A stretch of 42,333 nt of DNA from Betaproteobacteria bacterium (GTDB lineage: Bacteria; Pseudomonadota; Gammaproteobacteria; Burkholderiales; Ga0077523): the NCBI GenBank assembly GCA_025350245.1, contig JANXYG010000156.1, positions 1 to 42,333 on the forward strand, in the 5' to 3' direction. Each line of letters starts with the position of its first letter. Position 1 is the stretch's first letter. The notes beneath the pieces are model-generated. The model had not been told where the DNA came from, did not search any database, and was given only the letters and a program-made list of their open reading frames with translations. Positions 1-42,333 of the stretch are shown here, one piece after another. The position numbers and the translations under genes are program-made.

Positions 1-160
1 CGGTGGCGGCGGCCATGGCCGTCGGCTATGTTGGCGCCGGCACGGTCGAGTTCATCGTCGACGCTTCGGGCGTGTTCTTCTTCATGGAGATGAACACCCG
101 CCTGCAGGTCGAGCACCCGGTCACCGAGATGACCACCGGTCTCGATCTGGTCGAGTGGCA
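1..160 (+). pseudogene. Inverted fragment of the same biotin carboxylase gene
   Basis: Read on the plus strand, this stretch encodes [18 protein letters not shown], then [20 protein letters not shown] and [13 protein letters not shown]. These are consecutive pieces of a biotin carboxylase, including the [12 protein letters not shown] catalytic motif. It is the segment missing from the minus-strand copy plus a second copy of the preceding 20 codons, pointing the other way. After EWQ the frame runs into the antisense of the minus-strand gene. It cannot be an independent gene: it has no start of its own and covers only about 53 codons of a roughly 450-codon domain. Confidence 0.85.
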
Positions 161-235
161 GAGGCTCGCCGGCGGCGACGATGAACTCGACCGTGCCGGC
201 GCCAACATAGCCGACGGCCATGGCCGCCGCCACCG
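1..235. repeat. Fold-back inverted repeat (60-bp perfect arms, 115-bp spacer)
   Basis: Bases 1-60 are the exact reverse complement of 176-235; the match stops at 61/175. The left arm may extend beyond the window. Both arms encode the same biotin carboxylase segment. A short CGTCG shared at the junction suggests template switching, either in the cell or during library preparation or assembly. Confidence 0.9.
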
Positions 236-1010
236 CCGCCGCACCCATCTCTTCACGACGCTGCGGCGTCATGCCGGGCGCGGGCGCCTCCTCGAGCACC
301 TTCTGGTGGCGACGCTGCACCGAACAATCGCGCTCGTTCAGGTGGATGCAGTTTCCGAACGTGTCGGCGAACACCTGGAACTCGATGTGCCTCGGCCGCA
401 GCAGGTACTTCTCGAGCAGCACCTTGTCGTCGCCGAACGAGGCCGCGGCTTCGCGCTTCGCCGATGCCAGGGCGTCGGCGAAGCCGGCCGCCTCATTCAC
501 GATGCGCATGCCCTTGCCGCCGCCACCGGCCGACGCCTTGATCAGCACCGGATAGCCGATGCGCGCTGCCTCGCGCGCGAGCAGTTCGGGGTCCTGGGCG
601 TCACCGTGATAGCCCGGCACCAGCGGTACGCCAGCCTGGCCCATCAGCATCTTCGCGGCGCTCTTCGAGCCCATGGCGCGGATGGCTGCCGACGGCGGGC
701 CGATGAACACCACTCCCGCCGCGGCACATGCCGCCGCGAAGCTGTCGTTCTCGGACAGGAAGCCGTATCCCGGGTGCACCGCCTGGGCGCCGGAACGCAG
801 CGCCGCGTCGAGAATGTGGTCGGCACGCAGGTAGCTGTCTCGCGCGGGCGCAGGCCCCACCCGCCAGGCCTCGTCGCACGCCGCCACGTGCATCGCACCG
901 GCATCCGCATCGGAATAGACCGCCACGGTCCGGATGCCGAGCCGACGGGCCGTGCGGGCGACGCGACAGGCGATTTCGCCGCGATTGGCGATGAGGATCT
1001 TGTCGAACAC
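176..1010 (-). CDS. liuD: Methylcrotonyl-CoA carboxylase biotin-carboxylase subunit, N-terminal part, broken at its 3' side
   Basis: This is the N-terminal biotin carboxylase half of an acyl-CoA carboxylase alpha subunit, the ATP-dependent step that carboxylates biotin. The reading frame starts at GTG 1010 ([17 protein letters not shown]) and carries [10 protein letters not shown], the ATP-grasp glycine loop [21 protein letters not shown] and the [12 protein letters not shown] motif, ending in [13 protein letters not shown]. About 278 codons are colinear with the family; then the frame jumps to AAGEPLP, which normally lies about 37 residues further on. The missing segment is present on the opposite strand to the left. 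Carboxyltransferase beta and methylglutaconyl-CoA hydratase just upstream in the same direction identify it as the leucine-pathway enzyme rather than acetyl- or propionyl-CoA carboxylase. The biotinyl domain is absent from the window. Whether the gene is truly broken depends on whether the fold-back at the window edge is real. Confidence 0.88.
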
Positions 1011-1141
1011 GATCGGTTTCGGCTGAGTGGGGTGCGGGGTGACCTACGGACAATCGAGGATGCGGAGACACATGCCGTCGCCCGCACCCGTGGCGCGAGC
1101 GGCGCGAAAAACGACGCGACAAGCGACGCAAAAAACGGCGC

Positions 1142-1933
1142 TCATTCGCGCGCGATCCATGCGGCAGGGCGCTTGCCGAGGAAGGCGGCGATGCCCTCGC
1201 GGCCTTCCTCGCTGGCGCGCTGCCGCGCGATGCGCCGCGCGGTGTCGTCGATGACATCAGCGTCGATCGGCCGGTTGGCCACCGCGGCAATCAACGATTT
1301 CGCCGCGGCGATCGCGGCGGGTCCGCCAGCGAGCAACGCTTTCACCAGACCGGCAACGGCGTCATCGAGACCGGCGGCGTCGACCACGCCATTTACCAGG
1401 CCCAGACGCAGCGCTTCCGGCGCATCGAAGCGCTCGGCCGTGAGGAAATAGCGCCGCGCCGCGCGCGCGCCGATCGCCTGCACCACATACGGACTGATCA
1501 CCGCCGGTATCAGCCCCAGCCGGACCTCGGACAGGCAGAACACGGCTTCGCGCGCCGCGATCGCCATGTCGCAGCAGGCGACCAGACCGACACCGCCACC
1601 GAACGCGGCGCCCTGCACCCGCGCGATGGTCGGCTTGGCCATGCGATCGAGCGTTTGCATCAGGCCGGCCAGGGCGCGCGCATCGCGCAGATTTTCGTCG
1701 TCGGAAAACTGCGCCATGCGCTTCATCCACTGCAAGTCGGCACCGGCGGAGAAGCTGCGGCCGTTCGCTGCCAGGACGACGACGCGGACGGTCGCATCGG
1801 CATCCAGCTCCGTCAGGGTGGCGGTCATTTCGGCGATCAACGCGTCGTCGAAGGCGTTGTGCACGGCCGGCCGGTTCATCGTCACGGTGGCGACGCCCTC
1901 GCCGGTGCGCGTCACGCCGAGAGCGTCACTCAT
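1142..1933 (-). CDS. liuC: Enoyl-CoA hydratase/isomerase family, probable methylglutaconyl-CoA hydratase
   Basis: A 263-residue crotonase-fold protein, normal length for the family. The oxyanion-hole segments are visible as [13 protein letters not shown] (about 61-73) and [15 protein letters not shown] (about 108-122), and the catalytic-region glutamate as [10 protein letters not shown] (about 134-143). In the leucine pathway the enzyme hydrates 3-methylglutaconyl-CoA to HMG-CoA. That assignment comes from its position between the two methylcrotonyl-CoA carboxylase subunit genes; sequence alone would only give enoyl-CoA hydratase. Its ATG at 1933 overlaps the end of the TfoX-domain gene by 8 bp, so translation is probably coupled. 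A 131-bp gap separates it from the biotin carboxylase gene. No HMG-CoA lyase is seen in the window. Confidence 0.88.
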
Positions 1934-2222
1934 CGGCGCGTGCCCTTGCCCGGATCTCGTCCTTGAGCTTGCCCGGCAGCCGGTTCCAGTGCAGATCCAT
2001 GAGCGCGCCCTGGAGCGCGTAGAGCATCACCGGCGTGACGTTGTAGCCGTTGCTGCGCATCAGCCGGAAGGCGTTCACCGCGCCGATATCCTCGAGATCC
2101 TTCTTGGTGACGATGCCAACGGCGGCAAGCCATTTCGCCGACTGCGGTCCGATGTTCTTGAGCGTGACCACCGATACTTCGGCGGAAGGGATCCCCTTCG
2201 ACGCCGGCTTCTTTTCGACCAT
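1926..2222 (-). CDS. Small TfoX/Sxy C-terminal-domain protein
   Basis: A 98-residue protein starting MVEKKPASKGIPSAEV. The core LKNIGPQSAKWLAAVGI..KKDLEDIGAVNAFRLMRSNG..VTPVMLYALQGALMDLHWN matches the TfoX C-terminal helical domain, a helix-hairpin-helix-like fold found alone or attached to the competence regulator TfoX. The N-terminal TfoX domain is absent. The ATG at 2222 has a GAAGGG-like ribosome site upstream. The gene is tightly packed: 23 bp after the carboxyltransferase gene, and its stop overlaps the hydratase start. It is therefore probably co-transcribed with leucine genes, although no metabolic role is known for this domain. Function is unassigned; a nucleic-acid-binding or regulatory role is only inference. 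Confidence 0.8.
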   Translation of the reverse strand: MVEKKPASKGIPSAEVSVVTLKNIGPQSAKWLAAVGIVTKKDLEDIGAVNAFRLMRSNGYNVTPVMLYALQGALMDLHWNRLPGKLKDEIRARARADE

Positions 2223-2245
2223 GCTGGACGGACCCTTCAAGCTGG

Positions 2246-3853
2246 CTACATTCGGAACACGCCGAACTGCGTGCGCTCGATCGGCGCATTGAGCGCAGCC
2301 GACAGGCCCAGACCCAGCACCATGCGGGTATCGGCGGGATCGATCACGCCATCGTCCCACAGCCGGGCGCTGGCATAGTACGGATGGCCCTGGACCTCGT
2401 ACTGCGCGCGGATCGGCACCTTGAACGCTTCTTCTTCGGCCGCGCTCCAGTGTCCGCCCTTGGCCTCGATGCCATCGCGCTTGACCTGCGCCAGCACGCT
2501 CGCGGCCTGATCGCCACCCATCACCGAGATGCGCGCGTTCGGCCACATCCAGAGCAGGCGCGGCGAATAGGCGCGGCCGCACATGCCGTAGTTGCCGGCA
2601 CCGAAACTGCCGCCCACGATCACCGTGAACTTCGGCACCCGCGCGCAGGCGACGGCCGTCACCATCTTGGCGCCGTCGCTCGCGATGCCACCGGCCTCGT
2701 ACTTGCGCCCGACCATGAAGCCGGTGATGTTCTGGAGGAACAGCAGCGGGATGCCGCGCTGCGCGCACAACTCGATGAAGTGCGCGCCCTTGAGCGCGGA
2801 TTCGGAAAACAGGATGCCGTTGTTGGCGACGATGCCCACCGGATAGCCGAACACATGGGCGAAGCCGCACACCAGCGTAGTGCCGTAGTTCTGCTTGAAT
2901 TCGTCGAGTTCGCTGCCGTCGACCACGCGGGCGATGATCTCGCGCACATCGAACGGCTTGCGCGCATCCATCGGGATCACGCCTCGCAGCTCTTCGGGTG
3001 ACAGCAGCGGCGCGCACGCCGGCCGGGTGTCGAGGTCGACGCGCTTGACGTGGTTCAGGTTGCCGACGATGCGCCGGGCGATGGTCAAGGCGTGATGATC
3101 GTCGTGCGCATAGTGATCGGCCACGCCGGAGATGCGCGTGTGCACCTCGGCGCCGCCGAGATCCTCGGCCGATACCACCTCGCCGGTCGCGGCCTTCACC
3201 AGCGGCGGGCCACCGAGAAAGATGGTGCCCTGGTTGCGCACGATGATCGATTCGTCGCTCATCGCCGGCACGTAGGCGCCGCCGGCCGTGCAGGAGCCCA
3301 TCACCACGGCCACCTGCGGAATGCCGGCGGCCGACATGTTGGCCTGGTTGTAGAAGATGCGGCCGAAATGCTCGCGAACGGGAAAGACGTCATCCTGGTT
3401 CGGCAGGTTGGCGCCGCCGGAATCGACCAGATACACGCAGGGCAGCCGGTTCTGCTGCGCGATCTCCTGCGCCCGCAGGTGCTTCTTCACGGTCATCGGG
3501 TAGTAGGTGCCACCCTTGACCGTGGCGTCGTTGGCGACGATCACGCATTCGCGGCCGCTGACGCGCCCGATACCCGTGATGACACCCGCACCCGGCGCCT
3601 CGTCGTGGTACATGCCCCACGCCGCCAGTTGGGACAACTCGAGGAACGGTGAGCCCTCGTCGATGAGCCCGCGCACCCGGTCTCGCGGCAGCCACTTGCC
3701 ACGCGCCACATGCCGGGCCCGTGCGGTTGCGCCACCGCCCTGTCCGACCATCGCCACCTGGGTGCGCAGGTCGGCCACCAGGGCGTTCATGCCGGCGAGG
3801 TTGGCCTTGAACTCGTCGCCACGTACATTGAGTTTCGACTGCACCGTCGTCAC
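2246..3853 (-). CDS. liuB: Methylcrotonyl-CoA carboxylase carboxyltransferase (beta) subunit
   Basis: This 535-residue carboxyltransferase has the usual length for LiuB/MccB. It moves the carboxyl group from carboxybiotin to 3-methylcrotonyl-CoA. Visible family features include [29 protein letters not shown] near the N-terminus, [20 protein letters not shown], the CoA and oxyanion region [30 protein letters not shown], and in the second crotonase domain [29 protein letters not shown] and [16 protein letters not shown], ending near [16 protein letters not shown]. The combination [11 protein letters not shown] with [16 protein letters not shown] is typical of methylcrotonyl- and geranyl-CoA carboxylases; the neighbouring isovaleryl-CoA dehydrogenase favours the former. 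It starts at ATG 3853, 43 bp after the LOG gene. Confidence 0.94.
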
Positions 3854-3896
3854 GTGTCAGGCCTTGGTCGGTCGCGAGGGATGCGCAAGAGCCGGA

Positions 3897-4487
3897 TTAT
3901 GCGTTGTCCGCAGCCACACGGGTCGCGTACCGGGCGGCGGTCTGCCGCCGCAACGCAGGCAGCAGGTCACGGGGGTCGTCGGTGGCGGTAAGAAATGCGC
4001 GCTGCGACTCACCGAGAAATCCCTGCGCCACGGCGTGATCGAGCAGAGCCAGCAGCGGCTGGTAGTAGCCGCCGACATCGAGTACCGCACACGGCTTGCG
4101 GTGGATGCCGAGCACCGCCCAGGTCAGGATCTCGCACAGCTCCTCGAAGGTGCCGAGGCCACCCGGCAGCGCGACGAATGCCGAGGCGAGATCGGCCATC
4201 ATCCGCTTGCGCTCGTGCATCGAGCCGACCACATGCAGTTCGGTGAGCCCCGGATGCCCCTGTTCCATGTCCACCAGCACCTGCGGGATGACGCCGATGA
4301 CGCGCCCGCCGGCGGTCAGCGCGGCATCGGCCACGGCACCCATGAGACCCACACTGCCACCGCCATAGACCAGGTCGACGCCACTGCTGCCGAGCAACGC
4401 ACCCACCGTACGCGCGGCATCGAGATAGGCCGGATCACGGCCCGGCCGCGAACCACAGAAGATGCATACGCTCGTCAGTGCCTGCAT
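3897..4487 (-). CDS. LOG-family protein (TIGR00730, cytokinin-riboside-phosphate phosphoribohydrolase type)
   Basis: A 196-residue Rossmann-like protein opening SVCIFCGSRPGRDPAY. It carries the two LOG signatures: MHERKR at about 90-95 and PGGLGTFEE at about 108-116, which bind the nucleotide phosphate and position the catalytic glutamate. Family members hydrolyse nucleoside 5'-monophosphates such as N6-modified AMP, releasing base and ribose phosphate; the bacterial substrate here is not known. It starts 3 bp after the stop of the upstream dehydrogenase gene, so the two are probably co-translated. Nothing in the sequence ties it to leucine degradation; it may simply ride in the operon. Confidence 0.9.
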   Translation of the reverse strand: MQALTSVCIFCGSRPGRDPAYLDAARTVGALLGSSGVDLVYGGGSVGLMGAVADAALTAGGRVIGVIPQVLVDMEQGHPGLTELHVVGSMHERKRMMADLASAFVALPGGLGTFEELCEILTWAVLGIHRKPCAVLDVGGYYQPLLALLDHAVAQGFLGESQRAFLTATDDPRDLLPALRRQTAARYATRVAADNA

Positions 4488-4490
4488 CCT

Positions 4491-5399
4491 TCAGGTCCCG
4501 GCGCCGATCTTCACGCCATTGAGTTCGGCCTGGGCTTCGACCAGCGACGCCAGCATCTTGTCAGGGGCACCGAAACCCAAAGCAAGCGCTTGCGTCAGGC
4601 TCTGGTTCACCGCGCCATGCATGACGCCGGCCACCTTCGCCTCGGTCATGGCCTGGCTGAAATAACGCACGTCCTTGGCCGCATTTGCCAGGGCGAACTT
4701 CATGCGCCCGTAATCGCCCGCGACAGCACCGCCCGCGAAGTTCTGGAAGAAGCCGGAGTTGATCGCGCCGACACTGATCAGGTCGACCAGCTTCTTCGGC
4801 TCCACGCCCATCTTCACGCAGGCGACCAGCGCCTCGGCGGCGAGCGCCCCGGTGCCGATCGAGAAGAAGTTGTTGATCAGCTTCACCACGTGGCCGGCAC
4901 CGACATCGCCCATGTGGAACACGTTTTCGCAGAAGCCCTTCAGGACCGGTTCGATCTCGGCAAAGGTGGCGGCATCGGCGCCCACCAGCGAGTTGAGCCG
5001 GCCGGCCTCGGCCTCGACCGGGGTGCGGGTGAGCGGCGCATCGACGAATCGCACCTGCTTCGCGGCAAACGATGCCACGATCTTCGCGGTGGAGTGCGGT
5101 TGCGCGGTGGAGGTGTCGAGCACGATCTGGCCAGCCCGCGACGTTTCGAGAATACCGCCCGATCGATACACCAGATCCTCGACTTCGGGCGACCCGGTGA
5201 CGCAGATGAACACCAGGTCGCTGGCTGTCACCAGCGCGGCGACGTCCTTCGCCTCGGTGCAACCGCGCTTCACCAGGTCGTCCACCGGGGCCCGATTGCG
5301 GTGGCCGAGCACGGCGACGGCCCAGCCCTTCTCGACCAGATTCTTCGCCATGCCGTGGCCCATGAGGCCGACCCCGATGAAGCCGATGCGCTGTTTCAT
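4491..5399 (-). CDS. NAD(P)-dependent 3-hydroxyisobutyrate-dehydrogenase-family oxidoreductase
   Basis: A 302-residue beta-hydroxyacid dehydrogenase. The dinucleotide-binding loop GFIGVGLMGHGMAKNL lies at residues 6-21, the segment corresponding to the substrate loop at about 120-134, and the catalytic lysine is K173 in GAGHVVKLINN. Length is normal. The substrate loop reads VDAPLTRTPVEAEAGRL instead of the usual DAPVSGG.xGA, so the substrate is probably not plain 3-hydroxyisobutyrate; other members act on tartronate semialdehyde, glyoxylate or succinic semialdehyde. It lies between a thiolase and the LOG gene in the same direction. Upstream is a dispersed repeat that separates it from the thiolase, so it may have its own promoter. 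Confidence 0.88.
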   Translation of the reverse strand: MKQRIGFIGVGLMGHGMAKNLVEKGWAVAVLGHRNRAPVDDLVKRGCTEAKDVAALVTASDLVFICVTGSPEVEDLVYRSGGILETSRAGQIVLDTSTAQPHSTAKIVASFAAKQVRFVDAPLTRTPVEAEAGRLNSLVGADAATFAEIEPVLKGFCENVFHMGDVGAGHVVKLINNFFSIGTGALAAEALVACVKMGVEPKKLVDLISVGAINSGFFQNFAGGAVAGDYGRMKFALANAAKDVRYFSQAMTEAKVAGVMHGAVNQSLTQALALGFGAPDKMLASLVEAQAELNGVKIGAGT

Positions 5400-5439
5400 G
5401 CTGCTTTCTCCTTGTTGTTATCCAATTTACGACGTTGCT

Positions 5440-5625
5440 CAGCGTCCCTCACCCTCGGTCCCTCTCCCGCAGGGAGAGGGATGTCTCCTGCTCCTCCAGC
5501 GGGAAGGGATGTCTCCTGCTCCTCCAGCGGGAAGGGATGTCTCCTGCTCCCTTCTCCCTCCGGGAGAAGGGTTGGGGATGAGGGAAACCTGCGCGTTGAC
5601 TGCGCGGTTGCGCTGTTGTGGGCCA
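5440..5625. repeat. Dispersed GC-rich hairpin repeat (family B) with internal 28-bp tandem units
   Basis: The element begins CCCTCACCCTCGGTCCCTC, has hairpin-forming CTCTCCC..GGGAGAG and CTTCTCCC..GGGAGAAG blocks and ends in a non-palindromic tail at about 5581-5623. Two complete 28-bp direct units (5478-5505, 5506-5533) and the start of a third (5534-5550) sit in the middle. An inverted relative that includes the tail lies at 41144-41333, and a shorter one at 32512-32608. It fills the gap between the thiolase and dehydrogenase genes. Confidence 0.85.
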
Positions 5626-5626
5626 A

Positions 5627-6811
5627 TCAGGACAACTCCACGGCAACCGCCGTGGCTTCGCCGCCGCCGATGCACAGGCTGGCGACGCCGCGCTTCAGGC
5701 CGCGACGCCGCAATGCGCCGATCAGCGTGACGAGGATTCTCGCGCCCGAAGCGCCGATCGGATGCCCGAGCGCGCAGGCGCCGCCATTCACGTTGACCTT
5801 GTCGTGCGGCAGACCGTGTTCGCGCATCGCCGCCATCGTGACCACCGCGAAGGCCTCGTTGATCTCGAACAGGTCGACATCGGCGGCACTCCAGCCGGTG
5901 CGGTCTAACAGCTTGCGGATCGCGCCCACCGGCGCGGTCGTGAACCAGCCCGGTTCCTGCGCGTGCGTGCTGTGGCCGACGATGGTGGCCACCGGCGTCA
6001 CGCCGCGGGCATCGGCCTCGGACCGGCGCATCAGCACCATGGCCGCAGCGCCGTCGGAGATCGAGCTCGAATTGGCGGCGGTGACGGTGCCGTCCTTGCG
6101 GAAGGCGGGCTTGAGCTGCGGAATCTTGTCGAAGTTGGCCTTGAACGGCGACTCGTCCTGGTCGACGAAACGATCACCCTTGCCCGATCGCAGGGTGACC
6201 GGCGCGATCTCCCACGCGAACCATCCGTCGCGGTTGGCCTGCTGCGCCCGCTGCAGCGACGTGACCGCGAACGCATCCTGCTCCTGGCGCGTGAAGCCGA
6301 AATGGTCGGCGCACACTTCGGCGAATGATCCCATCAGCCGCCCCTTCTCGTAGGCATCCTCGAGGCCGTCGAGAAACATGTGGTCGATCACCTGCTGATG
6401 GCCCATGCGGTAGCCGGTACGCGCCTTCGGCAGCAGATAGGGGGCGTTGCTCATGCTCTCCATGCCGCCCGCCACCATCACCCGGTTGGTGCCGGCCAGG
6501 AGCAGGTCGTTGGCGAGCATCGCGGCCTTCATTCCCGAACCGCACATCTTGTTGATGGTGGTGCAACCGGTCGACAGCGGCAGACCGGCCCCGAGTGCCG
6601 CCTGCCGTGCCGGTGCCTGGCCTTGTCCGGCCGGCAGGACGCAGCCCATCAGCGCCTCGTCGATGTCGGCCGGCGCAACCCCGGACCGCTCGACCGCTGC
6701 ACGAATGGCGACCGCGCCCAGTTCCGCCGCGGTGAACTCCTTCAACTCGCCCTGAAACGCCCCCATCGGGGTACGCGACAGGCCGGCGATGACGACTGGA
6801 TCGGTGTTCAT
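5627..6811 (-). CDS. Acetyl-CoA C-acyltransferase (thiolase)
   Basis: A 394-residue thiolase, normal length. The nucleophilic cysteine is C90 in INKMCGSGMKAAM; GMESMSNAPYLLPKAR, the NEAFAV motif, GGACALGHPIGASGARI with the catalytic histidine, and the C-terminal cysteine in CIGGGEATAV are all present. It condenses or cleaves acetoacetyl-CoA or longer 3-ketoacyl-CoA; in this cluster, cleavage of acetoacetyl-CoA from leucine breakdown is the likely role. The start at ATG 6811 (MNTDPVVIAG) is chosen because an excellent GGAGGAA ribosome site lies just upstream; an in-frame extension of 18 codons to 6865 lacks family similarity and would leave this site inside the gene. It follows aceK by about 47 bp. 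Confidence 0.92.
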   Translation of the reverse strand: MNTDPVVIAGLSRTPMGAFQGELKEFTAAELGAVAIRAAVERSGVAPADIDEALMGCVLPAGQGQAPARQAALGAGLPLSTGCTTINKMCGSGMKAAMLANDLLLAGTNRVMVAGGMESMSNAPYLLPKARTGYRMGHQQVIDHMFLDGLEDAYEKGRLMGSFAEVCADHFGFTRQEQDAFAVTSLQRAQQANRDGWFAWEIAPVTLRSGKGDRFVDQDESPFKANFDKIPQLKPAFRKDGTVTAANSSSISDGAAAMVLMRRSEADARGVTPVATIVGHSTHAQEPGWFTTAPVGAIRKLLDRTGWSAADVDLFEINEAFAVVTMAAMREHGLPHDKVNVNGGACALGHPIGASGARILVTLIGALRRRGLKRGVASLCIGGGEATAVAVELS

Positions 6812-6858
6812 TTGCAATTCCTCCGTTGAATGTCCTGGCGCATCTGCGCGGGTCGTGC

Positions 6859-8637
6859 TCAGCAATCGTTACCGAAGCGGTGGGCGAAGCGCTGCTCGGG
6901 CGCGTAGGGAAATACATCGCCGATGTAACCATCCTGGATCGCCGCCTTGGTGCGATTCCAGAATCCGGGGGACAGCAGATCTTTGTGGAACTCCATGAAC
7001 GCGGCGCGCACCTTCACGCCCGACACCAGGAACGGCGCGAACTCCTCCGGAAAGATATCGTTCTGCGCCACCGGATACCAGGGCTCGGCGGACATCTCGG
7101 CCTCGGGATTCGGCGCTTCGGGGATGACGCGAAAGTTGCATTCGGTCATGTAGGCGATCTCGTCGTAGTCGTAGAACACGACCCGTCCACCGCGGGTGAC
7201 GCCGAAATTCTTGAACAGCATGTCGCCGGGGAAGATGTTGACCGACGCCAGTTCCTTGATGGCGTTGCCGTAGTCGCGCACCGCCAACCGTGCCTGCGCC
7301 GCGTCGGCCTGATCGAGAAAGATGTTGAGTGGCTGCATGCGGCGTTCGATGTAGAGATGCTTCACCACCAGCCGGTCGCCGTCCTGCTCCAGCAGTGACG
7401 GCGCCTCCTTGCACAGTTCGTCGACCAGGGTCTGGGTGAAGCGCGAGCGCGGAAAGGCCACGTTGGAGTATTCGAGCGTGTCGGCCATGCGCCCGACCCG
7501 GTCGTGGCGCTTCACCAGCATGTACTTTTCCTTGACGGTCTCGTGCGTGACTTCCTTGATGGGCGAGATGCGGTCGCGGATCACCTTGAACACGTAGGGA
7601 TACGACGGCAGCGTGAACACGATCATGACCAGCCCGCGGATGCCGGGGGCGAGCACGAAGTCGTCGCTCGAATGCTTCAGGTGATGCAGGAAATCGCGGT
7701 AGAAGAGCGTCTTGCCGTGTTTCTGCAGGCCGAGCGCGGTGTAGAGCTCCGCCTTCGGCTTGCCCGGCAGCAGGCTCACCAGATATTCGACATAGGCCGA
7801 CGGCACCTCCATGTCGGCCATGAGGTAGGCGCGGTTGAAGGCGAACAACGGCGCGATCGCGCGTGCCTCCAGCAGACACGCATCGAGCATCAACCCGCCG
7901 TCGGGCGCATGCACGATCGGCACCGCGAACGGCAGTTCCAGGCCGCCATTCACGATCCGGCCGATCACGTAGCAGCGCTTGTTGCGGAAGAACGGCGCCG
8001 ACAGCACCTGAATCTGGTGATTGGCCTCGAGATGCAACGGGCGCGGCAGATGCTCGCGGACCGTGCGCACCACGTAGCGCAGGTCGCGCTCCAGATGGGC
8101 GAACGGCACCCGCAGCCCGAGGTTGCCGATGATCTGCACCAGCACCCGGCGCAGGCCGTCTTTCAGCGGGTAATAGCTGCGGTAGGCCGGCGGGTCGGAC
8201 TCGATGTGCTCGGTCGACACCGCCGGCCGCACGAACAAGGTGTCGTTGCGGAAGAAGGCGCGCCGCAGCAGCTTGCAACTGACCGAATTGAAGAACGTCT
8301 CGGCGAGTTCGGGCTGCTTGTGATGGGTGAGCAGCCCGATGTACTGGAGCTTGATGCGCGGCCACAGGTGGGCCGGCAGCGCGTCGGCGGCGTACTCCTG
8401 GTGCAGACGGTCGGCGGCTTCCGTGACGCGCTGGTCATAGAGGGCGATCCGGTCCGCGTGGGCGCGCTGGACGTCAGCCCAGCTCGCGGCCTCGAAGCGC
8501 GCCTGCGCGTCGCGGCTCATCTGCCGGAAGATGCGGTAGTGCTTGTCGAAGCCGTCGAGCAGCGCCCGGGCGATGGCGAACTCGGCGCCTTCGCCGTCGG
8601 CTTGCGCCGCCAACTTGTTCTCTGCAGGAGCGTTCAC
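6859..8637 (-). CDS. aceK: Isocitrate dehydrogenase kinase/phosphatase
   Basis: AceK reversibly phosphorylates isocitrate dehydrogenase, shifting carbon between the TCA cycle and the glyoxylate shunt during growth on acetate or fatty acids. The product is about 592 residues, close to the usual 570-610. Visible features are DGFDKHYRIFRQMSRDAQARFE near the N-terminus, the ATP-binding segment GLVMIVFTLPSYPYVFKVIRDR with lysine at about 351, and KNFGVTRGGRVVFYDYDEI with the metal-binding aspartates. The start is taken as GTG 8637 (VNAPAENKLAAQ); the frame stays open further upstream, but that part is encoded by a dispersed repeat. It lies between isovaleryl-CoA dehydrogenase and thiolase genes on the same strand. 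No aceA or aceB is present in the window. The placement fits leucine breakdown feeding acetyl-CoA into the glyoxylate shunt. Confidence 0.94.
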   Translation of the reverse strand: MNAPAENKLAAQADGEGAEFAIARALLDGFDKHYRIFRQMSRDAQARFEAASWADVQRAHADRIALYDQRVTEAADRLHQEYAADALPAHLWPRIKLQYIGLLTHHKQPELAETFFNSVSCKLLRRAFFRNDTLFVRPAVSTEHIESDPPAYRSYYPLKDGLRRVLVQIIGNLGLRVPFAHLERDLRYVVRTVREHLPRPLHLEANHQIQVLSAPFFRNKRCYVIGRIVNGGLELPFAVPIVHAPDGGLMLDACLLEARAIAPLFAFNRAYLMADMEVPSAYVEYLVSLLPGKPKAELYTALGLQKHGKTLFYRDFLHHLKHSSDDFVLAPGIRGLVMIVFTLPSYPYVFKVIRDRISPIKEVTHETVKEKYMLVKRHDRVGRMADTLEYSNVAFPRSRFTQTLVDELCKEAPSLLEQDGDRLVVKHLYIERRMQPLNIFLDQADAAQARLAVRDYGNAIKELASVNIFPGDMLFKNFGVTRGGRVVFYDYDEIAYMTECNFRVIPEAPNPEAEMSAEPWYPVAQNDIFPEEFAPFLVSGVKVRAAFMEFHKDLLSPGFWNRTKAAIQDGYIGDVFPYAPEQRFAHRFGNDC

Positions 8638-8691
8638 ATCAATCCGGGCGCCGGCCCGGTAGCGAGACAGCGAGCGAAGGGATCCCGACAA

Positions 8692-8775
8692 CGAAGGGGC
8701 AGCGCCCACAGGGTCCCCCGAGGACGCTGCGCCCCCTCGAGGGGGAAGGCGCAGCGCAGCGCAGCCTGGGGGTGG
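8692..8775. repeat. Dispersed GC-rich repeat (family A), single copy
   Basis: The core GAAGGGGCAGCGCCCACAGG is followed by a CCGAGGACGCTGCGCCCCC stem and an end reading GCGCAGCGCAGCCTGGGGG. The same sequence makes up the array at 13488-13812, and its end recurs inverted at 23958-23978. It fills the space between the isovaleryl-CoA dehydrogenase stop and the aceK start. Confidence 0.85.
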
Positions 8776-8778
8776 GCG

Positions 8779-9969
8779 TCATTGTGTTTCGGCGAAAAGT
8801 TCGCGGCCGATGAGCCAGCGGCGGATCTCGGAGGTACCGGCGCCGATCTCGTAGAGCTTGGCGTCGCGCCACAGCCGCCCGGTGGCGTAGTCGTTGACAT
8901 AGCCGTTGCCGCCGAGGCACTGGATCGCCTCGCCCGCCATCCAGGTCGCCTTCTCGGCCGCATAGAGGATGGCGCCGGCGGCATCCTTGCGGGTGGTCTG
9001 GCCGCGGTCGAGCGCCGCGCCCACGGCGTAGACATAGGCGCGGCAGGCCGACAGCGTCGTGTACATGTCGGCGAGCTTGCCCTGCATCAACTGGAACTCG
9101 CCGATGGCCTGGCCGAACTGCTTGCGCTCATGCACATAGGGCACGACCACGTCCATGCACGCCTGCATGATCCCGAGCGGGCCGGCGGCGAGCACGGCGC
9201 GCTCGTAGTCGAGCCCGCTCATGAGCACGCGCACGCCACCTTCGGGCTCGCCGAGCACGTTGGCGGCGGGCACGGCGCAATCGCGGAACACCAGTTCGCA
9301 GGTGTTGGAGCCGCGCATGCCGAGCTTGTCGAGTTTCGGCGCGGTGGTGAAGCCGGGCATCGCTTTCTCGATGATGAAGGCGGTGATGCCGCGAGGGCCG
9401 GCGTCGATGTCGGTCTTGGCGTAGACCACCAGGACATCCGCGTCGGGGCCGTTGGTGATCCACATCTTGTTGCCGTTGAGCACGTAGTCGGTGCCGCGAC
9501 GGTCGGCCCGCAACCGCATCCCGACCACGTCGGAGCCCGCACCCGGCTCCGACATGGCAAGGGCACCCACGTGTTCGCCGCTCACCAGCGCGGGCAGGTA
9601 GCGCTCGCGTTGTGCCGGTGTGCCGTTGCGATGGATCTGGTTGACGCACAGATTGGAGTGGGCGCCGTAGGAGAGCCCGACCGACGCCGACGCCCGCGAG
9701 ATCTCCTCCATGGCGATCATGTGGGCGAGATAGCCCATCGCGGTGCCGCCGTATTCCTCGGCGACGGTGACGCCGAGGACGCCGAGCGACCCCATCTTGC
9801 GCCAGAGGTCGGCGGGAAATTCGTTGGCCTGGTCGATGGCCGCGGCACGAGGGGCGATCTCGGCGGCGGCGAATGCCCCCACCGTGTCGCGCAGCATGCC
9901 GAGGGTTTCACCATGACCGAAGTCGAGCATGGGAATGCGGGTGAGGGTTGCGGATGACGCACGATCCAT
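8779..9969 (-). CDS. liuA: Isovaleryl-CoA dehydrogenase
   Basis: A 396-residue acyl-CoA dehydrogenase that oxidises isovaleryl-CoA to 3-methylcrotonyl-CoA with FAD. Family signatures are visible: [14 protein letters not shown] (about 138-151), [18 protein letters not shown] (about 168-185) and [21 protein letters not shown] with [16 protein letters not shown] at the C-terminus. The catalytic glutamate sits in [17 protein letters not shown] (about E256). Isovaleryl-CoA dehydrogenases are unusual in having it at this position rather than near the C-terminus, which supports the specific call. The start used is ATG 9969; MLDFGHGE at 9930 is a plausible shorter start. It is the first gene of the leucine cluster, divergent from the MBL-fold gene across about 200 bp. 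Confidence 0.92.
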
Positions 9970-10171
9970 GGCGACCTCTGATGACCGTGCCGCAATGGCG
10001 GCAGGACGGGAACCGTCAGTTTACAGACGGCGCAGGCATCTGCCGATCGCACCACGACGCCCGGTCTCGATGAATTACCATGGAGTATAGATGGCCCGGT
10101 GCCGACTTTCGCCGGCACCGGATCGTCCGATCGTCGCTCTTTCGTCTCGCCAAACCCACAGCCCACGACCC

Positions 10172-11233
10172 ATGACCGTCGCCGCACCCACCGCCCCGCC
10201 CGCGCAGACCGACCTGCGGTTTCCGTTTCCGGCGCCACCCGCAGCTGGCACGGTGATCGACGTCGCGCCCGGTGTACGCTGGTTGCGCATGCCGCTGCCG
10301 TTCGCGCTCGACCACATCAATCTCTGGCTGGTGCAGGACACCGGTGGCTGGGCGATCGTCGATTGCGGTTTCAACTCGGACGACACGCGGGCCGCCTGGG
10401 AACCCCTGCTGGCCGCGCACGCCCCGATCACCCGCGTGATCGTCACCCACTATCACCCTGACCACATCGGGCTGGCCGGCTGGCTCACGCGCCGCACCGG
10501 CACCACCCTGTGGACCACCGAGGCGGAATACCTCACCGCGCATGCCGTGCGTGACGGCTTCGCGGGCTACGGCGCGCAAGCATTGGTCGATCTGTTTCGC
10601 GCCCACGGGCTCGACAGCACCAACCTCGAGGCCATCGGCGGGCGCGGCAACGCCTATCGGCGTGGTGTCGATGAACTCCCGGTGTCGTTTTGCCGCATCA
10701 CCGAGGGCGATGCGATCGACATCGGCGGCAATGCCTGGCACGTGATCATCGGCCATGGCCACGCGCCGGAGCATGCGTCGCTGCATTGCCCGGCGCTCGG
10801 CGTCGTCATCGCCGGCGACATGCTGTTGCCGAAGATCAGCACCAATACCAGCGTCTGGGCCACCGAGCCCGATGGCGACCCGGTCGGGCAATTCCTGCGG
10901 TCGATCCGGCGCTATCTCGAACTGCCGGCAGAGACGCTCGTTCTGCCGTCTCACGGACTGCCGTTCCGCGGCATTGCCAGCCGGGTTGCCGCACTGGCGT
11001 CGCACCACGAGGCGCGCCTGGGCGAACTGGCCGTGGCCTGCGACCAGCCGCGAGCCGCCGCCGACGTGCTCGATGTCCTGTTCCGGCGCAAACTCGACCA
11101 GCAGCAGTTGTACTTTGCCATGGGCGAGGCGATCGCCCATCTCAACCATCTTGCGCTGCGGGGTGCGCTCACGCGGACCCGCGATGCGAACGGCGTATTC
11201 CGCTTCAAGAGCACCTCGCAACCACCCACCTGA
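10172..11233 (+). CDS. MBL-fold metallo-hydrolase
   Basis: A 353-residue metallo-beta-lactamase-fold hydrolase. The metal-binding motif THYHPDHIG puts H93, H95, D97 and H98 in place; the next ligand is in the GHGHAPEHASLHC stretch, and GVVIAGDMLLPKIS supplies the bridging aspartate. A C-terminal winged-helix-like segment (LDVLFRRKLDQQQLYFAMGEAIAHLNHL..GALTRT) resembles that of the glyoxalase II/LACTB2-like group. The start is ATG 10172 (MTVAAPTAPP); the frame opens 27 codons earlier, but that part is low-complexity. The stop is 12 bp from the PHA synthase start, so the two genes probably form an operon. The substrate is unknown; thioester or lactone hydrolysis is possible. Confidence 0.88.
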   Translation: MTVAAPTAPPAQTDLRFPFPAPPAAGTVIDVAPGVRWLRMPLPFALDHINLWLVQDTGGWAIVDCGFNSDDTRAAWEPLLAAHAPITRVIVTHYHPDHIGLAGWLTRRTGTTLWTTEAEYLTAHAVRDGFAGYGAQALVDLFRAHGLDSTNLEAIGGRGNAYRRGVDELPVSFCRITEGDAIDIGGNAWHVIIGHGHAPEHASLHCPALGVVIAGDMLLPKISTNTSVWATEPDGDPVGQFLRSIRRYLELPAETLVLPSHGLPFRGIASRVAALASHHEARLGELAVACDQPRAAADVLDVLFRRKLDQQQLYFAMGEAIAHLNHLALRGALTRTRDANGVFRFKSTSQPPT

Positions 11234-11245
11234 GGGAATTCCGCC

Positions 11246-13450
11246 ATGGCCGAACCCGCGAAACCCGTCGCCGCGATCGATCCTGAAAAGTTGCAACAGG
11301 CCTTGGCCGAGATCGCCACCAAGTCGGCGAAGATGATCGCCGATTTCGTGGCGCATCCGCCGCAGACCGACCCGGGGCAGGACCCCGACGAGCTCGGCAT
11401 CAACAAGGCGTTCATGGACTTCGGCTCGCGCCTGCTGGCAGACCCGGCACATCTGGCCGAGATGCAGATGCGCGCGTGGGACGACCACCTCAAGCTCTGG
11501 AACTCGACCGTGTCCCGATTCCTCGGCGATACATCGGCACCGGTCAAGGAGCCCGCCAAGGGCGACAACCGCTTTCGCGGCGAGGTGTGGCAAAGCAACC
11601 TGGTGTTCGACTACATCAAGCAGTCGTACCTGATCGCGTCGGACCACATGCAACGCGCGGTGGGCGAGGTCGAAGGGCTCGATCCCAAGGCCGCCCGCAA
11701 GGTGAAGTTCTTCACCCGCCAGTACATCGACGCGCTGGCCCCCACCAACTTCGCCGCCACCAACCCGGAGGTGATGAAAGCGACGCTCGACTCCGGCGGC
11801 GGCAACCTGCTGTCGGGGCTGAACCATCTGCTCGACGATCTCGGGCGCGGCAAGGGCAAGCTCGCCATCCGCATGACCGACAACAGCGCGTTCAGCATGG
11901 GCGAGAATGTTGCCACCACGCCGGGCAAGGTGGTGTTCCAGAACGACCTGATGCAACTGCTCCAGTTCGAGCCGACCACGCCGAAGGTCGATCGCGCGCC
12001 GCTGCTGATCGTCCCGCCCTGGATCAACAAGTACTACATCCTCGACCTGCGCGAGCGCAACTCGTTCATCCGGTGGGCCACGGCGCAGGGCCTCACCGTG
12101 TTCGTCATTTCGTGGGTCAACCCCGACGAACGCCACGCGGCCAAGACCTTCCACGATTACCTCGCGCAGGGTCCGCTGGCGGCGATGGACGCGGTCGAGA
12201 AGGCAACCGGCGAAAGCTCGATGAACCTGATCGGCTATTGCCTGGGCGGCACGCTCACCGCCTGCCTCGCCTCGTGGCTGCAGGCGCGCGGCGAATCGAA
12301 GCGCGTGCGCAGCCTGACGTTCTTCACCACCATGATCGACTTCCGCGAGCCGGGCGAACTCGGCGTGTTCGTCGACGAGGAGATCGTCGACAAGCTCGAG
12401 AAGCGCATGGCTCAGCGCGGCTTTCTCGAAGGCGCCGACATGGCGGGCACCTTCAACATGCTGCGCGACAACGATCTCATCTGGTCGTTCGTGGTCAACA
12501 ACTACCTGCTGGGCAAGGACCCGTTCCCGTTCGACCTGCTCTACTGGAACTCGGACGCCACCCGGATGCCGGCCAAGATGCATACGTTCTACCTGCGCAA
12601 CATGTACGTTCGCAACCTGCTGGCGCAACCCGGCGCACTCGAAGTCGGCGGCGAACCCATGGACCTGTCGAAGGTGTCCACGCCGGCCTGCTTCGTGTCC
12701 ACCGTCGAGGACCACATCGCGCCGTGGAAATCGACCCACATGGGGGCGAAGCTGCTCGGCGGCCCGGTGCGTTTCCTGCTCGGCGGTTCCGGGCACATCG
12801 CGGGCATCGTCAACCCGCCGGTGGCGAAGAAATATCACTACTTCACCAACGACGGCCTCACCGCCGATGCCGACACCTGGCTCGCCAGCGCCAGACGCCA
12901 CGAGGGCTCTTGGTGGGACGAATGGGCTACCTGGATTCACGGCTTCGGCGGTGCCCAGGTGGATGCACGCAAGCCGGGCGGCGGCCAGCTGAAGATCCTC
13001 GAAGACGCCCCAGGCAGCTACGCGAAGTTCCGGCTCGATGCCGCGGCCGAAGGCGCTACCACTGCCGCCCGCACCAAGCCGGGCGCGGAAGCGGAAGCGG
13101 AAGCGGAAGCGGAAGCGCCGAAGCGTGCGGTGAAATCGGCCGCGCGGCCCGCCCCGGCGAAACCAGTCGCGAAACCCGCCCCGGTGGTCGCGAAGCCCGC
13201 TCCCCGCCAGAAGCCTGCTGCCGTCGCCTCCAAAGCGAAGGCGCCCGAGAAGGCCGCCGCCAAGGTATCGATCACCGTCCCGACCAAGCCGGGCGGCGCC
13301 GCGGCCGCGATCAGCGCCCTGTTCCGGTCGCAGTCGGCGCCCGCGCCTGCGGCGGCACCGACGACGCCGGCAAAGAAAACCCAACCCGGCAAGGAGGTCG
13401 CGAAGGGCAAGGACAAGGACAAGGCGGCAGGCAAGCAACGCCAGAAATAG
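11246..13450 (+). CDS. phaC: Class I poly(R)-hydroxyalkanoate synthase with a long Ala/Lys/Pro-rich tail
   Basis: PhaC polymerises (R)-3-hydroxyacyl-CoA into polyhydroxyalkanoate on the granule surface. Residues 1-598 match a class I synthase: the N-terminal region with RFRGEVWQSNLVFDYIKQSYL, PPWINKYYILDLRERNSFIRW, the lipase-like box GYCLGG with the nucleophile at C332, the aspartate D489 in VEDHIAPW and the histidine H517 in GSGHIAGIVNPP. Class I enzymes normally end near here, at about 590 residues. This one continues for about 136 residues of low-complexity Ala, Lys, Pro and Glu, including an EAEAEAEAEA run encoded by a 6-bp tandem repeat, then AKP-type stretches like those of histone H1-like or phasin-tail proteins. 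The tail is in frame to a TAG at 13448-13450 and is probably translated. No phaA, phaB or phasin gene is adjacent. Confidence 0.95.
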   Translation: MAEPAKPVAAIDPEKLQQALAEIATKSAKMIADFVAHPPQTDPGQDPDELGINKAFMDFGSRLLADPAHLAEMQMRAWDDHLKLWNSTVSRFLGDTSAPVKEPAKGDNRFRGEVWQSNLVFDYIKQSYLIASDHMQRAVGEVEGLDPKAARKVKFFTRQYIDALAPTNFAATNPEVMKATLDSGGGNLLSGLNHLLDDLGRGKGKLAIRMTDNSAFSMGENVATTPGKVVFQNDLMQLLQFEPTTPKVDRAPLLIVPPWINKYYILDLRERNSFIRWATAQGLTVFVISWVNPDERHAAKTFHDYLAQGPLAAMDAVEKATGESSMNLIGYCLGGTLTACLASWLQARGESKRVRSLTFFTTMIDFREPGELGVFVDEEIVDKLEKRMAQRGFLEGADMAGTFNMLRDNDLIWSFVVNNYLLGKDPFPFDLLYWNSDATRMPAKMHTFYLRNMYVRNLLAQPGALEVGGEPMDLSKVSTPACFVSTVEDHIAPWKSTHMGAKLLGGPVRFLLGGSGHIAGIVNPPVAKKYHYFTNDGLTADADTWLASARRHEGSWWDEWATWIHGFGGAQVDARKPGGGQLKILEDAPGSYAKFRLDAAAEGATTAARTKPGAEAEAEAEAEAPKRAVKSAARPAPAKPVAKPAPVVAKPAPRQKPAAVASKAKAPEKAAAKVSITVPTKPGGAAAAISALFRSQSAPAPAAAPTTPAKKTQPGKEVAKGKDKDKAAGKQRQK
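13085..13114 (+). repeat. Five tandem GCGGAA hexamers within phaC
   Basis: Five perfect 6-bp units encode the alternating Glu-Ala run at the base of the PhaC tail. Changes in copy number would keep the frame, so the length may vary between strains. Confidence 0.85.
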
Positions 13451-13487
13451 CGAGAGGGCAACCCCTCCCCCGCGCGACATCGGGGGA

Positions 13488-13812
13488 AGGCGCAGCGCAG
13501 CGTCTGGCGAACGAAGCCGGAAGTTCGGGAAGCGAAGGGGCAGCGCCCACAGGGCCCCCCGAGGACGCTGCGCCCCTGGGGGGGGGGAAGGAGCAGCGCA
13601 GCGTCTGGCGAACGAAGCCGGAAGTTCGGAGAGCGAAGGGGCAGCGCCCACAGGGCCCCCCGAGGACGCTGCGCCCCTGGGGGGGGGGGAAGGAGCAGCG
13701 CAGCGTCTGGCGAACGAAGCCGGAAGTTCGGAGAGCGAAGGGGCAGCGCCCACAGGGCCCCCCGAGGACGCTGCGCCCCCTCGGGGGGAAGGCGCAGCGC
13801 AGCGGAGCCTGG
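13488..13812. repeat. Array of about three 101-102-bp tandem units (family A repeat) with long G runs
   Basis: The marker CGTCTGGCGAACGAAGCCGG occurs at 13501, 13602 and 13704. Each unit continues through GAAGGGGCAGCGCCCACAGG and a GGACGCTGCGCCCC stem; the first two end in runs of ten or more G, the last in a shorter CCCCCTCGGGGGG form. The array occupies the 375 bp between phaC and the convergent BtuF-like gene. The hairpins could stop transcription from both sides. Confidence 0.9.
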
Positions 13813-13825
13813 GGGGGACGTCCTC

Positions 13826-14647
13826 CTATACGGCCGCGCGCAACTCCCGCAGATAGCGCAGGCCCTCGATGGCGCGGCTGCCATACCACGACGTCATGCC
13901 GCCATCGATGAGTTCGATGCGAGGCTTGCAACCCTCGTGCAGTTCGGTACGCAACCCGACCACATGCCGCTCGACGAAGCTGTAGGGTTCGCTCGACAAC
14001 AACACCAGATCGACCTCACGCATCTGCTCGGCGCCCAGGTCGACCGACGGATACCGCGACAGCGCCTGGGCAGGTACCGTATCCCAGCCGATCAGATCGA
14101 GCATGCGCGAGATGTAGGTCTCGCGCGACACGGTCATCCACGGCGACTTCCAGATCAGGTACAGCACGTGTTCGCGGGCGAGCCCGGCGGCGAACTTGCG
14201 CGTCGCCTCGATCTCCCTGGAAAACGCCGTGCACAGGGCTTCGGCCTGCGCCTCGCGACCGAAGATGCCGCCAAGAAGCCGATAGAGCCCGAGGTTGTCG
14301 TCGGGCTGAATCGGGTGCGTGACGATGATGTTGGGCACGATGGCGGCGAGTTCTTCGACCACCGGCCGCGGGTTCTCGTCGATGTTCACCACCAGGTGCG
14401 TTGCCCCGAGCTTGCGGATGCGGGCGACGTCCACCGTCTTGGTGCCGCCGACCTTGGCGACACGCCGGACGTGGGCCTTGGGATGGACGCAGAAGCCGGT
14501 GCGGCCGACCATGTTTTCCTGGAGACCGAGACTGAACAGCAGTTCGGTGATGCTCGGCACCAGCGACACGATGCGCACGATGCCGGTTGCCGCCGGATGT
14601 TCCTTGCCGAGCGCGTCGATGAATCCAGTGCTTGTCGAAGTGTCCAT
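13826..14647 (-). CDS. BtuF/TroA-like helical-backbone substrate-binding protein without a signal peptide
   Basis: A 273-residue protein of the class III substrate-binding-protein fold. The opening RIVSLVPSITELLFSLGL and GRTGFCVHPKAHVRRVAKVGGTKTVDVARIRKLGATHLVV are typical of cobalamin- or iron-siderophore-binding BtuF-like proteins. The N-terminus MDTSTSTGFIDALGKEHPAATG has no signal peptide or lipobox, so it is probably cytoplasmic, unlike true ABC-transport binding proteins, and no permease or ATPase gene is next to it. The ligand is unknown. It lies 78 bp downstream of the Lrp-type regulator in the same direction. A cobalamin link to the nearby B12-dependent IcmF is an attractive but unproved idea. 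Confidence 0.8.
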   Translation of the reverse strand: MDTSTSTGFIDALGKEHPAATGIVRIVSLVPSITELLFSLGLQENMVGRTGFCVHPKAHVRRVAKVGGTKTVDVARIRKLGATHLVVNIDENPRPVVEELAAIVPNIIVTHPIQPDDNLGLYRLLGGIFGREAQAEALCTAFSREIEATRKFAAGLAREHVLYLIWKSPWMTVSRETYISRMLDLIGWDTVPAQALSRYPSVDLGAEQMREVDLVLLSSEPYSFVERHVVGLRTELHEGCKPRIELIDGGMTSWYGSRAIEGLRYLRELRAAV

Positions 14648-14725
14648 CCCGGTTCCTTTCGCATCTGTTTGAGGACAACCTTACCGCGTCATCGCCGCAT
14701 CGTCACCCCGATGCTGCGCAAGGCC

Positions 14726-15184
14726 TCAAGTCGCCTCCAGCGGCACCCCGGCGCTCTTGAGCCGGCGCAGCACGAAGCTCGACTTGCTGTGCCGGATGCC
14801 GGGAATCTTGTACAGCCGCTCCCGCAGCAGCCGCTCGTAGTCGCGGGTGTCGCGCACGGCAATGCGCACGTAGTAGTCGTAGTCGCCCGACACGAGATAG
14901 GCCTCGACCACCTCGGGGATTTCCTCCAGTGCGCGCCCGAAGTTCTCGAGGGTGGAGTCGGTATGGCTGTCGAGCGTGACCTGGACGATTACGCTGTCGG
15001 CATAGCCGAGCGCCTCGGCATTGAGCCGCACGGTGTAGCCTTCGATGACGCCGCTTTCCTCCATGCGCTTGATGCGGTTCCAGCAAGGGGTGGCCGAAAG
15101 ACCGACCTGGGCACCGATCTCCTGCAGGCTCGCCCGGCTGTTTCGTACCAGTGCCTTGAGAATCGCGATATCGACCTTGTTCAT
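14726..15184 (-). CDS. Lrp/AsnC-family transcriptional regulator
   Basis: A 152-residue regulator with the N-terminal winged helix (MNKVDIAILKALVRNSRASLQEIGAQVGLSATPCWNRIKRMEESGVI, 1-47) and a C-terminal RAM/ligand-binding domain (SGDYDYYVRIAVRDTRDYERLLRERLYKIPGIRHSKSSFVL). The family senses amino acids and forms octamers. The start at ATG 15184 has a strong GGAGGAATT ribosome site. It is divergent from the indolepyruvate:ferredoxin oxidoreductase gene, the common arrangement in which an Lrp-type protein controls an amino-acid catabolic gene. An Lrp-like site lies in the shared intergenic region, 21 bp from the regulator start, so autoregulation is also likely. Confidence 0.93.
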   Translation of the reverse strand: MNKVDIAILKALVRNSRASLQEIGAQVGLSATPCWNRIKRMEESGVIEGYTVRLNAEALGYADSVIVQVTLDSHTDSTLENFGRALEEIPEVVEAYLVSGDYDYYVRIAVRDTRDYERLLRERLYKIPGIRHSKSSFVLRRLKSAGVPLEAT

Positions 15185-15204
15185 TCTGCAATTCCTCCCT
15201 ATCG

Positions 15205-15219
15205 CAGAAAATTCTACCG
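15205..15219. promoter_or_regulatory. Candidate Lrp-type operator
   Basis: CAGAAAATTCTACCG matches 13 of 15 positions of the E. coli Lrp consensus YAGHAWATTWTDCTR and contains the near-palindrome AGAAAATTCT. It lies in the 210-bp divergent region between the Lrp-type gene and the oxidoreductase gene. Specificity of this particular paralogue is unknown. Confidence 0.45.
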
Positions 15220-15394
15220 ATATTCAGGGCTCTCAGGGGGAAAACGGGAAGCCTATTCCGATCAATCAGGAGCATTATCGTCGCCGAGATGTGCCCCGAA
15301 ATTCCCAGGCGGGTGGTTGTCGAACTCGCCGCCATGGGTCGGTGCCCACAAGGCGCCCGGCCCATGCCTTACGTCCACTCGATCCGAGGCCGAT

Positions 15395-18300
15395 ATGAGC
15401 CATGCAGTGACTCTCGACGACAAGTACACCCTGACATCGGGGCGCATCTACCTGAGCGGCATCCAGGCGTTGGTGCGGCTGCCGCTGATCCAGCGCCAGC
15501 GCGACCAGGCGGCCGGCCTGAACACCGCCGGTTTCATCAGCGGCTATCGCGGCTCGCCGCTCGGCGGCCTGGATGAGGCGCTCTGGAAAGCCGGCAAGCA
15601 CCTCGAACAGCATCACATCAAGTTTCAGCCCGGGGTCAACGAAGACCTCGCCGCGACCGCGGTCTGGGGCAGCCAGCAGGTCGACCTGATCGGCGACTCG
15701 GCCTACGACGGCGTGTTCGCGATGTGGTATGGCAAGGGCCCGGGCGTGGATCGCTGCGGCGACGTGTTCAAGCACATGAACCACGCCGGCACCTCGAAGC
15801 ACGGCGGCGTGCTGCTGATCGCCGGCGACGATCACGGCGCCTACTCGTCGACGCTGCCGCACCAGAGCGATCACCTGTTCTTGGCGTCGATGATCCCGGT
15901 GCTCTACCCGTGCAACGTGCAGGAGTATCTCGATCTCGGTCTGCACGCCTGGGCCATGTCGCGCTTCTCCGGTTGCGCGGTCGGCTTCAAGGCGCTCGCC
16001 GACACGGTCGAATCGTCGGCATCGATCGACGCCGATCCGTTCCGCGTCGAGACCCGCCTGCCGCCCAACTTCGTCATGCCGACCGGCGGCCTGAACGCGC
16101 GCCTGTCGAACGACGCGCTCGGCTTGCAGGCGCGCAAGCAAGAAGCGCTGATGCAGGACTACAAAATCTACGCCGCGCTCGCTTACGCACGCGAGAACCG
16201 ACTCAACCGCACCATGATCGACACGCCGAACGCGCGCCTGGGCATCGTCGCGTCGGGCAAGTCGTACCTCGACGTGCTCGAAGCGCTGGACGAGCTGGGC
16301 ATCGACGAGCCAATGGCGCACACCATCGGCCTGCGGCTGTTCAAGGTGTCGATGCCGTGGCCGCTCGAGCCCGACGGCGTGCGCGAGTTCGCCCGCGGAC
16401 TGGAGGAGATCCTCGTCATCGAGGAAAAGCGCCAGATGGTCGAGTACCAGCTCAAGGAGCAGCTCTACAACTGGCGCGACGACGTGCGCCCGCGGGTCAT
16501 CGGCAAGTTCGACGAGAAGGGCGAATGGGTCGCGCCGCGCGGCGAATGGCTGTTGACCTCGAAGGCCGACTTCTCGATCGCGCAGATCGCCCGCGTGATC
16601 GCGTCGCGCATCGCGCGCTTCCACACCAGCGACCTGATCAAGGCCCGCCTCACCTTTCTCGATGCCAAGGAGGCCGTGCTGCGCAAGGCCGTGGATACCC
16701 CCGCGCGCCCGGCCTGGTATTGCTCAGGCTGCCCGCACAACACCTCGACCAAGGTGCCCGAAGGCAGCCTCGCGCTGGCCGGTATCGGCTGTCACGTGAT
16801 GGCCACCGCCATCTACCCCGAGCACAACAAGACCATGACCCACATGGGCGGCGAGGGTGTCACCTGGGTCGGGCAGGCGCCGTTCTCCAAGCGGCAGCAT
16901 GTGTTCGCCAACCTCGGCGACGGCACCTACTTCCACTCCGGCCATCTCGCCATCCGCGCCTCGGTCGCCGCCGGCGTCAACATCACCTACAAGATTCTCT
17001 ACAACGACGCCGTGGCGATGACCGGGGGGCAGCCGGTCGACGGCACTATCTCGGTGCCGATGATCGCCTCGCAGATGGCCGCCGAAGGCGTCAAGCGCAT
17101 CGCCGTAGTCACCGAAGATCTGAGCCGCTACACCGACCGCTCGGCGCTGCCGGCCATGGTCACGCTGCACGACCGCGCCGACATGGATGCCGTGCAACGC
17201 GAACTGCGCGAGGTCACCGGCGCCTCGGTGCTCATCTACGACCAGACCTGTGCGGCCGAGAAGCGGCGGCGGCGCAAGCACGGCGAGTATCCCGATCCGT
17301 CGCGCCGCCTGTTCATCAATGAAGCGGTGTGCGAGGGCTGCGGCGATTGCGGCGTGCAGTCCAATTGCACCTCGCTGCTGCCGGTGGAAACCGAGTTCGG
17401 TCGCAAGCGCATGATCGACCAGTCTTCCTGCAACAAAGACTACTCGTGCGTGCAGGGCTTCTGCCCGAGCTTCGTCAGCGTCGAGGGCGGCAAGCCGCGC
17501 AAGGCCGCGACGGCAAAGGCGAGCAAGGACACCGCGGCACAGCCCGTGATGGCATTGGCTGCCCCCGCGCTGCCTGCCCTCGATGTGCCGTTCAACATCT
17601 ACGTCGCCGGCATCGGCGGTACCGGCGTCATCACCATCGGCGCCCTGCTCGGCATGGCGGCGCATCTGGAGGGCAAGGGCGCCTCGGTGCTCGACATGAC
17701 CGGCATGGCGCAGAAGAACGGCTCGGTGACCTCGCATGTTCGCATCGCCACCAGTCCGGAAGCGATCCGGGCCCAGCGCATCGCCACCGGCGAGGCCGAC
17801 CTCATTCTCGGCTGCGACATGCTCACCGCCGGCGCGCAAGACGCGATCGCCAAGACCCGGCCCGGGCGCACCGTGGCGGTGATCAACGCCCACCAGCAGC
17901 CCACCGGCCATTTTGCGCAGGACGCCGACTGGGTGTTTCCCGACGCCTCGGTGCGTGCCCTGATCGCCGAGTCGGTCGATGGCAAAGCCGATTTCGTCGA
18001 TGCCACGCGGCTGGCTACGGCCCTGCTCGGCGACTCGATCGCCGCCAACCTGTTCATGCTGGGCTACGCGTTCCAGAAAGGCTGCATCCCGGTCTCGGCC
18101 GAATCGCTGGAGCGCGCCATCGAACTCAATGCCGTTGCCGTCGAGGCCAACAAGCGCGCCTTCGCGTGGGGCCGCCGCGCCCAGGTCGATCCGGAAGCCG
18201 TGGCCCGGGCCGCGATGCCGGGGCAACCGGTGGTGGTGAAGCTGCCGCAATCGCTCGACGGCCTGATCCGCCATCGCACGCAAGCCCTGACCGACTATCA

Positions 18301-18913
18301 GAACGCCGCCTATGCCGAGCAGTACACACGCTTTGTCGACCAGGTGCGAACCCGGGAGGCGGCGGCCGGCCTCGGTGACAAGCTTACCCATTCGGTGGCC
18401 GTCAACCTGCACAAGCTGATGGCCTACAAGGACGAATACGAGGTCGCGCGGCTGTACAGCGACGGCCGCTTCCGCGCCCAGCTCGCGCAGGCGTTCGAGG
18501 GCGACGTGAAGCTCTCGTTCCATCTGGCGCCGCCGCTGTTCTCGAAGCGCGACGCGCAAGGCCACCTGGTCAAAGCGCGCTTCGGTTCCTGGATGGAGCC
18601 TGCATTCGGTTTCCTGGCGCGGCTAAAATGGTTGCGGGGCAGCGCTCTGGACGTGTTCGGCCGGACCGACGAACGCCGGACCGAGCGTCAGTTGATCGTC
18701 GCCTACCGGCGCTCGATCGAAGCCGCCCTGGCCGGACTGGGAGCGCAAAATCATGCTGATGTGCTGGCACTAGCGGCGATCCCGGAGCAGATTCGCGGTT
18801 TCGGCCACGTGAAGCAACGCCATCTGGCCGAAGCACTGACGCACTGGCAGGCGATCGAGGCCCGGCTGGCGCAGAAAACCGAAGCCCTCGACACCTTGCG
18901 CAACGCCGCCTGA
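15395..18913 (+). CDS. Indolepyruvate:ferredoxin oxidoreductase family protein (fused alpha/gamma subunits)
   Basis: A 1172-residue fused 2-oxoacid:ferredoxin oxidoreductase that decarboxylates aryl- or branched-chain 2-oxoacids to acyl-CoA using thiamine diphosphate. The N-terminal pyrimidine-type domain starts [36 protein letters not shown]. The central TPP domain includes [16 protein letters not shown] and [14 protein letters not shown] [4Fe-4S] motif follows with C646, C649, C652 and C658, then [17 protein letters not shown]. The gamma-type domain is [23 protein letters not shown], followed by the C-terminal region of this fused class. The start is ATG 15395 ([13 protein letters not shown]) preceded by GAGG; the reading frame stays open about 1.4 kb upstream only because it runs antisense to two other genes. 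It is divergent from an Lrp-type regulator, pointing to amino-acid control. Confidence 0.93.
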
Positions 18914-18965
18914 CCGACACCAACCGACCATAGCTGCGACCCAACCAGACCAGACCCACACCGCG

Positions 18966-21900
18966 ATGACCGACTTAAGCGTGCAACAGCAGCACCAGGG
19001 CTACCGGGCGAAGAACAAGGTCCGGTTCGTGACCTCCGCCAGCCTGTTCGACGGCCACGACGCCTCGATCAACATCATGCGGCGCCTGCTGCAGGCGAGC
19101 GGCACCGAGGTGGTCCATCTCGGGCACAACCGCTCGGTCGACGAGATCGTCACCGCGGCGCTGGAGGAAGACGTCCAGGGCATCGCTGTGTCGTCCTACC
19201 AGGGCGGTCACGTCGAGTTCTTCAAGTACATGATCGATCTGCTGCGCGAGCGCGGCGGCGCCCACATCAAAGTGTTCGGTGGCGGCGGCGGCGTGATCGT
19301 GAAGAGCGAGATCGCCGAACTGCACGCCTACGGCGTGGCCCGCATCTACTCGCCGGAAGACGGCGCGACGCTCGGCCTGCAAGGCATGATCGACGACATG
19401 ATCGAGCGTGCCGACATGAATCTCGCGGCCGACACGCCGACCACGCTCGATGGCGTCGCGGCCGGCAACCGGTGCGATCTGGCGCGTCTCATCACTGCCC
19501 TGGAGGCAGGTGTAGCCACCGACACCCTGCGCACGGATCTCGCCCGACGCACCGGCGAAACCAGAGTGGTCCCCGTGCTCGGCATCACCGGCACCGGCGG
19601 TTCCGGCAAGTCTTCGCTCACCGACGAGCTGATCCGCCGCTTCCGCCTCGACCAGGCCGACCAGTTGCGCATCGCGGTCATCGCCGTCGACCCGTCGCGG
19701 CGCAAGAGCGGCGGTGCCCTGCTCGGCGACCGCATCCGCATGAACGCGATCGCGCACCCCAACATCTACTTCCGCTCGCTCGCCACCCGCGCCGCCGGCA
19801 GCGAGATCGCGGCGTGCCTGCCGGAAGTCATCGCCGTCTGCAAGGTAGCGGGGTTCGACCTGGTGATCGTCGAGACCTCCGGCATCGGCCAGGGCGACGC
19901 CGCCATCGTCCCGCACGCCGACACCTCGCTGTACGTGATGACGCCCGAGTTCGGCGCCGCCAGCCAGCTCGAGAAGATCGACATGCTCGACTTCGCCAAC
20001 TTCGTCGCCATCAACAAGTTCGACCGGCGCGGCGCGCTCGACGCCCTGCGCGACGTGCGCAAACAGTTGCAGCGCAACCGCGAGGCCTTCGGTGTCTCGC
20101 CCGACACCATGCCGGTGTACGGCACCATCGCCGCGCGCTTCAACGACGACGGCGTGACCGCGCTGTACCACGCGCTGGCGGCGCAACTGAAAGAAGTCGG
20201 CCTCGGCCTTCAGGCCTCGCGTCTGGCGCCGGTGAACGTCACCGCCTCGTCCGGCAACAGCGTCATCGTGCCGCCGCAGCGGTCGCGCTATCTGGCCGAG
20301 ATCGCCGAGACCGTGCGCGGCTATCTGCGCCACGCCGAGCAACAGGCGCAGGTGGCGCGCGAACGCCAGCATCTCACCTCCACCAAGGCCATGCTCGAAA
20401 CGGCTGAGCTGCCCTCGGAATCGCTCGACGCGCTGATCGACGATCGCGACCAGTTGCTCGACGCCGAATCGCGCCAGCTCCTGGATTCATGGCCGAAGAC
20501 GGTAGCTGCGTACAGTGGCGACGAGCACGTCGTGAAGGTGCGCGACCGCGAGGTCCGCACCACGCTCAAGTTCGTTTCGCTGTCTGGCACCAAGATCTCG
20601 AAGGTGGCGCTGCCGAAGTTCTCCGATCACGGCGACCTGCTGCGCTGGCTGCGGCGCGAGAACCTCCCCGGGAGCTTTCCATTCACCGGTGGCGCGTTCG
20701 CGTTCAAGCGCGAAAACGAAGACCCCACGCGCATGTTCGCCGGCGAGGGCGATCCGTTCCGCACCAACCGGCGCTTTCACATGCTGTCGCGCTCGATGCC
20801 GGCGAAGCGCCTGTCGACCGCGTTCGACTCGGTCACGCTCTACGGCTTCGATCCGCACGAGCGGCCCGACATCTACGGCAAGGTCGGCAATTCCGGCGTG
20901 TCGATCGCCACGCTCGACGACATGAAGGTGCTGTACGGCGGCTTCGACCTGTGCGATCCGAACACGTCGGTGTCGATGACCATCAACGGCCCGGCGCCGA
21001 CCCTGCTGGCGATGTTTCTCAACACGGCGGCCGACCAGCAGACCGACAAGTTCCGCATTGAGAAGGGCCGCGATCCGAACCCTGACGAAGCCGCCGCGCT
21101 GCGCACCCGCACCTTCGAGACCGTGCGCGGCACAGTGCAGGCCGACATCCTGAAAGAAGACCAGGGGCAGAACACCTGCATCTTCTCGACCGAGTTCTCG
21201 CTCAAGGTGATGGGCGACATCCAGGAGTTCTTCGTGCGCCACAAGGTGCGCAACTTCTACTCGGTGTCGATCTCGGGCTATCACATCGCCGAAGCCGGCG
21301 CGAACCCGATCTCGCAGCTCGCGTTTACCCTGTCGAACGGCTTCACCTTCGTCGAGGCCTATCTGGCGCGTGGCATGCACATCGACGATTTCGCGCCCAA
21401 CCTGAGCTTCTTCTTCTCCAACGGCATGGACCCGGAATACACGGTCATCGGCCGGGTGGCACGGCGCATCTGGGCCACCGCGATGAAGAACCGCTATGGC
21501 GCCAACGACCGCAGCCAGAAACTCAAGTACCACTGCCAGACCTCCGGCCGCAGCCTGCACGCGCAGGAGATCTCGTTCAACGACATCCGCACCACCTTGC
21601 AGGCGCTGATCGCCACCTACGACAACGCCAACTCGCTGCACACCAACGCCTACGACGAAGCCATCACCACCCCCACCGAAGAATCGGTGCGGCGCGCCGT
21701 GGCCATCCAGTTGGTCATCAACCGCGAGTGGGGGCTGGCCAAGAACGAGAACCCGAACCAGGGTGCGTTCATCATCGACGAACTCACCGACCTGGTCGAA
21801 GAGGCGGTGCTGCAAGAGTTCGAGCGCATCTCCGAGCGCGGCGGCGTGCTCGGCGCGATGGAAACCGGCTATCAGCGCGGCAAGATCCAGGAAGAGTCAC

Positions 21901-22226
21901 TGCACTACGAGATGAAGAAGCACGACGGCACGCTGCCGATCATCGGCGTCAACACCTTCCTCAATCCGGATGCGGATGCGCTGGTGCCGACGGTCGAGCT
22001 GGCGCGCTCGAGCGAGGAAGAGAAGGTCGGCCAGATCAGCCGGCTACGCGAGTTCCAGACGCGGCACTCAGCCGAATCGGTGCAGGCACTGGCGCGGCTC
22101 AAGCAGGTGTCGATCGAGGGCGGCAACGTGTTCGCCGAGCTGGTGAATGCGGTGCGCAGTTGCTCGCTCGGGCAGATCACCCAGGCGCTGTTCGAGGTTG
22201 GCGGCCAATACCGCCGCAACATGTGA
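18966..22226 (+). CDS. icmF: Fused isobutyryl-CoA mutase (B12-dependent) with G-protein chaperone domain
   Basis: IcmF interconverts isobutyryl-CoA and n-butyryl-CoA using adenosylcobalamin; relatives also act on isovaleryl- or pivalyl-CoA. The 1086 residues follow the IcmF order. An N-terminal B12-binding domain (about 15-160) has [15 protein letters not shown], with the cobalt-ligand His31. A MeaB-like GTPase domain carries the P-loop [12 protein letters not shown] at about 206-217 and [12 protein letters not shown]. The C-terminal mutase barrel includes [53 protein letters not shown] and [15 protein letters not shown]. The fused architecture excludes ordinary methylmalonyl-CoA mutase. It lies 52 bp after the oxidoreductase gene; that enzyme could supply branched acyl-CoAs, so a functional link is plausible. 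Confidence 0.95.
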
Positions 22227-22258
22227 GCGGCCACGGCCGACAAGGGGCGTGACTCGTC

Positions 22259-23947
22259 ATGCATGATTTAGTGATCCGCAACGGCACGGTGGTCGACGGC
22301 ACCGGTGCCGCGCGACGCATTGCCGATGTCGCCGTCGATGGCGGCACCATCGCCGCGGTGGGCGCCGGCATCGGCCGCGGCCACTGCGAGATCGACGCCC
22401 GCGGCCTGCTGGTGACCCCCGGCTTCGTCGACATCCACACCCATTACGACGGCCAGGCCACGTGGGATCCGTATCTCACACCGTCGTCGTGGCACGGCGT
22501 CACCACGGTGGTGTTCGGCAACTGCGGCGTCGGCTTCGCCCCGGTGCGCCCGGGCGCCTCGCCCTATCTCATCAACCTCATGGAAGGCGTGGAAGACATT
22601 CCCGGCACCGTGCTGGCCGAGGGCGTCAAGTTCGACTGGGAGTCGTTTCCCGACTATCTCGACAGGCTCGACGCGCTGCCCAAGGCGCTCGACATCGGCA
22701 CCCAGATGCCGCATGCCGCGCTGCGCTTCTATGTGATGGGCGAGCGCGGTGCCGAGCACGCCAACGTGCCCGACAGCACCGAGATCGACCGCATGGGCGA
22801 GCTGCTGGAGCAGGCGCTGCACGCCGGGGCACTGGGCTTCAGCACCTCGCGCACCATCAAGCACCGGGCGAGCGACGGCCGGGCAACGCCGAGCCTGTCG
22901 GCACACGAACCGGAGCTGTTCGGGCTCGCCCGCGCCATGAAGCGCGCGGGGCGTGGCGTGATCCAGGTCAACTCCGACTTCGGTCCGGGCGAGTTCGAGA
23001 TCCTGCAGGCGGTAGCCGAAGTCGCGGGCCGCCCGTTGTCGCTGCTGCTACTGCAGGTGAACAACGCGCCCGACCTGTGGCGCCAGACCCAGGCACAGAT
23101 GCACGCCGCGCGCGCCGCCGGTGTCGATGTCGGTGCCCAGGTGGGTTGCCGCCCGATCGGCGTGAACATGGGCTTCGAGACCTCGATCCATCCGTTCTCG
23201 TCGCATCCGGCGTGGACCGCCATGGATCACCTGACGCCGGCCGAGCGCTACCAGCGCCTGGTGCGCGAACCCGAGCTGCGGCGCGTGCTGATCGAGCAGC
23301 GTCAGGACGACGCCCACACCCGCATGATCGCGGAAGCATTCGCGCGCACCTACGTGCTCGACGACAACTACGACTACGAGCCCAGCGCCTCGGACAGCAT
23401 CGCCGCGCGCGCCCGCGATGCCGGCACCAGCCCGTGGGCGCTGGCGCTCGACGCGCTCATGGCGCGCGATGGCAAAGGCATGCTCTCGCACACCTTCGAG
23501 AACTACACCGAGGGCAGCCTCGACGTCATCCGCGAGATGCTCGAAGACGACGCCACGGTGCTGGGCCTGGGTGACGGCGGCGCGCACGTGAACACCATCT
23601 GCGACTGCAGCTCGCCCACCTTCCTGCTCACCCACTGGGCGCGCGATCGCACGCGCGGCGCGCAACTGCCGCTCGAATTTCTGGTACGCAAGCAGACCCG
23701 CGACAGCGCGGCGGCGTATGGCCTGAAAGACCGCGGCGTGCTCGCGCCCGGCTACCGCGCCGACATCAACGTGATCGATTTCGAGGCGCTGCACATGCAT
23801 TTGCCGAGCGTGGCCTACGACCTGCCGGCCGGCGGGCGGCGGCTGATCCAGCGCGCCACCGGCTATCGGCACACGTTCGTGGCCGGGGTCGAGACGATGC
23901 GCGACGACAACCATACCGGCGCGATGCCGGGCAGGCTGCTGCGCTGA
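22259..23947 (+). CDS. N-acyl-D-amino-acid deacylase (D-aminoacylase) family amidohydrolase
   Basis: A 562-residue amidohydrolase-superfamily protein. The metal-binding VDIHTHYDGQ gives H60 and H62; GNCGVGFAPVRP contains the characteristic cysteine C89; the later STSRTIKH, FENYTEGSLDVIREML and GDGGAHVNTICDCSSPTFLLTHW segments are typical of the D-aminoacylase group, as is the C-terminal G.RADINVIDFEAL composite-domain strand. Characterised members hydrolyse N-acyl-D-amino acids, but many homologues have other or unknown amide substrates. It follows icmF by 32 bp, probably in the same transcript. A short family A repeat fragment lies just downstream. Confidence 0.88.
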   Translation: MHDLVIRNGTVVDGTGAARRIADVAVDGGTIAAVGAGIGRGHCEIDARGLLVTPGFVDIHTHYDGQATWDPYLTPSSWHGVTTVVFGNCGVGFAPVRPGASPYLINLMEGVEDIPGTVLAEGVKFDWESFPDYLDRLDALPKALDIGTQMPHAALRFYVMGERGAEHANVPDSTEIDRMGELLEQALHAGALGFSTSRTIKHRASDGRATPSLSAHEPELFGLARAMKRAGRGVIQVNSDFGPGEFEILQAVAEVAGRPLSLLLLQVNNAPDLWRQTQAQMHAARAAGVDVGAQVGCRPIGVNMGFETSIHPFSSHPAWTAMDHLTPAERYQRLVREPELRRVLIEQRQDDAHTRMIAEAFARTYVLDDNYDYEPSASDSIAARARDAGTSPWALALDALMARDGKGMLSHTFENYTEGSLDVIREMLEDDATVLGLGDGGAHVNTICDCSSPTFLLTHWARDRTRGAQLPLEFLVRKQTRDSAAAYGLKDRGVLAPGYRADINVIDFEALHMHLPSVAYDLPAGGRRLIQRATGYRHTFVAGVETMRDDNHTGAMPGRLLR

Positions 23948-23957
23948 GCTGACACCG

Positions 23958-23978
23958 CCCACCCCCAGGCTGCGCTGC
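23958..23978. repeat. Fragment of the family A repeat (inverted)
   Basis: Twenty-one bases are the exact reverse complement of 8755-8775, the right end of the family A copy next to aceK. Only this end is present. The rest of the roughly 210-bp gap to the antitoxin gene shows nothing recognisable on either strand. Confidence 0.7.
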
Positions 23979-24159
23979 GGCACCGAGCCCGCCAAACAGC
24001 GCCAGATCGACAAGTTCGCGCGCCGGACCGTTGCCAGCACCACCTTCGAGACCGTCGCGTGCGAGCGGCATTCCACCCAGCACCGTGAGTGTTTCCAGTA
24101 GCCGCGGAATGGACGTAGACTGCACAGGATTCTGTCATCCAATCCCCCAGGAGCCAGCC

Positions 24160-24492
24160 ATGGGCTTTTCCGCCAGCGATGTGGTGCCGTTTACCCAGGC
24201 ACGCGCCAACCTCTCGGAGCTGGCCGACCAGGCCAGGGCCGGCGCCGAGAAGATCATCACCAAGAACGGCGAAAGCTATGTCGCCCTCATCGACGCCGGG
24301 CGGCTGGACTACTACCACCGCCTGGAGCGCGAGCGCATCCATCTGCTGCTGATCGACGACGCCCGGCGCGGCCTGGAAGACATCGTGGCAGGGCGCACCC
24401 AGGACGCGGATGCCGCCATTGCCCAGATCCAGAAGCGCCGCGCCGCCACCAAGGTTTCTACCGCCGGCAAGTCCGCCAGGAAGCGTGACTGA
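24160..24492 (+). CDS. Phd/YefM-type antitoxin
   Basis: A 110-residue protein whose N-terminus matches the Phd/YefM fold: DVVPFTQARANLSELADQARAGAEKIITKNGESYVALIDAGRLDYYHRL (about 7-55), which forms the DNA-binding dimer and represses its own operon. The C-terminal half (GLEDIVAGRTQDADAAIAQIQKRR) would wrap the toxin. ATG 24160 is preceded by AGGAG at good spacing; an earlier in-frame extension lacks family similarity. The stop overlaps the toxin start by 8 bp, the usual coupled arrangement. Confidence 0.9.
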   Translation: MGFSASDVVPFTQARANLSELADQARAGAEKIITKNGESYVALIDAGRLDYYHRLERERIHLLLIDDARRGLEDIVAGRTQDADAAIAQIQKRRAATKVSTAGKSARKRD

Positions 24493-24886
24493 AAGCCGGT
24501 ACCGGGTCGAGTTGACCGCCAGCTTTCTGGAGCGCCTGGATGCCATCGAGGCGTTCTTTCTGGAGGCCGGAGCGGGATTTGCGTTCGACACCTTGCTGGC
24601 CGAGCTACGCACCACGGTGATCCCCAACCTGCGACGGTTCCCGCAGATCGGCCGGCGCTATCTGGACAACCCGCCTCAGTCGGCCGAGGCGCTTGCTCAG
24701 CTAGCGGCGTTGCCAGCGGGCGCCCCGGATGCGCTGCGCGAATACCTGCACGGGGACTATGTGATGCTGTACGCGGCGATGGGTGCCAACAACACAGTGT
24801 ATCTGCTGTCCATCCGGCATCACCGCCAGCTTTCGTTTGACTTCGCTCGGATGTGGCCGAGCGCGGGCGCGCCGAGAAAGCGCTGA
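24485..24886 (+). CDS. RelE/ParE-family toxin
   Basis: A 133-residue partner of the preceding antitoxin. YRVELTASFLERLDAIEAFFLEAGAGFAFDTLLAELRTTVIPNLRRFPQIGRRYL matches the ParE/RelE N-terminal helices and strand, and EYLHGDYVMLYAAMGANNTVYLLSIRHHRQLSFDF matches the C-terminal sheet (the R(Y/H)..Y.....VYLLSIRHH pattern). The start is GTG 24485, overlapping the antitoxin stop (GTGACTGA). A ParE-like member would poison gyrase and a RelE-like member would cleave mRNA; the sequence alone does not decide. It looks intact. The gene faces TerB across 65 bp. Confidence 0.88.
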   Translation: MTESRYRVELTASFLERLDAIEAFFLEAGAGFAFDTLLAELRTTVIPNLRRFPQIGRRYLDNPPQSAEALAQLAALPAGAPDALREYLHGDYVMLYAAMGANNTVYLLSIRHHRQLSFDFARMWPSAGAPRKR

Positions 24887-24951
24887 GACCGCATGATTGG
24901 CTGCGCTGCGTGGTGCCACCGCCAATTGCGGGGCCAGCAGGATGGCGCGGG

Positions 24952-25407
24952 TCATGGCCCCGCGGTTTCCTTCGCCCGCATCTTGGCGGCGATGTAGGCC
25001 GAGTCCGGCACGTACAGCAGCGCCGCGATCTTGCGGATCAAGTGCTGCTCATGGGCGTCTAGCGTGCCATCCGCATACGCCACCTGCCACATGCATTCGA
25101 TCACGCGGGCACGGTCGGCGGCGCCGAAATGGCGGTTGATGAGCGACGTGAACTGATGGAAGTCGGTGGCGCTGGCGGCCTGGGCTTCGGCGAGCCGGAT
25201 CACGGCCTCGGCGTCATCGGCGGCGAGCTTGAAGCTGCCACGCACCGCCCGCAGCACCGCTGCCCGCTCGACCGGATCGACGTTGCCGTCCATGAGCATG
25301 ACCTCGACCAGCAATGCGGCCGTAGCCACGGGGATCGGGTCGTACGTGGACGCCGACCCCGATGGAGCGATGTGCTGCTCGAAAAACTCTTTGAGAAGAT
25401 TGAACAT
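24952..25407 (-). CDS. TerB-family protein
   Basis: A 151-residue helical protein. ATAALLVEVMLMDGNVDPVERAAVLRAV (about 28-55) and MWQVAYADGTLDAHEQHLIRKIAALLYV (about 105-132) are the two halves of the TerB domain, each with acidic DG(N/T)(V/L)D.(V/H)E metal-binding-like motifs. TerB belongs to tellurite/stress systems but stand-alone copies are widespread and their role is unclear. No other ter gene is present. It follows the MFS gene by 15 bp on the minus strand. Confidence 0.9.
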   Translation of the reverse strand: MFNLLKEFFEQHIAPSGSASTYDPIPVATAALLVEVMLMDGNVDPVERAAVLRAVRGSFKLAADDAEAVIRLAEAQAASATDFHQFTSLINRHFGAADRARVIECMWQVAYADGTLDAHEQHLIRKIAALLYVPDSAYIAAKMRAKETAGP

Positions 25408-25422
25408 GGAAGTGGATGGGGA

Positions 25423-26670
25423 TCAGGAAGAAAACGTCGGCATTCTCGACGACTGCGGCAACAGCTTGCGCGAACGCAGCAGCAACCATAAGGCAATCGA
25501 CAGGTTGAGCAGATTCCACAGGCTGCCGTTGATGAACGCCGCCGCATACGAACCGGTGAGATCGAAGATGACGCCCGACATCCAGCCGCCGAGCGCCATG
25601 CCGAACAGGCTCAGGGTGATGACCGCGCTGACCCGGCTGCCCGCCTCTTTTGCCGGAAAATATTCGCGCACGATGATGGCGTAAGCCGGCACGATGCCGC
25701 CCTGGAACAAGCCGAACATGGCCGCGATGACGTAGAGCGAGACCAGACCGTCGAACGGCAGGAACAGCAGCAGGGCGACACATTGCAGGCCTGACCCCAG
25801 CAGCAGCGTGCGCAGCCCACCGATGCGATCGGAGATCCAGCCGAAGGTGAGACGGCTGACAACACCGCAGCCGAGCATCAGCGACAGCATCTGCGCCCCA
25901 CGCGCCGCGCCATAGCCGAGATCGCCGCAATAGGCCACCAGGTGCACCTGCGGCATCGACATCGCCACGCAGCAGGCAAAGGCGGCGAGCATCAGGAGCA
26001 CGTGCAGGCTGGTGGGCGACAGGCCCAGAGGACGGGCGGCGTCCGGCGCGCCATCGGCGCGCTTGGGCTCGATGGTGGGCGAGCGGCGGCGCAACACCCA
26101 CGCGAGCGGAACCATCGTCACGATGACGAAAACGCCCAGGCCCACATAGGTGGCACGCCAGCCGGCGCTGGCGATGAAGTGCTGCACGATCGGCGGCCAG
26201 ATGGCGCCCGCCAGGTAGTTGCCGCTGGCGAAGATGCCGACTGCCATGCCGCGGCGCCGGTCGAACCAGCGCGACGTGTCGGCCAGCAGCGGACTGAACG
26301 TGGCGGAGCATCCGACCCCGATCAGAAGCCCCTGCGCGATCGCGAACTGCCACAAGCTCCCGGCCGCGCTCGCCACGATGGAACCGCAGCCGAGGATGAT
26401 CGCGCCGACCACCACCGGCTTCATGGCGCCGACCCGGTCGGACCATCGCCCCAGCATGATCCCGCCGAATCCGAACCCGATCATGGTGAGCGTGTACGGC
26501 AACGATGCCGCGCCCCGCGCGGAGCCGAACTCGAGCTGCACCGCGGGCAACGCGACCACGACACACCACGTGCCGACACCACCGATGGTGGACAGCAGCA
26601 GTGCGGCTGCCAAGCGCCACCAGGCGTAGGGGGATTCGACGAGGGCGTTGGAGTCGGTGATGGCGGTCAT
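25423..26670 (-). CDS. Major facilitator superfamily transporter
   Basis: A 415-residue inner-membrane transporter with about 12 hydrophobic segments. The motif between helices 2 and 3, GFGGIMLGRWSDRVGAMKPV, is the MFS signature; a second copy, GVVSRLTFGWISDRIGGLRTLL, lies in the C-terminal half. It resembles oxalate/formate-antiporter-type and monocarboxylate-type MFS proteins (RGMAVGIFASGNYLAGAIWPP; GGIVPAYAIIVREYFPAKEAGSRV), so an organic anion substrate is likely but unproved. The start is taken as ATG 26670 (MTAITDSNALVES), just before helix 1; a TTG 30 codons upstream overlaps the hicB stop and would add an unusual hydrophilic leader. It probably forms an operon with terB. Confidence 0.88.
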   Translation of the reverse strand: MTAITDSNALVESPYAWWRLAAALLLSTIGGVGTWCVVVALPAVQLEFGSARGAASLPYTLTMIGFGFGGIMLGRWSDRVGAMKPVVVGAIILGCGSIVASAAGSLWQFAIAQGLLIGVGCSATFSPLLADTSRWFDRRRGMAVGIFASGNYLAGAIWPPIVQHFIASAGWRATYVGLGVFVIVTMVPLAWVLRRRSPTIEPKRADGAPDAARPLGLSPTSLHVLLMLAAFACCVAMSMPQVHLVAYCGDLGYGAARGAQMLSLMLGCGVVSRLTFGWISDRIGGLRTLLLGSGLQCVALLLFLPFDGLVSLYVIAAMFGLFQGGIVPAYAIIVREYFPAKEAGSRVSAVITLSLFGMALGGWMSGVIFDLTGSYAAAFINGSLWNLLNLSIALWLLLRSRKLLPQSSRMPTFSS

Positions 26671-26756
26671 GGAGAGATTTGGAGAATGCGCAACATCAGT
26701 AGACGTTGTTTGCTGATCGGGATGGGTGCCGTCCGCGGAACGGGAAACGTCGGGCG

Positions 26757-27176
26757 TCAAACCACCGATAGCCGGATCTCGCGCCCCAGGCTGCGCGCTG
26801 CTCTTTCGAGATGTTCCATCCGGCTCGCATGATTGAGGCCGAGCAAGCGGTCGACTTGCGGCATGTGCCAGCCAAGACGGCGCGCCAACTCGGACTTCTT
26901 CACGCCCTGCACCAGCATCTCCGTGTAGATCGCCAGCTTCGCAGACTCGAGCACGCTTGGTCGAACCAGCACCTGACCGCGCTTTACCTTGCTCGGCACA
27001 GGTAGCGGTCGACGGTCGACGACATAGAAAGAGAGCGCCGATTCGAGTGCATCCACGGCATGCAGCAAGGCGTCATCACGGTCTTCACCTTGGGTGAGGG
27101 CTTCGGGCACATCCGGAAATATGACGACGAATCCGCCTTCGGGTTGCGCCACCAGTCTGGCCGGGTACTCGAACAT
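26757..27176 (-). CDS. hicB: HicB-family antitoxin
   Basis: A 139-residue antitoxin. The N-terminal partial RNase-H-like domain is clear: YPARLVAQPEGGFVVIFPDVPEALTQGEDRDDALLHAVDALESALSFYV (4-52). The C-terminal part, VLESAKLAIYTEMLVQGVKKSELARRLGWHMPQVDRLLGLNHASRMEHLERAARSLG, is a helix-turn-helix for operator binding. It appears complete. The upstream partner toxin HicA is destroyed; only a C-terminal scrap remains immediately before the start. HicB is thus an orphan here, though it could still bind DNA or counter a HicA elsewhere. Confidence 0.88.
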   Translation of the reverse strand: MFEYPARLVAQPEGGFVVIFPDVPEALTQGEDRDDALLHAVDALESALSFYVVDRRPLPVPSKVKRGQVLVRPSVLESAKLAIYTEMLVQGVKKSELARRLGWHMPQVDRLLGLNHASRMEHLERAARSLGREIRLSVV

Positions 27177-27179
27177 GGT

Positions 27180-27369
27180 TCACTTACCTTTCAGACCAAG
27201 TTGTTTCTTGATGGCCTCGACCATGCCGGTCGTCAGCTCGGAGGCATGCGACAGTCTCGCCATGAAACCTGACGACTCTGAGTATGCTGAGGATTCGACC
27301 GACGAGGATGTTGTCTCGCTCATCGACGGTGATGCGAGCGGTGTATCCCTTGTGAGACATGGTGTGCAT
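27180..27369 (-). pseudogene. Scar of HicA/HicB genes: HicB-like N-terminus joined out of frame to a HicA-like C-terminus
   Basis: From 27369 one frame reads MHTMSHKGYTARITVDERDN, then ILVGRILSI..VVRFHGETVA, which resembles the start of a second HicB-type antitoxin (the GYTARI..D..D...G.I.GI pattern). Around 27245 this similarity stops. A different frame then gives ELTTGMVEAIKKQLGLKGK and a TGA at 27180-27182, which resembles a HicA C-terminus and lies 3 bp before the intact hicB, exactly where hicA should end. The interpretation is a deletion that fused two TA remnants. The HicA assignment rests on about 19 residues and on position. Confidence 0.5.
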
Positions 27370-27419
27370 GGATCTACCTCGCTGGCCCTTCTCTCTTTCA
27401 CTTCCCCTGTGTCGTTGGC

Positions 27420-27689
27420 TCACAGTGCCTTGAGCAGTGCTTCATATTCGCGATGAGGGCCAACCCAAAACCAGATCATCGTATCGTCTTGAAGCACGCT
27501 GACGGCACGCCAACGAAGATCGACACGGACTGAGTAGATCGGGAGGCGAGAATGAACCTTCTTGAAGCGCAGGGACGGATGTGCTGGATTTGCCAGCCAC
27601 AAGCGGTATGCACTGCGTATTCTCGTTTGACGCTCGGGTGCAGCGGCGGCAAAGAGCAACCGAAATTTCTCGGTTGTGCGCGAATTCAA
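27420..27689 (-). CDS. RelE/HigB-like toxin
   Basis: An 89-residue basic protein: TEKFRLLFAAAAPERQTRIRSAYRLWLANPAHPSLRFKKVHSRLPIYSVRVDLRWRAVSVLQDDTMIWFWVGPHREYEALLKAL. The pattern F..L...V(Q)..AR.AY..W..NP.HPSL.FK.V.....YSVR....RA......D...WFWIG.H.EY..LL is that of a ParE/RelE-like toxin subgroup. Its start overlaps the stop of the upstream antitoxin gene by 4 bp. It looks complete. Target (mRNA or other) is unknown. Confidence 0.8.
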   Translation of the reverse strand: MNSRTTEKFRLLFAAAAPERQTRIRSAYRLWLANPAHPSLRFKKVHSRLPIYSVRVDLRWRAVSVLQDDTMIWFWVGPHREYEALLKAL

Positions 27690-27901
27690 AGAAGCTCGTC
27701 GAGCGATCTGGACTTGCCGGCGTTGAATTCGGCGAGCGCCTCCGCCGCCAACGACTCCAGGACGTGCCCGGAACGCGCGAATGACTGTGACCAGTGCTGC
27801 TCTGACGCGATCTCTTCGACGAGAATTGCAGCGAGAGCATCTTGCTCTTCGGGCGGCAGTTTCTCGACCTGCTCCAAAGCAGATACCAGGGCGTGTCTCA
27901 T
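27686..27901 (-). CDS. Antitoxin partner of the RelE-like toxin
   Basis: A 71-residue acidic protein, ALEQVEKLPPEEQDALAAILVEEIASEQHWSQSFARSGHVLESLAAEALAEFNAGKSRSLDELL. The KLP.EEQ..LA..L.EE...E..W...F..S...L..LA.EAL.E...G....LDEL layout is that of small antitoxins paired with RelE-like toxins in proteobacteria. It precedes the toxin with a 4-bp overlap. No DNA-binding domain is obvious, so repression of the operon may need the complex. Confidence 0.75.
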   Translation of the reverse strand: MRHALVSALEQVEKLPPEEQDALAAILVEEIASEQHWSQSFARSGHVLESLAAEALAEFNAGKSRSLDELL

Positions 27902-28020
27902 GGTGTGGGCCTTAAAAGCAAGATGTTGCCATTTTAGCGCCGCATCGCTGAACGGGCCAAATGTGGCCAGCCCCTATTCGACGACCCACTCTGGGAGCTG
28001 GGTAGTTCAGTGAGAAGCAG

Positions 28021-28347
28021 TCAAACCTCCCCTGCCCCGAACGTAGCAACAGGTACCGAGCGATTAACCGCAACCGATATGCGGAGCGTCTTGATGCGCT
28101 CGACATCATGCATCGTCGCGGCGGAAAAGTAGGACTCGCCACAGCTTCGGCACGACCACCTGGGAATCGCCTCGATGATCAGCAGCGCGTCGCCTTGGCC
28201 GAAGCTGCGCGTAACGTGCTTCCGTTGTACGTGTGCGCTGCCACAGCAGTGGCATTGGTGGCCTGCCCGACCCTCGCGCCCATCCGATCGCGCACGTTCA
28301 ACCCGCACCAGCGCCATCCTCTCGGCCTCAGTGCTACGCAACCGCAT
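28021..28347 (-). CDS. YgiT-type zinc-finger protein (MqsA N-terminal-domain-like)
   Basis: A 108-residue protein with two CxxC pairs, CHCCGS (about 33-38) and WSCRSCGESYFSA (about 64-76), followed by ERIKTLRISVAVNRSVPVATF. This is the YgiT/MqsA-type zinc-binding domain, which in antitoxins of this class contacts the toxin. The HTH half of MqsA is absent from the polypeptide but an XRE protein is encoded directly upstream; their reading frames overlap by 14 bp. Start ATG 28347 is used; an internal ATG at 28317 (MALVRVERARSDG) is possible. No MqsR- or DUF4258-type toxin gene is found next to it; about 100 bp downstream lead into the next TA pair. Confidence 0.78.
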   Translation of the reverse strand: MRLRSTEAERMALVRVERARSDGREGRAGHQCHCCGSAHVQRKHVTRSFGQGDALLIIEAIPRWSCRSCGESYFSAATMHDVERIKTLRISVAVNRSVPVATFGAGEV

Positions 28348-28594
28348 CGAGTGGAACTTCCCAGCCTGGAAAAACCAGGACGGCCGGGTGGCACTTCAAC
28401 GCATGAGCAAGAACCTTGGCCCGTTCGACACCCAGATTGACGCGGCCATTCTCGATGGCAGAGATGGTTGCCTGAGGAATGCCGGTCAGCTCGGAGAGCT
28501 GCGTCTGGTTGAGTTCTTGGAGTTCACGGAGGATGCGGACAGATTCACCAACGAAGACTTCAACACGTTTTCTTGCCGGGTGAAAGTTCTTCAT
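28334..28594 (-). CDS. XRE-family helix-turn-helix protein
   Basis: An 86-residue protein. SVRILRELQELNQTQLSELTGIPQATISAIENGRVNLGVERAKVLAHALKCHPAVLVFPGW is a full Cro/C1-type HTH domain with the conserved Q.LSE.TGI.Q.TIS.IENGR helix pair. ATG 28594 is preceded by GGAGG at good spacing. It overlaps the zinc-finger gene that follows, suggesting the two act together as a split MqsA-like or HigA-like antitoxin/repressor. Eighty-six base pairs separate it from the stop of the truncated amidohydrolase. Confidence 0.85.
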   Translation of the reverse strand: MKNFHPARKRVEVFVGESVRILRELQELNQTQLSELTGIPQATISAIENGRVNLGVERAKVLAHALKCHPAVLVFPGWEVPLDAVA

Positions 28595-28680
28595 TTCAAG
28601 GCCTCCGGTAATCGTGAGGGGGTGATCTGTACGACCTGAATCAACAGCACATGATAACCGTGGACCAAGGGCCCGCCCCT

Positions 28681-29741
28681 TCACTTCGCCAGCAAAGCCA
28701 GCAACACGGCAGCATTTGCCTTCACACCCGCCGCGATGGTCGGCAGCTCGACATGGAACTTCGGATGGTGGTTCATGTACTGCGGCATGGCGCCGCTCTT
28801 CATGAAAGCCGCCAGCACTTCCGGCTTGGCGACGCCGACTTCCATGTGCAGGATTTTGACCCCCTTCACCGGGTCGCCCAGCATCTGGAAATCCTCCGAG
28901 CCCATCTGCATCGGCAGGCCGGGATAGACGTTGTCCTCGCCCAGCGCCGCCACCAGCGCCGGGCGGGCAATCGCCACCAGGGCGTGGTCGTTGATGACCG
29001 GCGAGACGGTCTGCGTGATCGCGTAGGCCGGCATGCGATCGGCAGGCATGCCGTTGCCCACCGCGATCGCGTCGGTGACCTGCTTGACCATCGTGATCAT
29101 CTGCTCGCGCGCCTGCCGGCTGTACCAGCGCAGGCTCAGCTTGAGCTGCGCCTGGTCGGGAATGATGTTGTTGACTGTGCCGGCCTGGATGGCGCCGACG
29201 GTGAGCACCACCGGCTCGGTCTGGTCGATGCGGCGGCTGACGATGGTCTGATAGGCCATGATGGCCTGCGCGCTCATCACGATCGGATCCTTCGAGGCGT
29301 GCGGCGTCGACCCGTGGCCGCCGATGCCCTTGATGGTCACGTTGATCTGTTCCGCGCCGGCCCTGCGCCGGCCCTGCCCCATGCCGACCGAACCGGCCGG
29401 CCACACTGGATTGGTGTGCGACGCGAATACCACCGAAGGCGCCGGCACTTTCGGATATAGGCCATCGGCAACCATGGTGGCGGCGCCGTTGAAGGCTTCC
29501 TCCGCGGATTGCCCGACCACGATCAGCGTTCCCGACCATTGCGCCTTCAGTTGCGCCATGACCTTGGCGGTGCCGATCAGCCAGGTGACGTGCGCGTCGT
29601 GCCCGCAGGCGTGCATGATCCCCGAATCGATACCGTCCAGCGTCTTGCCGGTCTTGCTGCTGGCGTAGGGCAGGCCGGTTTCCTCCTTCACCGGCAAGGC
29701 GTCCATGTCGGCGCGGAACATGATCGCCGGCCCGGGGGCTC
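28681..29741 (-). pseudogene. 5'-truncated M20D-family amidohydrolase
   Basis: The reading frame carries most of an M20 amidohydrolase (hippurate-hydrolase/IAA-amino-acid-hydrolase type): FRADMDALPVKEETGLPYAS, HACGHDAHVTWLIG, VGQSAEEAFNGA, the dimerisation domain with IKGIGGHGSTPHASKDPI, and the C-terminal FQMLG..HHPKFHVE. Family members normally have 70-100 residues before GPAIMFRADMDALP, including the RR.IH.HPE motif; here similarity begins abruptly at about 29741. The remaining 346 residues could start at ATG 29721, but the lost part contributes to the catalytic-domain fold, so activity is doubtful. The frame continues without a stop into the frameshifted antitoxin gene upstream, giving an accidental 488-codon ORF (28681-30147). 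Confidence 0.75.
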
Positions 29742-29812
29742 TCAGACGCGAGGACTCGGGCGGAGATGATGCGCGATCGGGCGGGTCGATGCGGTTCAGC
29801 GAACGCCGGCCT

Positions 29813-30147
29813 CTACTTGCCCGCCACCGCCAGAAGCGCCTGCGGATTCGTTCGCGCGATGGTGAGCAGCGTCCGGGCCGCGCCGCTGGGCTGTTTCCGC
29901 CCTTGCTCCCAGCCTTGCGCGTGCGAACCGACACGCCGAGCAACGCCGCGAACTGCGACAACCCGGTTTTCTGCCGCGCCTCGGATGCAGCCGAGAACAC
30001 GACAGCCGTCTTGCCCGCCTTCATTTCCCGTATCGATTGCAGCAGATCGGCGGCAAGATCGCGCTTGGACTCATAGACTTCGAGGTCCTTCTTGCTCAGC
30101 GGCTTGGTGTTCGAGGGCACGGCAAATCCTGGCGACATCTCGGTCAA
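29813..30147 (-). pseudogene. XRE-type antitoxin with a single-base frameshift
   Basis: From ATG 30147 the frame reads KKDLEVYESKRDLAADLLQS, MKAGKTAVVFSAASEARQKTGLSQFAALLGVSVRT, the N-terminal two-thirds of a small HTH antitoxin of the RelE-partner type. At about 29918/29919 the frame breaks. One base further on, the other frame gives WEQGRKQPSGAARTLLTIAR and TNPQALLAVAGK, then TAG at 29813-29815, exactly the expected family ending. Restoring one base (RT-LQGWEQG) would yield 111 residues. The HTH also seems two residues short (GLSQFAALL for GLSQxQFAALL). No toxin gene is adjacent. A sequencing error is possible for the frameshift. Confidence 0.78.
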
Positions 30148-30180
30148 ATAGCTCGTTACTCATTTAACGTACGTGTGCCG

Positions 30181-31463
30181 CTAGAAGTCCAGATGCTTTC
30201 CACAATGCCCAATAATGATCTTCTTTTCGGCGGCGATCCATTCGAAATGGATACGTAAGGTTTCTGCCGCGCTATCCTTCACGCCATGCTTGATGTGCTT
30301 TTCCATCAACTTTGGCTGGCTTAGATAGTGGAACGTGCGGCGTTTCTTACCATCAATACTTAACGTATCTGCCTCCGAGGCCGCGTAGGCCTTAAGGCCG
30401 AACACGTTCTTGGCGTGCTGATCTCCCGTACCATCCACCAAAGCTTGCCAATAATCGGATATGACGTCGGCCCACTAGCGAAGGCAGTCGCGCTTTCTTC
30501 GTCTAGGCGCTTGACCTTGATGCCAGGAGTCTCACTAGCCGGTCGACAGAACTCCAAAATGTCCTTCACAAGTCGCGGTCTAGTAACTTGGATGGTCGCG
30601 GTGACCCGCGCGCTGATTTCGTCCGTCTTGAGCAAGACTGAACAATCAACTGGCATGCCTCGATCTTCTTGACGAAGCCCAATCTCAGTTATCCACTGGC
30701 GACCAGATACGAGAGCGTCTGCATGGACCAGCCGAGCGCAAAAATAGTATGGGTATGCTGGCTTTAGTTCGTCGTCAACAGTGGCTTTTTAACTTAGCCT
30801 ACTACCATTCTTGAACCGCATTTCCCCCACACCCTGTGCCAGTCGCGTCGGATCTACGAACGCCTGCGCTCCCCGGCCCACCCATTTAGAAACCAACTGC
30901 ACGATCTCGTCTGTCCCGTCGACCGGCTTCAGTACGAGACTGTTCGCATAAACCAGCATGTCGTTTCCTTCAACGTGAAGATGGCAACCTCGGCTTTGAA
31001 GTGCATAGCCCGAACCATGCACGGTGCGCGTGGAAGAGTGGTTAGCCTCGACTCCTTGTACAATTGGCTGCGTGGTTGTGAGGCCGTGTGTCGCGTTGGC
31101 TGTGGCTTGATATTCGGCCGATGGATATGAAGGCATTGGACTGGAAAAGCCCTGCGATTCCGTTGGCGATGCCGAGCGGAGTTTACGCAAGGGTGTCTCG
31201 CCGCCGCTCAGAACCGGGCTCGACAGCGTCTGAATCAACTTCAGGTTACCAACAAAACGTCGAGAGACCCTGCGGTGGGCGATCTGTATTGAGTACTCAG
31301 CGCCACCGTCCACAACGGCTCCTGAGAGTGCTCGTTCGGTGACCGGGCAACTGACACGTTCGGCACCCAGTAAATTTGCGAATACATCTGGTTCCGCAGT
31401 CTTGAGAACCCCGGGGTTCACTCTTTCTCTCAAACCCGAGATGCAACATTTACTGCATTGCAC
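30181..31463 (-). pseudogene. Decayed gene of unknown family, AT-richer than its surroundings
   Basis: The minus strand reads as one coding sequence interrupted twice. The first part (31463-30789) ends NDMLVYANSLVLKPVDGTDE, IVQLVSKWVGRGAQAFVDPT, RLAQGVGEMRFKNGSRLS and a TAA at 30789-30791. The same frame continues directly with KATVDDELKPAYPYYFCARL, SGRQWITEIGLRQEDRGMP and VDCSVLLKTDEISARVTATI. Near 30471-30480 the frame shifts; the new frame gives WADVISDYWQALVDGTGDQH, KKRRTFHYLSQPKLMEKHIK and HFEWIAAEKKIIIGHCGKHL before TAG at 30181. I do not recognise the family. The lack of further stops suggests recent inactivation. The 5' end is uncertain. Confidence 0.55.
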
Positions 31464-31532
31464 TCCCCGCGATCCCCACTATCATCACTCCATGACTCTG
31501 AACCTCTCCCACGTCTCCCTCGCCTCCCGCCC

Positions 31533-32507
31533 ATGGCTGACCTAGGCGACTGGGCCTTCCCCGAACCGATGCAGCCGGACCCCGGCAAGCTTGAGTTCGA
31601 CCTGCACCGCGTGCTCAACGCGGTGGTGCAGGTGCGCGCCGAGATTCCGGACGAGGCCTTCACCGCGGCGATCCTTGGCACAGAGCGCGTCGGCAACGGC
31701 GTGGTCATCCGTGACGACGGCCTGGTGCTGACCATCGGCTACCTCATCACCGAGGCGCAAACGGTGTGGCTCACGTCCAACACCGGCGCGCTGGTGGCCG
31801 GCTACCCGATGGCCTACGACTTTGCTACCGGCTTCGGGCTGGTGATGCCGATGGGGCACCTGCCCGTGCCCGCCCTGCGGCTCGGCAGCTCGGCACAGCG
31901 CGCCGTTGGTGACGACGTGATCGTGGTCGGGCACGGTGGCCGTGCGCACTCGCTCAAGGCCTCGATCTTTGCCAAGCGCGAGTTTGCCGGCTACTGGGAG
32001 TATCTGATCGATGACGCCATGTTCACCTCGCCGGGGCATCCCCAATGGGGCGGCGCGGCGGTGGTGGACAGCAACGGCGAGCTGATCGGGATCGGGTCGC
32101 TGCTGGTCGAGGAAACCGTCGACGGCGAACAGACCCAGGGCAACATGATCGTGCCGGTGGATCTGCTGCCGCCGGTGCTCGAAGCGATGCTCAGCACCGG
32201 CCAGGGTCTGTCGCCGGTGCGGCCCTGGCTCGGCATGTACATGTCGGAATCCGACAGCCAACTGGCGGTGGTGGGTATCGCGCCCGGTGGACCGGCGGAA
32301 ACCGCCGGCATTCGCCAGGGCGATCTCATCATCGAGGTGGCGGGACACCGGGTGGTCAGCCTGGCAGACCTGTTTCGTCAGATCTGGAGCCTGGGCGCAG
32401 CCGGGGTCGAGGTGCCGCTGACACTTGCCCGCAACAGTGGGCTCACCCGGGTCAAGGCGCGGTCGATCGACCGCAATGACCTGCTCTGGAAACCGCGGCT
32501 GCACTGA
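31533..32507 (+). CDS. HtrA/DegP-like S1C-family protein with PDZ domain, catalytic triad absent
   Basis: A 324-residue protein with the layout of a DegQ-type protease: a trypsin-like domain (about 25-215) and one PDZ domain (about 230-315; LAVVGIAPGGPAETAGIRQGDLIIEVAGHRVVSLADL). The catalytic positions are replaced. The site usually reading TNxHVV is GYLITEAQTV (69-78), the DLA site is ATGFGLV (about 98-104), and the GNSGGP site is GHPQWGGAA (168-176). It therefore looks proteolytically dead and may be a binding or chaperone-like protein. No signal peptide is seen from ATG 31533 (MADLGDWAFPEP), so it is probably cytoplasmic; a longer in-frame start at 31458 adds no clear signal sequence either. 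It converges with the aldo/keto reductase gene. Confidence 0.85.
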   Translation: MADLGDWAFPEPMQPDPGKLEFDLHRVLNAVVQVRAEIPDEAFTAAILGTERVGNGVVIRDDGLVLTIGYLITEAQTVWLTSNTGALVAGYPMAYDFATGFGLVMPMGHLPVPALRLGSSAQRAVGDDVIVVGHGGRAHSLKASIFAKREFAGYWEYLIDDAMFTSPGHPQWGGAAVVDSNGELIGIGSLLVEETVDGEQTQGNMIVPVDLLPPVLEAMLSTGQGLSPVRPWLGMYMSESDSQLAVVGIAPGGPAETAGIRQGDLIIEVAGHRVVSLADLFRQIWSLGAAGVEVPLTLARNSGLTRVKARSIDRNDLLWKPRLH

Positions 32508-32511
32508 TGAG

Positions 32512-32608
32512 CTTCCCTCACCCTCGATCCTTCCCGGCACCACTACTGCGCTTCCCTCACCCTCGATCCCTCTCCCGGGGGAGAGGGAGGACTACTGCTC
32601 CCCCTGCG
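32512..32608. repeat. Dispersed hairpin repeat (family B) between convergent genes
   Basis: Two copies of a CTTCCCTCACCCTCGATCC block are followed by CTCTCCCGGGGGAGAGGGA, a strong stem, and an ACTACTGCTCC segment shared with the copy at 41144-41333. It lies between the S1C gene stop and the aldo/keto reductase stop, where it could act as a bidirectional terminator. Confidence 0.8.
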
Positions 32609-32609
32609 G

Positions 32610-33464
32610 CTACGCCATCGCCAACCGCTGCTTCCTTTTCGGCGGTGCAAACGTGGCGTCGATCTCAGCGAGATCGGCTTCAGTAAGCGCAATCTCCGCG
32701 GCAGCCAGGTTGTCGCGCAGGTGCGCTTCACCCACCGCTTTCGGAATCGCGATCACGTCGGGCTGGCGCATCACCCACGCGAGCGCGGCTTGCGCGGCCG
32801 AGACGCCGTGGCGCTTGCCCACCCGCGCAAAGGTCGGGTCGGTGGCGAGCGCGCCCTGGTCGATAGGGCAGTAGGCCATGGTGGGAATGGCCCGCTGGCG
32901 CTGCCAGCCGAGCAGGTCGAACTCGATGCCGCGCTCGCTGGCCGAGTAGTACACCTGGTTGGCGGCGCAACGCTCGCCGCCTTTGGCCTTGGCCAGCGCC
33001 TGCATCTGCGCCACGTCGAAGTTGCTCACGCCCCAGGCACCGATACGGCCGGCGGCCTCGAGCGCTTCGAACGCGGCCACGGTATCGGCCAGCGGATGCT
33101 GCCCCGGCCAGTGCAGCAGATAGAGATCGGCGCGGTCGATGCCGAGGCGCGCGAGGCTGCGCTCGCAGGCGGCAACGGTGCTTTTGCGGCTGGCGTTGTG
33201 CGGGTAGACCTTGGTCACCACGAACACCTCTTCACGGCGCACGGTGCGATCCGCGATGGCGGCGGCGAGTGCCGCCCCCACCACTTCTTCGGCGCCGCCT
33301 TCGCCATACATCTCGGCGGTGTCGATCAGGCGATAGCCTATTTCCAGGGCCAGGCGCACGGCGGTGATCTCGCGCTTGCGCTGCCCCGCTTCTTCGCCCA
33401 TGCGCCAGGTGCCCAGGCCCAGCGCCGGCACTCTCACACCGTTCGGCAGGCCGACCGTCTTCAT
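32610..33464 (-). CDS. Aldo/keto reductase
   Basis: A 284-residue NADPH-dependent aldo/keto reductase. The catalytic tetrad is visible: D48 and Y53 in LIDTAEMYGEG, K85 in VVTKVYPHN and H118 in LYLLHWPG. The cofactor-binding end has IPKAVGEAHLRDNLAAAEIAL. It resembles the YeaE/2,5-diketo-gluconate-reductase-like group; the substrate is unknown. Its ATG at 33464 overlaps the stop of the iclR gene by 4 bp, so before the IS insertion it was probably translated from the regulator's transcript. The IS may now alter its expression. Confidence 0.92.
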   Translation of the reverse strand: MKTVGLPNGVRVPALGLGTWRMGEEAGQRKREITAVRLALEIGYRLIDTAEMYGEGGAEEVVGAALAAAIADRTVRREEVFVVTKVYPHNASRKSTVAACERSLARLGIDRADLYLLHWPGQHPLADTVAAFEALEAAGRIGAWGVSNFDVAQMQALAKAKGGERCAANQVYYSASERGIEFDLLGWQRQRAIPTMAYCPIDQGALATDPTFARVGKRHGVSAAQAALAWVMRQPDVIAIPKAVGEAHLRDNLAAAEIALTEADLAEIDATFAPPKRKQRLAMA

Positions 33465-33844
33465 CGGCGTTGCAGCAACGCGCTGATGCGATCGGCCGAC
33501 TCGCGCAGCGGCGGCAGCAGTTTCTTCACCATCTGCGGCGGCGAGGTGCGGTTGGCCTGGCCGCTGATGTTCATGGCGGCGATGATGCGCTGGTTGCGAT
33601 CGCGGATCGGCGCGCTGATCGACACCAGGCCTTCTTCCAGCTCCTGGTTGACCATGGCCCAGCCCTTGTCGCGCACCTCACGGATCGCCTGCAGCAGTTC
33701 GGCTTTGTCGGTGACGGTGCGGCCGGTGCGCGGGCGCAGGTCGGACTTGCGCAAGATGGCGTTGATGCCGGCGTCGTCGAGGTCCGACAGCAACACCCGG
33801 CCCATCGAGGTACAGAACGCCGGCAGCCGGCTGCCTATCCCTAA
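33461..33844 (-). pseudogene. IclR-family regulator (PcaR-like), C-terminal part, cut off by an IS
   Basis: In frame from the IS edge this reads IGSRLPAFCTSMGRVLLSDL, then NQELEEGLVSISAPIRDRNQRIIAAMNISGQANRT and ISALLQRR, the ligand-binding half of an IclR regulator. GSRLPAFCTSMGRVLL is conserved in PcaR/PobR/CatR-type activators of aromatic catabolism. The other half lies at 35952-36393. Removing the IS and one CTAA copy restores a continuous frame of 273 codons plus stop (442 + 380 bp). As it stands, the DNA-binding domain is separated and the regulator should be inactive. Confidence 0.9.
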
Positions 33845-35951
33845 CCCAAGTTTGTCAACTTTTGGCCCATTTCCCTATCTCGTCGGCCGCTAACCCGCAT
33901 GGATGCTGGGGGTCGCTTCAAAAGTGAAATGTAGTGCCATAATAGTTTTTGGCAAATGATCTTTTACCCGCGTTTTCGTGCAGCATCTGCCGATGTTTAT
34001 CCGCCGCACCCAAACCCGCAATCGCACCTCCGGCCAGCCCTACACCACCCACCGCCTGGTGCAAAGCGTTCGCGTGGGCAGCGCCGTCAGGCAAGTCACG
34101 CTGCTCAACCTGGGCAGTCACTTCGATCTGCCGCAGAGCGAGTGGCCGGCGCTGGCCCAGCGCATCGATGAGCTGCTGCGCGGGCAGTCCGCGTTTCCCG
34201 ATCCAACGCTGTCGGACGCAGGGCAAGCCCTCGCGCAGCGCTATGCGGCGCAGTTGATCGCGATGAAGCCCTCGGCGGCGAGCATCACGGCCCGTGAGGC
34301 CGCCCAGCCGGACCCCGGCGAGCCTGGCCGATACCAGGAGGTCGATCTTGATTCCCTCGATCTGGTGCGCCCGCGCAGCGTGGGCGTCGAACATGCGGCG
34401 CTCTCGGTGATGCGCAGTTGCGGCTTCGAGGACAAGCTGGGCGCGCTGGGCTTGAACCGCCCGCAGATCGCGGCCGCCGTGGGCAACATCATCGGCCGCA
34501 TGGCACACCCGGGCAGCGAGCTTGCCACGCACGCGTGGCTGCAGCAGCGCTCGGCCTTGGGTGAGTTGCTCGGCTTCGACTTCGAGGCGATGGATCTGAA
34601 CCGCCTGTACCGCGCCTCCGACGCGCTGTACAAGCACCGCGAGGCCTTGCAGGACCATCTGTTCGCGCAGGCGCAGACCCTCTTCGGCTTCGGCGAGACG
34701 ATCACCCTGTACGACCTCACCAACACCTACTTCGAAGGCGTCGCCGCTGGCGTGAGCAAGGCCAAGCGCGGGCACAGCAAGGAGTCCCGCAGCGACTGCC
34801 CGCTGGTGACCCTGGCCATGGCGCTGGACGGCAGCGGGTTCCCGCGCCGCAGCCGGGTGTTTGCCGGCAATGCCAGCGAGCCCGCCACGCTCAAGGACAT
34901 GCTCACGGGCCTGGGCGCACCGAGCGGTGCCACGGTGGTGATGGATGCGGGTATCGCCACCGAGGCCAACCTGGCGTGGCTCAGGGCCCAGGGCTACCAC
35001 TACGTGGTGGTGTCACGCTTGCGCGAGCGCCAGTTTGATCCGGCGCTCGCCACCGAGGTGCAGTCGGCCGGCCAGGTGACGATCAAGATCCAGCGCGTGC
35101 TCGACGAGCACGGCCACGCGCTGCTGTACTGCCACTCGCCGGCACGCGAACAAAAGGACCGCGCCATCGATGCGGCCAAGGCGGCCGGCTTCGAGGCGGT
35201 GTTGCTCAAGCTGGTGGCGGGCCTGAGCAAGCCCCGCGGGACCCGGGACCTGGCCAAGATCATGGAGCGGCTCGGACGCGCCAAGCAGCGCTACGCGCGT
35301 GCGGCGCAGCACTATCAGGTCGAACTCACCAAGGACGACACCGGCACGCAGGTGAACTCCATCACATGGACCCAGCGCATCAAGCCCGGCAGCGCGGCCA
35401 TGCACCCGGGTGTGTATTGCCTGCGCACGACCCTCGTGGAGTTGGACAACGCCACGCTGTGGCGCACCTACACGATGCTGACCAACCTCGAGTCGGTGTT
35501 CCGCTCGCTCAAGACCGACCTGGGCCTGCGCCCCGTCTTCCACCAGATCGACCGCCGGGTCGAAGGCCATCTGTTCATCAGCGTACTGGCCTACCACTTC
35601 GTGCACACGCTGCGCCTGCAACTCAAGGACCAAGGTATCGACGACAGCTGGACGACTGTGCGCGAGACACTTGCCACGCAGCGGCGCGTGACGGCCACCT
35701 TGCAGCGCCGCGATGGCCGCACCGTGCATGTGCGTAAGGCCACACGGCCCGAGCCGCATCACCAAACGATCAACCAGATCCTGGGCCACTCGCCCAACCC
35801 TGGCGGCACCCACCGCGTGCTCGTCTAGCGCGATCTCATCGACCGACCCAGAGCCGCGCCGTGCGACACAAAAGTAGTGCCATACGCGCCGCAATACCCG
35901 CCTAAGTCAAGGATTCCATTGATGGTCGTAGTGCCAAATGACAAACTTGGG
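33845..35951 (+). mobile_element. IS1634-like insertion sequence inserted in iclR
   Basis: The 2107-bp element is bounded by 13-bp perfect inverted ends, CCCAAGTTTGTCA at 33845-33857 and its complement at 35939-35951. It is flanked by a CTAA direct repeat (33841-33844 and 35952-35955), taken as the target duplication. One transposase gene fills it. The motif GTAGTGCCA recurs as direct copies inside both ends (near 33932, 35874 and 35928), which could be transposase-binding sites. Boundaries rest on the restored iclR frame and the inverted ends. Confidence 0.88.
33993..35828 (+). CDS. IS1634/IS4-group DDE transposase
   Basis: A transposase of about 611 residues that cuts and joins the element ends. 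The first catalytic aspartate is in TLYDLTNTYFEG (about D241), the second in VVMDAGIATEANLAWL, and the glutamate in the Y-(2)-R-(3)-E-(6)-K-like TNLESVFRSLKTDLGLRPV. HISVLAY-like FISVLAYHFVHTLR near the C-terminus is also typical. The start MFIRRTQTRNRTSGQPY at 33993 matches family starts; an ATG at 33978 would add five residues. It appears complete and may be active. Confidence 0.92.
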   Translation: MFIRRTQTRNRTSGQPYTTHRLVQSVRVGSAVRQVTLLNLGSHFDLPQSEWPALAQRIDELLRGQSAFPDPTLSDAGQALAQRYAAQLIAMKPSAASITAREAAQPDPGEPGRYQEVDLDSLDLVRPRSVGVEHAALSVMRSCGFEDKLGALGLNRPQIAAAVGNIIGRMAHPGSELATHAWLQQRSALGELLGFDFEAMDLNRLYRASDALYKHREALQDHLFAQAQTLFGFGETITLYDLTNTYFEGVAAGVSKAKRGHSKESRSDCPLVTLAMALDGSGFPRRSRVFAGNASEPATLKDMLTGLGAPSGATVVMDAGIATEANLAWLRAQGYHYVVVSRLRERQFDPALATEVQSAGQVTIKIQRVLDEHGHALLYCHSPAREQKDRAIDAAKAAGFEAVLLKLVAGLSKPRGTRDLAKIMERLGRAKQRYARAAQHYQVELTKDDTGTQVNSITWTQRIKPGSAAMHPGVYCLRTTLVELDNATLWRTYTMLTNLESVFRSLKTDLGLRPVFHQIDRRVEGHLFISVLAYHFVHTLRLQLKDQGIDDSWTTVRETLATQRRVTATLQRRDGRTVHVRKATRPEPHHQTINQILGHSPNPGGTHRVLV

Positions 35952-36393
35952 CTAAGCTGATGGTCATGATCTTGGAGGTGGGGATGCGCAGCACATAGAC
36001 GATGTCGGGGCCGTCGAGCACGCTGGCGGAGCACGACTCGTGCACCTCGCTCACCAGCGCTTCCATGATCGGCTCGGCCAGATTCCAGAACGGCATCGAC
36101 GACAGATAGGCGAAGCCGAGTTCGAGAATGCGCGCGGTGAGGTGAAACTGACGCCCGTCAACCGCCACATAGCCGAGTTGCACCAGGGTGAGCAGGATGC
36201 GGCGGGCGCCGGCGCGGGTGATGCCCGCGGCTTCGGCCACTTCCGACAAGGTCATGGAAGGGTGGGCGCTGTCGAAAGCGCGGATCACCGCCAGCCCGCG
36301 TGCGAACGACTGCACGTAACCGTCGCCGGGCCGGGTGTCCTGGTCCGCGGGCGATGATTCCTGAACGTCGCCTTCCACCGTCTGCATCTCCAT
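35952..36393 (-). pseudogene. IclR-family regulator (PcaR-like), N-terminal part
   Basis: Reads MEMQTVEGDVQESSPADQDT, then YVQSFARGLAVIRAFDSAHPSMTLSEVAEAAGITRAGARRILLTLVQLGYV, the IclR winged helix, and LDGPDIVYVLRIPTSKIMTIS before the IS. ATG 36393 is chosen because AGGAG lies 8 bp upstream; GTG 36444 would add 17 residues. In its present state the frame runs 9 codons into the IS beyond the duplicated target. The free HTH domain might still be made. The gene is divergent from the hydroxyquinol operon, the standard place for its activator. Confidence 0.9.
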
Positions 36394-36478
36394 CGGCCTC
36401 GCTCCTGGCCCGCACTCTCTCGTCAAATCATGCGATAAGTTCACGATACGAACAAGCGTTCTGATGGCGAAACAATGC

Positions 36479-36508
36479 TTGACAGCGATTTCCGCCGATC
36501 ACTATTCT
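36479..36508 (+). promoter_or_regulatory. Candidate sigma-70 promoter of the hydroxyquinol operon
   Basis: TTGACA (36479-36484) and TATTCT (36503-36508) are separated by 18 bp, in the iclR/operon divergent region and about 125 bp before the first gene. The perfect -35 box is notable in such GC-rich DNA. Confidence 0.55.
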
Positions 36509-36528
36509 CTGTTCATCAAAAGAACGGA

Positions 36529-36545
36529 TGTTCGAATCGCGAACA
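36529..36545. promoter_or_regulatory. Candidate IclR/PcaR-type operator
   Basis: TGTTCG-AATCG-CGAACA is an inverted repeat with perfect 6-bp arms just downstream of the candidate promoter; GTTCATCAAAAGAAC at 36511-36525 is a weaker one. PcaR/PcaU-type regulators bind GTTCG-type palindromes, so this is a plausible site for the interrupted regulator. Its position just after the start point would suit repression rather than activation. Confidence 0.45.
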
Positions 36546-36631
36546 GCGTTGCGAGCGTCAGTCCACAACCGCGGGGCAATGCCCCCGCAGGCCCGGCCCA
36601 AACCGGTGTCCGCTGGAGGAGGAGCGCTCGC

Positions 36632-37141
36632 ATGTCCCAGTTCACCACGGTGTTCGGGTCGCTCTCGTCATACGAGAAGGGCCCGCTGACCATCATCAAC
36701 GACAACCCCGAGTACTACTGCCACTCGAATGTCTTCGAGGTAGCCTCCAGAGCCAAGCCATACGAGAAGGTCGCCGTCGCCAAGAACCTCGAATACGTCA
36801 TCGAGGCCATCCGCGCCGAAGGCACTTCCGACTGGTTCACCGCCGGGCACGACGAGTTCGTGCTGGTGATGGACGGCGAAGTCCCCGTCTCGTTCGTGGA
36901 GCCGGCAACGCCGCCGACCATCAAGGGCGACGGCACGGTGCGCCTCGCGAGCGCACCCGGCGGATAACCGATGGGCAGGATTCACCTCGAGCGCGGTCAC
37001 CAGGCGCTGCTGCCGAAGGGCGCCGCCTACCAGTTCAGCGCGGCACGCCCCGGCGTCATGTTGCAACAGACCCTCGTCGGCGATCTCACGGTCCAGAAAT
37101 GGGCCGAGATCTGCACCCCTGATCGCCCTGGAGACTCCGCC
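36632..37141 (+). pseudogene. Cupin-like small protein gene interrupted by a stop codon
   Basis: ATG 36632 follows a strong GGAGGAGG site. The first 111 codons read MSQFTTVFGSLSSYEKGPLT, VFEVASRAKPYEKVAVAKNL and WFTAGHDEFVLVMDGEVPVS, a cupin-like beta fold with H..F...MDG. A TAA at 36965-36967 follows APGG; the same frame then resumes PMGRIHLERGHQALLPKGAAYQF..ARPGVMLQQTLVGDLTVQKWAEIC, which completes the cupin barrel. One A-to-T change in a lysine codon would explain the stop. The exact role is unknown to me; its place at the head of a hydroxyquinol operon suggests an aromatic-pathway accessory or ring-modifying function. The frame has no stop before the next gene. Confidence 0.7.
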
Positions 37142-37472
37142 ATGGCAATGCTCGAGACCGTCGCACCCGCCGCACCGACCAAACCCGCGTTCAACATCGT
37201 GGTGAGCGAGCCCGATGCGCGCACCGGCTTTCGCCGCTTCGAACTCGGCCAGTTCAACGATGTTGCTGGCGCATCGCTTCGCGCGCGACATGAAGAGCGG
37301 CATGGTGGGGATCAACTGCTACCAGCGGGTCAAACCCGGTGCGCCATTCGGCGGCACCGGCAGCTCGGGCTACGGCCGCGAGATGGGGTTCGAGGTGATG
37401 CGCGAATACACCCAGGCGAAGAGCGTGTGGGTCAACGTCGATGCGCAGATTCCGCCGTACTACCCGCGATGA
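37142..37472 (+). pseudogene. Fusion scar: start of an unrecognised gene joined to the C-terminus of an aldehyde dehydrogenase
   Basis: ATG 37142 begins MAMLETVAPAAPTKPAFNIV, then VSEPDARTGFRRFELGQF, after which the sense is lost near 37255. In another frame, from about 37259, the sequence is LLAHRFARDMKSGMVGINCY, RVKPGAPFGGTGSSGYGREM and EYTQAKSVWVNVDAQIPPYY before TGA at 37470-37472, an unmistakable aldehyde dehydrogenase C-terminus. About 400 residues of dehydrogenase, with its catalytic Cys and Glu, and most of the first gene are missing. A deletion is the simplest cause. The N-terminal fragment's family is not recognised. Confidence 0.8.
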
Positions 37473-37497
37473 ACCGCGCCATCCAGGAACAGCACCC

Positions 37498-38199
37498 ATG
37501 ATCGACAAGATCGTCGCCTCCCTCGCCGCGGCGGTGGCCGATGTGCACGATGGCGCCACGGTGATGATCGGCGGCTTCGGCCCCGCCGGCCAACCGGCGG
37601 AACTCATCGATGCGCTGATCGACCAGGGCGCGCGCGACCTCACCATCGTCAACAACAACGCGGGCAACGGCGAGGTCGGCCTAGCGGCGCTGCTCAAGGC
37701 GCGGCGGGTGCGCAAGGTCATCTGCTCGTTTCCGCGCCAGACCGACTCGTACGTGTTCGACGCGCTTTATCGCAGCGGCGAGGTCGAGCTCGAACTGGTG
37801 CCGCAGGGCAACCTCGCCGAGCGCATCCGCGCTGCCGGCGCCGGCATCGGCGGCTTCTTCACCCCCACCGGGCACGGCACCTTGCTCGCCGAAGGCAAGG
37901 AGACCCGCGTCATCGACGGTCGCGCCTACGTGCTCGAGTATCCGATCCGCGCCGACTTCGCGCTCATCAAGGCGCTGGCCGGCGATCGCTGGGGCAACCT
38001 CATCTACCGCAAGACCGGCCGCAACTTCGGACCAATCATGGCCATGGCGGCGAAATGCGCGATTGCCCAAGTGCAGCGCACGGTCAGCCTCGGCGAGCTC
38101 GACCCGGAGGCGATCATCACACCGGGCATCTTCGTTCAGCGCGTGGTCGCGGTGAACGCCACGCGCGCCGACAGCGGCGACCATCAGGCCGTCGCATGA
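37498..38199 (+). CDS. pcaI: 3-oxoadipate CoA-transferase subunit A
   Basis: A 233-residue family I CoA-transferase alpha subunit. It moves CoA from succinyl-CoA to 3-oxoadipate with its partner subunit. VMIGGFGPAGQPAELIDALI near residue 24 is the family glycine-rich signature; NNNAGNGEVGLAALLKARRVRKVICSFPRQTDS and GGFFTPTGHGTLLAEGKETRVIDGR are typical of PcaI/CatI. ATG 37498 is used; the frame is open 19 codons upstream inside the dehydrogenase scar. The neighbouring pcaJ and pcaF support the 3-oxoadipate assignment over acetoacetate or other oxoacids. It looks intact. Confidence 0.92.
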   Translation: MIDKIVASLAAAVADVHDGATVMIGGFGPAGQPAELIDALIDQGARDLTIVNNNAGNGEVGLAALLKARRVRKVICSFPRQTDSYVFDALYRSGEVELELVPQGNLAERIRAAGAGIGGFFTPTGHGTLLAEGKETRVIDGRAYVLEYPIRADFALIKALAGDRWGNLIYRKTGRNFGPIMAMAAKCAIAQVQRTVSLGELDPEAIITPGIFVQRVVAVNATRADSGDHQAVA

Positions 38200-38215
38200 A
38201 CCAGGAGCCGCCAGC

Positions 38216-38872
38216 ATGAACCGCAGGTCGAGAGACCAGATCGCCGCCCGCGTGGCGCGCGACATCCCCGAAGGCGCCTACGTGAATCTCGGCATCGGCT
38301 TGCCGACGCTGGTCGCCAATCATCTGCCGCGCGAACGCGAGGTGTTCCTGCACAGCGAGAACGGGCTGCTCGGCATGGGCCCCGCGCCGGCGCCGGGCGA
38401 GGAAGATCCTGACCTCATCAACGCCGGCAAGCAGCCGGTGACCCTGCTCACCGGCGGCGCCTATTTCCATCACGCGGATTCGTTCGCGATGATGCGCGGC
38501 GGTCATCTCGACATCTGCGTGCTGGGCGCGTTCCAGGTGTCGGCAACAGGCGATCTCGCCAACTGGCACACGGGCGGACCGGACGCGATTCCGGCCGTGG
38601 GTGGCGCCATGGATCTCGCCATCGGCGCCAGGAAGGTGTTCGTGATGATGGAGCACCTGACCAAGGGCGGCGAGAGCAAGATCGTGGAGCGCTGCAGCTA
38701 TCCGCTCACCGGCATCGGTTGCGTTCATCGCATCTACACCGACCTCGCGGTGATCGACGTCACGCCGCGCGGGCTGCAAGTCATCGACGTCGCCGACGGG
38801 CTCGGGTTCGACGAACTACAGCGGCTGACGGGCGTGCGATTGCTCGCTGTCAGCGAGTCGGTCGTCGCCTGA
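38216..38872 (+). CDS. pcaJ: 3-oxoadipate CoA-transferase subunit B
   Basis: A 218-residue beta subunit carrying the catalytic glutamate in HSENGLLGMGP (E48), preceded by GAYVNLGIGLPTLVANHLP. GGAYFHHADSFAMMRGGHLDICVLGAFQVSATGDLANW and MEHLTKGGESKIVERCSYPLTG are typical of PcaJ. It starts 16 bp after pcaI and the two would form the heteromeric enzyme that activates 3-oxoadipate. It looks intact. The maleylacetate reductase remnant begins 7 bp after its stop. Confidence 0.92.
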   Translation: MNRRSRDQIAARVARDIPEGAYVNLGIGLPTLVANHLPREREVFLHSENGLLGMGPAPAPGEEDPDLINAGKQPVTLLTGGAYFHHADSFAMMRGGHLDICVLGAFQVSATGDLANWHTGGPDAIPAVGGAMDLAIGARKVFVMMEHLTKGGESKIVERCSYPLTGIGCVHRIYTDLAVIDVTPRGLQVIDVADGLGFDELQRLTGVRLLAVSESVVA

Positions 38873-38879
38873 ACGCGCA

Positions 38880-38995
38880 ATGTCGCCCTTCACCTTCCAG
38901 AGTCGTATTCGGCGCGTGCTACCGCGCACGGTGATCTACGACCCTGCTCTCACGCTCTCGCTGCCGGTGAAGCTGTCGGTCACCAGCGCGATCAA
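38880..38995 (+). pseudogene. Remnant of a maleylacetate reductase gene
   Basis: ATG 38880 opens MSPFTFQSRIRRVL, which fits the N-terminus of maleylacetate reductase (a M..F.F...RVVFG pattern). It passes directly to PRTVIYDPALTLSLPVKLSVTSAIN, which in the intact enzyme of about 350 residues lies near the end of the N-terminal domain. It then stops at the pcaF leader. Roughly 140 internal residues and the whole C-terminal metal-binding domain are missing, so two deletions are implied. The enzyme would reduce maleylacetate, the product of hydroxyquinol cleavage after tautomerisation, to 3-oxoadipate. The motif VIYDPALTL.LP..LSVTS is highly characteristic. Confidence 0.8.
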
Positions 38996-39010
38996 CCCAA
39001 GGACTGAACC

Positions 39011-40213
39011 ATGCCCGAAGCCTTCATCTGCGCCGCATTGCGCACCCCCATCGGCCGCTACGGCGGCGCACTCTCGTCGGTACGACCGGACGACCTCGGC
39101 GCCATTCCACTCAGAGCCCTGATGGAGCGTCACCCCGGCGTCGACTGGAATGCCGTCGACGACGTGGTCTTCGGCTGCGCCAACCAGGCCGGCGAAGACA
39201 ATCGCAACGTCGCACGCATGTCGCTGCTGCTGGCCGGCTTGCCGCGGGAGATTCCGGGCAGCACCATCAACCGCCTGTGCGGATCGGGCATGGACGCGGT
39301 GGGCATCGCCGCGCGCGCCATCAAGGCCGGCGAGGCCGAGTTGATGATCGCCGGCGGTGTGGAAAGCATGTCGCGGGCGCCGTTCGTGATGCCCAAGGCC
39401 GACGCGGCTTTTTCGCGCACCAACGCGGTGTTCGACACCACCATCGGCTGGCGCTTCGTGAACCCGGCCATGAAGCAGCGCTACGGCACCGACTCGATGC
39501 CGGAGACGGCCGAGAACGTCGCCGCGGATTTCGGCGTGTCGCGCGCCGACCAGGATGCCTTCGGATTTCGCTCGCAGGCACGAGCGGCGGCGGCGCAGAA
39601 GAGTGGCCGCCTCGCGAAGGAGATCGTATCGGTGACGATCCCGTCGAAGAAGGGCGATCCGGTCGTGGTGAGCGCGGACGAGCATCCGCGCGAAACCACG
39701 CTCGAGGCGCTCGCGAAGCTGAAGCCGATCGTGAAGCCCGATGGCACGGTGACCGCGGGCAATGCCTCCGGCGTGAACGATGGCGCCTGCGCCCTGATCA
39801 TCGCCAGCGAGGCCGCGGCGAAGAAGCATGGCCTGACGCCGCTCGCCCGTGTGGTGGGTGTGGCAACCGCGGGCTGCGCGCCCCGGATCATGGGTATCGG
39901 CCCGGTGCCGGCGACGCAAAAACTTCTCGCCCGCCTCGGCCTCGGCCAGAAACAGATCGACGTCATCGAACTCAACGAGGCGTTCGCCGCGCAGGGTCTC
40001 GCCGTACTGCGACAGCTCGGCATCGCCGACGACGACCCGCGCGTGAACCCGAACGGCGGCGCGATCGCGCTCGGCCACCCGCTCGGCATGAGCGGGGCAC
40101 GGCTGGTGGCCACCGCGACGCACGAGGTGCTCGAGCGCAAGGCGCGTTACGCGCTCACCACCATGTGCATCGGCGTCGGTCAGGGCATCGCCGCCATCAT
40201 CGAGAGGATCTGA
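39011..40213 (+). CDS. pcaF: 3-oxoadipyl-CoA thiolase
   Basis: A 400-residue thiolase that cleaves 3-oxoadipyl-CoA to acetyl-CoA and succinyl-CoA. GCANQAGEDNRNVARMSLLLAGLP is the PcaF-type signature; the nucleophile is C90 in INRLCGSGMDAVG, with GGVESMSRAPFVMPKA, NEAFAAQGLAVLRQLGI, NPNGGAIALGHPLGMSGARL and CIGVGQGIA completing the active site. Length is normal and the frame clean. It lies directly downstream of the maleylacetate reductase scar, and its stop is 2 bp before the dioxygenase start. Confidence 0.94.
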   Translation: MPEAFICAALRTPIGRYGGALSSVRPDDLGAIPLRALMERHPGVDWNAVDDVVFGCANQAGEDNRNVARMSLLLAGLPREIPGSTINRLCGSGMDAVGIAARAIKAGEAELMIAGGVESMSRAPFVMPKADAAFSRTNAVFDTTIGWRFVNPAMKQRYGTDSMPETAENVAADFGVSRADQDAFGFRSQARAAAAQKSGRLAKEIVSVTIPSKKGDPVVVSADEHPRETTLEALAKLKPIVKPDGTVTAGNASGVNDGACALIIASEAAAKKHGLTPLARVVGVATAGCAPRIMGIGPVPATQKLLARLGLGQKQIDVIELNEAFAAQGLAVLRQLGIADDDPRVNPNGGAIALGHPLGMSGARLVATATHEVLERKARYALTTMCIGVGQGIAAIIERI

Positions 40214-40215
40214 TC

Positions 40216-41070
40216 ATGACCGCGTCCACCGGGCAGAGCCTGACCGACGCGGTACTCGCCACCTTCCGCGACGCGGGAGACGCGCGGTTCAGGCAGATCA
40301 TGAGCAGCCTGGTGCGGCACCTGCACGGCTTCGTGCGCGACACCGAACTCACCGAGGCCGAATGGTTTGCCGCGATCCGCTTTCTCACCGCCACCGGCCA
40401 GAAGTGCGACGACAAACGGCAGGAGTACATCCTGCTCTCCGACACCCTGGGCGTATCGATGCTGGTCGACGCGATCAACCACCGCAAGCCGGGTGGCGCC
40501 ACCGAGACCACGGTGTTCGGGCCGTTCTATCTTCCCGGTTCGGCGTCGCTACCGATGTGGAGCGACATCGCTAACGGCTGCGCCGGCGAGCCCTGCTACA
40601 TCAACGGCCGCGTGCTCGACGTGAATGGCCGGCCGATCCCCGGCGCGACGCTCGACATCTGGCAGACCGATGGTGACGGCTGGTACGACGTGCAGAAGCC
40701 GGATGCGGCGTTCGCCCGCGGCAAGCTGACGACCGATGGCGAAGGCCGGTTCGGCTTTCGTACCGTGAAGCCGGTGAGCTACCCGATCCCGACCGACGGC
40801 CCCGTCGGCGAGATGCTGGGCGCGATGGGACGGCATCCCTACCGGCCAGCCCATGTGCATGCGATCGTTTCCGCGCCGGGATATCAGGCGGTCACCACCC
40901 ACGTCTTCGTGGCTGGCGACCCCTACCTGGGATCGGACGCCGTGTTCGGGGTCAAGGATTCGCTGGTCACGGCGTTCACGGCTCATCCTGCCGGCACGGC
41001 TCCGGACGGCAAGCCGTGCGCCGTTTCCTTTCACACGGCACAGTACGAGTTTCGTCTGGTAAAGGAGTAA
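40216..41070 (+). CDS. Intradiol ring-cleavage dioxygenase, probable hydroxyquinol 1,2-dioxygenase
   Basis: A 284-residue non-haem Fe(III) dioxygenase. The N-terminal helical dimerisation domain (about 10-95) is followed by FGPFYLPGS and the catalytic domain. Iron ligands are Y157 (DGWYDVQ), Y189 (SYPIPTDGP), H213 and H215 (RPAHVHAIVS), in the expected spacing. The GWYDVQ pattern and length favour hydroxyquinol 1,2-dioxygenase over catechol 1,2-dioxygenase, and the maleylacetate reductase remnant in the same operon agrees, since hydroxyquinol cleavage yields maleylacetate. It follows pcaF after 2 bp. It looks intact, but its product can no longer be processed by this operon. Confidence 0.88.
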   Translation: MTASTGQSLTDAVLATFRDAGDARFRQIMSSLVRHLHGFVRDTELTEAEWFAAIRFLTATGQKCDDKRQEYILLSDTLGVSMLVDAINHRKPGGATETTVFGPFYLPGSASLPMWSDIANGCAGEPCYINGRVLDVNGRPIPGATLDIWQTDGDGWYDVQKPDAAFARGKLTTDGEGRFGFRTVKPVSYPIPTDGPVGEMLGAMGRHPYRPAHVHAIVSAPGYQAVTTHVFVAGDPYLGSDAVFGVKDSLVTAFTAHPAGTAPDGKPCAVSFHTAQYEFRLVKE

Positions 41071-41143
41071 AGCCTGAAGCCGATCCTGATTGGTGACGCA
41101 GTTCAGCCACTACGCCTTCAGATGACTGCCGTAACCAAAAGAC

Positions 41144-41333
41144 TGGCCCACAACAGCGCAACCCGGCAATCAACGCGCGGGTTTCCCTCATCCCCAGCCC
41201 TCCCCGGAGGGAGAAGGGAGCAGGAGGCATTCCTTCTCCGGGAGCAGTAGTCCTCCCTCTCCCCCGGCGGGAGAAGGGAGCAGTAGTCCTCCCTCTCCCC
41301 CCGGGAGAGGGACCGAGGGTGAGGGAAGCTGCA
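41144..41333. repeat. Dispersed hairpin repeat (family B), inverted copy of the one at 5440-5625
   Basis: The left end (41144-41189) is close to the reverse complement of 5581-5625, and the right end (GGACCGAGGGTGAGGGA) is that of the start of the other copy. In between, CTCTCCCCCCGGGAGAGGG and other GGGAGAAGGGAGCAG.AG.C blocks replace the 28-bp tandem units. It lies downstream of the dioxygenase gene and may help end its transcript. Confidence 0.85.
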
Positions 41334-41351
41334 GGCGAGACGCGCAACACC

Positions 41352-41381
41352 AAAAAAACGGGCACCCGAAGGTGCCCGTTT
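41352..41381 (-). terminator. Rho-independent terminator of the porin gene
   Basis: CGGGCACC-CGAA-GGTGCCCG (41359-41378) forms a perfect 8-bp stem with a tetraloop; A7 at 41352-41358 becomes a T7 tract on the minus strand. It lies about 35 bp after the porin stop. The reverse side has only TTT, so it is weaker for plus-strand transcripts. Confidence 0.9.
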
Positions 41382-41414
41382 CGACTTCCGGACTCGCTCC
41401 CGAAGGAGCGGGGA

Positions 41415-42333
41415 TCAGAAGGAGTGCTTCAGACCCACGTAGATCGCGGTGCTGTCGGTACCACGCCCACCGGCCGGCTGGCCGATGTTGATGTAGTTGG
41501 CGTTGTCCTTGTTGCGCAGCAAGCTCAGAACGAACTGGGCCTGGGTCTGCTTGCTCAGATTGTGATAGTAACCAGCCGCGATGTAGGACGCGCCGGTCTT
41601 GTCACCGTTGAACGTCTCAGTGCCAGCAGTCTTGGTCTTGGCATCGCTGGCGATCACGAACTGCGCACCGACGTAACCGGTGGGCAGGCCATACTTGGCA
41701 GTCACGTTGAACGCATTGCGCTTCCACTCGGCGAAGCCGTTGACCACGCCATCGGCCTTGTACTTCAGTTGCTCCCAACGAGCGCCGACCGTGAGATCAC
41801 CGAACATCACACCGCCGCCAACCTGAAGGCCGGTGTCGGTGGAGTTGCTGATGCCGCCAGCACCATAGGTGTTGGTGGCGATCTGGCTCATGCCGTTGTA
41901 ATCGGTGTGACGCTCGTAGGCGGCATCGACGTAGAACGGCAGGTTGGCCGGGGCGAACTTGCCGCCGACCGAGTAGACGCCTGAGCTCGACTTGACGGTG
42001 GTGCCGGCCGCATTGCCAAAGTTCTTGTTCGGCATGCCCCACGCGGCGCTGAAGGTGAAGCCGGCGATATCGGGCGAGTCGTACCAGATCGAATTTTCGG
42101 TACGACGATAGAACTGGGCGCAACCACCGCCGCCAGCCAAGGTGCAATTGACATTGGTGAACACGTTGCCACCAGGCGAACCCATGATGTTCAGGTTGCC
42201 GCCGACCCCGGCCGCGCCATCAAAAGGATCGCTCTTATAGAGCAGTTGTTCGTAGATATGTTCGTTGGAGCCGTACTTGACCGAACCCCAATCGCCCATC
42301 AGGCCCAGGTAGCTGTTACGGCTGCGCAGAGCG
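41415..42333 (-). CDS. Gram-negative general porin (Burkholderiales type), N-terminus outside window
   Basis: A trimeric outer-membrane beta-barrel porin for small hydrophilic solutes. The window holds about 305 C-terminal codons, entering at ALRSRNSYLGLMGDWGSVKYGSNEHIYEQ, the conserved first-strand LG..G.VKLGR-like region of this family. Alternating hydrophobic strands follow (SIWYDSPDIAGFTFSAAWG, PFYVDAAYERHTDYNG, ASYIAAGYYHNLSKQTQAQFV), ending in STAIYVGLKHSF, with the terminal phenylalanine needed for BAM-dependent assembly. The NVNCTLAGGGGCAQFY segment may form a disulphide in an extracellular loop. The signal peptide and start lie beyond the right edge. Confidence 0.93.
   Translation of the reverse strand, partial: ALRSRNSYLGLMGDWGSVKYGSNEHIYEQLLYKSDPFDGAAGVGGNLNIMGSPGGNVFTNVNCTLAGGGGCAQFYRRTENSIWYDSPDIAGFTFSAAWGMPNKNFGNAAGTTVKSSSGVYSVGGKFAPANLPFYVDAAYERHTDYNGMSQIATNTYGAGGISNSTDTGLQVGGGVMFGDLTVGARWEQLKYKADGVVNGFAEWKRNAFNVTAKYGLPTGYVGAQFVIASDAKTKTAGTETFNGDKTGASYIAAGYYHNLSKQTQAQFVLSLLRNKDNANYINIGQPAGGRGTDSTAIYVGLKHSF

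Follow-up and report, generated by a model that had tools for sequence, protein, structure and literature searches.

The locus raises the question of whether an aromatic catabolic operon is being lost gene by gene, and of why some of its genes remain whole. The window, here the whole stretch of 42,333 nucleotides analysed from the Betaproteobacteria bacterium contig JANXYG010000156.1, belongs to a draft genome (95.8% complete, 156 contigs). The initial annotation described a hydroxyquinol/3-oxoadipate operon decaying gene by gene; every lesion that it named is present in the sequence, and the losses turned out to be larger than it stated. The following features were recognized:

33461..33841, minus strand: C-terminal half of an IclR/PcaR-type regulator
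33842..35954, plus strand: IS1634-family element inserted in the regulator
35955..36444, minus strand: N-terminal half of the IclR/PcaR-type regulator
36632..37120, plus strand: hydroquinone dioxygenase small subunit, broken
37142..37255, plus strand: hydroquinone dioxygenase large subunit, first 38 codons, then a deletion
37269..37472, plus strand: aldehyde dehydrogenase, last 67 codons and stop
37498..38199, plus strand: pcaI, intact, 233 codons
38216..38872, plus strand: pcaJ, intact
38880..38996, plus strand: maleylacetate reductase (MAR) remnant, about 10 codons of the N-terminus fused in frame with an internal piece of about 29 codons
38996..39010, plus strand: last three codons and stop of a lost permease gene, plus spacer
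39011..40213, plus strand: pcaF, intact
40216..41070, plus strand: hydroxyquinol 1,2-dioxygenase (intradiol), full length

Comparison with the operons of related genomes

Intact operons in relatives, which the initial annotation proposed to look for, were found in three same-genus genomes (G008, G009 and G010; loci L140-L143), with the same genes in the same order as the window and no stops in the genes compared. Their order is regulator, hydroquinone dioxygenase small and large subunits, Rieske-domain gene, aldehyde dehydrogenase, pcaI, pcaJ, MAR, ABC transporter block, pcaF, a cyclohexanone-dehydrogenase-like flavoprotein, cytochrome c and hydroxyquinol dioxygenase. In G008 and G010 the regulator is encoded on the strand opposite to the other genes, as in the window; the G009 contig starts later. 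The pieces in the window align in order with these loci at 67-90% DNA identity, which excludes chance, and the operon was probably inherited vertically.

In G010 the gene set spans ~15.4 kb on a single contig, versus 4.4 kb in the window, where three or four distinct gaps, 0.39-5.5 kb in size, were found. Six to eight further genes of the G010 operon are absent here, namely the gene with a Rieske domain, five for transporters and perhaps those for the flavoprotein and cytochrome c. To the right, the sequence flanking the operon is unlike that of the relatives; to the left, it is rearranged. We regard an eroding operon leading from hydroquinone and hydroxyquinol to 3-oxoadipate as the best overall explanation of the locus, and a probable one. 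The decay would have been caused by an inserted mobile element, one stop codon and several deletions, leaving the hydroquinone branch and MAR dead, with pcaI, pcaJ and pcaF as survivors.

The genes for the flavoprotein and cytochrome c, and perhaps others, may never have been present in the ancestor, so that the operon was always more compact and suffered fewer losses, a possible if somewhat doubtful variant that is compatible with erosion. Two genomes (G080 and G111; L137 and L138) carry compact operons with the order of the window's surviving genes, in which pcaI, pcaJ, MAR, pcaF and the dioxygenase are adjacent, and no hydroquinone dioxygenase genes were found in these stretches. Against this, the 15-nt permease remnant before pcaF (CCCAAGGACTGAACC) matches the same-genus type only: L143 and L142 share it exactly, L140 differs by a single base, and it was not seen at seven other pcaF loci. 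The remnant shows that the transporter was once present before pcaF in the window. Relatives with the same compact operon and a working pathway had been named as evidence that would speak against decay; G080 and G111 have that form, but their MAR is intact, so they do not rescue the operon in the window.

Lesions in the regulator and the hydroquinone genes

The regulator, previously reported as cut by an insertion sequence, is better described as a split gene of which both halves remain. The inserted IS1634-family element has 16-nt inverted ends (33842-33857 and 35939-35954) and a transposase gene at 33978-35828 (NF033559, 288 bits, cut-off 100). To its left, the C-terminal half reads through to its own stop and is ~80% identical to the same-genus regulators of L141 and L143 (tblastx). 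The N-terminal half scored 170.9 bits over 124 of the 248 positions of TIGR02431 (pcaR_pcaU), below the full-length cut-off of 284.75. A second copy of the element was sought in 5501-10500, a stretch with another 616-codon open reading frame, where no DNA similarity was detected.

The first gene of the operon, in which a TAA had been noticed, encodes the small subunit of hydroquinone dioxygenase. Pfam and NCBIfam scans gave no match for it, and its identity came from a PDB search (4zxa_A, E 3.3e-55; 5m21_A, E 1.5e-50). It is 78-79% identical to the same-genus genes over its full length and is interrupted by the in-frame TAA at 36965-36967; near its 3' end it has one base fewer than its relatives, and the frame runs past their stop position. 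The large subunit is represented by an N-terminal scrap of 38 codons that had been overlooked, collinear with the large-subunit genes of L143, L141 and L140; a full-length relative in L066 matches PDB 4zxa_W (E 6e-126). With the small subunit interrupted and the large subunit reduced to 38 codons, a complete two-subunit hydroquinone dioxygenase is not encoded here, and no other large subunit was found in the genome. By the PDB matches of both subunits, the locus combines hydroquinone and hydroxyquinol genes in one operon, of which the first annotation had recognized the hydroxyquinol part.

The aldehyde dehydrogenase is indeed cut to about its last 70 residues (83-88% DNA identity to L143 and L140; PF00171, 50.8 bits), and from its position it would be of the 4-hydroxymuconic semialdehyde dehydrogenase type. 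Its loss and that of the large-subunit gene, which had gone unnoticed, are one deletion of ~2.65 kb.

Maleylacetate reductase

MAR was correctly read as two joined scraps. The join is in frame, so an initially considered frame-shift inside the gene was dropped. The internal loss comprises 131 codons between short repeats that are seen in L140 and L141 and are less exact in L143; a 33-residue piece of the remnant is 76% identical to the MAR of L066. The initial annotation had also called for a search for another MAR, and none was found in the genome, which holds MAR as remnants only. The best iron alcohol dehydrogenase of the genome (contig C36) is a 4-hydroxybutyrate dehydrogenase (NF058672, 593 bits, cut-off 500), and the other PF00465 match (contig C127, 39.6 bits) gave no response to the MAR query. 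The flavoprotein of the same-genus operons, which among solved structures is closest to the cyclohexanone dehydrogenase 8am3 (PMC10966990), was considered as a substitute and was not found in this genome. As in pseudogenes, the affected genes are shortened or interrupted with respect to intact relatives, and no replacement copy was found for MAR or the large subunit.

Selection on the broken and intact genes

On the window branch, where synonymous change is near saturation and dN/dS values are to be read with that caveat, the broken pieces together with the regulator half showed a dN/dS of 0.145 versus 0.039 for the background (2dlnL 5.45), and neutrality was not rejected (2.23). Without the regulator half the relics gave a 2dlnL of 3.57, below the usual threshold, and the MAR piece alone was uninformative (0.17). 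Neutrality was rejected for pcaI, pcaJ and pcaF taken together (40.1; dN/dS 0.050 versus 0.036, 2dlnL 1.63) and for the hydroxyquinol dioxygenase (18.2; dN/dS 0.068 versus 0.057), with no sign of relaxation in either. The small subunit looked constrained despite its TAA (w 0.005; neutrality rejected, 2dlnL 15.2), indicating that its lesions are either very young or errors.

This last result, and the 156 contigs of the draft, would suit an assembly or consensus error that produced both the gaps and the stop codon in an operon that is truly whole. We consider such an error very unlikely: it would have to account for all the separate gaps, one of which is bounded by a short direct repeat while another leaves the permease remnant, the relic pieces evolve faster than the intact genes, and no second MAR or large subunit was found elsewhere in the assembly. 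The sequence of the window is probably free of assembly error.

Hydroxyquinol dioxygenase and the fate of maleylacetate

The gene predicted to encode hydroxyquinol dioxygenase is full length; its product scored over the cut-offs of PF04444 and PF00775, and its best PDB matches were 3n9t, 8r2x and 1tmx. Most likely it would be a remainder not yet lost, the product of which would stop at maleylacetate, a dead end if maleylacetate is still made.

The absence of relaxed constraint is odd for a useless gene and would fit a dioxygenase that is still used, with an unrelated reductase taking maleylacetate or with hydroxyquinol cleavage serving as detoxification. A further genome (G123) likewise has the dioxygenase (68%) and no MAR match at E 0.001. 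Continued use is nevertheless unlikely, as the branch spans a long time before the decay and constraint preceding the loss of MAR would give the same numbers; moreover, of the ten genomes whose dioxygenase reaches at least 63%, eight have MAR, and the relatives' flavoprotein was not found here. Quite unlikely, too, is that the dioxygenase remains under selection without MAR, in G123 as well, with maleylacetate being reduced by an enzyme unrelated to known MARs, or exported or shared with neighbours.

Retention of pcaI, pcaJ and pcaF

The genes pcaI, pcaJ, pcaF and the dioxygenase had been called intact, and comparison with relatives showed them to be full length. The lower beta-ketoadipate pathway is encoded by genes over the cut-offs of TIGR02429 (384.9 bits, scored without the first residue; the start was checked), TIGR02428 (310.7 bits) and TIGR02430 (707 bits), the first two being subfamily models common to pcaIJ and scoAB. 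The pcaF gene is the only copy over the cut-off in this genome; of the 12 same-genus genomes searched, this one included, 10 have exactly one such copy. Among six pcaF stretches examined, pcaI, pcaJ and pcaF lie together without hydroquinone genes in three (G003, G004 and G005), and pcaI and pcaJ are not near pcaF in the others (G002, G006 and G007).

Elsewhere in the genome, pcaH (316.8, cut-off 296.4) and pcaC (159.1, cut-off 155.7) were found over their cut-offs, together with weaker-scoring pcaG (92.2, cut-off 126.25) and pcaB (273.7, cut-off 355.75). Since the genome's only pcaF lies in this operon, the three survivors are most likely retained for 3-oxoadipate coming from protocatechuate (pcaH/G/B, pcaC), which makes plausible the earlier suggestion that they serve another route into 3-oxoadipate. 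The route is not proven, as pcaG, pcaB and pcaD (best candidate 136.9 bits, cut-off 255.85) score below their cut-offs. A second CoA-transferase pair on contig C132, with a pcaJ-like subunit at 54%, could by its sequence stand in for pcaIJ. When three or four deletions, similar in size to those observed, were placed at random (100,000 trials), pcaI, pcaJ and pcaF were spared in 0.8% or 0.1% of the trials, the survivors having been chosen after being seen.

Comparison with described clusters and implications

Clusters for p-nitrophenol and hydroquinone (pnp, hap), for example in Burkholderia sp. SJ98, group a two-subunit hydroquinone dioxygenase, hydroxymuconic semialdehyde dehydrogenase, MAR and hydroxyquinol (benzenetriol) dioxygenase (PMC3485097). 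Of the genes named there, the window has only the hydroxyquinol dioxygenase intact, and in contrast to that described cluster it carries pcaI, pcaJ and pcaF inside the operon. Literature listings searched by title for MAR or hydroquinone dioxygenase pseudogenes contained no described case of such a decayed operon. The case is instructive and the decay of an ordinary kind: it looks like the erosion of a catabolic operon, caught midway.

With an operon partway through loss and intact operons in the same genus, it is possible to read off which part selection has kept. The presence of a dioxygenase gene alone is an unsafe basis for calling hydroxyquinol or hydroquinone degradation.

Gene content and intact operons in relatives

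The operon lies on contig C59, whose 42,333 bases make up the whole window. The genome assembly is a 3.99 Mb draft with 156 contigs and a completeness of 95.8%. The operon genes are arranged as follows:
36632-41070, plus strand: small subunit of hydroquinone dioxygenase, start of the large subunit, end of an aldehyde dehydrogenase, pcaI, pcaJ, two joined pieces of maleylacetate reductase (MAR), pcaF and an intradiol dioxygenase
From 36632, plus strand: first gene, 163 codons, with TAA as codon 112
37142-37255, plus strand: large-subunit start, collinear with the beginning of this gene in relatives

In family scans pcaI, pcaJ and pcaF scored above cut-off and the dioxygenase was of the catechol/hydroxyquinol type, its nearest solved structures being PnpC (3n9t) and hydroxyquinol dioxygenases (8r2x, 1tmx). 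The first gene had no match in Pfam or NCBIfam scans, and was assigned to the hydroquinone dioxygenase small subunit by PDB comparison (4zxa_A, E 3.3e-55; 5m21_A, E 1.5e-50). A full-length large-subunit relative at locus L066 matches hydroquinone dioxygenase large subunits (E 6e-126). The small subunit and the large-subunit scrap show that the locus formerly belonged to the hydroquinone and hydroxyquinol routes jointly. The pnp cluster of Burkholderia SJ98 likewise joins these routes, with both dioxygenases, a semialdehyde dehydrogenase and MAR (PMC3485097).

Dioxygenase matches of any strength were found in 53 of 150 relatives, many being weak matches to protocatechuate dioxygenases; identity of at least 63% was found in 10 genomes, the window's own counted. 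Among the best 80 of 126 loci kept from a dioxygenase scan of named genome contigs, L066 carries the small subunit, large subunit, aldehyde dehydrogenase, MAR and dioxygenase genes consecutively, while L046 and L053 contain aldehyde dehydrogenase, MAR, dioxygenase, pcaI, pcaJ and pcaF, with the large-subunit end also present in L046.

Intact operons were found in relatives, including a complete one on a single contig of the same-genus genome G010 (locus L143). In G009 the contig starts within the small subunit, and in G008 the operon is spread across two contigs. No stop codons were found in the large-subunit, aldehyde dehydrogenase and MAR genes of these three genomes, nor in the small subunit of G008 and G010, the two compared for this gene. 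The same-genus order is regulator (minus strand), small subunit, large subunit, Rieske-domain gene, aldehyde dehydrogenase, pcaI, pcaJ, MAR, transporter genes, pcaF, flavoprotein, cytochrome c and dioxygenase, with the regulator position seen in G008 and G010, and the Rieske-domain gene (PF00355) taken from the scan of L143 only. Four transporter genes of L143 (binding protein, two ATPases, one permease) were confirmed by scan, and a fifth, ending directly upstream of pcaF, was read from its last codons alone. The flavoprotein (L006:5783-7964, with a small cytochrome c) closely resembles the Alicycliphilus cyclohexanone dehydrogenase (8am3, E 5e-263); G034 and G075 also have flavoprotein and cytochrome c genes upstream of the dioxygenase.

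The initial annotation had counted relatives with the same compact operon and a working pathway as evidence against decay. Such operons do exist in form, as pcaI-pcaJ-MAR-pcaF-dioxygenase in G080 and G111, but MAR is intact there.

Lesions and flanking regions

Gene-by-gene decay, as first proposed, was borne out by lesions found against the stop-free same-genus genes and measured on the G010 operon. An IS1634-family element, bounded by 16-nt inverted ends, interrupts the regulator, of which the two halves are still present. Besides its TAA, the small subunit is one base short of its relatives close to the 3' end. About 2,652 bases are missing between the large subunit and aldehyde dehydrogenase. 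MAR has lost 131 internal codons without a change of frame, and copies of a short repeat mark the ends of the lost segment; this repeat is present in the same-genus loci L140 and L141 and less exact in L143. A further ~5,474 bases are missing, from a point inside MAR as far as the final codons of the permease. L143 and L142 have the sequence CCCAAGGACTGAACC exactly as it stands upstream of the window pcaF; it differs by one base in L140 and was not found at pcaF in L145, L137, L138, L136, L166, L169 or L171. This shows that the window operon formerly contained the transporter. The pcaF-dioxygenase gap is 2 bases in the window versus 2,302 in L143; the window ancestor may have had this segment or may have lacked it, as G080 and G111 do. 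Overall, small subunit to dioxygenase spans 4.4 kb in the window versus 15.4 kb in G010.

Left-flank genes also occur near the operon in G008, partly rearranged: between window 24958-33464 and L141 59-4503 (G008), the aldo/keto reductase and trypsin-like protease are in swapped order, and spacing differs by several kilobases. The right flank is unlike the same-genus loci. Vertical descent of the operon is likely but short of proof, since the left flank is shared yet rearranged and the right flank is different. Repeats (CTCCCCGGAGGGAGAAGGGAGC-like units, by eye) at 41185-41330 separate the operon from a porin gene. The gene at 18966-22226 encodes a fusion protein of 1086 residues that combines B12-binding, MeaB-like GTPase and methylmalonyl-CoA-mutase domains.

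Selection on the remaining genes

A custom codon model with one or two dN/dS ratios (w) was applied to trees of four or five taxa; an earlier version gave similar results.

Window-branch w, w elsewhere, 2dlnL (likelihood-ratio statistic) and its value for neutrality; figures are rough because synonymous change is near saturation in several genes
Broken pieces concatenated, with regulator N-terminal half: 0.145; 0.039; 5.45; 2.23 (not rejected)
Broken pieces without regulator: 0.209; 0.040; 3.57; 0.37
MAR piece alone: 0.058; 0.015; 0.17; 0.11
pcaI+pcaJ+pcaF: 0.050; 0.036; 1.63; 40.1 (rejected)
Dioxygenase: 0.068; 0.057; 0.12; 18.2
Small subunit: 0.005; 0.029; 2.07; 15.2

The constraint on the small subunit means that it broke late or that its lesions are doubtful. 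With deletions placed at random (100,000 trials), pcaI, pcaJ and pcaF were spared in 0.8% of trials with three deletions and 0.1% with four, for gene limits and lengths entered by hand and a spared group picked after the fact.

Missing and alternative functions in the genome

A dead end at maleylacetate had been predicted unless the genome held another MAR, and none was found: the MAR query matched only the 33-residue remnant and one 34%-identical alcohol dehydrogenase, rejected as a second MAR since it scores as 4-hydroxybutyrate dehydrogenase. The same query gave near full-length matches (58-72% identity) in 9 of 17 genomes searched, and none in the window's own genome and G123, both of which bear the dioxygenase. 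In G123 (98% complete) the dioxygenase is 68% identical (L133, G123:C233, 1888-2730, minus strand), with no other operon gene in this 12 kb stretch and no MAR match at E 0.001. The large subunit was not found elsewhere in the window's genome, in a search that lacked its own positive control; tblastn with the L020 and L066 large-subunit queries jointly found the gene in L140, L141, L143 and L145 (best query L020) and in L146 (best query L066).

pcaF is single in the genome, the next thiolases being 47-52% identical. Exactly one pcaF above cut-off was found in 10 of the 12 same-genus genomes searched, own included, and none in G001 and G011. A second CoA-transferase pair lies on contig C132, its pcaJ-like subunit 54% identical. 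Protocatechuate genes pcaH, pcaG and pcaB are together on C68 and pcaC is on C6; pcaH and pcaC score above their cut-offs, and pcaG, pcaB and a pcaD candidate below theirs. This pcaG (L098:8167-8628) has 154 codons and scores 92 against a cut-off of 126; pcaG of G008-G010 aligns with it over ~165 positions at 44% identity. Relatives of pcaH, pcaG and pcaB are grouped in all six same-genus stretches inspected, which were chosen by dioxygenase matches. The G003, G004 and G005 stretches contain pcaI, pcaJ and pcaF together without hydroquinone genes, and those of G002, G006 and G007 contain pcaF without pcaI or pcaJ. G003 has a dioxygenase of 53% identity at another site.

The best reading is that pcaI, pcaJ and pcaF serve another route into 3-oxoadipate, as initially suggested, despite the sub-cut-off pcaD candidate. 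The simplest view of the dioxygenase is that it is left over from the decaying operon, but its constraint, together with the like state of G123, leaves room for its use without MAR. The loss of the operon is ordinary gene loss in kind, and the value of the case lies in the comparison with the same-genus operons.
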